Shown: positions 1 through 64,000 of the stretch, in pieces
Layout: each line of letters opens with the position of its first letter
Position numbering within the stretch: the first letter of the stretch is position 1
NCBI GenBank assembly: GCA_903813345.2
Contig: CAIIXF020000006.1
Location: 10,032,989-10,096,988 of the forward strand
From: Owenia fusiformis
Lineage: Eukaryota > Annelida > Polychaeta > Sabellida > Oweniidae
Direction: 5' to 3'
Length of the DNA stretch: 64,000 nt
Position numbers and translations under genes: made by a program
Notes under the pieces: model-generated
What the model was told of the DNA's origin: nothing
The model's database searches: none
The model's input: only the letters and a program-made list of their open reading frames with translations

Positions 1-165
1 TTTGCCGTCAGAAAGTATTTTGACCCACTTTTGAGATATGGTGTCCGTAAAGTAGGTCAAAATAAAAAGTTCTCATAATTTAACTTATGAGTTATGAATT
101 AAGGGTAGAATTTTCTCAGGAATCCGAATCTGCAAACCAAATTTCAATCCGACTTCCGGTCAAAA

Positions 166-366
166 ATTCCTACTTACCTACTCGGCTACCTACTTAGCTA
201 CCTACTCAGCTACCTACTCAGCTACTTACTCAGCTACCTACTCAGCTACTTACTCAGCTACCTGCTCAGCTGCTTACTCAGCTACCTTCTCAGCTTCTTA
301 CTCAATTACTTAATCATCTACTTACTCAGCTTCCTACTCAGTTACTTACTCAGCTCTTTACTCAAG
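166..366. repeat. Minisatellite, ~12-bp unit ctacttactcag
   Basis: Tandem variants of 'ctacttactcagctac' lie inside the first satellite unit. The same block appears at 1925-2115 in the next unit. In the later units only short 'gactcagctta' remnants remain (3787-3842 and 5803-5855), so the array grew or shrank independently in each higher-order unit. Confidence 0.85.
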
Positions 367-1924
367 TAAATCAATCTGGAGTCTTAAATTGAACTTTGTT
401 CAATTTACCAATCTAGTTATTATTATTCTTTCTTTCCGAACACTTTTTCTCAGCAACTAGAAGGACTTACTTAAATCTGCTAACATAGTCAACTAGGTAA
501 TGAAACCTAGTTTCTGGAAAATTAGGTCAAATGTTTATCTAGGTCAAAGGTTAAGAACTAGGTCAAATCGTGGGTTTTTACTATTTTACAAGTTTTCTCA
601 GTCGTCCTTCAGTATTTTTGCTCCGGTTTTTTTCATCATGTTCCTTAGAAAAAAAGCTAATTCCGAAAGGCAAATTGTTTTTTGATTACTCTTACCGATT
701 TTGAGAAATGACGTCCGAAAAGTAGGTCAGAACATAAAAAGTTCTCCAAATTCAACGTGTAAATTATCAAATAAGTGTAGAATTATCTCAGGAATCCGAA
801 TCTGCAAACAAAATTTTGATCCGACTTCCGGTTCGGAAGTTATAGCGTTTTGAAATCTCAAAATCGCTAAATTTGGTGCCCCATGTTAAATAAATGGGGA
901 AAAAGACTTTTTCGAAGTGTAAAATACGAGATATAGACTGAGTACAGCTTAACATAATGAAAGCCATTAAAAGAAGGGGACCTCGAAGGCTATCAAGCTT
1001 TAAAATTTGGACAGCAAAATGCCTAGGTCAAAATCTAGGTCAAATTTATAGTATTTTCTTATTTTTGCGATTCTGACACTACACTTTAATAATTTGCTTC
1101 AAAATTTTGTATACAGGTAGCCAAGAGAGTGCTAATAGTGCTAGCCTTTTGCCGTCAGAAAGTATTTCTACCCACTTTTGAGATATGGTGTCCGAAAAGT
1201 AGGTCAAAATAAAAAGTTCTCCAAATTTAACATATGAGCTATGAAATAAGAGTAGAATTGTCTCAGGAATCCGAATCTGCAAACCAAATTTCGATCCGAC
1301 TTCCGGTTCAAAAGTAATGGCGTGTCCGAAAAGTAGGTCAAAATAAAAATTCGCCAAATTTAATGTATGAGTTATGAATTAGGGGCAGAATTTTGTCAGG
1401 AATCCGAATCTTTAAATGAAATTTCGATCCTACTTCCGGTTCGGAAGTTATGGCGTTTTGAAATTTCGGAAAATCGATCTGATGGTATCCTGATAGAAAG
1501 TTAAAGAAAAAAGATTTTTTTGAAGTGTAAAATACGAGACATAGATTGAGTACAGCTTAAGATAATGAATTCCTATAAAAGAAGGGGACCTCAAAAGCTA
1601 CCTAGTTTCAATATTTGGACACCAAAATGCCTAGGTCAAAATCTAGGTCAAATTCATAGTTTTTCCTTATTTTTGCGATTCTGGCACTCCACTTTTAGGA
1701 TTTGCTTCAAAATTTTGTATACAGGTAGCAAAGAGTGGGCTTATAGTGAGAGCCTTTTGCCGTCAGAAAGTATTTTGACCCACTTTTGAGATATGGTGTC
1801 CGTAAAGTAGGTCAAAATAAAAAGTTCTCATAGTTTAACTTATGAGTTATGAATTAAGGGTAGAATTTTCTCAGGAATCCGAATCTGCAAACCAAATTTC
1901 AATCCGACTTCCGGTCAAAAATTC

Positions 1925-2115
1925 CTTCTTACCTACCTACTTACCTACTCGGCTACCTACTTAGCTACCTACTTCTCAGCTACTTACTCGGCTACCTACT
2001 CAGCTACTTACTCAGCTACCTACTCAGCTGCTTACTTAGCTACCTACTCAGCTACTTACTCAATTACTTAATCATCTACTCACTCAGCTTCCTACTCAGT
2101 TACTTACTCAGCTCT
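1925..2115. repeat. Second copy of the ctacttactcag minisatellite
   Basis: Same position within the ~1.75-kb unit as the block at 166-366, with a slightly different number and order of 'cagctac' variants. Confidence 0.85.
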
Positions 2116-5100
2116 TTACTCAAGTAAATCAATCTGGAGTCTTAAATTGAACTTTGTTCAATTTACCAATCTAGTTATTATTATTATTCCTCCTCACCAA
2201 ATTTCTCGTCAACTATAACAGCTTACTTAATCCAACTTACATGGTTAACTAAGGACTGTATCCGGCTTTCTGGGAAATTAGGTCAAATTTCTATCTAGGT
2301 CATAGGTCAAGAACTAGGTCAAATCGTTGATTTTCACTAATTCACCACTTTTCTCAGTCGTCTTTCAATATTTTTGCTCCAGGTTTTTTTCATCATGTTC
2401 CTTGGAAAAAACGCTAATTCCGTAAGGCAAATCATTTTTTGATTACTCTTACCGATTTTGAGATATTGCGTCCGAAAAGTAGGTCAGAACAAAAAACTCT
2501 CCAAATTCAACATGAGAGTTATGAAATAAGTGTAGAATGATCTCAGGAATCCGAATCTGCAAACCAAATTTCGATCCGACTTCCGGTTCGGAAGTTATGG
2601 CGTTTTGAAAGCTCAAAAATCGCTAAATTTGGTGCCTATGTTAAGTCAATGGGAAAAAAGACTTTTTCGAAGTGTAAAATACAGGATATAGACTGAGTAC
2701 AGCTTAACATAATGAATGCTTATAAAAGAAGGGGACCTCAAAAGCTACATAGTTTCAAAATTTGGACACCAAAATGCCTAGGTCAAAATCTAGGTCAAAT
2801 TCATAGTGTTTCCTTATTTTTACGATTCTGACACTACACTTGAATAACTTACTTCCAAATTTTGTATACAGGTAGCAAAGAGTGTGCTCATAGTGTTAGC
2901 CTTTTGCCGTCAGAAAGTATTTTGACCCACTTTTGAGATATGGTGTCCGAAAAGTAGGTCAAAATAAAAAGTTCTCCAGATCCAACGTATGAGTTATGAA
3001 TTAAGGGTAGAATTTTCTCAGGAATCCGAATCTGCAAACCAAATTTCGATCCGACTTCCGGTTCGGAAGTCATGGCGTGTCCAAAAAGTAGGTCAAAATA
3101 AAAAATTTCCAAATTTAACGTATGAGTTATGAATTAGGGATAGAATTTTGTCAGGTATCCGAATCTGCAAACCAAATTTCGATCCGACTTCCGGTTCGAA
3201 AGTTATGGCGTTTTGAAAGCTCAAAAATCGCTAAATTTGGTGCCCCATGTTATGTCAATGAGAAAAAGGATTTTTTGAAGTGTAAAATACCAGATATAGA
3301 CTGAGTACAGCTTAATATTCTGAAAGCCTATAAAAGGAGGGGACCTCGAAGACTATCTAGCTTTAAAATTTGGACGCAAAAATGCCTTGGTCAAAATCTA
3401 GGTCAAATTCATAGTTTTTCCTTATTTTTGCGATTCTGACATTACACTTTAAGGATTTGCTTCAAAATTGTGTATACAGGTAGCAAAGAGTGTGCTTATA
3501 GTGTTAGCCTTCTGCCGTCAGAAAGTTTTTTGACCCACTTTTGAGATATGGTGTCCGAAATATAGGTCAAAATAAAAAATTCTCAAAATTTAACGTATGA
3601 GTTATGAATTAAGGGTAGAATTTTCTCAGGAATCAGAATCTTTAAACCAAATTTCGATCTGACTTCTGGTTAGATAGTTATAGCGGTTTGAAGTCTCGAA
3701 AAGTCGATATGATGATATCCCCATGTTAAGCTAATAGAGTCGAAGATAGCCTTCTTAAAAGTTGTCTAAATGTCTATATTCTAGCTGACTCAGCTTATTC
3801 TGAATGACTCAGCTTACAAGTTCTGGATGACTCAGCTTAAACAAAGTTTGAAATCTGGAGTCTTAAATTGAACTTGTTCAATTTACATGTCTAGTTATTA
3901 TTCTTCCTCCTCACCAAATTTCTCGTCAACTATAACAGCTTACTTAATACAACTTACATGGTTAACTAAAGACTGAAACCGGCTTTCTGGGAAATTAGGT
4001 CAAAATTTTATCTAGGTCAAAGGTCAAGAACTAGGTCAAATCTTACATTTTCAACATTCTTCATCATATCTTCGTCAATATTCTTCGTAACTCCTTCATC
4101 TTTTTTTCATCGTGTAGCTTAGAAAAAGGCGAATCAAAGATATGACATCAGAATTTTGATTACTCTTACCGATTTTGAGATATGGCGTCCGAAATGTAGG
4201 TCAGGCCTAAACATGCTCCAAATCGAATGTGTGAGCTATGAAGAAGATGTAGAATTTTCTCAGGAATCCAAATCTGCAAACCGAATTCGGATCCGACTCC
4301 CGGTTCGGAAGTTATGGTGTTTTGAAAACTCAAAAATCGCTAAATTTGGTGCCTATGTTAAGTCAATGGGAAAAAAGACTTTTTCGAAGTGTAAAATACA
4401 GGATATAGACTGAGTACAGCTTAACATAATGAATGCTTATAAAAGAAGGGGACCTCAAAAGCTACATAGCTTCAAAATTTGGACACCAAAATGCCTAGGT
4501 CAAAATCTAGGTCAAATTCATAGTTTTTCCTTATTTTTACGATTCTGACACTACACTTTAATAATTTACTTCAAAATTTTGTATACAGGTAGCAAAGAGT
4601 GTGCTAATAGTGTTAGCCTTTTGCCGTCAGAAAGTATTTTGACCCACTTTTGAGATATGGTGTCCGAAAAGTAGGTCAAAATAAAAAGTTCTCCAGATTC
4701 AACGTATGAGTTATGAATTAAGGGTAGAATTTTCTCAGGAATCCGAATCTGCAAACCAAATTTCGATCCGACTTCCGGTTTGGAAGTTATGGCGTGTCCA
4801 AAAAGTAGGTCAAAATAAAAAATTTCCAAATTTAACGTATGAGTTATGAATTAGGGGTAGAATTTTGTCAGGAATCCGAATCTGCAAACCAAATTTCGAT
4901 CCGACTCCAGTTCCGAAAGTTATGGCGTTTTGAAAGCTCAAAAATCGCTAAATTTGGTGCCCCATGTTATGTCAATGAGAAAAAGGATTTTTTGAAGTGT
5001 AAAATACCAGATATAGACTGAGTACAGCTTAATATTCTGAAAGCCTATAAAAGGAGGGGACCTCGAAGGCTATCTAGCTTTAAAATTTGGACGCAAAAAT

Positions 5101-6104
5101 GCCTTGGTCAAAATCTAGGTCAAATTCATAGTTTTTCCTTATTTTTGCGATTCTGACATTACACTTTAAGGATTTGCTTCAAAATGTTGTATACAGGTAG
5201 CAAAGAGTGTGCTAATATTGTTAGCCTTTTGCCGTCAGAAAGTATTTTGACCCACTTTTGAGATATAGTGTCCGAAAAGTAGGTCAACATGAAAGTTTCT
5301 CCAAATTTAACGTATGAGTTATGAATTAAGGGTAGAATTTTCTCAGGAATCCGAATCTGCAAATCAAATTTCAATCCGACACCTGGTTTGGAAGTAATGG
5401 CGTTTTGAAAAATTAAATTTAAATTTGATATCCCATGTTATGTCAATTATCTTTGTCACTATTCGTCGTTATTCCTTTATCTTTTTTTCAGCATGTAGCT
5501 TAAAGACAGTCCTTTCATTATTGTAACTGTCTTTTTTGATTACTCTTACCGATTTTGAGGAATGGCGTCCGGAAAGTAGGTCAACATAAAAAGTTCTCAA
5601 AATTTAATGTATGAGTTATGACACAAACGTAGAATTTTCTCAGAAATTCGAATCTGCAAACCAAATTTCGACCCAAATTCTGGTTAGATAGTTATAGCTG
5701 TTTGAAGTCTCGAAAAGTCGATATTATGATATCCCCATGTTAAGCCAATGTAGACGAAGATAAGCTACTTACGAGTTGTCTAAATGTCTGTATTCTAGAT
5801 GACTCAGCTTATTCTGAATGGCTCAGCTTACAGTATTTTGGATGACTCAGCTTAAAAAAAGTTTTAAATCTGGAGTCTTAAATTGAACTTGTTCAATTTA
5901 CATGTCTAGTTAACCTTATTATCATTTGGGTCTGTTACTGCAGGCGGGAAGTACCAGGGATCTGCAGCACCAGACCCAGCTGTTCTGAAAGGTTTCAGAA
6001 TCCATTTCAGTTCAACTGTGTTGCTAAATTACTTTGAGAAATTAATGGTTTGCTTTTCGCTCATGTGATCACAATGTTATTTTCCTTTTCAGATTAAATG
6101 CACG

Positions 6105-7379
6105 ATGGAGTCTAGTTGTACATCAAATCATTCACCATCAGTTCAGTCTCAAACAGATACAAAATGCATTCAATGTCAAAGTATCTTTGAAAAAGCAAAG
6201 CGTGGATATAAGAGATACTCGCTAAAATATTTGAGTGAGGGTTCGAAGTTCAAAGATATACCTGGATTAACAGAGTATTTATTACAGAGATGTGACAATC
6301 CTGAAAGCTCATTTGTCTGTGAGAAATGTGTCAAGAAATATCGGGAGAGTCGCCATCACCCATCCACGATGGAGTCTAGTTGTACATCAAATCATTCACC
6401 ATCAGTTCAGTCTCAAACAGATACAAAATGCATTCAATGTCAAAGTATCTTTAAAAAAGCAAAGCATGGATATCAGAGATACTCGCTAAAAAATTTGAGT
6501 AAGGCTTCGAAGTTCAAAGATATACCTGGATTAACAGAGTATTTATTACAGAGATGTGAAAATCCTGAAAGCTCATTTGTCTGTCATAAATGTGTCAAGA
6601 AATATCGGGAGAGTCACCCTCACCCATCCATGATGGGGTCTAGTTGTACATCAAATCATTCACCATCAGTTCAGTCTCAAACAGATACAAAATGCATTCA
6701 ATGTCAAAGTATCTTTGAAAAAGCAAAGCATGGATATCAGAGATACTCGCTAAAAAATTTGAGTAAGGCTTCGAAGTTCAAAGATATACCTGGATTAACA
6801 GAGTATTTATTACAGAGATGTGAAAATCCTGAAAGCTCATTTGTCTGTCATAAATGTGTCATGAAATATCGGGAGAGTCACCCTGACCCATCCACTGCTT
6901 CATTACCTCATCATCTCCTGTTTCATTCATATTCATCCAACTTGCCCCAAGAACCTCAAAAGCGAGTTCCAGTCAAGCGTGTATATAAGAAAGTACGGTT
7001 AGAAGCAATGAACGCACTAAAACAATGTAAATATAGACGTCTTATTAAACTTTTATTTGAAGGAAGCAAGAAATTCAAACATGAATTTCACAAATTTCTA
7101 AGTGAAAAGGTAAAAAGAGAGATAAAAACCTTCTCAAAACAAATTAAGCCTTACAAAAACTGGAGGGATTTAATGGACCAATCCAGCAGCAGTATGCCAA
7201 TATTAACAAGTACAATTGAATCAGCTGTGCCAAAACAAAAGAGCATGAACGAAGATGATCAAGCTGCACGAGTCGGGGTGGTGACATCTATACTGTGCTA
7301 TCGCAAAAGTCGACTATTGGGAAATCAGTTTCAAAAGATAACAAGCTATCAACTTTCAAAGCATGGGTGTGACAAGAAA
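6105..7379 (+). CDS. Gene A exon 1: three CxxC modules plus conserved helical region
   Basis: 425 codons, phase 0 at the donor gtaagt (7380). Three 264-bp units start at 6105, 6369 and 6633, each beginning M-(E/G)-S-S-C-T-S-N-H-S. In unit 1 the likely metal ligands are C21, C24, C72 and C75, with a further C63. Units 2 and 3 are almost identical, so the last duplication is recent. A short Pro/Ser linker (about 263-293) leads into a Lys/Arg-rich region with YRRLIKLLFEGSKKF and the motif AARVGVVTSILCY. ATG 6105 is preferred because the upstream ATG at 6098 meets a stop after five codons and because gene B starts at the matching ATG. A 65-codon frame at 6292-6489 is an out-of-frame shadow. Confidence 0.85.
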
Positions 7380-10300
7380 GTAAGTTTTATTTATTTATAA
7401 GTGGTTAAGTTGATGATTTAACAATTTACATATGAATTAAAGTTTTATGATTTTGTGAAGGATAGGCTATTATTCTAGGTTTCCAGTGGAGCATGTATTT
7501 TATTGGACCTTCGGCCCTTGGTTCAATATGTCACTTTATTATTTCCATGTTGTGATACTCATTCTCTCATTGGTCAATTAGATACCATGTGACTTAGAAT
7601 ATATATAGGTATTCCATGTCTCCCTGCTTAGAAAATGTGTGAAGAGTGTATTCACCTGCAATGACGTCATTTGTGAATACACATATTCAATTAAAATGAC
7701 ATCACATCACTCCCAGGAATTCAGTAAAAAGTATTTCCATCTGATATGACAGACAGTGAAGTTGTATCAGGAAGCCCTCCCAAGAAAAGGTTCAAAACTG
7801 TATAACAAACACTGGATAAAGATTACAAATGTATTCAAAAACTCAACTTATCAAAGCACGAAGACAGTGGACTTTAACATGGAAGATCCGAATCTAATTT
7901 TTATCCATGGTGACAGAGATTGTGAATTATAACAGAATATTGGTAAACGTTTTGGAAATATGTTGAAATTAAACATCATATACAATATTGTGTACTTCTA
8001 ACTTTAATATTGTGAACTACTTTAATGAGGAAATAATAAAACAAATATTGAATTCTGTGATCGTTTAATATCTGTATATAATTCTGAGAGATGTATTCAC
8101 CTCACCTTCAGGCTGTGGAGAACACCCCTTCAGAAATATATAGGGATTATCCTATATGAGGTTCAGGATATTGGGATTATCCCAAGGCAAGTATAATATA
8201 TCTGCCTGAGGGCCGCAGGTCCAGAGGGAAAATATATTATATTGGCCAAGGGATAATCCCAATATCCTAGACCGACTATAGGATAAATATAGGTTATTTA
8301 CTGGGAGGGATTGAATATGGGTTTTATTCCGAGGGACAATATGATATTGACCGAAGGGTAATATGATATTGACCGAGGGAGCGCAGCGACCGAGTGTCAA
8401 TATCATTTTTCCCAAGGTCAATATTGTCGCGCGCCAGACTCCCGCCAAGTACCCGTACTCCCTCGGAGAAGGTCTGGTGGCGATGATAAGGGATTCGGAG
8501 GTGTTTCTCACGGGCGCCGAGCTGGTTTGGTGCTTCGGCTGTCACTGAGCTAGGAGATGGAGAACACAGGAATATACAAAACAATCAATTACGGGATTTT
8601 AATAATCTATTGAACACTATAATATAACAATAAATTTCACAAATGTCCTCAAATGCCTTTATGGCCCAACAACTCAAATACAAATGTCTCTAGATACACT
8701 GAGAATCAACAACACTCTGGCTCTGTCTGTCTGTCTCTACTCTGTTCTGACTGTCTGCTCCACTCTAGTTGTAAGCTCTGCTCTACTCTGCCTGTCTGCT
8801 CTGCTCTGCTGCAGCTGTCTGCTCTGCTGCAGCTGTCTGCTCTGCTCGACTCTGCCTGTCTTCTCTACTCTGTCTGTACTGCTCTCTACTCTGCCAGTCT
8901 ACGCTGCTCTACCTGTCAGCTCTGCTCTGCTACAGCTGTCTGCTCTGCTGCAGCTGTCTGCTCTGCTCGACTCTGCCTGTCTTCTCTACTCTGTCTGTAC
9001 TGCTCTCTACTCTGCCAGTCTACGCTGCTCTACCTGTCAGCTCTGCTCTGCTACAGCTGTCTGGGTTACTCTGCTGTGCTTGTCGGCTCTGCACGACTCT
9101 GCCTGTTAGCTCTGCTCTGCTACAGCTGTCTGCTCTACTCGGCTCTGCCTATCTGATCTACTCGGCTCTACCTGTCAGCTCTGCTCTGCTACATGGGTGG
9201 AAATTACCTTCAATGGGAGAATTCTAGCTCCAGACAGAAAAAGTCAGGAATGTCAATCAAAGTTGAGATTAGACCCGAGATTTCTGCCTCAGTGGTAGCA
9301 GGTCAGCCACCTCAATGGTCAGTCACCTCTTGGTCGAAGTCGTCTCTCTACTGAGACTAATCATCTCACGTGAGGGGAAGCACTCTTGCTCCTAGTTGTC
9401 ACTCTCACTCCCTGGACACAGATAACTACCTCCATAGAAGAACGCTTGCTCTAAGTCCTCACCTCTCAGAAGTAGCCAACTCTCATCAATAGGAACACAC
9501 TCTCTCTCAGAGTTGTCCCTCTCCTGGGAGTAGTCAACACACGTCAATGGGAGCTCCTCTTGCTCCGAATTGCCACTCTGGTGAGATGAGTAGGGAATAT
9601 CAATCAAGGATGAGATTAGACCCAACTCACACACCTATGTGGGAGTAAGTACGTCTCTCCAACAAGAACACAACAGCTCTGGGCGAGATAACTCAGGAAT
9701 ATCAATCAGTAAACTGAGATTAGACCAGAGTAGCTCACCTCCCGGAAGTTATCCAAGATGGCGGACACACAATGAATTATGGGAAGAAGACGAAGAAGAA
9801 ATGAAGTCACAAAATGGCTACGCTGAACACAAGGATCAATACATCAAATCTATCAGAGAAAGGATCAACATAAATCAATCAACACTCACAAACTGCAACT
9901 CTGCAAGGTGTCTCCAAGGCGCCTCTAGACTGCAACTAATATAATCCACGAATATATCTCTGCCAATCCTAGATCTGGTCGCCAACACGCAAGCAGCTAA
10001 TAATCCAACAAATCACTGTTTGTAATCGTCCTACAAAACAGTGCAACACGCAAATATACTCCAAAATTGTCCTTTATCCACTTTAGAATCCTTCAGCTTC
10101 TTCAATGCCTTCGAAAAACTTCAATATTCCAACATAAAACACTTTGTTCCATCAACTTCCGGCGCTAGAATCACGAAAATCACTGTACAGCTCTTCACAC
10201 TTCGACACAAAAAGCTAGACTGCGCACATCAGGCAAAACTCTGTCCTATCTCACTTCACTAATTATATGCGGCGGGAAACCCTCTGATTGGCTGATCTGG

Positions 10301-13300
10301 GTTTGTTTATCCCATTTGGTGTTGCATTCTGGGTAATATTCATGAGCCATAATCCAGGCATCCTGTTGACCTTTCTTCTTCTGTCTGGCTAATATTCCAT
10401 TCACATACAGGTTGTACCATTCTACTCCAGGGGTTCCCTCGGCAACAGAGCAAATACATCTCTACATGGTACATGCATGAATCATCTCACTCTCCAAATG
10501 AGCTGACTGACTCAAAAAACAAAATCAAACAAAAATGAAAATCACAATTTCGTCACAATATCATATTTTCCGAGGAATAAAACCCATATTCAATCCCGAC
10601 CAGAAATAACCTATTTATTCCATCATACATTCCTCCTTAAAATGTTACATTTGGATAATGCTTTTATCAATTAGTCAAGGTTAAAAATAACCGGGAAAAC
10701 CAAAAATAGGTTAATACGTTCCAATACGATTTTTGTCCCGGGGACAATACGATTTTTCCATGTAATACGCTCCAATACGATTTTTTCCCGGGGACAATAC
10801 GATATTTTCATGTAATACGATTCAATACGATTTTTATTCCTTCATATTTCCCTGGGAAAACAGTAGTATTATGGAATAATATGTTTATCCACCAATCTTG
10901 GTCATCTGGTTCAAATTGTTCAGTCGTGGATTATTTTAGAATATTCATGTCCAGTTTTGTTTTCTTGTAACACGTCCAAGTATGGGATAAATACAGATAT
11001 TCTACTTTACAGAATTCAATATTTGTATTTATCCCATACTTGGACATGTTACAGGTATATAAAGCTGGTTTGTAAAAACTTATATTTTCATCAGAGCGCA
11101 GATATAGCTTTACGTCCCACTCTGAGCAGGCAGATATAGTATATCTGCCCGCTATATCATAATCGCCGCTCGCATATTGGTTCATAATTTGTAACGTTCG
11201 CGTAATGACTGTAAACGACTATGGAAAAACACAGATAATCGGGAACTGTTTGATGGTTCAAAAAAAGGGAAGGAGCATCCACTTAATCAATCAAAAATTC
11301 GAGCAAATAAATATGGGAATATTTGACAGAACAGGAAAATCTGCCCACGGCCAAGAAAACAACCAACTGGACATGAATATTCTAAAATAATTCCACAATT
11401 GAACAATGTGAACCAGGTGTTGGATCAGGTATCAATATGTGATAAGTTTGCAATCAGTAACTTGTTGATAAGGAACTTACATACGAGACCAGGTTGAAGT
11501 GTCATAGTCTGACTCGTAAATTAGATACAACTGAGGGACAGAATTCAAAGTTTGTGAGGCTAAGTATTTTTTATGAAAGTAGATATACAGAAGATACGTC
11601 ATTATATGTTACATAGCGACTGAATGTCATTTGTGTACAATGAACAGCAATTCTATGTTCACTTATCACTTCGGTGACAGGCCATTTTGGGTACCCCCAC
11701 ATCCTTCAGACACCTCTCAGTCAGTAACACAATATAGTGCATATGTAATATGTATTTAATTTCACTGCCATTTCATAATTTTTGAGAAAAAATGTCATTT
11801 ATACCATAAAAAGTGCATATATTTTGAGTAACATCATTAAGAAAAGCAGTTACACCATTTTTCACGCTTAACGGAAAATGGCTGTTCTTCATCCATATGC
11901 TGTTTCATGATATTGTGTTCATTTTGGCATATTATGAGCAGTTTTTGTGTTATAATCATTTATATTTTTAATTAGACTCCAGATGATTTGCTTTTGCCTC
12001 TTTTTATGTCCCCACCACATAGTGTGGGGCCATATTGTCGGCCTAGGCGCGTTCATATGTCTGTCCGTACGTCCTGCAGTTTTCTCCAAAACCGCTACAG
12101 ATATCACCTTCAAATTTTCAAGGATAACTTATGAGTGCTTACAGATGTGGATGGAAAAAATATAACTCGATATCTGCTTCCTGTCGGCCATTTTGAAGTC
12201 AAATGCTAAAATCCTTGTCTGCAAACTTTAAGAAAAATGGCTTCACAGTTGCTTTTAAAACTTTAACATCTTGTTCAGCTCACTTCATTCTACATCTGAT
12301 TAGGTTTTGGACCTGTTAGCTCAGTCATGTCAGCCATTTTGAAAAGTTAGCGTGCGATAATACTTTGAACAAATATTTCACTCTATTGAGGTGAATACCT
12401 GTACATCTTTCACAAGTGATATTCCACGAAGCCCGAAGGGCAAGTGGAATATCACTTTGTGAAAGTGCTACAGGTATTCACCGAAAATAGAGTGAAATAT
12501 TTGTTTTATTATATCACCGTCTAGCTAAACATCCCTAATATTATTAAGTCATTAAGTCTTCAGATATTTTTACGAATCTACTCGGTTCGTCTGCCATTTT
12601 GACTTACACTGAACTAAATTATTTACACTGAACGAAAACAAATTCTTTGAAAATTCCCGGGAGCGTGGGATATCGCTAGATATCTCACGGTTGTCTTATC
12701 TGATTAGCATTGCCATTGAATATCGACAGATATCCCACGACATGTGACCCAGTTTTGACCAATCATACTGTCGCTAGCTAGATAGTGATATAATAATGTA
12801 TCATATTGAATGGTATTTTCAGTTTTCATACTTTAACTATTTAGTAGCTTTATAAATAATTTCAGGTGTACTTTGTTGTAAAAGCCTATGTTATTGTTAA
12901 CAGTCGTTATATGTGATAATTTTGTAAAAAGAAATCAGCAAAAACTCACAATCACTTTTTTATTGTCGGCCATTTTGGATTTTTCCATCCTAAAATCTTG
13001 TCTGTAAAGTCTTGTCTAGGCGTTTTCAGGTGAACCATTTGGTAGATCAATTTCAAATTTTCAGGGATGATTCTTAGTATGTTAATCTAGATCTGAATAG
13101 TTTTTGGGCATTCTGGGTAAATGTCAAGGCAGCAATTTTGGATTTTCCGTCCTAAAATCTTGTCTGTAAAGTCATGTCTACGCGTTTATCAATTTTAGGA
13201 AATTTCACTTCCCAAAAATAAGCATTATAACAATTCAATTAAGTAGTAAGGTACAATTAAATGCCATAAAAAGTAACACAGCATATTGTCAAATGGAAAT

Positions 13301-16300
13301 AAAGCTAGGGGAAGTAACAAATATGCAAATAAATTTACCCAATCGGCCATTTTGACTGGCACTTCCTATGTAAACAAATAATTATACAATCCCAAGTTTT
13401 AACATATGTATGTGGGCTATAGTCTGAATATTTGCATTCCAAATTTCAAAAAAAATCAAGACTAGAGGATATAGTCTATGAGAGACCGTAGGGTTGATAT
13501 ATTGTATTTACCTATAACACTACTAAGTATGGGATAATAACTTAAAAGAGTTCTAACATACATGTACATGAACACCGACATCATATTTGTTATATACTAG
13601 TGGGCCACTAGTAACTTATTATAATTTTCTTATAAACACATGTTATTGTTTCTCCAGATGATGCGTTATCTTAACTATCTGGGCATTGCTGTTGGCCTTC
13701 AAGCAAACCAGAGCATTGTTGAAAGAACAGACAAAGAAGAGCTTAAACAGGTGAGTATCAAATTAAAACATTTGTTGTCACAACAATAAGTGGTGACATA
13801 TTCTTATGGTCCTCAACATTTTTCTGGACTGTGTTCTGCAGTTGCCGTCTGGCATTCAGTGTATGTAACAAATAGTTGGTGATGTCATTTTGCATATTAA
13901 TCCCTTGTTTTTCATTTTCAAGGGCATTTGCATGTTACATGCAAAATTAAAAAAATTGTGTGAAAAAATGGGGCCAATTTCTTAAAAAAATAGTGCCCCA
14001 AATAAATATGTGTAACTTCACCAACACAATTGAAATCTCAAAACTGGATGCTCAGTAACTTTGAGTGACTATAATCCCTTGATTACCCAGATAAACAGCA
14101 ATTCACTTATCCAGAAATACCATTCAATGTCAAGACAAAGAAAGTATGCAATGTTTTGGAGGATATGTTTCAAACCTTTTGTATAAATAATTCATTTAAT
14201 ATTTGCCATTGATTTTTTTTCAATTCTGACAAAGTGATATGCACTGTCTTTGATGCCAATACTCTTCATTAATTATGATACAAATTGATATTTTTGTACT
14301 CTCAGAAGAAGGATAAGATATTGAAGTTTAATAATATGTGTGATTGAGTTAGTTTTTCAGACATTACAATTTTCAATATTTTCTAAGTCGATACCCAGAC
14401 TCATTCCCAGACTCATCCTTTTCCATTTTTCATTCTCCAGAAATGTGATATCCTGTTTCTTACTGAGGTCCTGAGTTTGGTTTTTCAAATACACAAGTTA
14501 TTGTGAATTTGTTCCATCTTAAAGACATATTATATATATATTATAAGCTTTTTTACGCTTTGATACAATTATGACACTTTAAATCAGGCTCTTGTACAAT
14601 TATCAAGCTCTGTTGTGCATTGTTACACTCTGTTAAGCTCTGTCGCACATTGGAAAATATCGAGATCGCCATTTCATTTCTGGCAATACATTTACATGTA
14701 TTCTAGCCCTACCCTAGCCCTACCAATACCCATGATGCCATCTATTTTTCCATTTATATGGAAAAATGTCAATTACTCATCTACTTACTCAACTTGAACT
14801 TGTTCTTCTTTTTCAGTGGGATGAATTCTATTCAACCAAGGGGATCAAAAGGCCACGTAGTCCAGCAGAAGAGGAAGAAGAAAACAATGCAAATAAACAA
14901 CAGAAGCTTGATCAAAGGTAATTTTTACAAACTTTTACATGTTTTTATACAATTGTTTTATGTTAAATATTTTTTATTAATAAACCACATACTTTTAAAT
15001 AATATTTGCAGCGAGAGAGAAGTTTATGTACCTAAACTGAGCACAGAAGTTTATGATCGCTTATATCAACCCCATGGCTATGTCAAATCAAGTATCAAAC
15101 CAAGTAGCGAAATAGTGTCAAGACGTAGTGCAAGAAAGTGTCAAAAGAAAATGTGAGTATAATATTATAACATTCCATGTTTACATGTACGGAGCCCTCA
15201 TTATCCGGTCAGCGCTAAATTAGCGTTGCGATTTGCGTTGCGCTTGCGAATCAACATTATTCGCAAGCGCAAATCATGGTTTGCGTCGTATTACGCGCTT
15301 CACGCAGACGCAACGCAGACGCAACAGTATGCTAATCGCAAATAAATTGGAAACGCGGGAAATTTAAACTTAGAGCTCAAAATAGATTTATCGATTTTTT
15401 AATGTCTATGTATGTTTACGCCAGTGCGGATGTGTCAATCCCATACTTGGACGTGTTATAGGTAAGCCTACATAAAGCTGGTTTGTAATTAGAGGTTATG
15501 TCACTATGACGTGAAATATGCCTGAGTTCTCCCAATATAGGCCGACCTTGGGAGGCTCTATATTTGGGCAAGAACGAAGGCATATTTCACGTCATAGTGA
15601 CATAACTGATGTATTACATGCCTTTGTTCCCATGGTTACGTTGTATCAATGACGTGACGTCATGATATTATCATGGTTATTAAAGAAATCTAATATCAAA
15701 ACGAGGTAAGCGGGCTATATCGGGGTAATCGGGCAATATCGGTGGATATAGCTCGCTAACTTTCCCATTGACTTCCATACAAATGCTTCGCTAGGTATGT
15801 AATACAAACTTTTATTCCATACTTAGTAGTGTTATAGGTATATAACATGCGGGAATATAACTGATATGTGACGTGAGCGGGAGACATATATATCTACTGA
15901 GCCAGGGGACTTTGCTATTATTCCTAACAATCTACTAAGTATAGAATAAATCAGTTATTAAATGCTCGATTTTTGATACAGGGTATATCCCTCGGTAAAT
16001 ACAATATATCAACCCTCGGTCCCTACGGTCCCTCGGGTTGATATATTGTATTTCCCTCAGATATACCCTGTATCAAAAACCTCCCATTAAATAACCTCTA
16101 TATATTTTCATCAGCGGTCAGATATAGCTATACGTCCCGCTCTGAGCGGGCAGATATAGTATATCTGCCCGCTGACGTCATAATCGCCGTTCGCATATTG
16201 GTTCATTTTTGTAACATGAGCATAATTACTGTAAACGATAATGGAGAAAAGGCAGACAATTGCGATCTGTTTGAAGGAAGGAAATGAGCGTATCCCTGTT

Positions 16301-19300
16301 AAACAAGGATTTCAGAAATAAATGTGGATGAATATCTGAAAATCAGGCTATTCTAAATGAATTCTTACGGTTGGTTGGACATTTTCTGAACTCCGGCCAA
16401 TTGAACAGCGTGAACAAAATGACCAAGATTGGTATGGTATAAACAGATCATCCTATAGTTCAATATCCTGAACCTCATATATGATAATCTCTATTTATCC
16501 CATAATACTACTAATTCCCGATGAATAACCGGGAATATTTTTGATATTGAGAAAAATCGTATTGAAAATTTTTGCCAAACAAAGCTTCCTCTTTCAATCA
16601 GTTGGGTCGATATAGCATGCTAAAATGATGTTCTTATGTGAAAAACGAATTCCAGTTTTATCATCATCGCTCTGACACAGACAAAAATGCTTACGTATTG
16701 CTGAATGTTTTGATGTTGATGTGTTTATGTTACACATGTACAATAATTTTTTTATATTTAAAAATACCATAAAGCTAAGTCATATTTTCTTGATTAAATA
16801 TACCATTTTTTCATAGAAAAATCTAACTAATGATTTTATGAAGACAGTTATGAATATCATGGAATAAAAGCTAATTTACTGGTCGGGATTAAATATGGGT
16901 TTATTCCTCATGACAATTTGATATTTCACATATTGTGAGGGACAATTTGGTATTTCACTCTGACCCTCCGGGCTCTCGGTAAATATCATATTGTCCATCA
17001 TAATAAAACCCATATTGAATCCCTCAGACTACATAACCTATATATATCTTGCGAAAATCTAGATCTGTCACTGGAAGGCAGCCCATCTTGAAAACAAGAC
17101 ACGGTGTCTTTGTAATTAGTCCGACTGATATAGCCTACCTAGAGAAAACCGCCGATACCTCAGCAACAATGTTCGAAACAGTAGGTTGGGATACCCCGAA
17201 TATATCTCCATTTATCATTTGCATACAACCTGTAGCATAAAATCGTAATGAAATGAATACTTTTAGCTGACATGAAATTGCCTGAGGATTCCTTGTTCTT
17301 GACGCTAGATCCCCATCTAATATATTAATCAACTCAAGAATGAGTGGCCTCGGCATGCGATATCTGTTTAATATCTCATCGTCAGTCATCTCTAACGGCT
17401 GACTCCTGTCTCTGAATAAGCGTAAACCTCTTCTATTGTGAACATCCTGGAATAATATGCGCCACATTTTCCAGCTTGATCGAACCCTAATATTTTAATT
17501 TTAGCAGACGATATTTGCGAAATGGAATTGCAATATTTATTATAGATTTCACAAAACCAAGGTAGCATAATCGTGCACTTTCAGACTTGATTTTGATAAG
17601 TTTTGGTTATTTGTGTCTCTAATGTTTTCAACCTATTTTTAGTTGGAGGTCTCAAAGGGCACTTCCTAGATTTCTACAACGATAATGTTAATTTAAATAG
17701 GAAAACTATCAAGATTCTTGATGATATGTTTGCGATTTATATTGCGGCAGGGTCAGGGGTGCCGCAAATAAAGTGGAGTTTGCGACATAAAAATCAACTG
17801 ATTTACGTGGACGCAACTGTGCGATGACTGCATAATACCAATTTGCGTGCGGTTAGCAGTATATTTGCGATGCGAAATGAAAATAGCGATGCGTCTACCG
17901 TGTAATAAGAAAACTGCGATTTGCGCTAAAGACGCAAAACGGCAATGAATTTGCGCTAGAGTGCCTTTGAGATGACCTCATAATATCGTTTTGCGTACGA
18001 TTCGCTAAATATTTACGTTGCGATTGCGATTTGCGGTGCGTCGACCGGATAATGAGGCCTCTGTACTCTATTTTAATACCATGGCTTTGTTGGGTTTGTT
18101 TTTTGTTCAAGAAACCTTGAGATTGAATACATGTATTTTGTTTTGTGGTATTATTTATAAGCTCACATGGTGAGCTTTTGCAATCACTCACTTGTCTGTC
18201 TGTCTGTCTGTCTGTCCGTCCTTCCTTCAACAATAGTGGCACGTTTTAAAACCTCTGTGGATAGGGTTCCTGTTTTAAGTTATTTCTGTTCAACATCGAT
18301 ACAGAAAACTCCCCTATGACTTTGGTTCAAAAGCTCGCCTATTTTCAAAATGGCCGCCATTTTTGTCTCGTGAAAATCACTTTTGGCCCATTTCCTAGCT
18401 TTACAAATAATTTCAGGTGTCCTGCATTGTAAAAATCCATGACAATGTAAAGAGTAGTTGTATGAAATAATTTTGTTACAAAAAGAGGCAAAAATTATAT
18501 TTGTTTGTTTATTTTCAGCCAATTTAGTTAACATTGATTTGTCCATCTGTCTCACGAAATACACTTTTGGACCATTTGCCTTAAAACCTCTGTCGATAGG
18601 ATTCCTGTTTTAAGTTATTTTTGCTCAACATCAATACAAAAAACTCCCCTATGACTCCTGGTTCAAAAGCTTGCCTATTTTCAAAATTGTCGCCATTGGC
18701 GAAATTCACTTTTGGCCCATTTCCTAGCTTTACAAATAATTTCAGGTGTCCTGCATTGTAAAAAGCCATGTCACTGTAAGGAGTAGTTGTATGAAATAGC
18801 TTTGTTACAAAAAATCTGCAAAAAATTATATCCATTCTTTTATTTTCAGCCATTTTAGTTAAAGGGGCTCTAGGACATAAAATGGTTAAAAAATACCTTT
18901 TTGCTGTTTCCTGGATCATTTTGGGCCTATTACCTTCCCCAACAAACCTATTTTGCATTGATACATGGATATGGCCTGAACGATGATCGTAAAATTCACA
19001 AACATCTTATTACTTTTCGAAGAATAAAAGTTACAAGGAACTTTTAAATTTTTTTCTAAAATAGACCGGAAGTGAATTTTCGAGTCGAGTAAATGATCTG
19101 ATAATGTTCTTTTTCAAAGCATTACTAATAGAAATCATAATAAGCATTAGAAGAACATTTAGAAGCATTTAAAATCGAATCCACGGCAAAGTTTGAATAA
19201 TTGAAATATTCACACGCGGACGTCACAGAACATACTTCCGGTATCGTAATCGATGATTTTATCAATCAAAAAATATTTTTTATCAATTTGTCCGATATCT

Positions 19301-22300
19301 GCTTAAATATGGTATGTATACTTGTGTTGATTGTTAAAATACAAAATAGGTAGGGTAAAGAATATGTCAAAGTCGTTTGATCTCGTCCGGGAAGCAATAT
19401 TTTGTCATTTATGACGCCAAGAGAACCTTTAACATTGATTTGTCAATCTGTCTCTCAGTCAGTCCTAAATAGTGGAAAGTTTTAAAACCTCTGTCTGTCA
19501 ACAATTGTCTATTTTTAAATCCTTTGTCAATAGGATTCCCATTTAAAAATATTTTTGGCCAACATCAATAAAGAAAGAAACCCTGTGACTCCTGCTTCAA
19601 AAGCTAGCCTATTTTCAAAATGGCCGCCATTTTTGTCTCACGAAATTCACTTTTGACCCATTTCCTAGCTTTGCAAATAACTTCAGGTGTCCTGCATTGT
19701 AAAAAGCCATGTCACTGTTAAGAGTAGTTGTATGAAATAATTTGCAACAAAAAATCTGCCAAAAATTATATCCGTTTTTTTTTATTTTCTGTCATTTTAG
19801 CCATCATCACTTTTAAGCAACACCATGTGAGCCCAGTACCCACGGTACTATTTTCGTTTTGATTGTTTACATGATTTCCTAAAACAGTAACGAAATCCAA
19901 ATTGAATTGAACAAAAATCTGACAGTTTGAAGATTTATCTTAAATTGTGATAAATATGTATATTAACACATTTTGCAGATTTCCAGTTTCATCAAAATAA
20001 AGTACAGCATATACCCAAAATAAAACCAAGATACATTTTGAAGAAATCTCAAACATGCAAATTCTCAATTCTACTTCTGTATCTGAGGTACCTAGATGAA
20101 TAAATATATGATTATTGAATTTAATAAAAATTTAGACACACATTTACATTTTCAAAAGCATAACCTTAATAGAATAGATAGAGTAGAATCTGGACATTAT
20201 TTTAATTTGCATAACTATTAGATACATAATGGTGATATGAACATTGAACCACTAAAACAGATGTAATTTGAGTTAAAGAGAACTTTTTATTACTATACCC
20301 GCCATACAATCTGACCTGAACAAGCCACCTGGTGGTGAAACTGGTAACGACCTACTCACATCTGAGTTATTTTAAAAGACTAAATCTCTTTCTGTTTACA
20401 TTAGTCTAGGTAAAGAATGGATGACTGGACACATATCTGATCGTAAACTGCTGCGTAACTCAGGAACCTCAGCAAAAAGGTAAATGAATGCGTTGGTCCA
20501 CGATCATTCAGAAATAAAAGAGGAATTAACCTGTAGGTTGGCAAATAGTAAAGATAGAGTTCAAATGATACTCATTTGTTTATCCTAAAGTTCATGCAAT
20601 GAAGACAAAATCATTTGCTTTTAACTCAAAAGTTGATGTCACCACTTCGAGTGTAACATACTGTTAACATCTCCAACTTATTTTTTCTTGATGGCAGTTT
20701 GCATTCAGTGTTTAGTGTTCAGTGGTTGGTGTTTGGCATCTGTAACAAATGGCATTTGGTGACATTTTGCATGTTCATGCCTTGTGTATCATTTACGTTA
20801 GGGATAAACTATAAGGGTTGGGTTTAAGGAGGAATGATAGCCGAGGCAGCAAAGCCACAAAATTGATTTCTTTTTTATTAACTATAGTAATAAAGAACCC
20901 AGAGACACATCTGCTCGACATATATCTGAAAAAAAAGAACCCAGAGACACATCTGTGCGACATATATCTGAAAATAAAGAACCCAGAGACACATCTGTGC
21001 GACATATATCTGAAAATAAAGAACCCAGAGACACATCTGCAAGACACATACTTTATAATAAAGAACCCAGAGACACATCTGCTCGACATATATCTGATAG
21101 TGAAGAACCCATAGACACATCTGTGCGACATATATCTGATAGTGAAGAACCCATAGACACATCTGCGCGACACATACCTTATAATAAAGAACCCAGAGAC
21201 ACATCTGTGGGACATATATCTGATAGTGAAGAACCCATACACACATCTGCTCGACATATATCTGATAATGAAGAACCCAGAGACACATCTGCAAGACACA
21301 TACTTTATAATAAAGAACCCAGAGACACATCTGTGCGACAAATATCTGATAGTGAAGAACCCAGAGACACATCTGCGCGACACATACCTTATAATAAAGA
21401 ACCCATAGACACATCTGCTCGACATATATCTAAAAATAAAGAACCCAGAGACACATCTGCAAGACACATACTTTATAATAAAGAACCCGGAGACACATCT
21501 GCAAGACACATACCTTATAATAAAAAACCCAGAGACACATCTGCTCGACATATATCTGATAGTGAAGAACCCAGAGACACATCTGCAAGACACATACCTT
21601 ATAATAAAGAACCCGGAGACACATCTGCAAGACACATACCTTATAATAAAAAACCCAGAGACACATCTGCTCGACATATATCTGATAGTGAAGAACCCAT
21701 AGACACATCTGCGCGACAAGTATCTGATAGGGAAAAACCAATAGACACATCTGCACAACAAATATCTGATAATGAAGAACCCATAGACACGTCTGCAGAG
21801 CAAATATCTGATATTGAAGAACCCATAGACACATCTGCAAAACAAATATCTGATAGTGAAGAACCCATTGACACATCTGCACGACAAATATCTGATAGTG
21901 AAGAACCCATAGACACATCTGCAGAGCAAATATCTGATATTGAAGAACCCATAAACACATCTGGACAATACATATGTGACAACGAAGAACCCAGAGACAC
22001 ATCTGCACAACTCATATCTGATAACGAAGGACCCACAGACACATCTGCACAAAGGTAAATGGTGATTAATGTTGGTTCAATCCAAAAATATTTTAAAATA
22101 AAAGAGGAATTATCATGAAAGCTGTTAGAAACAGTGAAACCTCTAAATGGTATACCTCTAGAAGTAGAATGCCTCTGTTAGTAACAGAGTTTTCAGAGCC
22201 CCAAGACCAACTGATTTAACGTTAAATGAACCTTTATGAGTGGCACAGCTCCTAATTGAAACAAATTTTAGAGATATCAAAGGTGTGCCACGTACTTAGA

Positions 22301-25300
22301 CAATTTTTATCCCATCGCACGAAGTTCGGAGGGATATAGAGAACGCCTCCATCCGTCCATTCATATGTACATACGTCTGTCCGTCCGTCCGGGTAATAAC
22401 TCAAATACCATTGGCCCGATTTTGTTCATATTTTGTAAACATATACCCTATGGAGGTAGAAGTTCTGTTCAGAAGCCAATTTTCAAAATGGCTGCTCATT
22501 CAAAAATGGCAGCCATTTTAGTGCCGATTTTACAGTAATTTAGGTAGAATATGTAAAACTGTAATAGCAATATGTTTTAAATGTAAAAGATTATATAGGA
22601 CATTAATAAAGCTAGAAATGTAGATCTGAAAGAAGCACATGGCAGCCATCTTGAAAAATGGTGGCCTTTACTAGTTATTATCCCATCGAACGAAGTTCGG
22701 AGGGATATAGGGAACGCCTCTGTCCGTCCATCCGTCTGTCCGGGCAATAACTCAAATACCATTGGCCCGATTTTGTTCATATTTTGTACACGTATACCCT
22801 ATGGGGCTAGAAATTCTGCTCGAAAGCCAATTTTCAAAATGGCCGCTCATTTAAAAATGGCGGCCATTTTAGTGCACATTTTACAGTAATTTAGGTGCAA
22901 TATGTAAAACTTTAATAGCAATATGTTTTAAATGTAAAATAAATTATATAGGGCATTGATAAAGCTAGAAATATAGAAATTATAGAAGCACATGACAGCC
23001 ATCTTGAAAAATGGTGGCCTTTGCTCATTATTTTACGATTTTTGCTGTAACTCAAGAAGTAGTGGAGCGATTTTGTTCATATTTGGTATGTGAATACTAT
23101 AAGCATGGCTCACTGTCTAATGACACTTTTGGTAGGAGGCAGCCATTTTGAAAAATGGCCGCCATTTTAACATATTTTACTATAACTCAAAAAGTAGTGG
23201 AGCGATTTTGTTCATATTTGGTTTGTGAATGCTATAAGCATGGCACACTGTCTAATGTCACATTTGGTAGAAGGTGGCCATTTTGAAAAATGGCCGCCAT
23301 TTTAACGTACTTTTCTATAACTCGCAAAAGTACTGGAGCGATTTTGTTCATATTTGGTATGTGAATAATATAAGCATTGCTCACTGTCTAATGACATTTT
23401 TGGTAGAAGGTGGTCATTTTTAAAAATGGCCACCATTTTAACGTATTTTACTATAACTCGAAAAGTGGTGGAGCAATTTTGTTCATATTTGGTATGTGAA
23501 TACTATAAGCATGGTACACTGTCTAATGACACTTTTGGTAAAAGGGGTCCATTTTGAAAAATGGCCGCCATTTAAACGTATTTTACTCTGCCTTTACTCA
23601 TTATTTTACGATTTTTGCTGTAACTCGAAAAGTAGTGGAGCGATTTTGTTCATATTTGGTATGTGAATACTATAAGCATGGCACACTGTCTAATGACACT
23701 TTTGTTCGAAGGCAGCCATTTTGAAAAATTTCCACCATTTTAAAGTATTTTACTATAACTCGAAAAGTAGTGGAGCGATTTTGTTCATATTTGGTATGTG
23801 AATATTGTAAATAAAAGGCATATTACTTCTTCTGCTGACAACTTGGCTAGTGAGCAACCATTTTGAAAATGCTGGCCTTTCTTATGTGTGTTATTTTATG
23901 ATATCTGCTATATATTTCGTTTGTAAAAATGCCAGCCATTTCTGTTCGATGGGATTCGCTACGCTTTGGCGTTGCCGTTGTTCTGGTTTTACAATTTTTG
24001 CTGTAACTCAAAAAGTAGTGGAGCGATTTTGTTCATATTTGGATGTGAATACTATAAGCATGGCACACTGTCTAATGACACTTTTGGTAGAAGGCGGCCA
24101 TTTTGAAAAATGGCTCCCATTTTTGCTATATCCTTTTTTTTGTAAAAATGCCAGCCATGGCTGTACGATGGGATTTGCTACGCTTTGGCGTCGCTGTTGT
24201 CTAGTTTCTGTAGTCAACACCAAACCTATGAAGGTTATTTTCATCTTTTTCATATTTTATGATTTGCAAAAAGAATAAATGGTAGGCTACTAAGAGTTGT
24301 TCCACTTCTTGACTCTTGAGGTGTTCCACTTTACAGGTTCCACTGTATTAGAACAACAACTTTTGTTTGTCACCTTTCGACAATTTTAAATCTTTCCAAT
24401 CCTGTGGTTTTATGCAAAACGATAATGTCTCAAACAGCTAAGTTCATTAATCGTTAATTCAAAAAACGAATTGGAATTGTGCCAATTAATTGTACACCTC
24501 ACTGATGTTTTTACTTTCTGTCGTGCTGCATTTTGTAATGGAGTTGTATTTTGTAGTGAGTTTAAATCCTAAATTCTGTAGCATTAAACTTAGTATTAAA
24601 GCTTAATATCACAGGTAGCGAGGTAGGTATCGAAGGATTTGTCCGCTGTGACGGAGCATGATATTTTTCATTAAACACTAAGAAAACTTAACAATTTATT
24701 TTTTAACTCTTATATTTCATTATACCAAAGACGATTACCTACTCCATGCAATGGGTATAACATTTGCAGGCAATCTTCACTTCTGTTTGAAGTCCAATAA
24801 CACCAGGTGTAAGAGCTATTGAAAATGACGAAAGAGCATCATGCCCTAAAATGTTCCATTTCTTTCTTAACTTTTTAAAGGCACGATAAAATGACACCAT
24901 GATATTTATATATGTTATCAGTGTAAATCTGAGGGTATTGATAAGATCTGAATGTATGCAGTCTTTTTAAGTCTTTTTTTTTCAAAAAAATTTATGTTTA
25001 AATTTTTTGTCCGCTGTGACTGAGCAGTTTCAAACGTGAACTATGTTAAGAAATTAAGAAAAAAAAATTGATGTTTAAATTTTTTGTCCGCTGTGACTGA
25101 GCAGTTTCAAATGTGAACTATGTTAAGAAATTAAGAATTTAAGATTCATTGTATGATGAGAGGTGTCAAACCTCTTTCCCAATTATGACAAGTACAGTAT
25201 TCCCCTAAAGTGTTGTTAAATATATTTTATAAATCAATGTATCTCACATTTGAAACTGCTCCGTCACAGCAGACAAAAAATTTAAACATTTATTCTTATG

Positions 25301-28300
25301 AAAAAAATTAAAAAGAACAAATACATCCAAATCTCATTAATACCGTCAGAGTTATGCTGAAAACATGTGTAAATATTCCCATGTCACTTTATTATACCAT
25401 TAAAAAGTTAAGAAAGAAATGGTACATTTTAGATTATCATACTCTGACGTCATTTTCAATAGCATTTACTCCTAGCGTTATTGGACTTCGAACAGAAGTG
25501 TAGGTTACTCACAAATAATATATATCCATTGCATGGAGTAAGTAATTTTCTTTGGTATAACGAAACATATGAGTTAAAAAATAAATTGTGAGTTAACTTA
25601 GTGTTTTTAAGAAAAATAGCATGTTCCGTAACAGCGGACAAATTTTTCGTATATACCCTTTACAATTTTATAATATATTGATATGTAATGTTATGACTTT
25701 TCTGTTGTAGGAACAATAATGTGAACAGCGATGTTTTGTATCCTGAGGAAGACTTTTTTCAGACTTTGGTTGAAAGTGATGATACTGACGCAGTGTACAG
25801 CGGTATTTACACTTTCTATATTTACTTTTTGAAGCATATTGGTGTACCTACTTGTGTGAAATAGAGGAAATGTCTTATTTCATAAAAAGGGCCTTTAGTA
25901 AAGAGAGGACTCAAGGAGGATTGGAAGCCGTTATTCAAACTCGATACTCCGTTGCCCGGCATGGACCAATTTAGTAACAATGTTACTCATATTTTAAAAG
26001 ACAGGAACTGCCAATGAAACTTGAATAATACAATTAATATTTGTAATATATGTATTTTAACAAAATACTTGGTTCTAAAGGAATTTTAAAGAAATATTTT
26101 TACTAAATTGTTCCACTCCGGGCAACAGAGTATCAAGTTTGAATAATGGCTGCCAATCCTCCTTGAGCAAGACTTGAAATGCCTTCATGGAAAATGCCTC
26201 CATGCATCCAGGCTTATTGAAACTACTGTACTCCCACTAATATTTGACGTTATAATATTTCGCGTTTTTGGCATTTTGAAATTTCGCGGCTATTATATTT
26301 CGCTAATTTTCAGTTTTTTGAAATTTCGCGGCTATTAATCTCCTCGGATTTGTCATACAGGATCACTCTTTTGACTTTGATATCAGTCATGGTTGTTCCT
26401 GCTACCAATGATTTTGGCTTCTTATTAAGCCTTTTCGTTAGAATGTTCGTTTTAATACAGTAATAATGATCTCTCTTCTAATTTCTCTTTTTCAAACTCA
26501 AAATGTCACGTTTTTACCTATTATCGCCCAGCACTGGATGAAAATATTGTCAACATTGAAATCCCCAGGAATTTCCTTGGAATTTCGCGACTATCCAATT
26601 TCGCGAATTAAAACTGGGGGAATTTCGCGGCTATTATATTTCGCGAATTTTCCAAAAGTTGTGAAAAGCACAAAATATAGTAGCAGGAGTACAGTATTTT
26701 AAATGAAACGATCCCCTTATATTAAGTATGCTGAACAAAAGTCCTTTGTAAATGCCCCCAAATGGACTTTGCTGCCTCTTTAGTACAAGTAGTCAGTCAA
26801 AATTTTCTGACCACGTACTTTTACTTTTCTTATAATCTCTAATAATTTGCAGAAGTGTTACGTATATAAACATTGTCTTTCAATTCAATATTACACAATG
26901 CACATTTGCTGAAAATTTAACCTAGTCACATGGTTGAGAAATTAGGAAATGGCAGAATTTATGATGTATGTTGACATGTTTTTTAGAATATTATAGAATT
27001 GAGATGAAAATGATAAGGTCAGAATTGTACTTGATGTAAAGTTCATTAATTCTGATATTTTCTTATGTTTTCAGGCGATGTAATTAAATTACTCTCAGAA
27101 ATTGATGAAACAGTCGCTGAATCTTACTATTACTGAAAGTGATGGTACTGTCATATTTTACAATGGTATGAGCACTTTTATATTTACATGTAGTTTTTGA
27201 AGCATAATGGACAATGGTGTTCATGTACCTACTTGCCTGACAAAGTCTTGGGACGGTCTTATTTCCTAAAAGGGCCTTTTACCTAATTAATTTTTTTAGG
27301 AAAAATATAGAAATGTCACCCACATAAAATTATGAATATTCAAAAGAGGACATTTTGATCTACAATTATACAAAAATATCAAAATGAACCATATTGAATT
27401 CTCTCCAATATGCTTTATTCCATTAAAATCGAGCCATTATTGACTGTGTTATGAATTTTTAAAGTTGTCAGGTTGTCACTAATCGCGTTCTCTTCACGAA
27501 TTTGAGAGAAAAACAGATTTTTTCAAAAACTACTCTATGAAATTTTTTTTGCATATTCCTAAATGTTTATGCACACAGTGGTATCAGAATTATGATGATA
27601 CTTTTAGATATAAAATTTTAGATATACATGTAAGTTTTCAATTTCACTATTTCAATGTTTGTGCCATTGCTTAGTGGTTGCTAGGCAACATCCAACAGTA
27701 CCAAGTTCTACATTCATACATCTGCATACTAAATTAATGATTGGCATTTGTTGTACATCTTGAAATATATATGCTAAAGACAAAAACAAGTTGAATTTGA
27801 AATTGCTGATGATTCAATTTCATTTTACATTGATTTCGATGGGATTTCGTGATACCTGCTGTATCTTTGAAAGTTTTCTAGAAAAGCTTTTACCATGATT
27901 TTAGTTTTATTTAAAAGATAATAGATAATTCTTTAAAGGCAGCGAAGCATTTTTTGGCACAAAAAATTTATTTTGAAAGAAAATTGACAATTTGTCACAA
28001 AATGTCAAAAAATTACACCCCCTAGGTTGTGTTGACCTGACCTATATTATTGACCTATTTTTCTAAGAATGAAGAAAATAAAACCTTTCCAAAGAAGTAA
28101 TTGAATAAGGTTTACAACAATACCAACAATAATGAAATCAGACAAGTAATAAAAAGTTGGAGAGGGGCGGGATTCCAAATGACCCCCTCCCTGTGACTTA
28201 GTGTTTTAAAAATGGTTGCAGACATTAGGATTAACTCTGATATTTTTATATTTTTCAGGAAAAGTACCTGGATTACTCTCAGACGCTAATGAAGCAGCCA

Positions 28301-28407
28301 TTGCATTCTACTCATTGATAGAAGATGGTCAGGAAAATGTTTTAGATTTAGAGGACGTTATCTCATCTTATTCAGCATGTTCAGGGACTTTCGATTTTGT
28401 GACATGA
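6105..28407 (+). CDS. Gene A: multi-exon CxxC-module protein with 14-residue repeat domain (1030 aa, inferred)
   Basis: Inferred coding exons: 6105-7379, 13658-13750, 14817-14917, 15012-15152, 20405-20479, 20888-22054, 25711-25802, 28259-28407. Every junction has AG before and GT after, phases agree across all joins, and the total of 3093 nt ends at TGA 28405-28407. Residues 1-262 are three copies of a CxxC/CxxC module. About 294-456 is a basic helical region shared with gene B, including AARVGVVTSILCY. About 457-537 is charged with KGIKRPRSP and SRRSARKCQKK stretches, suggesting a nuclear protein. About 562-951 is a 14-residue repeat domain, and the end is acidic. The upstream AG at 6091-6092 implies a 5' non-coding exon further left. 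I do not recognise a named family. The layout loosely recalls the N-terminal part of uncharacterised, possibly transposon-related invertebrate proteins, but no catalytic domain is seen. Gene B is its tandem paralogue. Confidence 0.75.
6369..6890 (+). repeat. In-frame 264-bp repeats (units 2 and 3) of the CxxC module
   Basis: Direct duplication of the 88-residue module inside exon 1. Gene B has one module only. The unit length is a multiple of three, so the frame is kept. Confidence 0.9.
8150..8284. repeat. Imperfect hairpin, ~135 bp
   Basis: 'ggatattgggattatccc' pairs with 'gggataatcccaatatcc' around a core rich in 'ataatatat'. Probably a small palindromic MITE or part of the neighbouring element. 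Confidence 0.6.
8285..10620. mobile_element. Inverted-repeat-bounded element, composite
   Basis: 'ataggttatttactgggagg...ttgaatatgggttttattcc' at about 8289-8330 is matched in reverse at about 10571-10615 ('ggaataaaacccatattcaa...aataacctattta'). A compact version of the same foldback lies at 16866-17040, which suggests that 8400-10540 is material gained inside the element. That interior holds a CT-rich minisatellite and unclassified sequence. Frames at 9392-9634 (minus) and 9639-9944 (plus) look like repeat shadows. Confidence 0.6.
8690..9200. repeat. CT-rich minisatellite (ctctgctctgc / ctgtctgct)
   Basis: Irregular short units built from 'ctgtctgctctgctctg', with a longer repeated block of about 121 bp (starts near 8821 and 8942). 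Two overlapping forward frames of 141-167 codons rich in Leu, Cys and Ser are low-complexity by-products. Confidence 0.8.
10690..10850. repeat. Short tandem repeat, ~50-60-bp unit with 'caatacgattttt'
   Basis: Three to four imperfect units alternate 'ccggggacaatacgat' with 'catgtaatacg'. Confidence 0.65.
10880..11455. mobile_element. Foldback element with internal hairpin
   Basis: Outer arms: 'ggttcaaattgttcagtcgt...gaatattcatgtcc' (about 10910-10960) pairs with 'ggacatgaatattctaaaat...gaacc' (about 11369-11415). Inside, 10970-11056 is a near-perfect hairpin around 'gtccaagtatgggataaata'. A related patchwork copy is nested in the Harbinger remnant (15425-16510), sharing 'gcagatatagtatatctgcc'. 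Confidence 0.6.
12383..12495. repeat. Palindromic MITE-like hairpin
   Basis: 'gaatacctgta...ctttcaca.gtgatattccac' folds onto 'gtggaatatcac.ttgtgaaag...tacaggtattc' with a small loop near 12435. Related sequence lies in both 3' flanks of genes A and B (about 28490-28600 and 46390-46480). Confidence 0.65.
13658..13750 (+). CDS. Gene A exon 2
   Basis: 31 codons, phase 0 at both ends, acceptor 'tctccag', donor 'gtgagt'. Begins MMRYLNYLGIAVGL and ends DKEELKQ. Same length and junctions as 39729-39821 in gene B, which is the best evidence that it is coding. Confidence 0.85.
13785..13925 (+). repeat. Short copy of the GTGACA element in intron 2
   Basis: Starts near 'aagtggtgacatattcttat' and ends near 'cattttgcatattaatccct'. 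Intron 2 of gene B has the matching 3' remnant (39865-39905), so this copy was probably present before the gene duplication. The remainder of this 1.07-kb intron shows nothing else I can name. Confidence 0.55.
14817..14917 (+). CDS. Gene A exon 3
   Basis: Acceptor 'ttttcag', donor 'gtaatt', phase 0 in and 2 out. Begins WDEFYSTKGIKRPRSP, continues with an acidic run, then NNANKQQKLDQ. The KRPR stretch is a plausible nuclear localisation signal. Pairs with 40196-40296. Confidence 0.85.
15012..15152 (+). CDS. Gene A exon 4
   Basis: 141 nt, phase 2 in and 2 out, acceptor 'tttgcag', donor 'gtgagt'. Encodes VYVPKLSTEVYDRL and the basic end SRRSARKCQKK. The gene B version is 27 nt shorter in the middle. 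Confidence 0.85.
15505..15615. repeat. Hairpin MITE nested in the Harbinger remnant
   Basis: 'gttatgtcactatgacgtga' pairs with 'tcacgtcatagtgacataac', and 'aatatgcct' with 'aggcatatt', around a core containing 'cctcccaaggtcggc'-like sequence. Confidence 0.75.
15970..16080. repeat. Near-perfect hairpin, ~110 bp
   Basis: 'tttttgatacagggtatatc' pairs with 'gatataccctgtatcaaaaa', followed by 'aatacaatatatcaaccc' with its complement, around a 'cggtccctacggtccc' loop. Nested in the Harbinger remnant. Confidence 0.8.
16866..17040. repeat. Compact foldback, relative of 8285-10620
   Basis: 'gggattaaatatgggtttat' pairs with 'ataaaacccatattgaatcc', and inner 'caatttgatattt' with 'aatatcatattg'. It abuts the 3' end of the transposase fragment. 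Confidence 0.7.
17135..17467 (-). pseudogene. Harbinger transposase fragment (HARBI1-like N-terminal part)
   Basis: 110 codons on the minus strand. It contains RLFRDRSQPLEMTDDEILNRY, PLILELINIL, LKVFISLRFYATG and GVSQPTVSNIV, which match in order the N-terminal region of PIF/Harbinger (DDE_Tnp_4) transposases, with the helix-turn-helix-like GVSQPTVS segment. Intact family members are several times longer and carry the DDE catalytic residues, which are missing because the frame stops where the nested foldback begins. I see no accompanying Myb/SANT-like gene. A frame at 17603-17827 on the other strand is not recognisable. Confidence 0.8.
18183..18225. repeat. Microsatellite (tctg)n
   Basis: 'tctgtctgtctgtctgtc' run, imperfect at its ends. 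It sits at the edge of a dispersed repeat that often carries 'tctgtc' tracts. Confidence 0.9.
18240..19810. repeat. Three copies of a 'cctctgt..aggattcc' dispersed repeat
   Basis: Copies near 18245-18545, 18585-18860 and 19480-19800 share 'aatttcaggtgtcctgcatt' and 'caaaatggccgccattttt'. A fourth copy is at 30415-30725. Unrelated AT-rich sequence with 'acttccggt' sits between the second and third copies. The minus-strand frames at 18280-18564 and 18581-18958 are read from this repeat and resemble each other; I do not treat them as genes. Confidence 0.75.
20405..20479 (+). CDS. Gene A exon 5
   Basis: 75 nt, phase 2 in and out, acceptor 'ttacattag', donor 'gtaaat'. Encodes LGKEWMTGHISDRKLLRNSG then TSAK. 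Strongly similar to 42052-42126 of gene B, and recognisably similar to exon 6 of gene B (L-KE--TGHI), so exons 5 and 6 look like duplicates. Confidence 0.85.
20630..20795. repeat. GTGACA element remnant in intron 5
   Basis: Contains 'gttgatgtcaccacttcgag' at the 5' side and 'gacattttgcatgttcatgc' at the 3' side. The matching remnant is in intron 5 of gene B (about 42300-42415), so it was shared before duplication. The first 150 bp of the two introns are nearly the same. Confidence 0.6.
20888..22054 (+). CDS. Gene A exon 6: 28 x 14-residue repeat domain
   Basis: 1167 nt, phase 2 in (AG|T) and 2 out, acceptor 'ttttttattaactatag', donor 'gtaaat'. The whole exon is a tandem array of 42-bp units with consensus S-D-(S/N)-(E/K)-E-P-(R/I)-D-T-S-A-R-H-I. 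I count 28 units including partial ones at both ends. Three sub-types alternate: SDSEEP, (L/P)YNKEP and SENKEP; the last third is more acidic with AEQI and AKQI variants. The composition is hydrophilic and charged, with no hydrophobic core, so it is probably extended or disordered and may act as a multivalent linker or binding array. The matching exon in gene B encodes only 26 residues. Overlapping long frames on both strands (up to 419 codons on the minus strand) arise because the unit is a multiple of three and free of stops. Confidence 0.8.
20888..22054. repeat. 42-bp tandem repeat array (28 units)
   Basis: Each unit contains 'acccagagacacatctg' or the 'acccatagacacatctg' variant. Units 15-17 (21471-21596) and 18-20 (21597-21722) form a nearly identical 126-bp pair, showing recent expansion by three-unit blocks. 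Confidence 0.95.
22303..24203 (+). mobile_element. TTATCCC...CTAGT repetitive element insertion
   Basis: The 5' end 'ttatcccatcgcacgaagtt' is repeated at about 22678. The 3' end is 'gggatttgctacgctttggc' followed by 'gttgtctagt'. The interior is a tandem array of about 135-bp units with 'agtggagcgattttgttcat' and 'catggcacactgtctaatga' (23050-24120). A relative occupies 62933-63930. No convincing coding frame. Confidence 0.75.
23030..24130. repeat. ~135-bp tandem repeat inside the element
   Basis: 'ttgttcatatttggt' recurs at roughly 135-bp spacing (near 23072, 23208, 23343 and 23478, then less regularly), each unit ending in 'cattttgaaaaatggccgcc'. Confidence 0.85.
24625..25660. mobile_element. 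~1-kb foldback element in gene A intron 6
   Basis: Both ends carry 'tttgtccgctgt.acgga'. The left arm 'cgattacctactccatgcaa' and 'gttattggacttc'-type sequence (about 24730-24840) is matched in reverse at 25450-25560. The inner motif 'tttgtccgctgtgactgagc' occurs twice on the left (near 25006 and 25083) and once in reverse at about 25255. The centre is near 25170. Absent from the gene B intron. Confidence 0.7.
25711..25802 (+). CDS. Gene A exon 7
   Basis: 92 nt, phase 2 in and 1 out, acceptor 'ctgttgtag', donor 'gtattt'. Encodes NNVNSDVLYPEEDFFQ and ESDDTDAVYS. Same length as 44292-44383 in gene B, with mostly conservative changes. Confidence 0.85.
26226..26694. mobile_element. MITE with CTGTACTCC ends and TA target duplication
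   Basis: Starts 'ctgtactcc', ends 'ggagtacag', flanked by TA at 26224-26225 and 26695-26696. The interior repeats 'aatttcgcggctatta' and 'atttcgcgaatt'. A second member is at 37185-37671. TA duplication fits the Tc1/mariner type, but there is no transposase. Confidence 0.8.
27075..27165 (+). pseudogene. Broken extra exon (exon 8/exon 7 hybrid)
   Basis: Preceded by 'tgttttcag' and followed by 'gtatga'. The first 60 bases resemble the start of exon 8 (gene A 28259, gene B 46163), with KLLSEIDE for LLSGTDEA. The last 30 resemble the end of exon 7 (ESDGT..). Read in the frame imposed by exon 7, TGA occurs at 27134-27136, and the 91-nt length is one base too long for the phase. If spliced in, it would end the protein early. 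Confidence 0.6.
28259..28407 (+). CDS. Gene A last coding exon
   Basis: Acceptor 'tttttcag', phase 1 in, ends TGA 28405-28407. Encodes KVPGLLSDANEAAIAFYSLI and an acidic end closing with FDFVT. The gene B version ends SDFVT at TGA, which confirms the shared C-terminus. Confidence 0.85.
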
Positions 28408-28817
28408 AATAAGACATTTTGACCATAAATGCTAGTATACTGTAATCATCAGTCTCACATGAATATTATACAAATGTTTCATTTTATTTGGGTGAATACT
28501 ATACTCTAGGTATATTTCAGGTTTGATTTAGTTTCATGTTTTTTGAGGTCAGGGGTATTCATTGAAAAGAGAATGAAATATTTGTTTTATTATTATTTAT
28601 AGTTATATTACTTTCAAGCTTACGATCATCCATATTGTTTATCTATATGTTCAAAAATTGATTAAAATATTTTGAATATTCACCAGTTTTCTAAATTCGG
28701 TATGACCAGTGATTATAGCTTAATCTATCATGACATGTGACCAGTTTTAACCAATCATTCAATCAGTGCTACTGAAAATATTGGATTTACTGTATGTACC
28801 AAGATAAAAATAAATAA

Positions 28818-29416
28818 ACAAGGCACAGACGTGAACAATATCGTACCTAAAACACAGCAGTGTGACAGTGAAGAATTTAGGACGGAAAATCCAAAATGGC
28901 CACCTTAAAATTTACCCAGAATGCCCAAAAACTAATCAGTTCTTAACTTTGATACGTAGAAATATCCCTGAAAATTTCAGATGAATCCATCAAATGGTTT
29001 GGCTGGAAACCTGTAGACAAGTCTTGAAAGTGAAGATTTTAGGACGGAAAATCCAAAATGGCCACCTTAAAATTAACCCAGAATGCCCAAAAACTAATCA
29101 GTTGTTAACTTTGATATGTAGAAACATCCCTGTAAATTTCAAATGAATCCGTCAAATGGTTTGGCTGGAAACCTGTAGACAAGTCTTGAGAGTGAAGATT
29201 TTAGGACCTAAAATCCAAAATGGCCACCTTAAAATTTACCCAGAATGCCCAAAAACTAATCAGTTCTTAACTTTGATACGTAGAAACATTCCTGAAAATT
29301 TCAGATGAATCCGTCAAATGGTTTGGCTGGAAACCTGTAGACAAGTCTTGAAAGTAAAGATTTTAGGACGGAAAATCCAAAATGGCCACCTTAAAATTTA
29401 CCCAGAATGCCCTAGA
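28818..29416 (-). mobile_element. Element with 162-bp tandem repeats, reverse orientation
   Basis: On the minus strand it ends 'gtacgatattgttcacgtct' and carries about four units with 'ggtggccattttggattttc' and 'caggtttccagccaaaccat'. It is the reverse-oriented relative of 61433-62312. It lies about 400 bp 3' of gene A. Confidence 0.75.
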
Positions 29417-30414
29417 GTTCCTCAACTAAATAATGCCCATATGTCTCAAGATATTTATTTATTTCTTTTGTGAACATTTCAACAAGATTGACTGAGAAAC
29501 TAAAATTTAGAGTACTTTTGCACAAACTTTATGTCCAAGCTTTTTGTTAAAATGATTTACGATCCACATTTCCGGGCCACATTTAAAGTTTCACAATTAT
29601 GCAGATGCTATGAAGAGATTTAAGAGGACGAGATGAGCTATATTGGTGTGCAGTGTGACTGACCATGAATGATGTAGCTATTTCGAATCATTGGGCTACA
29701 CAAAAACTGAGCGTAGTGTTGTCAAAATCAAGTATTTTAAGTCCAATGCGTTACATTTAAATTCTAAGTGCATTTGATTAAAGGGGCAACAAGGGCTGTA
29801 GAGAGAAAATTCGAAAATTTTTACTTTTTCTTAGCTATAAAGGCAACATTTGGCAACATCTTCTTTGACATATCTATTTTCTTAAAATGTGTGGATAAAC
29901 TATCAATTTTAGCTTTTAAGAAGTGTAAATTCAGTTCAAAGCTTGGTAAAATGGAAAAAGCAATAACAAAATTAACATAACATAATTTAAGAGACAAGAA
30001 AATGAAATTAAAAAAAAACATTGGAAAGTAAAATAAAATGATGGGATTATAGACAAGACTGTAAAGACTAAACCATTTAACCGAGTATATAACACAAGGG
30101 AAAAGAATGACAAAAAGCAAAGCCAATGACAGATGAAGACGAAATGAAGAATAAGAATTGCCATGTCGCTAATGTAGCATACCAAATCATTCTTCTACAG
30201 TCTACAGATAAGGTCTTCTGAGCCTGGAGGCTCTGTTCCCAGGGAAGCAGGTGTAGCTAAAATTGGCCATACACGGGACACAGTGGTTTGATATGGCACA
30301 TAGGTGAGGTATACCTCATGGCTAAGAATAAAATAAATATCAAATAAGAACAAAGAGTTAAAAGAATAAAGATATTCTCAAGCTAACATTACAGGCAGCA
30401 ACCCGAAGACGTCC
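29417..30414. other. No feature recognised
   Basis: AT-rich spacer. Frames at 29768-30185 are Phe/Leu/Ile-rich on one strand and Lys-rich on the other, as expected from AT-rich noncoding DNA. Confidence 0.5.
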
Positions 30415-30725
30415 GTCAACAATTGTGGCACATTTTAAAACCTCTGTCCATAGTATTCCCATTTTAATTATTTTTGTTCAAAATCAATACAGAAAAAAAC
30501 CACGACTCTTAGTTCAAAATCTCGCCTATTTTCAAAATGGGCGCCATTTTTGTCTCGCAAATTTCACTTTTGGACAATGCATTTGGTTGCTTTGTAAATA
30601 ATTTCAGGTGTCCTGCATTGTAAAATTCAATGTCAATGTAAAGAGTACTAATTATGATATAATTTTGTTACAAAAAATCGCCAAAAAAGTATATAAATTT
30701 TTCAGTTTCAGCCATTTTAGTTAAC
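30415..30725. repeat. Fourth copy of the 18.2-19.8-kb dispersed repeat
   Basis: Shares 'aatttcaggtgtcctgcatt' and 'cctctgtccatagtattccc' with the copies in gene A intron 4. Confidence 0.75.
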
Positions 30726-30762
30726 ATTGATTTCTCCATCTTTCTCTGTCAGTCCACAATAG

Positions 30763-32335
30763 GCCTAATGGCGCGTTTGTACCGAACCCCATATTATAAC
30801 CGATGCGCATTGTACCGAAAGGCGTTATACCGAATGCGATAATACCGACGCACATTATAGAGTTTTCCTGAGTGTGAATTATCTGGGCGTAACATTTAAG
30901 AGTCAATGCAAGCGCAACTTATTTGATAGAAAAATTAGCGATCGAACACATATTTTTATTTGGAGTAAAATATGAGACCGTTTTTAAGTGTTGATACATG
31001 ATATCCATTAATTAGAATTGACGAAAATCCTTACAAACGAGAGAACATGTATTTTGAGACTAGAACAACCTGTCATCAGAGATAGAAAAGCCGCCCATTC
31101 GTTCGTCTGTTTGTCCGTCTATTTATTCGGAAAACAACTCAATCTGTCAATAGTTTATAGAAATACGCATTGTGGCCATAGGACGTCTAATTTAGAACAA
31201 TCCTCGAAAGTGGAAGCCATCATATAGTATAAAATAAAGTTGCCGCCACAATTCTAACATTTATTCCGTGTTGTCTAGCTTTTAATTCAAGGATCCTTTC
31301 TCGAGGATAGAAAAACGGGATAAAAATGAAAAAAAGAATTGAACTGAAAATAAATGTAACGCATATTAGATGATGAAATATTTTCACGTACTGACAACAT
31401 TGACGTACATTTTTATGATTGGAAATACCTAACCACATATACAACACTCAACGCACCATTGGGAAGCTTATCTTGTCTTGTTTAGTCTCCTTTCTAACAG
31501 AAGTGTGACTTTCAACGACTTTTTGTGATTTTTTAATAGATACGTAAAAAAATACCGACTTGGGCAAGGCTACGTTCTTACTTGTCATTGACATTTTAGA
31601 TGTGAAATGTTTGTTTTTTGTGTTTTTGTTATTGTCTTAAATTTTTAGATGTGTTTTTGTGTTGTTGTTTTTGGTTAATTTTCACTGTTGTGTTAAATGT
31701 TCAATATTTTTGTACTCCATACTAAATGGGAAATAAAGATATATATATTTATATTATAGATGACTAAACATTTTTTGCTGACTGACAATATTAGATTTGA
31801 TTTGAAATAGCGACCCACATGTACATCAAACCATTGGGAAACTTATTTAGTGTTCTTTAATCTCATCCATAACAAAATCGAATCAAATCTTCAGGGACTG
31901 GGAAATTAAGTGTTATGCACAGAACTTTAATCACTTAACGAAATAAATCTATTTTGATCCAAACTAAACTTGAATAATAAATAAGTGACACATTTTTGCA
32001 GTCTTAGGATTTTTGCAGTATTGAGTTTCCCTTCTTTGATGTAGCTTATACTAGATTAGTATTATGTTGCTATTTCTTGCCTGGTCTTCCTGATTAAATG
32101 TGCATGATTTTCAAATATATTTATCATACTCTTCTACGCTTATCATGCATTTTCAATTCCATTACAAGCCTTTTTTACATCACAAAATCATGGTGTCGGA
32201 CTGCAATAGTTTTCGGTTCAACGCGCACGGATTTCGGTACAACACGCATCGGTATATTGGTTTTCGGTGCAATGCGCGTCGGTATCTATAGATTGGTTTT
32301 CGGTACCGAATGCGCGTCGATATAATGAGGTGATC
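30763..32335. mobile_element. Possible element bounded by 'taccga' inverted ends
   Basis: The left edge has repeated 'taccgaa' and 'gatgcgcattgtaccgaa'. The right edge has the reverse pattern 'ttcggtacaacacgcatcgg' and 'ttcggtaccgaatgcgcgtc'. The interior is AT-rich with no recognisable coding frame. Confidence 0.5.
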
Positions 32336-32679
32336 CCATGACAGGCACTGATACCACACTTTTTGCTGTTGAAGAAGGGTGTATGGGATTCCCTACTACT
32401 TCCCTTCGCTCACTTCTCCGCTCACTATGCCTGTCCCCCTCTGATCTCAAGTGTGCCACTAAATCTATTGGGAGTGCGGCAAGGTCCTGCTCCAGATGGC
32501 TGTGGCTGAAGCCACATTTTCAGCCATTTAGTTATAAGCTTATTTATTTGGGCAACCTTTTTTCAGTTTTTGATTAGAAGTCCATGGTGTAGGCTTGGAA
32601 TAAAATGGTTTAGTGTTCCCAGGTGTAACCTAGGCCTAAGCTTAATTATAGGTAAGTGAGGGCTTAGAGTCAATGACTG

Positions 32680-33765
32680 TACATGGTGTTTCATTATGAC
32701 CGTCCTCCCCCCATCAACCACCAATCCTGAATAGCATACCCCCATGTGTTATATATCATATGAAAGCTTGGTCAATTCTGGACTTATTGAATCAACTTTG
32801 ATTAAGCTTAACATTTTTTACAACTTGCTACATATCTCTATAAAAGGTACCCATTTTACCTTTAGCAAAGAATCTGAAAGCCACATTTTTTCCAACATTA
32901 GCCATGTACCCTGCAAACAGCTATGATAACCATGCCTCAATAGTCAATACACTATTGGGTATAGTAAATGTACAACTTCCAACATTTGATGGATGTTGAT
33001 GATATATCTTGATGATATTTGAAAGATAAAAATATTAAATAGTTCAAAGAAATGCCCAGAGAGCTCTAAATGATACAATGGATAATAATATGGCGATCTG
33101 CTTTTCTCTTTAAATCCATCAGGAATAGTAGCCACAAATCATGCAAATTGAGGGGATAGTGGCTACAAAATATAAGTTCACAAATTATGTTCTCAAAGAC
33201 CAGGCATTCTAATATTTGGCACATAAGTCCAGAATTACCCAAATGCGAGTAGGTAGTTACCAGTTTCACCACCAGGTGGCTGATTCGGGTCAATTAACAT
33301 GGCAGGTATATAAGAAAGTTCCCTTAAACTTGAATATTATCAATTTAAGTGGCTCAATTTTAATATAACCCTTATGTGTCTGATACTTATACTAATGAAA
33401 ATATGTCCAGTAAAGCAAAATGTTATCTGTCCACTAAAATAAAAGATATTTCATTTTTTGTGATTTTATAGCATGGGGTCTATGGGGAATCTCCCCGAGC
33501 TAGAAGTCACATTTTCAAAGAAAATTAATTTTTCAAAGTTGATAAACACTTTTTAAAACCACATTTCTAGAAGCAATTTTACATGTAGATTTCAAATATG
33601 ATATTACTTTGACTGAATTTTGAATTTTTAATGACGTAAATCAAGATTATTTCTACTCGCATCTGGGTTATTGAATACGCTTTATTATGGTATATAGATT
33701 ATGGGGGCATGTCAAGTAGGATTGCCTGTGGATGGGGGGACGGTCATTATGAAACACATATAGCA
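32680..33765. mobile_element. Element with ~80-bp inverted ends (gaccgtcctcccccc)
   Basis: 'tttcattatgaccgtcctcc' near 32689 is matched in reverse by 'ggacggtcattatgaaacac' ending near 33760, and 'catacccccatgtg' by 'gggggcatgt'. The interior includes 'accagtttcaccaccaggtg' (33260), also present in reverse in gene A intron 4 at about 20320. No coding frame. Confidence 0.65.
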
Positions 33766-34702
33766 AGAATTAAAAGTTCATGTCATTATCAAGCGGCAGA
33801 ACCAAACTTTCACATTATAACTATCCAGATTACTTTCCAAATTGTTTAAATACACGGAGAAAGGGACCCGGGGAAAGGGAAAGGAGATAGAACTTCATTA
33901 TCATTGTTTAAGGCCACATTTAAACTTCGCGGTTTAACAATGGCAAACTTTATCTGAAAACGAAACCATGACCAGGTCATGCATGTTTAACTAAATTTGA
34001 TCATTTAGTCCAATCTTTTACCTTCAATAATATTTAATAAATCATCATCCATATATCTGATATATTATACTAGAATATTATCCTAGTGCCTATAACTTTA
34101 CGACTATACGATATAAGTTCGTTTCAGGGCACCATTAACCTCACAGTTGTAGTTCTAGACTTCTGCAGTAACGAAAATTCATTTCTCGTGATATTTTGTA
34201 AGTTTTGCCATTTTTTGCCTGTTTCTATGCCATTTATGTAGAACTTCATATTTCCTTATATTGCAGGCATATCATGGGTTACTAAGTTGAGATCTAGGGA
34301 ATGATCGTTTAGAGCGTAAGGCACTTTTCAGTCGAGATATAAATTTTAAAATTCACTCAATCAAACTTTGATTCAAAATCAAAGTCAAATTGATTTATTT
34401 ATTTTCAATTTTTGTTGAATCTCACTCATATTGACTCAGATCAGAGTAAAACTACGAGTGGGATTCCAGGACCTGATGACTTGGTGATGTTTGTAGGCGA
34501 AGGCTATTTCGCCTAGTGTTGCCATTCAATATCTGTGAGTGTGTGTCTTCATTGGCAGGGGGGGAGTTACTTTATTTGCACATAGCCATCTTTAGATAGA
34601 TGGCTATGCATATCTTGATGTAAAAATGTAAGAAATCTTGGAAACATACTTCAATCGATGCATAACATTCTAAAGTATCGTTTTTCTAATCATATCAGGC
34701 TA
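33766..34702. other. No feature recognised
   Basis: Spacer with a short G run near 34560. Nothing I can name on either strand. Confidence 0.5.
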
Positions 34703-34919
34703 TCTGGAGTCGGGAGACAGTGTAATTGACGAAAAATGTATTCGGAACTTGTTATTTTCCATGTCGTCTGACCAGGAAGTCTTGCCAATGCGCATGCATG
34801 TAACCGGAAGCAGAAATCTCATGACATGGAAGTGCATTACCAAACTTCCTGAGACGCCATCTTGAAAATGATCAACTCTTCGACATTTTTCGTCAATTAC
34901 ACTGTCTCCCGACTCCAGA
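34703..34919. mobile_element. Small MITE, ~217 bp
   Basis: Inverted ends 'tctggagtcgggagacagtg' and 'cactgtctcccgactccaga', with pairing continuing through 'taattgacgaaaaatgt'. No certain target-site duplication. Confidence 0.75.
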
Positions 34920-34929
34920 GAAATTGAAG

Positions 34930-35860
34930 CTTCTGCCAGTCTTCAGACCACTGTGCCAGGGCTACGAGATCTTTCTGTAGGTCCTCACAGCCTTTAATAG
35001 TTTAGTTCTTTGAATAGCTTGGTATCATCAGCGAATAAGTTTACTGTGTTGGTTACATACTCTGATATATCCTTGACGAACATGAGAAAAAGTACTAGTC
35101 CTAACACAGTTCCTTGGGGTATACCCGATATAACGTCTTTCCATCTTGATTCCATGTCATTGATGATGACTTTTTGTTTCCTTTATTTATGTGTACACCT
35201 GTACTTGGTCCGTTTTGGGAATCGTCCTCAGTGTTACTATCGTCATCCTTGGTAATTCGGTTTATGTCTCCCTCGTTTCTCGCACCCAGGAAGTCTTTTA
35301 TCTAGTCGAGAGTTTTTCCTCCTATTCCCTGACTCGCTTCTTTCCTTATTAATAGCAGATGGGGCACAGTATGATCAAACGCTTTTCTAAAGTCAAGATA
35401 GATAATGTCCACATTACTACCTAGTACCTTCATCAAGGATTCTGGAATACTATTATAGGGCTTCTAACGTTGTAAGTAAGTTTGTAACACATGATTTACA
35501 TGGCAGAAATCCATCCTGACATCCTGCTTGTTTGAGGCCAGGTGGTTAATAGCATGTTCCCTTATGTTGGATTCCATCAGTTTACATACAACAGATGTCA
35601 AACTTACTGGTCTGTAATTAGTCGGTCTATCTTTTTTCCCCTCCTTGTGTATTGGTGATATGTTTGCCTGCTTTATTTATGCACATTTTTGTTCTCTAGT
35701 TCCATATTCCAGTCTATGTTCATGTCATCTCGCATAGCCTCATAGTCTGCCTTGTCCAGGAGATGTACTGGTGCTTCATTAGATCTATGATCAATTACTG
35801 GCTTGAAGTTGAAGGAGTACCTGGTGATCACTCTTGCCAAGTCCAGCTGATGTTGTTACA
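34930..35860 (-). pseudogene. Decayed non-LTR retrotransposon (endonuclease end and reverse transcriptase)
   Basis: On the minus strand, in order: LGKSDHQVL (end of an APE-type endonuclease, about 35834-35850), a KADYEAMRDDMNIDW-like linker, PIHKEGKKDRPTNYRPVSLT (about 35600-35670), IIYLDFRKAFD (about 35380-35405), GIPQGTVLGLVLFLMFVKDI and LFADDTKLF with the FADD catalytic motif (about 35020-35135). This order is typical of CR1/Jockey-like LINEs. Stops and frameshifts break it into pieces and both ends are missing, so it is a dead 5'-truncated copy. Forward frames at 35010-35255 and 35763-35957 are antisense shadows. Confidence 0.85.
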
Positions 35861-36527
35861 TTATGTTATTCAATGGGAGAAATTTATAAGGAGAAATATA
35901 AAGTTGTTCTTCAATAACAAAGCGGATATCAACAGTGTCAATTATCACCCACACTGAATTTTGATTAATAGAGTTAATAGACTAATCATTGTGTTACTGT
36001 CACCTCAGGTGGTTGTAGTACAACCTTTGTCCACCTAGTACAACCTGTACTATGTGGATAAAGTATACAGTATTATTTTACCACATATGTCACCTATTTC
36101 AAAGTCTATATGTCTGGTAGCATAGTAGAACTTCATTATTTGACATAATAAACCTCATCCATCAAGAGTTGTCACAGTGAGCTAAAGTTTTATGTTGCAA
36201 ACTCTCCCAAACAGTCCTGTAATTCCTGTTCACTCGAAGTAGCACTTTTATAAATGAATCCAAGGCATTATACCTTCAAATGAGGGATAGATTCCTACAA
36301 AATCTGACGCATGTCTTCATGTATCACCATTGTTCTGATCCAAGGGGATGGCTCCCAGAGTGCAACAGCGATATTCTGCCCCAAATATCATATCATGACC
36401 TTTAACCTTATTAACAAGTGACATGTTTCAAACTGGTGGAACTGCATTTTGAAAGCTGTTATGTTGCATTCTGTCAATCCTTCTTGCGGTGTAATTAGGC
36501 TCCAAAATCTTCCCAACATTCACTTCA

Positions 36528-36919
36528 AAGGATGATTCTCGGTTTGGAGAACGAAGTCCATCAATTTAAATGAGGATTATCCCTGCTTCGGACAAATTTG
36601 ATTTTTTTACATAATATAGATTTGAATGTCTTCTTTTGAATAGTCATAATTTAATTTGAGTAATATTTCTAGATTTTTCGCAAATAAATATTAGCGCAGT
36701 ATACTGATGAACTTTTTTCCCCAAATCGAGACTTCTATTTTATTGAATCGGTCTAATTGAGCGTTATCCCTGCTTCAGACCAATTTGTTATTTTTATATC
36801 TTGTAGATTTAAATGTCCTCTTTTGAATATTCATAATTTAATTTGGGTAATATTTCTATATTTTTCATGAAAAAAATGATTAACCCAGGAGACTGTTCTC
36901 CAAACCGAGAATCGTCCTT
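36528..36919. mobile_element. MITE ending in aaggatgattctcggtttgg
   Basis: Inverted ends of about 25 bp (36528-36552 and 36895-36919). The interior is a direct duplication of about 160 bp ('ttatccctgcttc.gac' to 'taatatttct'). Confidence 0.75.
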
Positions 36920-37184
36920 ACTAAGTTCTCAACAGTCATTATGAGCACAAATTCCACTATATTTGTACTTTCCAGGACGGAGACATCTTCCGATAATATA
37001 TTCTTTCTTTTTACCCCCTGCGATAAGCAGTTAGCATTTCCCGATTAATAACTCGCAATATGATTGACTGTCGCAACACTGCGACAGAAATCATGTATAA
37101 GTCATTGCATCACTTGATTCAGTTTAATCGGGCGCTTCCAAATTGGTTATAGCAGGGGGAAGAAGGAGGTACGGATTCTGCATA

Positions 37185-37671
37185 CTGTACTCCAGATAAT
37201 GTTTGCGTGCGATTTAATTTCGCTTTGTTCGCGAATGTAGTAAAATCGCAAACATTTATCGTCGCAAAATTTTCTTAAATCCCCGGGGATTTGACCCGGG
37301 CCTTTTGATATGTTTCGTTTCGTGTGAAACGTTTCTTCCAGTGTTGTTGAGCGAAGGCCTAAAAACATTTTGAATTGGCTTATTAGGCCAACAAAGGCAA
37401 GAACTGTTGACGACAATGATATCCTACAAATTGAAGTTGAAAAAGCAATTCAAGAATATTCAAATAAATGCCCTAAATGTGGGAAATACAAACATTATTC
37501 GTATTCTGAACGGGCTAAATAGCCCGCATTGATTCACGGTAATCGGAAAAAATTCAACTTGTGCAATCTGCGAAATGTCATCAACTCAAATCCGCGAAAT
37601 TAAATAGCCGCGAAATTGCAATTTTGAAAAATCACGAAATTTTATAGCGTCGAAATTTACCCGGAGTACAG
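37185..37671. mobile_element. MITE with CTGTACTCC ends and TA target duplication
   Basis: Same ends as 26226-26694, flanked by TA at 37183-37184 and 37672-37673. The interior contains 'aatttcgc' and 'gcgaaatt' motifs. An 89-codon minus-strand frame over the left half is not supported. Confidence 0.8.
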
Positions 37672-37860
37672 TACCTGCTTAGGAGGATGAGATGGAGAAA
37701 ATAGAACACCTAATTAAGAATGTATCTTTGATAGTGTTAGTCCTTACTCATGAAAATGACTGTATACTGAATTCAGCTTCTTACATTATTACTCCAAATG
37801 TTCTGAAAGATCTGAACAAAGAAAAGTTTCAAAATCCATTTCAATTCCATTTCCATTGCA

Positions 37861-38239
37861 GGGTTCTCACCAATTTTAAGACCCCGGATTTTTAGCGGTA
37901 TTATGACTACTTTTTTCGCGGTATCGCGACTACTTCTCCCCCATGTGAGATCAGAGATATCCTAGTAGTATACTTTTCAACATAATCTTAAGATTGTCTT
38001 GCTATTTTAATCCCAATATTTATTATTTCTAAAAAGTTTCTGACTTCCTATTCCTTGTTTGTATCCAGTTTAATGTATTTTCTCAAGAGTTTTACCGCAA
38101 ATAATGTGACAAAAATGTAAAATTAGACTCCGGAAAAAACACTTTAGACTCCTGAAAAGCTATTAAACTCTGGAGCAAGAGGGTTTTAAGACATTAGACT
38201 ACGGAGAATTTGCGGAGTCTAAAAGCCTAGTGAGAACCC
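37861..38239. mobile_element. MITE in the 5' flank of gene B (GGGTTCTCAC ends, TGCA duplication)
   Basis: Starts 'gggttctcac', ends 'gtgagaaccc', flanked by TGCA at 37857-37860 and 38240-38243. The inverted ends extend imperfectly for about 26 bp. The matching region upstream of gene A (about 5990-6050) reads through without it. Confidence 0.85.
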
Positions 38240-38311
38240 TGCATTGTGTTCTTTACTTACTTTGAGAAATTAATGGTAACAACATATTTTTTCCTTTTCA
38301 GATTATGCATG

Positions 38312-39193
38312 ATGGAGTCTGGTTGTACATCAAATCATTCACCATCAGTTCAGTCTCAAACAGACACAAAATGCATGGAGTGTGAAACTATCTTCGTTAA
38401 AAAGAAAAAAGGATTTAAGAGAAAATCACTAAAAAGTCTAAGAAGCTCCACTAAAACACAAGATTGGGCAGAGGACTTATTACAGAGAGGTGGAGATCCT
38501 CGCAAATCATTTGTATGTCAGGAATGTATTACTAAATATATTACCTATTACAATCAGGCGTATGGTATGACACTAAACTCTCCTTCATTACCTCCTCCTT
38601 CCCAATCAAATGAAGAATCTGTGGTACATTCATCACCTGTTCAAGTTCATGCTGAGCCACCCTCTCCTACCTCCCAGGCAACCCCATGTGCACCTAATGA
38701 ATCCCCAATACCTGAAATTCCCATTGAAATTTTTACACAAAAACTTGATCATTCATACAACTTGACCCCAAAACCTCCAAAGCCTGTAAGACATGGGAAT
38801 GCTATAATTAAAACAGCTATGGAAGCCGTAAGAAGAAGCAACTATAGACGTCTTATCAAATTGCTATTCCAACAAAGCAAGAAATTCAGACTAGAATTCC
38901 AAAGATTTGTAAGCAAAAAGGTAAAAATAGAGATAAAAGCGTTCACAAAAAAAATGAAGCCTTATAAAAACTGGAGCGATTTATTGGACGAATCCAGCAG
39001 CACAATGCCAATATTAGCAAGTACTATCAAATCAGCTGTGCCTAAACAAATGTACAACAGTAAGAACGAAGATGATCAAGCTGCTCGAGTTGGGGTGGTG
39101 ACATCTATTTTGTGCTACTGCAATAATCCTTTTTCAAATCAGTTTCAAAAGATGACAAGCTATCAACTATGGAAGCATGGCTGTGACAGGAAA
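38312..39193 (+). CDS. Gene B exon 1
   Basis: 294 codons, phase 0 at donor 'gtaagt'. An upstream AG at 38300-38301 after 'ttttttccttttc' marks the acceptor of the 5' intron, so the open frame extending back to 38246 is intronic. ATG 38309 directly precedes ATG 38312; the second matches gene A. Likely ligands are CMEC (residues 21-24) and VCQEC. The linker is rich in Pro and Ser, then YRRLIKLLFQQSKKF and AARVGVVTSILCY match gene A. Confidence 0.87.
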
Positions 39194-42100
39194 GTAAGTA
39201 CTATTTGTTCATAGACTATTGAATTGAAAGTTATAAATACAGTTAATTGACATGATTGAGTATATGAATGAAAATGCTCTAATTTTGTGTGGATAAGCTA
39301 CTGTACTATTGACAGATGATATACAACAGTATGATGATATGACAGTGATATACAGTAACATATATTGCAAGTGAAGCACATCATGTTTTATGATGATTTG
39401 TGATTGTCTGGTCAGATCATTAGAATATTTTAATGGACTGATAGTGATAGTGATAGCATTTATGTCTCATGATACGGTTGATTCTGTATATCCTGTTTAT
39501 ACTCAAGTGATTTTATGATATATTCGGGAGTGACCGAAGGATGATTATTGTGCATCTTTAAATGGTAGAATTCTAATACATCTCTTATGTTTACAATGTT
39601 TACGTTTCCGTTTTATATTTTTTGTTACAAATACAGATTCATATATGTTACTTGTTCTAACATATATCAGATAAAATATTTGTTATAATAATCATAATTT
39701 TCTTGTAAACATGTTGTTTTATCTCCAGATGATGCATTATTTAAATCAGTTGGGCCTTGCTCTTTGCCCTAAAGCAAATCTAAGCGTTGTGAAAAGAACA
39801 GACAAAGAACAGCTTGAACAGGTGAATGATAACCAAATTAAAATTTTTTTCTGTAACAAATTGCAGGTGGTGACATTTTGCATGTTAATGCCATGTTTTT
39901 TTTTTCCATGTTTTTCTTTATTTCAAGGGCCTTGCCTTGCCCATTAAAAAGGCAGTCATAGAAAAAATGAGGTGGGGGGGGGGGGCAAATATTTCCAAGG
40001 TTGTATGGAAACCAATTTTAGGCATAAGTTCTTAATGAATAGTGAAAGGCCCTTTTGTTATCTAAATTGCCCTGTTATGGGCCCCAAATATTTTTTGGGG
40101 TATCATGTCATTTAGATGCTCACTGGGGATTAATATGAGACAAATCTCGTTCTTACATATATTGTTCAATTGATATATAGTTTTTCCTTTTTCAGTGGGA
40201 TGAATTCTATTCAAGCAAGGGGATCAAAAGGCAACGTAGTCCAACAGAAGAGGGAGAAGAAAACAATGCAAATAAACAACAGAAGGTTGATCAAAGGTAA
40301 TTTTTACAAACTTTCATATGTACAACTGTATTTGATAATTTACTGATCTTACATATACTCATTTTATTTCAAATAATTTTTATTTTATTTTTTTATTTTT
40401 ATAGCAGCGAGACAGATGTTAATGTACCTAAACTGAGCACACAGATTGCTGGCTCATATAAACCAGGTACCAAACCAACTATGGCTTCAAGACGTAGTGC
40501 AAGAAAGAGTCGAAAGAAACTGTGAGTAGGCAACATAAAACTACATGTACATGTATATAATTCAATGTTTTAATACTATACAGTGATCTCAACAGAATCT
40601 TTTCTTCAGTGGGTGCAAAATTCTCATTTTCACAATTCAGACTGAAATTGGTCTAAATATGCCCATTTTACTTGCATGATTTCTCCTCATTTTCAAGTAG
40701 ATGCGAATGGATTTTCAGTTGGGTGCAAGCCTTTTTTCAAAATCTCAGGTGTGTCATATTTTGTCCTCCAAACCTTGAAATCGATGAGATTGAGTACATG
40801 TATTTTGTTATGTGGTTTTGTTTTGATTGTTTATATTATTTCCTAAAATTTCAGAGACAGAGTCAAACAGTATAGGAATTGAACAAATGTCTTCAATTGT
40901 CATACAATGTAAATGCAGATTTCCAATTTCACAAAAATAAGGCAGACAATAAAATTATATAATTATGCAATAGGGATGTTGAAGCTATTCGGAATCTGAA
41001 AGTGACATGTTATGGTCAAGAGCATCCAATATCCAATCAAGAGGTCTTTAGTTACTTTCCCACAGAGGTGGACTGACTTTTTCACATCTGCCAATAGCGT
41101 AGGATTTGATCCTATGTTTCAAAGAATGTTATGGTGCAGATGTTATTAAATTTTCACATAGCTAGGCAAGGTGTGTCCGATTCCAGTCAATCTGTACAGA
41201 GTATTCACATAATGAACAGTATGTTAAATAATCAATAACACACTCAAGGTCACTAGTTAAACAGTTGTCATGGTCATGAATTATTTTTCACATTGGATTT
41301 GATGACTCGCCAACTTGACCCTTGCAAAAAATTTCATTGAAAATGTGTTCTTTTAGTGATTTCGTTCCTTTTAGATGATTTTATAGAAAAAATTGCAATG
41401 TGTGAAAAGAATTTAAGCCAAAGACTGCATTGTAGCTTCTTCATCCACTCAGGCATTGTTTCTTATACTTTGCATTCCGCTGCGTGGTCATGGAAAGGTT
41501 TGGAAACAATACCTTCATGTATGATTCAGCAAACAATGCATCTTGGGCTTAAGGGGAGCCATCAAAAGTTCAATGTCGGATCGGAAACTAAATAAATCTA
41601 GTTTTGACTCTGACCCCCCCCCCCTCTCCCCCAAAACTAAATACCATGAAAGTTGATCGCTTACTCCCGGTTTGAGAATTTGAAAAATTATTGCTAAACA
41701 CGATCTAGTTTTTGTTAATTCCTATCGTAATTTGCGGCTTTTAACAACTATTGATAGAATAGAATCCATTGGAATGATCTTGACGAAGAAAGCAGCAGGT
41801 AAAATCTTTATTTTTATACCATTCCGAGGCATTCTGAGTCGAAATTGCCAAAAGTTTGAAATGTTTAAGTTTGTCGGATAGCAAACTGAAATGGGTTTGA
41901 ACCCCCTCCCCCCTAACTAGATTTATTTAGTTTTCTATCCGACATCGAACTTTTGATGCCTCCCCTAAATCCTTTACTAATGGATCCAATGAAAGTTAAA
42001 ACAGACATTTAATGAACATTTTTAAAAGCAAAACCTTTTTCTGTTTACAAGTCTTGGTAAAGAATGGATGACTGGACCCATGACTGATTGGGAACTGCTG

Positions 42101-45100
42101 TATAAACCAGGCACCTCAGCAAAAAGGTAAATGAATGCATTAGTCCACAATCATTCAGAAATAATAGAGGAATTAACCTGTAGGTTTGCAAATAGTAAAG
42201 ATAGAGCTCAAATGATACTCAGTTGTTTATCCTAAAGTTCATGCAATGAAGACAAAATCATTGGGTTATAACTCAAAAGTTGAAACATATTTTTATATAG
42301 TCTCCAACTTTTTTTCTGGATGACGGACGGCATTCAGCGGTTGGTGTTTAGTGGTTGGTGATTGTTGTCCATGGTCTGCAGATTAATTTGCATGTTAATG
42401 CCTAGTTTGATTTAATGATAATACCTAAGAAAGTGTTATAACATACAAATATCTAGGATGTGCACTTATTAAAAATAAGAAGTTCACCAAAATGTATGTT
42501 TGTTCAAAGTTAAACAGAACAATAGAAAATAAATGACATTTATATAGCGTCATTGCATCTTTTTGATTCCTTTAAATTCTATTTATATTCTAAAGTAAAC
42601 TTTTTTCTGTTTAATAGTCTACTGAGTAAAGAAGGTGTGACTGGGCACATAACTAAAAATATATGCATAGATAACACAGCTGCCTCTGTACAAAGGTAAA
42701 TAATAGTGATCTACATTGGTCCAAAATAATCACTAAGATTGCAAATAGTAAAGATGGCCCATAGTCAGATAGTAAAAGCACAATTAGAGAAACCTCCCTA
42801 ATATTTTGGCATAATAGATGTAAAACAAGTTTGTCTATTCCTTACAAAATGAGCCTGCCACTAACTTGTTAGAGTATCAACTTAATGATTACTCACAAAC
42901 AGTAATTTCTGAATGGCTAGAAGTATATGCAAAATGATATTGAAAAAATCCGCTTCAATTTTCTCCAATCTTATTGGCTGTCTGGATTTTTCAAGAGATT
43001 CGACAGCATTGCTTGTAATTCACAATTTTCAAATACTGTAAATTGCTTTAATTTGATGGCTGTTTTAATTTGGCGAATTTGGTGGATTTATGACAACCGC
43101 AAAATTAAGCCTCACTATTGAATTATTTTTTGAAGAGAATAAATTCTGAAAGCAAGTGAGATAAAATAGCACTCGGTGGGAAGCTCTAAGAGGTGAGGGG
43201 TACTAGTATTGAATGAAGTAGAGTATGGCAAACATGGTATGTAATGGTTATGGAGATCGTTTTTTTGAAAAAACTAGACGCACCAAATAAAAGCAACTTA
43301 CAGTAATCAATAATAGAAACACACTTTTTTGAATCGAATCTGAAAGCTGTAAATGCAGTGAAACCTGTAAAGTGGAACACCTCTTGAAATGGAACACCTC
43401 TTTTATTGGAACACTTTATCGAGTCCCAAGACCAACTGACTTGATTTCAAATGAACCTCTATAAGTGGAACACCTCCTAAGTGGAACACATTTTAGAGAT
43501 GTCAAAGGTGTTCCACTTAGACCAGGTTTTTCTGTAGTCAACACCAAAACTCATGAATGAATGTTTATTTCATCTTTTTGATACTTTATGATTTGCCAAA
43601 AGAATAAATGGTATGTCACTTAAAGTTGTTCCACTTCTAGAGATGTTCCACTGTATTAGAAAGAAAACATTTGTTTGTCACCCTTAGTTTAATATATTTT
43701 AGGTTTAATATGTATGCAATCTTGTAGTTTTATTCAAAACACTATAAATGTCTCATACAGCAAAGTTCATTCATCATTGATTCAAAAACTTGGGTTGAAA
43801 TTATATGCCAATTATACCTACCATGATGTTCTTACTCTTTTTTTGTTATTTGTTATGCTGTATTTTACAATGGACTTACGACTTAGTTGAATCCTGAATT
43901 CTGTAGTATTAAACTTTTGGATTGATATAAAATACTTTGCTCCTGGAAAACTGAATACAACAAATGATCGTGTAAATTTAGGTCCTTCAAATGCAGTTCT
44001 TAACCAAATTGAAATATGTTATCAAATAGCTGAAAATTTTAAATCTCCTAAATTCTCTTTAAAAACAAGACTTCATTCAGTGAGATCGCTATACATAGCA
44101 TAACCTCTTTTGACATAAAGTTGCACAATTTTATCATCCTACCCTGTACATTTTGATAGCGCAATATATATTTGCCCGAGAAGAGGGGGCTTTGGGTTCG
44201 AACCTCACAGGGGTGGTCTGACTTTTTTGCATCAAGCCTCAGAGCAGAATTTCATTCTGTGTTATCATTAATCATTACTTGTCTGTTATAGGAACAATAA
44301 TGTGAACAGCAATGATTTGTATCCTGGAGAAAACATTCCACAGACCTTGACGGAAAGTGGCGGTACTGACACAGTGTACAATGGTATGCAAACTTTTTGT
44401 TGTATTTACTTTTCCAAGCCTTGGTGGACTAGGTTTGTCAACAACACATATGCATCCAAGCTAATAGAAATTATTATAAATGAAATTATCAATCTAACAC
44501 TGAAGAAAAATGACCCCAAATGGATTTTGCTGCCTCCAGTACAAGTTGTTTGAAACAACCATGTAAACATGTTTCAGAAAGAAATTGTCCATTTTAGAGT
44601 ACCTACGAATGTGTTCCTGTGACATTTTGGCATCAGAGAATGACAATGTCTACCCAAAGTTTACATGCTATACATATTAACATAACTGAAATCTTGATGA
44701 CAAAATTTGAGATACAAAAACAAAATTGCTTGTGAAAACCATTTACAAAAGTGTCATACGTCAGTGCTTTATGTGGGGATCTGATCAGATGTTCTTTACT
44801 TGAATACATGAATAGATTTCCTCTGAGTTTGTATTGTCAAAATTTGCCGACCCACAGACCACTTTTACTATCAAATAATCGAAGAAACATTGTCTTTCGT
44901 TTCAATATAACCAGACTTGCCAACCTCCCGTTTTTTTACGGGAATCTCCCGTAAATTTTTTGTTTTTCCGTAAAAAATACCAAACTCCCGTACCGTTTTC
45001 TCCCGTAAAAACTCCCGTAAACTCCCGTACCGTATTTCTACTAAAATCTCCTGTAATTTTAAAAAAATATGGCCGTAAAATCTCCCGTATTTTTGCTGAA

Positions 45101-46302
45101 ATCTCCCGTAAAATCTCCCGTATTCTGGTATAACTCCCGTAAAAAAAAAAAAAAACTCACGTTTTTTTCAAAATCTACCGTAAAAACACCAGTTTTTTCA
45201 GAAACCTACCTTAAGAACTCCTGTTTTTTCTGAAATCTACCGTAAAAACTCCCGTTCTTTCAAAATCTACCATAAAAACTCCCGTTTTTTCAAAATCTAC
45301 CAAAAAACTCCAGTTTTTCCGAAATCTACCGTAAAAACTCCCGTTTTTTCAGAAATCTACCGTAAAAACTCCCGTTCTTTCAAAATCTAAGTAAAAACTC
45401 CCGTTTTCAGAAATCTACCGTAAAAACTCCTGTTTTTTCAAAATCTACCAAAAAACTCCAGTTTTTCCGAAATCTACCGTAAAAACTCCCGTTTTTTCAG
45501 AAATCTACCGTAAAAACTCCCGTTTTTTTCAGAAATCCACCGTAAAAACTCCTGTTTTTTTTAAAAATCTACCGCAAAAAACTCCCATTTTTTCAAAACC
45601 TACCGTAAAAACTCCCGTTTTTTCAGAACCTACCGCAAAAACTCACGTTTTTCTGAAATCTTCTGTAAAAAAAGTCACGTTTTTTAAAATTTACCGCGAA
45701 AAATACCTTTTTTAAAAAATCTCCCGTAAAAACTCCCGTTTTTTCAAAATCTCCCGCAACAACTCCCGTTTTTTTTTCAAAATTTACCGCGAAAATTTTT
45801 AAATCTCCCGTAAAAACTGCCATTTTTTTCAAAAATCTCCCGTAAAAACTCCCACTTTTTTTTCAAAAAACTCCTGCAAAAACTACCGGATTTTGAAAAA
45901 AACTCCCGTAAAAGTACCACAATTTTTTTTAAATCTCCCGAAAATTTTTCATTTTAGGTTGGCAAGTCTGATAACACAATCGACATTAGCTGAAAACTTC
46001 AACTAAAATTGTTTGAGAAATGTTGAAATGGCAGACTGATTCCCAGAACTTATTGACCAACCTGTATACACATGTTTTGCAGATTATAGATTTTTAAAGA
46101 AATCAACAAAATGTAAATTGTACTTTTACATTGACTCAGATATTTTTATATTTTTTTTTCAGGCAAAGTACCTAGATTACTCTCAGGAACTGATGAAGCA
46201 ACCATTACATCTTACTCATTGATAGAGGATGATCAGGAAAATGTCTCAGATTCAGAGGACGTTATCTCATCTTTTTTAGGGACTTCAGATTTTGTGACAT
46301 GA
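38312..46302 (+). CDS. Gene B: multi-exon CxxC-module protein (524 aa, inferred)
   Basis: Inferred coding exons: 38312-39193, 39729-39821, 40196-40296, 40408-40521, 42052-42126, 42618-42695, 44292-44383, 46163-46302. The total of 1575 nt stays in frame to TGA 46300-46302. It is the tandem paralogue of gene A, with the same eight exons and phases and similar intron sequence next to most exons. It has one CxxC module, a longer Pro/Ser-rich linker, the conserved helical region with AARVGVVTSILCY, and only a single degenerate unit where gene A has 28 repeats. I infer it is closer to the ancestral form. Function is not recognised. The basic SRRSARKSRKK and KGIKRQRSP stretches suggest nuclear location. 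Confidence 0.78.
39729..39821 (+). CDS. Gene B exon 2
   Basis: 31 codons from 'atctccag' to donor 'gtgaat'. Begins MMHYLNQLGLAL and ends DKEQLEQ. Confidence 0.85.
39865..39905 (+). repeat. 3' remnant of the GTGACA element in intron 2
   Basis: 'ggtggtgacattttgcatgt' followed by 'taatgccatg', matching the ends at 50962, 59900 and 62627. A run of G (about 39975-39985) follows it. Confidence 0.65.
40196..40296 (+). CDS. Gene B exon 3
   Basis: 101 nt, acceptor 'tttttcag', donor 'gtaatt'. Encodes WDEFYSSKGIKRQRSP, an acidic run and NNANKQQKVDQ. Nearly the same as gene A exon 3. Confidence 0.87.
40408..40521 (+). CDS. Gene B exon 4
   Basis: Acceptor is a NAGNAG pair (AG at 40403-40404 or 40406-40407), so one extra Ser could be included. 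Donor 'gtgagt'. Encodes VNVPKLSTQIAGSYK and the basic end ASRRSARKSRKK. Confidence 0.83.
40522..42051 (+). other. Gene B intron 4
   Basis: 1.5 kb against 5.25 kb in gene A. It has no Harbinger remnant but holds its own MITE (41550-41967). The remainder shows nothing recognisable; the frames at 40672-40875 and 41356-41595 have no family features. Confidence 0.6.
41550..41967. mobile_element. MITE in gene B intron 4
   Basis: The ends 'aaggggagccatcaaaagtt' and 'aacttttgatgcctcccct' are inverted, with pairing continuing through 'atgtcggat' and 'aaataaatctagtt'. A C run at about 41615-41625 lies just inside the left arm. Confidence 0.8.
42052..42126 (+). CDS. Gene B exon 5
   Basis: 75 nt, acceptor 'ctgtttacaag', donor 'gtaaat'. 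Encodes LGKEWMTGPMTDWELLYKPG then TSAK. Same length as gene A exon 5. Confidence 0.85.
42618..42695 (+). CDS. Gene B exon 6 (single-unit counterpart of the gene A repeat exon)
   Basis: 78 nt, acceptor 'ctgtttaatag', donor 'gtaaat', phase 2 in and out. Encodes LLSKEGVTGHITKNICIDNT then AASVQ. The end (HITKN..D-T-A-S-V-Q-R) aligns with the last gene A repeat unit (ISDNEGPTDTSAQR), so both exons share one origin and only gene A expanded. Confidence 0.82.
43355..43675. repeat. 'ggaacacctc' element in gene B intron 6
   Basis: Repeated 'gtggaacacctc' and 'ggtgttccactta' with weak inverted symmetry. It is the intact counterpart of 22125-24350 in gene A, so its insertion predates the gene duplication. 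Confidence 0.75.
44292..44383 (+). CDS. Gene B exon 7
   Basis: 92 nt, acceptor 'ctgttatag', donor 'gtatgc', phase 2 in and 1 out. Encodes NNVNSNDLYPGENIPQTL and TESGGTDTVYN. An open frame running on to 44553 is read-through into the intron. Confidence 0.87.
44912..45970. mobile_element. Element with CAGACTTGCCAACCT ends and ATAAC duplication
   Basis: Perfect 15-bp inverted ends at 44912-44926 and 45956-45970, flanked by ATAAC at 44907-44911 and 45971-45975. The interior is a degenerate tandem array of 'taccgtaaaaactcccgttt' units of about 33-37 bp. It lies in intron 7 of gene B and is absent from gene A. A 69-codon minus-strand frame is a repeat shadow. Confidence 0.88.
46163..46302 (+). CDS. 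Gene B last coding exon
   Basis: 140 nt after 'tttttttttcag'. Encodes KVPRLLSGTDEATITSYSLI, an acidic run and SDFVT before TGA 46300-46302. A possible AATAAA at 46457-46462 lies in a repeat-like 3' flank and could be a polyadenylation signal. Confidence 0.87.
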
Positions 46303-46779
46303 AATAGCCACATTTGCTATATTCTAAGTTGCTTTAATTTGACGAATTGATGAAAGTTTAAACATGAATATTATACAATATTCTGTTCTATCTTTCACAA
46401 GTGATATTTATGGAATACCCTCTTGAGAGGGTGTCAGGGGTTTTCATTGAAAACAGAATAAAATATTTCTATATTATTATATTACTGTCAAGTTCACCAC
46501 CATCAGAATTGTTTATTCATATGTTGAAACATTGATCAAAAGGTCAAGATCTCTGTATTGGCTATGATTACCCTGTGATGGGGATAAAAGGTTACATTTC
46601 TCATTATGAAAGATTAGTAATTATGAAAGATAAGTTATTAAAATGAACATCACAAAATGGCTCAAGACGAAGCCAAAATCTTCGGCTGAAGTGAAAAGGA
46701 TGGCTGATATTGAAACGGAAATGGTGTTCTTTTGCATTCTTAAGGGATCGCACACTTAAAAAAGAGAAGTAGGACAAAT

Positions 46780-46910
46780 TAGGTCAAAAACCCGCTAAAA
46801 TTGATAGCCGCAAAATTCAAAGAAGCTTGAAATTAGCAAAATGTAATAGTCACAAAATTTCAAAATCGCAAAAAACAATAGCGTCATGATAAATGGGAGT
46901 GCAGTGTTCA
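46780..46910. repeat. Degenerate relative of the CTGTACTCC MITE
   Basis: 'ttgatagccgcaaaattcaa' and 'aatagcgtcatgataaatgg' followed by 'gagtgcagt' resemble the 3' half of 26226-26694 and 37185-37671. Confidence 0.5.
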
Positions 46911-47174
46911 AAATTTTTCTAATTTGATATGCATGACCAGTTATTATCCCAAAGAACAAAGTTTGTAGATATTATAATACGGAAGCCCCCCATTTGTCTG
47001 ATAATTCAAATAATAGTGGATACTAGATCTTCATCATAATTGTCAGAAAAATGTATTTTGGTGAATAGTTTTAAGCAAAACATTTTTTAAAGATGTCCAC
47101 CACTTGAAAATAAAGAGTAGAGTATTTCACAAAACAAAGTAGTAAGTACTATTGTTTGACATTATTCATAACAT

Positions 47175-48212
47175 ACAGGGTGTTCCAAAAATAACAGGAC
47201 TGGTGCTGGCATTTTGTCAATTTTGCGCTGAGCATCTTCAAATTTTCACAAATTGTACTTTGAAGTATTGCAACTAAAATTGTAAAGTTTCAGAAAAAAA
47301 GATGAAATGCGGTTAGAGTTAGGTTGCTATAGAAACATGACATCACAATACCCGGGGCAACTTTTCCGTGAAAATGTGATATCTAACATTTTTGTATTAC
47401 TGAAGAAAGTATCTAATTCACCTATTATAATACAACATTTCTTGTTTATTTTATTAGTTCCTTTGTTGTAAAGGTGTTGCTATACAACTCAGAGTCAAGT
47501 ATAATTTCATAATGATAATAATATGTATTCAATTTCCTGGAATATCACTATGTATAAGGGTCTGAACAATTCACGGTTGAGTTTTTGAAAAGACCCAATT
47601 TGAAGCCAGTCATCTACCTTAATAGCGCGCCTGCCCGCAGGTCACCATTTAAGACCATGCAGCTATAGAGGAGCCAGGTCTTGAGGTCTAAAACCATGCA
47701 CCATACTCCTCTGATCATGCAATATCTAATTTTTACTTATATTGAGAACGGAATGCTAATCAGTGCTGTAAGACCTTTAAAGATGAGAATGACCTTCTCC
47801 AAATTGTCCAATCGGCCCTGCGTGATATGTCCTCAAATGGGTTCACTCATGTGTTTGGGTCATGGATACAGAGTACTACTCTTGTACTCACCAAAGAGGA
47901 GCCTATTTTTCAAAGTAGAGGATACATAGGAATATCAAATGATGTAAAACAAATGTAATTCCCACCACTTGTTGCATTTCAACTTTGATATGGCATGTAC
48001 AAAATGCTTAATGTCTCTGTAACTTTTTGCGTGGAATGTTGCCCCGGGTATTGTGATGTCATGTTACTATAGCAACCATAACTCTACCCGAGTTTCATAT
48101 ATTTTGTCGAAACTTTGCAGTCTTAGTAACAATACATGAAAGTACATTTTGTAAAAATTTGAAGACGATTGGTGCATATTTAACAAAATGCCAGCACCAT
48201 ATTTATCATATT
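47175..48212. mobile_element. ~1-kb element with ~190-bp inverted ends
   Basis: Left arm from 'ggtgctggcattttgtc' through 'tgctatagaaacatgacatc' and 'acccggggcaac' (47200-47372). The right arm in reverse is 'gttgccccgggtattgtgat' through 'aaatgccagcacc' (48036-48204). A frame of 82 codons at 47681-47929 in the loop is not recognised. Confidence 0.8.
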
Positions 48213-48951
48213 TATTCATTGTTTTTTTTTCACCCAAGGGGCCATGTATGGGGGGACAGGAATTTTCATTAATTTTGAGATCTTTCTGAAGTATAGCTTT
48301 ATTGTACTCAAATAAAAGGCATTTAGTAGATTGTAAATATTATATCACTTTTCTGATCCAGGCCACGTGAAATTCAAAATTGCCACCTATGTATTTTGGG
48401 ATTTTGCAATAATTTTCTGATCTCTTCAAAGTATGGTTACTCTATACTCAAATTGATGCCATAGAAAATTCAAAATGGTTGCCTAGAGCAGGAATTCACT
48501 CTTATTTGGAGTATGATTACATTATACTTAATTAAATCTCAAATATTATATTGTCTTTCAATCAACTTTTTTTTCCTAAACTTCTCATTCTGATTTTTTT
48601 GAAAAAAATCTAGGTGAAAAATATACAGTTTAATGCTGATGTTTAATAAAATATGTGAAACTTAAAAAGATTGACTTGTTTGTTTATTTCTAGAAAAATA
48701 TTTGAATATAACTTTGGTTTCAATGAGAAAACACATTTTTTATATTAAAAAAAATTGCACATTTCAGATTCTCTTAAAAATTGTGATTTTTCTGAATTTA
48801 TGAAAATTCACCATCTGGATTTTGAGAAAAAAACAAAAAAAAACTTTGAATATTATGAATCAGAAGGATTATATTATTATTCCATTGTACATAATGACTC
48901 ATATTGCCCAAAAATGTCTTGATAGATCAACATGAGTGTGTCAAATAAGAA

Positions 48952-51277
48952 CACCCTATGCAGACAGAGCCTGTTGGAAATATTGGGTGCGGCGCAAATG
49001 AGCGGAGGGTGCGGAGCTAACGGTCATTTTTGAATTTAAAATTGTGATATTTCTGAAACTAAGCCGTTTTGGGACTTCAAATATACCAAGATATGTGTAT
49101 TTGACACCAAATATCAATAAAATTGTGAAAATAGTAGTGCAATTCCTTTTATAGCGACGCAGTATGCCTTAAACATTTCCCAGACCTATATATTTTGAGA
49201 CTATCCTTTTAGTTCTGCGTCCCCAGCATTCATAAAAAATGGTGTTCAAGAAACACTACCCATGCAAATTATTTTTGCATCTTGGAAGCCAGGCAGTATC
49301 TGTGTGATTTTATAAAAATTCGGAAATGTTCTTCAGATATGAGCCCCCTCTTAATATTGGGTGCGGAGGTACGTTTATGGAGCTCCTCCGCACCCAATAT
49401 TTAGAGGGGGCTCATATCTGAAAAACATTTCCGAATTTTTATAAAATCACACAGATACTGCCTGGCTTCCAAGATGCAAAAATAATTTGTATAGATAGTG
49501 TACCTTGAACACCATTTTTATTATGTCACCACCAAAAGTGGTGACATATTGTTATGGTCTCCATTTTTTTGCGACGGCGGTTGGCGTCCGGCGTCTGGCG
49601 TCCGGCGTCCGGCGTCTAACAATTTCTTACAACTTCCTATAACTTAACAAATACTGTTTAGATTGACTTCAATTTTTTTCTAAATCATCTACATGTTCTC
49701 AGAAGTTCAAATCTGACTTTAGATTTGACATTTGACCTTCAATGACCTTCTCAAGGTCAAAAAGGTCTTTTTTCAACTTGCTTCACATTGACTAATTTTT
49801 TTTTCAAAATCATCTACATGTTCTCAGAAATTCAAATCTGACTTTAGATTTGACTTTAGATTTGACATTTGACCTTCAAATCTGACTTTAGATTTGACAT
49901 TTGACCTTCAATGACCTTCTCAAGGTCAAAAAAGGTCAAAAAGGTCTGTTTTCAACTTGCTTCAAATTGACTAAATTTTTTTTCAAAATCATCTACGTGT
50001 TCTCAGAAATTCAAATCTGTCTTAAGATTTGACTTAAGATTTGACATTTGACCTTCAATGACCTTCTCAAGGTCAAAAAAGGTCAAAAAGGTCTGTTTTC
50101 AACTTGCTTCAAATTGACTAAAAAAATTTTCAAAATCATCTACATGTTCTCAGAAATTCAAATCTGACTTTAGATTTGACTTAAGATTTGACATTTGACC
50201 TTCAATGACCTTTTCAAAAAAGGTCAAAAAGGTCTATTTTCAACTTGCTTCAAATTGACTACATTTTTTTTCAAAATCATCTACTTGTTCTCAGAAATTC
50301 AAATCTGACTTTAGATTTGACATTTGACCTTCTCAATGTCAAAAAAGGTCAAAAAGGTATTTTTTCATCTTGCTTCAAATTGACTAAATTTTTTTTTCAA
50401 AATCATCTACATGTTCTCAGAAATTCAAATATGACTTTAGATTTGACTTTAGATTTGACATTTGACCTTCAATGACCTTCTCAAGGTCAAAAAAGGTCAA
50501 AAAGGTCTTTTTTCAACTTGCTTCAAATTGACTAATTTTTTTTTCAAAATCATCTACATCTTTTCAGAAGTTCAAATTTGACTTTACAAGTTCTCAGAAG
50601 TTCAAATCTGACTTTAGATTTGACCTTTGACCTTCAATGACCTTCTCAAGGTCAAAAAGGTCTTTTTTCAACTTGCTTCAAATTGACTAATTTTATTTTT
50701 CAAAATCATCTACATGTTCTCAGAAGTTCAAATCTGACTTTAGATTTGACATTTGACCTTCAATGACCTTTTCAAGGTCAAAAAGGTCTTTTTTCAACTT
50801 GCTTCAAATTTACTTAATTTTTTTTTCAAAATCATCTACATGTTCTCAGAAGTTCAAATCTGACTTTACATTTGACATTTGACCTTCAATGACCTTCTCA
50901 ATGTCAAAAAAAGTCAAAGAGGTATTTTTTCAACTTGCTTTCTATTGACCAAATTGTTTTAGGTGGTGACATTTTGTCATGTTAATGCCTTGTTTATGAA
51001 TGCTGGGGACTCAGTATTAAAAGGATAATTTCAAAATATATAGGTCTGGGAAAGGTTTAAGGCACACTGCGTCGCTATAGAATGAATTGCGCTACTATTT
51101 TCACAATTGTATTGATATTTGGTGTCAAATGCACATATCTTGGTATATTTGAAGTCCCAAAACGGCTTAGTTTCAGAAATATCCCAAATTTAAATTCAAA
51201 AATGACCGTTAGCTCCGCACCCTCCGCTCATTTGCTCCGCACCCAATATTTCCCACAGGCTCTGTCTGCATAGGGTG
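48952..51277. mobile_element. Foldback element (CACCCTATG ends, AAGAA duplication) with a nested insertion
   Basis: The left arm 48952-49370 starts 'caccctatgcagacagagcc'. The right arm is its reverse complement, split into 49383-49518 and about 50994-51277. AAGAA flanks both ends (48947-48951 and 51278-51282). The two arms are the same length once the insertion is removed (about 419 bp each), so the original was an almost complete palindrome with a 12-bp loop near 49376. Confidence 0.88.
49522..50992 (+). mobile_element. Full-length GTGACA element inserted in the foldback arm
   Basis: The 5' end is 'tatgtcaccaccaaaagtgg' then 'tgacatattgttatggtctc'. The 3' end is 'ggtggtgacattttgtcatg' then 'ttaatgccttg'. 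TTTAT occurs at both junctions (49517-49521 and 50993-50997). The interior is a tandem array of roughly 115-150-bp units with 'caacttgcttcaaattgact', 'atcatctacatgttctcaga' and 'gaccttcaatgaccttctca'. Shorter relatives lie at 59293-59928 and 60390-62652. No coding frame. Confidence 0.85.
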
Positions 51278-51339
51278 AAGAAGAGATCAAGAAAATGCAT
51301 GGTGGACTGTTCAAAATGAAAAAAATAGATTCTGCCGGG

Positions 51340-52035
51340 TTTCGAAAACCACTCTCAGGGTTTAAAATTTTTCCAAAACCCAGTAGGGGCTCATATGATA
51401 GCCAAAGGTGGACCCGTCAGTGAACAAATTTGAACCACATTAGTTATCTGGGGAAACATGTCAGCTTAAAGGATTTGGAACTTTGACACCCAAAAAGGGG
51501 AAGCACTATGGGACAAAAAAGCCGAGATAACTAGCCTGAAAGAGGAGATAGAGGAAAACAAATCCCTGATGTCAGGATGTTGAGGATAGAAGATATTCAA
51601 GCTGTAAATCATAATTCGCAATATTGCTGTGAAAATATTGTCCGTACATTAGGTATTCCAGCACCCAGAGAGGGATGAGTAATGTTATTACTAGCATAGA
51701 AATTACTCTGAAGGATCACATCCTCGTAGATGCCAATGGTATTGAAATCACCATTGTGTGATGGCAGGATGGCAAGGAAAAATGATAAACCACATCCAAT
51801 CATTGCAAAATTCAAATTTACAGATTTAGGGACTTGCATATCCATCACAAGTCTTGATTGAAGGGCACCAACATTGTGGTATATCAGTATATAAGATTGT
51901 GATTCTGATTTGGGATAGAATGACTGAATGGATAAAACTGATATAATTTTCTTAGATGACATCAAGATTGTTTGCAGTAGTAGGATCAGTTGCTCAATAA
52001 ATAATAAGGAATATTTTTTGAGCTTCTGATCCATA
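51340..52035 (+). pseudogene. Possible relic of a coiled-coil transposon protein
   Basis: On the + strand at about 51505-51660 the broken frames read LWDKKAEITSLKEEIEENKS and, after a shift, a segment ending NIVRTLGIPAPREG. This faintly resembles the coiled coil and following 'RRN-lRi-GIPE' segment of LINE-type ORF1 proteins. The minus-strand frame 51609-52034 covering it is probably a shadow. Weak. Confidence 0.25.
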
Positions 52036-52128
52036 GATCCCGGTCAGATTCTTTTGTAGTAGGATCAGAGGCTATAAGAATTATTCTTTGAGCCTATGAG
52101 ATCTCACGACAAAACGATCTGGCCAACA
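52028..52128. repeat. Hairpin repeat (tcttttgtagtaggatc), copy 1
   Basis: 'agattcttttgtagtaggat' at about 52048 and 'cgttttgt..gagatc' at about 52100 form an imperfect hairpin. A reversed copy is at 55617-55712 with the same core. Confidence 0.65.
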
Positions 52129-52501
52129 TCTCTGTCAGTCTGTGTTCTTAGCTATTTTAGCGTACACTTTTTTTAGTCTTAAAAGAATATTTCCTACAAC
52201 TTTGTATGGTAAATTCAACATAAAATTAATATGTAAAACTTTTATTGATGCTACATAAACGTGTATTAGTATAGCATCTCAATATCCATCGGACTGGTAT
52301 ATACATACATTTATTGACAATAGTGTATGAATCAATCAAAAACATTTATCAGCGTGCAAATTTTGTATCGTATTTTGGGGTTGTACTAAATACCACCTAG
52401 GTGCCCCACACCTAGGTGCCCCCATTGAAATGCCTTACTGGCATATTTTACTACTTTATTTCAAGCTAACATCTTTCCAAGTGTTTAATGGTACATAATA
52501 A

Positions 52502-52805
52502 CAGGCCTGTCAACTGTCCCGCAATTTGCGTATTTGTCACGCATTTGCTGAAGAATTTGAAGTCACGCCAGTTATTTTTGCGTGACAGAAAATGTCACGC
52601 AAATACGCATTTTACCTGGTAATTGTCACGCAAAAATATTTCTGTAGAAAAATTTCTAAAATCGATCGTCTACACAGCAAAAATACGAACGCCGGAAAAA
52701 AATGTACGCATTTCGTTCGGACTTTTCACGCGAATTACGTATATGTCACGCATTCCGTTCGAAATTTTGTATGTGTCACGCATTTCGTTCGAAATTTTTC
52801 GTACC

Positions 52806-52852
<47 letters not shown>

Positions 52853-53056
52853 TTGACGGATGTTTGAAACGCGAGCGTAGCGAGCGCGAAAAATTTGAGG
52901 TGTTCAAAATTTGGCAAGATGTCCTAAAATTTAAACCAAGGTGTTCAAAATTTGGATCAAGGTGTTCAGATTTGGACCAAGGTGTCCACATTTTGAGGGG
53001 AGGTGTTCAACATTTCCAAGTCACTCATGTTAGGTGTTCCCAAGTTGACAGGCCTG
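52502..53056. mobile_element. MITE with CAGGCCTGTCAAC ends and TAATAA duplication
   Basis: Inverted ends 'caggcctgtcaact' and 'agttgacaggcctg', flanked by TAATAA at 52496-52501 and 53057-53062. The interior repeats 'gtcacgca' and 'aggtgttca' and contains a 45-base C run. The ends resemble those of 44912-45970. Frames here with Pro or Gly runs are by-products. Confidence 0.85.
52807..52851. repeat. Homopolymer run of 45 C
   Basis: Uninterrupted C tract (G on the minus strand), able in principle to form G-quadruplex or i-motif structures. The true length is uncertain because such runs are error-prone in sequencing. Confidence 0.9.
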
Positions 53057-53148
53057 TAATAAAGTATTTTTATGGAACTTGTGTAGATATTTCTGTTTGT
53101 CATTATCTTTTTAATTGTCTTGAAAATTTTGATCGTTGTCGAAAAGGC

Positions 53149-54112
53149 TTATCCCGTTCCCGGACTATGGTCCTGTGAACATCTCAATCTTTTGCCTGTG
53201 CGATTACAACATGGGAGAATTTTTTACTCATTTTACACTTCTGATACCTACTTCAATAGATTCCTTGGTAATTTAGCATTCTTTTCGTGTAGTTGAATCC
53301 ACAATTGTCTGGGTTTATCGGCAGAACGAAGACATTTTCGTTTTTGATCGCAATATTTGCGTGTAACATTTAACTTATTTCAACCGTCAAATTCCTCCAT
53401 ATTGGTACTTCCGGGCTACATCCGGGACAGCCAAACGGGGGATTCCACTAGAGGCAATCTGCGCGAGATTCCATTTTTTGGTTCGGTTTTTGGCGCATGC
53501 GCATTAAATCCAGCAATTTAATTGGTTAAAATTATTATCACGCATGCGCAATTAATAGCTGAAAAAGAACATTTAATTTGAGATAGATGTCACTTACGTT
53601 CATTATTTCACAGCAGTCCCTACCCATGATGCACCATATAGTGCGGGAATATTTTTGTTTAGTGTCAAAACAAAAAGTATACACCCAAAACAAATGTAAT
53701 GACATAATATCAACCTGCCCCGGATTTGTAGACGTGTGTTGTACAAACTTAAACCGAACCGATGGCAGAAAAGCACTTTGAATCATGGGAATGAAGTACT
53801 TCCTTTAATGAAAAACCGAACCAAGTAAAAACCGAATCTCGCGCAGATTGCCCCGACTCGGGGATTCCCATTTTAAATCCAACCGCCATTTTGAAAAGTG
53901 ATGGAATCTCTCTCGATGAAAAAGAGAAATGTTCCCGTTCTGCCGATATACCCAGACAATCGGCGGTTCCAATATATTAGAAGTTACATCTTGAGTTCTA
54001 TAATGCATTGAGGTAAGTATCTTAAGTGTAAGGGGCGTAGATAATTCTCCCAAGTTGTAATCGTACAGGCAAAGGAATGCGCTCAGTGCAGGACTATAGT
54101 CCGGGAACGGGA
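53149..54112. mobile_element. ~0.96-kb foldback with TTATCCCGTTCCCGGACTAT ends
   Basis: The ends 'atcccgttcccggactat' and 'atagtccgggaacgggat' are inverted. Further paired blocks are 'ttctgccgatatacccagac' (right) with its reverse near 53310, and 'gaatctcgcgcagattgccc' (right) with 'gcaatctgcgcgagattcc' (53455). The loop is about 53560-53790. Confidence 0.8.
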
Positions 54113-54262
54113 TAAGAAAAGGCCATTTGTTAGGATAATATTTCATTATTTGCCCACTAAAAATGCCACAAATTCACTATTTTAACAACTCAAGTAAGAA
54201 CAATAAATATATTTCAAATATAACATTTTAGCATTAAAACAGTTTTATTACTACAAATAAGT

Positions 54263-54870
54263 GACCATACATTACTCACTTCGAGAGCCATGTTAGATTT
54301 TGAAACTTATGGCTCTCAAACGGAGAAGTGAACAGCTGATCAATAGTGACCTTTGAAACTGAATTAAGTCGATCCGCGGCTTACTTTTGGTCTCTAACTG
54401 TGTCTTACATCAGTATCATCAATCCGTGTAAGTATTGGAGCGCTGGAGTACTTCTTTTTCGATCAAGACTTGTAAATTGTTCATCGAGTTAAAGTTTTAC
54501 AGACCTATTTCCAATATGGCGGTTTGCTAGGTGCGAGATACGCAACGAACGAAATGAATTTTGAGAATTAGTTAGGTTCGGACAACCTCCGGAGATTTAC
54601 GAAAATGTCCGAGCAGAAACCGCCATATTGGAATTTGGCAGTAAAACGATTCACTCGACCTAACAATTACAAGTCGTGATCGAAAAAGAAGTACTCCAGC
54701 GCTCCAATACTTACACGGATTGATGATACTGATGTAAGACACAGTTAGAGACCAAAAGTAAGCCGCGGATCTACTTAATTCGATTTCAAAGGTCACGATC
54801 ACTGAGCTGTCCAAATGCTCCGTGGGAAAGCTATATATCAAAATCCAAATAGCTTTCGCAGGAAGTAAAC
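54263..54870. mobile_element. Foldback element, copy 1 (ctcacttcgagagccatgtt)
   Basis: Internal arms 'ctctaactgtgtcttacatc' (54395) and 'gatgtaagacacagttagag' (54731) with 'gtattggagcgctggagtac' (54432) and its reverse. The outer end 'cactcacttcgagagccatg' is matched at the right end of copy 2 (58850-58874), and 'ctttcgcaggaagtaa' by 'acttcctgcaaaagct' at 58319. The two copies are in opposite orientation. Confidence 0.8.
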
Positions 54871-55616
54871 CATACATACATGAACAAAATTCCAGGTGGC
54901 CATCTAACAATAAATCTTTTTACATTTCATTGCACTATTTTACATTTCTTTGCAATATTCTCGACTACAAATTATTATTTCAAGTCTATTATATGTCAAG
55001 TTAATATGACAAAGGAAATAATACTATATTTCATTATTTAAAATGTGTATGTGGTTTAAAATGGAATTATAAATCCAGGTGCCCAAGGGGACACCTAGGT
55101 GGTATTTAGTAACACCCGTATTTTGTTTACACCGGAAGGTCAAGGTCATATCAAATAGTGACGTCATTTTACTGCTGAGCGGGATTTGTCTCCTCGTTTC
55201 CACTATATTCTATTCAGTAAGTTTCACCAATACTAATTATAGTTTCACCTCTCAGTGGCGTAGCGTCATATACGCATAGAACGCCATGGCGTGCTCTCAA
55301 AATTTAGAAGAAAAAATTGATTTTTTAGATTGAATTTGCCCCGACTTAGGGTGCACTTTGGAATTTTTTGCAAAGACGGCTAAATTTTGAAAAGTAAACC
55401 AACCACTGAATATTCTAGTTTTTCAAACATTCTGGAGAATTATCAACCCTCCATAATAGTCTAGGTACATTAATGCAGCTTTTGTGCAAGAATGAAAGAT
55501 GTAGATGATGCATGATGTGTGGAATGAGTTATGTTTTTCTGAAAATACATGTAGATTGTAGATCTAGCACATGGAATTTCATCAAAGTGCAAGTTATTCT
55601 TTCCAAATACAGATGT

Positions 55617-55712
55617 TGGCCAGATCGTTTTGTAGTAGGATCTTATAGGCTCAAAGAATAATAATATTTATTGAGCTACTGATCCTACTACAAAAGAATC
55701 TGGCCGGGATCT
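55617..55712. repeat. Hairpin repeat (tcttttgtagtaggatc), copy 2
   Basis: 'gttttgtagtaggatctta' pairs with 'ctgatcctactacaaaag'. It is the reverse of 52028-52128. Near both copies are also inverted blocks 'ctaaataccacctaggtg' (52385) and 'cacctaggtggtatttag' (55092), so 52.0-55.7 kb may once have been a single large element. Confidence 0.65.
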
Positions 55713-56081
55713 ATGTTTCCAAACAACATTTATGTGAGACCCTATCTGTTGCAAGCCTGGCACAACCGTCACAATGTTATTGAGTGTTTTTGAAGTTGCG
55801 CAAGGATCCTGCCATGACTGTGGTAGTGTTATCTTGAAAGCCTGGTATGACCGTGACAATTCTATATTATATTGCTTTGCAAGGCCTTTCATGACCATGG
55901 TAATGTTAAAGTCTGATATGACCGTGACAGTGGTTGCAAGGCCTGTCATGACCTTGGTAATGTTAAAGCCTGATATGACTGTGACAATGGTTGCTAGGCC
56001 TGTCATGACTGTTGTAATGTTAAAGCACAATTTGACCGTGACAATGGTTATATTAAATGACTTATAGAAGCATGAGAATGC

Positions 56082-56701
56082 GGGTTTGTGTAAAAAAAAC
56101 GGGTGGCCGGGTAACCGGGTACTTAAGGTTCCTTGCAGGGTTACCAACTTTCAAAGTTGCACATTTGTAGACTACCCTTCAATATTGTTACGTTATCGTT
56201 TTACCAAGAACCTATAAGAGACTGAATTTCGGAAGTCCTAAGTAGTTATTGACACAGTTTACACGTACAATGACTTTAGTTGCTTGATTTATTATCTGAG
56301 TGATTGACAGGATATCGATGATTGTTTTCTATGATGACGATTTCTACTAGATATTAAACAAATCTGGAAGATTTACGTACATGTAAATTGAAACGTCACT
56401 TGCCATTTTTATCTGTTAATTAGTGTACAATGTACAATACAACGTTACTTGCTTGATTTATTGCCTCACTGATTGACATTATATTAATTTTGTTTGTCGT
56501 TTAGATGGTTGATTTATTGGTATATAAATTTTGTTGCTTATTTGGTTATTTGCTTGATTGGTTGTGTCACTGGTACGTTGATTGGGATGTCAGTTGGGTG
56601 TTTTGAGGCATAAAATGAAAAAATCAAATTCCTAACCCTGGTAGGAAGGTAAGGTACCCAGTCACCCAGTTACCAGGTCACCCCGTTTTTTACACAAACC
56701 C
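56082..56701. mobile_element. MITE with 9-bp duplication TGAGAATGC (Mutator-like type)
   Basis: Inverted ends 'gggtttgtgtaaaaaa' and 'ttttttacacaaaccc', then 'ccgggtaaccgggt'-like subterminal symmetry. TGAGAATGC occurs at 56073-56081 and 56702-56710. A 9-bp duplication is typical of Mutator-like elements; no transposase is present. Confidence 0.87.
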
Positions 56702-56929
56702 TGAGAATGCTGTAGACTACTTCTACTTTAACTCATGACCTTGGTAATGTTAAAGCCTGATATGACCGTGACAATGGTTGCTAGGCCTGTCATGACCGTT
56801 GTAATGTTAAAGCACGATTTGACTGTGACAATGGTTATATTAAATGACCTTTAGAAGCATGAGAATGCTTAATATTACCACGGTCATGAGAAACCTTACA
56901 ACCATTGCCACAGTCATGTAAGGCTTTAA

Positions 56930-57539
56930 AGGAATATTCCTTGTCAAACCATCTCTCTCCTCATATGGTAGCTATAACCATATATATGCTTGCCATGTTT
57001 AGCAAAACACGCAAAAATGTTTTGATATGGTCAAATTTGATCACTAAGAAATGTGATGCTCAATTCCAGTAAGCTGCCATCTTTTAAAATTTCACACAGG
57101 AAGTGATGTCATCGACTCTCAACTTTGCATATAGCATTAGGTGAGGAGCTATTAAAAATTACAAAATCAGCTAAATATTCTTTTTCAACTTTGTATCTTA
57201 TTTAATCCTTCTGAAAATCTCTTCTTTTATTCTAAGTTGACAAGCCCTGAAACTATTTTTGCACAGAAAGTAATGATCACTTGTCTAGAAGTGATTTTGT
57301 GCTACTTTCCTATACTGTTATGGGCAAGGTTATAGAAGTTGAGAGTTGATGACATCACTTCCTGCAAGAAATCTTAAAAGATGGCAGCTCACTGGAAATA
57401 AGCACTAGACTAGACTAGATTTAAATGATCAAAATTGACCATATTATAACATTATCCCATGTTTTGCTAAATATGGGAACTATATATATGATTATAGCTA
57501 CCATATCAAGAGAGAAAGGGTCTGGCAAGGAATATTCCT
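56930..57539. mobile_element. MITE with TTAA duplication (piggyBac/Kolobok type)
   Basis: Ends 'aggaatattccttg' and 'caaggaatattcct', flanked by TTAA at 56926-56929 and 57540-57543. Inner arms pair 'aagtgatgtcatcgactctc' (57102) with 'gagttgatgacatcacttcc' (57343). Confidence 0.87.
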
Positions 57540-58099
57540 TTAATATTACCACGGTCATGACAGGCCTTGCAATATGATACAGCATTGTCACGGTTATACC
57601 AGACTTTCACAACCACCACGGTCATGGCAGGATCCTTGCGTAACTTAAAAACACTTAATAACATGGTGACGGTTGTTCCAGACAAAGTCTTGCAATAGAT
57701 AGCATGTGATTTATGTATGCCTATGTGAAATGCCTGTTGGGAGTCGTGTTCTAAGAAGCATACATAGAAACAAACGTTAACCTACCACAAAAGTACTCAA
57801 GATATAGCCTACTGGGCTTCTACTATTCTCTTTGAAGTCGCTTAGGATAATACAAAGTGTAACAACAAACAGAACTGAGAACTAGGAACTCAAACACACT
57901 CCCAACAGCTCCATAAATGAAATTATCTTCTATAATTTATATTTTTTTGAAAAAATGCTATAACTTACATGCCCATGTTATTTTCTGGTACAAAATAAAG
58001 CACAAAGGCATGTGTGTATTTCCTTGCTTTTTTTTAGGAAAGTATCATTACATTGTCTTCTCTAGACTAAGCAAACTTAGTAAGTGGTCAATGGAAATC

Positions 58100-59255
58100 C
58101 AGGGTTATATATATTTTGCAAGTGGATCCAAGAGACCAAGTGGGCGAGTCCATTATTTTGCAGGGGTTGCAAGATACACATATTCCAATTTCAGTTAATC
58201 GATTGTCTGCCTCTAAAATGTATTTTGTCATTTATGATAAGAAGACAATTGGCCCTAAGAATAGACATTTGTCGAGTCCAAAGTAAATGAAATATAGTAA
58301 ATTGATCATTAATTGCTTACTTCCTGCAAAAGCTATGTGGATTTTGATATTAATAGCTTTCCCACAGCGCACTGGACAGCTGAATAAAAGTGACCTTTAA
58401 AACATGAATAATGAGATCAGCGACTTACTCTTGGTCTCTAACTGTGTCTTACATCAGTATCATCCATCCGTGCAAGTATTGGAGCGCTGAATTACTTCTT
58501 TTTCATTAATTTCCAATATGGCAGTTTGCTTAGGAGTGAGGTTTAGAACGAAATAAATTTTGAGAATGAGTTAGGTTCGGACAACCTCCGGAGATTTACA
58601 AAAATGTCCAAGCAGAAAACGCCTTATTGGAATTTGGCAGGAAAACATTCACTCGACTAACAATTACAAGTCTTGATCGAAAAGGAAGTACATCAGCGCT
58701 CCAATACTTTGCATGGAAGGATGATAATGATGTATGACATATATGTAGTTAGAGAACAAAAGTAAACCGCTGATGACCTTAATTCATGTTTCAAAAGTCA
58801 ATATTATTCAGCTATCCATGTCTCCGTTAGAGAGCCATAAGTTTCAAAATCTAACATGGCTCTCGAAGTGAGTGATAATTGCTAATATCGTAGATGTCAG
58901 ATTGGACTGTGTATTTTTCTATTCAAGGGATTAATACTGTGCTGTTAGATGCCCCTTTCACACTACATAGTACCCTTTGAAACACTAAAGGGGTGTTCAT
59001 TATGACAGTTTTACTGTACTGAAATCAGTGGCTGTGAATTATTGACCCTAGGTGTCCAATAGAAGACGCATGGTGTGAATTGGGCACAGATCTTCACTAT
59101 GTGTTCATTATGACAGTTATACTGTACTGAAGTCACTAGCTTGGAATTCAGTATATACAAAATTGGAATTTGTGTATTCTACCACCCTTGCAAAATAATG
59201 GACTCGCCCACTTGGTCTCTTGGATCCACCTGCAAAATATATATTACCTAAATAA
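58100..59255. mobile_element. Inverted-repeat element holding foldback copy 2
   Basis: 'ccaagagaccaagtgggcga' and 'gtccattattttgcaggg' (58128-58166) are matched in reverse at 59193-59233, followed by 'aattggaatttgtgtatt' in reverse of 'atacacatattccaattt'. The second copy of the 54.3-kb foldback lies inside it (58316-58874). Confidence 0.75.
58316..58874. mobile_element. Foldback element, copy 2 (opposite orientation to 54263-54870)
   Basis: Shares 'ggttcggacaacctccggag' and 'ctctaactgtgtcttacatc' with copy 1. It is more diverged and slightly shorter. Confidence 0.8.
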
Positions 59256-59292
59256 AACGAGAATTGGAAAATAAAAGGGTAACTTCATTTTT

Positions 59293-59928
59293 TATGTCAC
59301 CACCAAAAAGTGGTGACATATTGTTATGGTCTCCGTTTTTTCCAAAAAGTGGTGACATATTGTTATGGTCTCCATTTTTTTTATGGCGGTTGGTGGTTGG
59401 CGGTTGGAGTCTGGGTTGGAGTCTGTAACAAATTCTTACAACTTCCAATAATTAACAAATACTGTTTAGACCGAGTTCAAGGTCAAACAAGGTCAAAATG
59501 GTCTTTTTTCAACTTGCTTCAAATTGACCAATTTTTTTTTCAAAATTATCTACAAGTTATCAGAAGTTCAAATCTGACTTTAGATTTGAGATTTGATCTT
59601 CAATGACCTTCTCAATGTCAAAAAAGGTCAAAAAGGTATTTTTTCACCTTCTTCAAATTGACCAATTTTTTTTAAAAAAATCATCTACAAGTTCTCAATA
59701 GTTCAAATCTGACTAGATTTGACCTTCAATGACATTCTCAAGGTCAAAAAAAAATTTGACCTTCAATGACATTATCAAGGTCAAAAAGGTATTTTTTCAT
59801 CTTGCTTCAATTTGACCACGTTTTTTTCAAAATCAGCTACATGTTCTCAGAAGTTTAAATCTGACTTAAGATTGAACTCATGATATTGTGAGCAACTAGG
59901 TGGTGACATTTTGTCATGTTAATGCCTT
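59293..59928 (+). mobile_element. GTGACA element, short copy
   Basis: 5' 'tatgtcaccaccaaaaagtg' with the first ~35 bases repeated ('aaaaagtggtgacatattgt' at about 59307 and 59344). The interior has three 'caacttgcttcaaattgacc'-type units. 3' 'ggtggtgacattttgtcatg' then 'ttaatgccttgt'. Confidence 0.85.
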
Positions 59929-60104
59929 GTCTAATTCATGTTTCTCATCTTGTTCACATTGAATATTACAGTTTCCAAGTACGGTGTATCAAGTCTGTGG
60001 AGAATTATACATTTGGTGTAGTGTTTGGCACCGAGACTGACGCATTCACAATAACTTGCAATGACTTCTTCACAGCGCTATTTTGCCAGCTTTTGGTACG
60101 TACT

Positions 60105-60350
60105 ATTGTTTTTGGTATATTTTGGGCATTCTTGGTAAATGTCAAGGTGACCATTCTGGATTTTCTGTCCTAAAATCTTGTCTGTCGAGGATTTTCTACA
60201 GGTTTGCAGCTAAACTGTTTGAGGGATTCGTCTGAAATTTTCAGGGATGTTTCTTTATATGAAAAATTGAAAAAATTTCTGATGAGCTTTGTCTATAGCC
60301 GGGTTCCAACCAAACTGTTTCAGGGATTCAGCTAAAATTTTTACATAAGC
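60105..60350. repeat. Fragment of the 162-bp repeat family
   Basis: 'ggcattcttggtaaatgtca' and 'ggattttctgtcctaaaatc' followed by 'tttcagggatgtttctt', diverged from the array at 61500-62165. Confidence 0.6.
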
Positions 60351-60426
60351 TATAATGGTAAGAAGTTCTATAGCTGATTATTATGCTAACACCAAAAGTG
60401 GTGACATATTGTTTATGGAATGTTTT

Positions 60427-61396
60427 CTGCTTCATTATTCGTATTTTACTATATGTATTCGTAAATTGAACTTCTGTACTTGTTAAATGCACATTTATGT
60501 TCGTAATTCACATTTATTTTCATTCATTGTTTGCCTTTTCTGTTCGTTAATCTATTTTGTTTCGTAAAAACGTATATGTATGTGTTTTATACTGAAATAC
60601 ATTCAAAAGTCCTTAAACGCATTTGTTAGTGACACATTGTTTATCCGTATACAAATAAAATGAGTTCATTTTGTACCTTTACATTGTTTCTGCATATACA
60701 TGTATATTAATTTGATATTTAAGAACTGAATGTCGAATTTATCAATGAATAAGTACTAGTCTTGGCATTTTTATTTTTTAATTGTGGAATTTATTTTCGT
60801 AACAAGGTAATATGTTTTCGTAAAAGTGCACATTTATTGTTCGTAAATATTGTCATTTGTATTCGTAAATTGCACTTTTATATTCGTTTTTCATTGGTTT
60901 ATTAAGATCACGTGATCATTCTCAACGAGACATGGTCAACCCTTGGTCAAAGTCATCGCCCCCTCCCCCACACATGTCATGTCACGTGACCTTTGCCTCG
61001 AGACTTGCAGTTTATATTCGTTAATTCACATTTGTATTCGTAAACTCACATTTATATTCTAAAGTTTCATTTTATCATTCGCAAATATACGGATATTCCT
61101 TTGCTTTCTGCAACAATTCATGGGTAATATGCAAGATTATTATTGGTAAAAATACATCTCTTCGATAAAATAACAGGCAATTTTGGTTAAATTTATGAAT
61201 TGTAAGCTGTAGTTGGCGAATAATAAATTTAGTTACAAATATTTCTAGTCCTTTACAAACATAAAATGCACCCGAATTTAGTATCTGTTTGTTTATTTGA
61301 TACATCATATTTGTATTTGTAATTTGGGAATTTTATTTGTAAATGTCACATTAATATTCGTATAAGGGAATTTATTCCAAACGAATAATGAAGCAG
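60427..61396. mobile_element. MITE with CTGCTTCATTATTCG ends
   Basis: Inverted ends 'ctgcttcattattcgt' and 'acgaataatgaagcag'. The interior carries many 'tattcgtaaattcacattta' motifs. A 77-codon minus-strand frame is not recognised. The exact target duplication is unclear. Confidence 0.75.
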
Positions 61397-61432
61397 TTAT
61401 GACCCTATAATTGTTATGGTCTCCATTTTTAT

Positions 61433-62312
61433 CGTACCTAACAAGAGGTACGATATTGTAGTCAGCTTGACGGGCGGCGGGCGGCGTCTCACTTTTCAGC
61501 TTGTCTACAGGTTTCCAGCCAAATCATTTCAGGGATTCATCTGAAATTTTCAGGGATGTTTTTACATATCAACGTCAAGAACTGATTAGATTTTGGCCAT
61601 TCTGGGTAAATCTTAAGGTGGCCATTTTGGATTTTCCGTCCTAAAATCTTCACTTTCAAGACTTGTCTACAGGTTTCCAGCCAAACCATTTGAGGAATTC
61701 ATCTGAAATTTTCAGGGATGCTTCTACATATCAATGTCAAGAACTGATTAGTTTTTGGGCATGCTGGGTAAATTTTAAGGTGGCCATTTTGGATTTTCCG
61801 TCCTAAAATCTTCACTTTCAAGACTTGTCTACAGGTTTTCAGCCAAACCATTTGAGGGATTCATCTGACATTTTCAGGGATGTTTCTACATATCAACGTC
61901 AAGAACTGATTAGTTTTTGGGCATTCTGGGTAAATTTTAAGGTGGCCATTTTGGATTTTCCGTCCTAAAATCTTTACTTTCAAGACTTGTCTACAGGTTT
62001 CCAGCCAAACCTTTTGAGGGATTCATCTGAAATTTTCAGGGATGTTTCTACATATCAACGTCAAGAACTGATTGGTTTTTGGGCATTCTGGGTAAATTTT
62101 AAGGTGGTCATTTTGGATTTTCCGTCCTAAAATCTTGTCTATCAAGGCTTGTCTACAGGTTTCCAGCCAAACCGTTCAAATTTTTTATTACATATGTTAC
62201 ACAGTGATAAGTTCTAGAGCTGATTAACTTTTCTGCGGCCATCTTGCTTTCTTGGTCAACAAGACCACAATGCTGTGTTTTAGGTACGATATTGTTCACG
62301 TCTGTGCCTTGT
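61433..62312 (+). mobile_element. Element with five 162-bp tandem units (GGTACGATATTG ends)
   Basis: Begins 'cgtacctaacaagaggtacg', ends 'ggtacgatattgttcacgtc' then 'tgtgccttgttt'. 'ttgtctacaggttt' recurs at 61501, 61663, 61825, 61987 and 62149, an exact 162-bp spacing. Each unit holds 'ggccattttggattttccgt'. A reversed relative is at 28818-29416. Confidence 0.87.
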
Positions 62313-62932
62313 TTGTGAAGGTGGTTGGTGATTTGAGATTTGACCTTCAATGATAGTGGTGTAACGAGTGACTTGGGTAATCGACTAGAACTGGAATGAG
62401 GCTAGAAAAATGATCAATCGATTGAAAATCGTGATCCTGAAAATTATCTTCAAGATCTCATAAATTCAAATCTGACTTTTAGATTTAAGACTAATTTGAC
62501 CTTTACTGATCATCTCAAGGTTAAAAGGTAAAAAAGGACTATTTTGAACTTGCTCCAATTTGACCAGTTGTTTTTTCAAGATCAGATCAGACTAAGATTG
62601 AACTAATAATATTGTGAGCTACTTGATGGTGACATTTTGTCATGTTAATGCCTTGTTTATTGCCAAACCTGTATTAAGTATTTACTTTACAACTCAAAGA
62701 GATATATTTCATTGTGGTTTATGAACATCCTATGTTTTCTAGCATGACTCAATGAGCTGGTACTTCTAACCTATAGTTCAGATTTCAGATGCCTTTCTTA
62801 CTCTTGTTCACATGTTACATTATGAAGATTTTGTTGATCATGTTCATGATATGTTTCTGTATGTGGTCACATGTTTCTTTACATGGTCACATGTTTCTCT
62901 ATGTGGTCACGCATGACCTGAAAATAGTTAAT

Positions 62933-63930
62933 TATCCCACCAAACGAAGTTCAAGGAAAGCCATCTGTTCGTCTGTCCATCTGTTTGTTCGGGCGATAAC
63001 TCAAATACCAGTTGATAGAATTATTTCATATTTTATAGGCTTATGCCTTATAGGAGTAGAACCTCTGCTTGAGAAGGAATTTTCAATATGGCCGCTTCAT
63101 TCAAAATGGCCAGTAGATTTGTTCAAGAAAGAATTTTTAAGGGGGCTGGATTTCAAAATGACATATTTTTTGATAACTCAAATACTAGTTGACAGATTTG
63201 GTTTTAATTTTATATGCTGATGCCCAGGGACAAAGGCGCTACACTGAAGAAGAGATTTTTAAAATGGCTGCTAAACATCAAAATGGCTTCCATTTTCTGT
63301 AAAAAACTTAATCAAATAACTTAACTCAAATACCAGTGATTGGATTTGATTCAAATTTTATGTGATGATGCCTAGAGACACAATTCCTCTGTTTGACAAA
63401 TAATTTTCAAGATGACAGCTGAATTTTTAGATGGCGTCTATTATCATAAAAACTTAGTGAACAGATTTGGATCAAATTTTATATGAGGATGCCTTAGAGA
63501 CTCAATAGCTCTGTTTGACAAAGAATTTTCAAGATAGCAGCTGAATTTTAAAATGGCCGCCACTTTTTAATAAAAAAATATCAAAGTGGCTGCCATTTTT
63601 TGTAAAAAAAACATAATCTTTGATAACTCAAATACCAGTGAACATATTTAGATCAAATTTTAGTGCTGATGCCTAGGGACACAGAAGCTCTGTTCGAGAA
63701 AGATTTTCAAAATGGCGGCTGAATTTCAAAATGGCTGCCATTTTTTCGTAAAAAGGAATGTAATCTTTGATAAATCAAATGCTAATTGAAGGATGGTTTA
63801 CATTTTATATGTTGCTGCCTAGGGACAAACAAGTTCTGCTCAAGAAAGAATTTTGAAGATGGCCACTAATAATCAAAATATCTTTTGTTCAGTGGGATTT
63901 GCTACTCCGTGGAGTTGCTGTTTTCTAGTT
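62933..63930 (+). mobile_element. TTATCCC element, second copy
   Basis: 5' 'ttatcccaccaaacgaagtt', 3' 'gtgggatttgctactccgtg' followed by 'ttttctagt'. The interior has about 160-bp imperfect units with 'taactcaaataccagt' and 'aaaatggc.gccatttt'. Relative of 22303-24203. A frame of 143 codons at 62789-63220 runs across its 5' edge and is not supported. Confidence 0.75.
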
Positions 63931-64000
63931 GTACATGTGTTAGGTTTATTTTAATTTTAATTGCAGGATAAAGTCACATTTGGAACAGAGTTGTGACGAT

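Follow-up and report, generated by a model that had tools for sequence, protein, structure and literature searches.

In MUC1, involucrin, and the zinc fingers of PRDM9, much of the protein consists of an in-frame minisatellite, and recent block duplications have occurred. In recently duplicated human paralogues residing in segmental duplications, internal tandem repeats vary in number (De Grassi & Ciccarelli 2009, PMC2812944). In these human cases, copy-number changes of coding minisatellites are described as mostly in frame and mostly expansions. Low-complexity segments between domains were lengthened, and the units averaged 30 bp in four copies (PMC2812944).

The gene cluster analyzed here, from the annelid Owenia fusiformis, resembles those human paralogues as described there (PMC2812944) in that related copies differ, in frame, in the number of coding minisatellite units. 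It is unlike them in that 42-bp units are repeated 27.7 times and fill an entire exon, and in that the genes are far more diverged. From MUC1, involucrin, and PRDM9 it differs in that the array sequence of the expanded gene (gene A) is unrelated to theirs, and in that both the array and its length are known from one assembly.

The reading that we regard as likely is that exon 6 of gene A is a coding minisatellite within a frame-neutral (phase 2-2) exon, in a fast-evolving tandem gene cluster. Three stages are found side by side: a one-unit mini-exon (gene B), a short array with its original head (gene C), and a long headless array (gene A). The series allows asking how an exon enlarges fifteen-fold without breaking its gene. 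It reveals no new mechanism; the kind of change is known and the example is new, a fairly ordinary repeat lengthening of a predicted protein.

The gene cluster and its repeat array

The window is the whole analyzed stretch of 64,000 nucleotides (C6:10032989-10096988). For the analysis, 10 kb of upstream and 30 kb of downstream sequence were added, and coordinates above 64000 continue the window numbering. The genome searched comprises 498 Mb in 12 chromosome-scale contigs. Comparison of the two window halves uncovered a tandem duplication. Gene A is predicted to have 8 exons (6105-28407, 1030 aa), as is gene B (38312-46302, 524 aa); both are sequence-based models spliced by script. Their exon phases match, the splice sites are AG/GT, each has a single open reading frame, and the stop codons are homologous. 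The ATG is preceded at a short distance by a shared acceptor, and because the stretch between the two differs by only 2 nt in A and B, the start codon was placed there. The features are listed in Table 1.

Table 1. Predicted exons, modules, and array parts of genes A and B (window coordinates).
Feature	Position	Strand	Remarks
Gene A exon 1, coding part	6105..7379	+	425 codons; CxxC...CxxC module and conserved part downstream
Tandem CxxC module in gene A exon 1	6105..6896	+	three in-frame copies, 264 bp (88 residues) each
Gene A exon 2	13658..13750	+	
Gene A exon 3	14817..14917	+	
Gene A exon 4	15012..15152	+	
Gene A exon 5	20405..20479	+	75-nt mini-exon, related to the expanded exon
Gene A exon 6, array exon	20888..22054	+	1167 nt, phase 2-2, 27 full and 1 partial 42-bp units
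Array 5' part, units 1-19	20889..21686	+	net charge sum -3 (K, R, D, E only)
Array 3' part, units 20-27 and partial unit	21687..22052	+	acidic; charge sum of units 20-27 -26 (K, R, D, E)
Gene A exon 7	25711..25802	+	
Gene A exon 8	28259..28407	+	terminal, stop codon
Gene B exon 1, coding part	38312..39193	+	start possibly one codon earlier
Gene B exon 2	39729..39821	+	
Gene B exon 3	40196..40296	+	
Gene B exon 4	40408..40521	+	
Gene B exon 5	42052..42126	+	75-nt mini-exon
Gene B exon 6	42618..42695	+	78 nt; corresponds in position to the array exon of A
Gene B exon 7	44292..44383	+	
Gene B exon 8	46163..46302	+	terminal, stop codon

In gene A, Tandem Repeats Finder (TRF) placed the array at 20888-22050, with a period of 42 bp, 27.7 copies, a score of 1391, 85% matches between units, and 0% indels. 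The frame starting at 20889 contains 27 full 14-residue units and a partial unit of 10 codons, with zero stops, which bears out the 28 in-frame repeats described in an earlier note on this DNA. The unit consensus is NEEPRDTSARHISD. The exon is immediately preceded by AG and immediately followed by GTAAAT. With tandem units that fall within the 10-100 bp range, a unit length divisible by 3, and no in-frame stop, the array is a minisatellite in frame. The earlier note had also pointed to a counterpart of about 78 nt in gene B, and that exon measures exactly 78 nt.

A genome search with 161 residues encoded by exon 1 of gene A gave four matches (7 candidates, all scored), namely A, B, and two further paralogues, C and D. 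Gene C is a third tandem copy which begins about 2 kb beyond the window end, with exon 1 at 66013-66810. Exons 1, 2, 6, 7, and 8 could be assigned to it; exons 3-5 were not found in the extended window and may fall within a stretch of N that separates exons 2 and 6. Its exon 6, about 18.8 kb beyond the window end, is 279 nt long and consists of a one-unit head like the exon of B, followed by five units (four full and one partial in the register of the A array). The head reads (S)IGEKRMSEHKSSNNEQTGTSVQ, where the first residue rests on an assumed ending of the missing exon 5. Related genes thus differ in copy number (27.7 units in A, a head and five units in C, one in B), and, contrary to what had been supposed, more than one paralogue has expanded. 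Paralogue D, at C6:21.09 Mb (C6:21084837-21104836), is diverged and possibly a pseudogene: exon 1 pieces with a single CxxC module and exon 2 are recognizable, the frame is interrupted, and two stops lie within the matched stretch. As an outgroup for exon 6 it yielded nothing, since what could be recognized was limited to those two exons.

Genome searches with protein and DNA revealed no second copy of the gene A array among the matches listed. DNA from the 3' third of the array matched only A (five times) and C (once; 2 candidates, both scored), and the idea of a dispersed satellite was dropped. Among 32 protein matches to the whole array, the 30 falling outside A and C were taken as low-complexity noise (12-36% identity); five of them have internal stops, and the best, on C7, reached 58 bits.

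Proline occupies unit position 4 in all 27 full units of A and all four of C, and most residues of the units are charged or polar. From this composition, the segment encoded by gene A exon 6 is probably disordered, proline-punctuated, and charged. The 5' and 3' parts of the array differ. The identical pairs of units (4=14, 15=18, 16=19) are all found within the 5' part, which points to recent block copying there. Variants ending in ..HILY and ..HIPY occur in the 5' part and are absent from gene C units. Units 20-27 are somewhat more diverged (a mean of 6.3 vs 5.8 differences per unit pair) and closer to gene C units, with a mean distance of 6.1 vs 6.9 for the whole A array. The exception is the first unit of C, to which unit 5 is the closest of all A units.

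Proposed origin and growth of exon 6

Exons 5 and 6 are related mini-exons: the exon 5 region of A and the exon 6 region of B share 71% identity in a 109-nt alignment (E 2e-6). We propose that an ancestral phase 2-2 mini-exon of about 25 codons was duplicated, giving rise to both. In exon 6, a 42-bp segment over the 3' end of the mini-exon would have been amplified in whole units through slippage or unequal crossover. This would have resulted in five units in C and 27.7 in A, with B having kept, or gone back to, one. Later amplification in A would have proceeded by the copying of unit blocks, chiefly within the 5' part.

In-frame growth by 42-bp units within a frame-neutral exon is well supported for these predicted genes, with qualifications to how it was first described. 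The 1089 nt separating 78 from 1167 nt are 25.93 units and not a whole number of them, which implies that one codon or more, or else the ancestral head of the exon, would have been lost or changed too. The exon of B, once described as one repeat unit, is related to the array via C and the mini-exon family but does not reproduce the repeat consensus. Near their ends, exon 6 of B and the exon head of C have nine bases, TCTGTACAA, in common.

The flanks of exon 6 give a mixed picture. In the 100 nt upstream, the B-C score of 54 was reached by 0 of 300 shuffles, the A-B score by 77, and the A-C score by 30. As the upstream flank of A is unlike those of B and C, which resemble each other, A may have lost or replaced its acceptor side; the predicted acceptor of gene A exon 6, non-homologous to that of B or C, could also be wrong. 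Downstream, the A-C score of 74 was reached by 0/300 shuffles and the A-B score by 185/300, and B-C similarity was weak (score 26, 3/300). The downstream flanks of A and C exon 6 also resemble those of exon 5 (0/300 shuffles). The statement that splice sites, phase, and frame had stayed intact therefore holds for the phase and for the donor side, clearly homologous in A and C, and fails for the acceptor side of A.

In a tree of units, those of A and C are intermingled, and the linked unit types NKEPR and SEEPI are found in both genes. At least two unit types would therefore have existed before the two arrays separated, or have been exchanged. Taken together with the DNA matches to A and C only, this suggests that the array either predates the A/C split or passed between the two genes.

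Passage between the genes, by gene conversion or unequal exchange after their divergence, is a possibility to be taken seriously, although we would not call it probable; it concerns the origin of the array and not its coding use. Between A and C, dS is low in the array (0.17-0.23) and in exon 8 (0.20) compared with 0.65 in exon 1, and the 3' flank of exon 6 is alike in this pair, not in A-B, and only weakly in B-C. The low value in exon 8 does not single out A-C, however, since it is found in all three pairs (0.14, 0.20, and 0.19), and dS obtained from short homogenizing units is unreliable.

Rather unlikely, in our judgment, is an ancestral multi-unit form from which gene B contracted to one unit. 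The linked unit types common to A and C would agree with it, and so would the best branching (A with B, AU p 0.68), which puts the array before the split. This branching, rooted with D, is unsupported, as is every other grouping of A, B, and C (AU p 0.35 and 0.37). On the other hand, the exon of B is without the EEP.DTSA core of the unit and its end resembles the head of C, and the A-C unit dS (0.17-0.23) is below the 0.55 of their other shared exons together, which also fits a later A-C exchange. Growth from a one-unit exon is favored over contraction in B: of the five mini-exons seen in the three genes, three (A exon 5, B exon 5, and B exon 6) hold at most one unit, and the expanded exon of C retains its one-unit head.

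Probable coding use of the array

In the preferred reading, a coding minisatellite, the array exon would be included in the mRNA. The CxxC part at the N terminus of the product and its acidic C-terminal tail would be separated by a charged and disordered segment. That the array acts as a spacer or a multivalent segment is a guess which we put forward tentatively.

dN/dS was calculated by the Nei-Gojobori method, with gene A exon 1 taken from the third module copy onward. Over shared exons without exon 6, it was 0.58 for A-B (440 codons, 7 exons), 0.57 for A-C (341 codons, 4 exons), and 0.45 for B-C (366 codons, 4 exons). The exon-by-exon A-B values suggest that constraint lies mainly in exons 1, 2, and 7 (0.44, 0.52, and 0.48); on few sites, exons 4, 5, and 8 gave 1.36, 1.20, and 1.06, and exon 3 has five replacement changes and no silent ones. 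Within the A array dN/dS was 0.87 overall, 0.74 for units 1-19, and 0.55 for units 20-27. The units of A against those of C gave 0.75, and the four units of C among themselves 2.8, on few sites. Heterozygosity in the A array at codon positions 1, 2, and 3 was 0.180, 0.147, and 0.154, with no third-position excess. These values suggest little residue-level constraint in the array.

The absence of stops lends weak support to coding use of the array. About 60 parsimony changes were counted over 31 units (27 of A and 4 of C), each with a stop chance of 0.038. The chance of zero stops is then about 0.10, or 0.17 when transitions are favored 2:1. In addition, the minus strand too has an open frame across the array, of 427 codons, so an open frame is in itself little proof. 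Intron indels were considered as a neutral control and dropped because coding exon 1 had equal gap noise: in its A-B alignment, 12 of 13 gaps are not a multiple of 3.

The array could instead be an intronic minisatellite, with exon 5 joined to exon 7, the repeats never or rarely present in the mRNA, and the open frame incidental. The phase 2-2 borders of exon 6 would let the frame survive skipping, the acceptor region of A has no recognizable counterpart in B or C, and constraint within the array is weak, as its overall dN/dS indicates. We nevertheless consider this improbable. Over its 27.7 units the A array has 0% indels. The window contains five further arrays with at least 5 copies and a period of at least 12 bp (eight TRF rows), and among these the indel rate is 2-18% in four and 0% in one. 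Furthermore, gene C possesses an expanded exon of the same phase, the acceptor side of which is homologous to that of B.

The CxxC module and neighboring sequences

The N-terminal module carries two CxxC pairs, from which we infer that it binds zinc. It is single in genes B and C. The three copies in gene A each start with ATG, and pairwise they are identical at 252, 250, and 258 of 264 bases (95-98%). We hold it to be very unlikely that the gene A protein is being remodeled simultaneously by two independent amplifications in frame (the tripled CxxC module and the exon-6 array), is conflict-driven and rapidly diversifying, and has its charge shifted from strongly acidic toward near neutral by the 5' units of the growing array; if true, the protein might bind nucleic acid or a parasite factor, with its affinity tuned by module and repeat number.

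Pfam scans covered exon 1 of A and B and exon 6 of A. Exon 1 of A exceeded the cut-off for CEP104_ZnF (32.4 vs 27.4 bits), with the top-scoring stretch extending over module copies 1 and 2, and exon 1 of B matched no zinc-finger family in Pfam at E<=1. A named CxxC zinc finger was thus found above the cut-off in exon 1 of A only and is not consistent across the two paralogues scanned. The repeat exon of A gave six matches, all under the curated cut-offs, which were taken as compositional noise. Some animal DUF6589 proteins start with a similar CxxC and helical region, which is a lead only. DUF6589 (PF20231) was not among the Pfam matches of A or B exon 1 at E<=1, its 8 matches in the genome are all located on chromosomes other than that of the cluster, and a literature search on the family found no paper. 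A PDB sequence search with exon 1 of B gave eight matches at E<=10. The best were SMARCA2/SNF2L2 constructs (residues 150-223 of the exon, E 0.11), probably by chance.

Several other repeats are found around the cluster. Window positions 1-5400, which border gene A on its upstream side, and at least 4 kb further upstream are taken up by a tandem repeat of roughly 1.75 kb; its pieces longer than 1 kb are 84-91% identical, and it has internal repeats of about 600 bp. Two arrays of 162-bp units, at 28863-29412 (downstream of A) and 61489-62173 (between B and C), lie in opposite orientation and are about 92-94% identical over the longer matches. In a gene A intron, an open frame on the minus strand of 17138-17494 weakly matches HTH_Tnp_4 (E 0.02, below the cut-off) and is presumably a piece of a PIF/Harbinger-type transposase. 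Between gene A exons 7 and 8, a hybrid of an exon 8 start and an exon 7 end is found at 27075-27165. It hits a stop in the phase left by exon 7 and resembles a partial duplication that has degenerated. An interspersed repeat at 20701-20813, shortly before the array exon, occurs in at least 40 other places (the best 40 of 1549 candidates).
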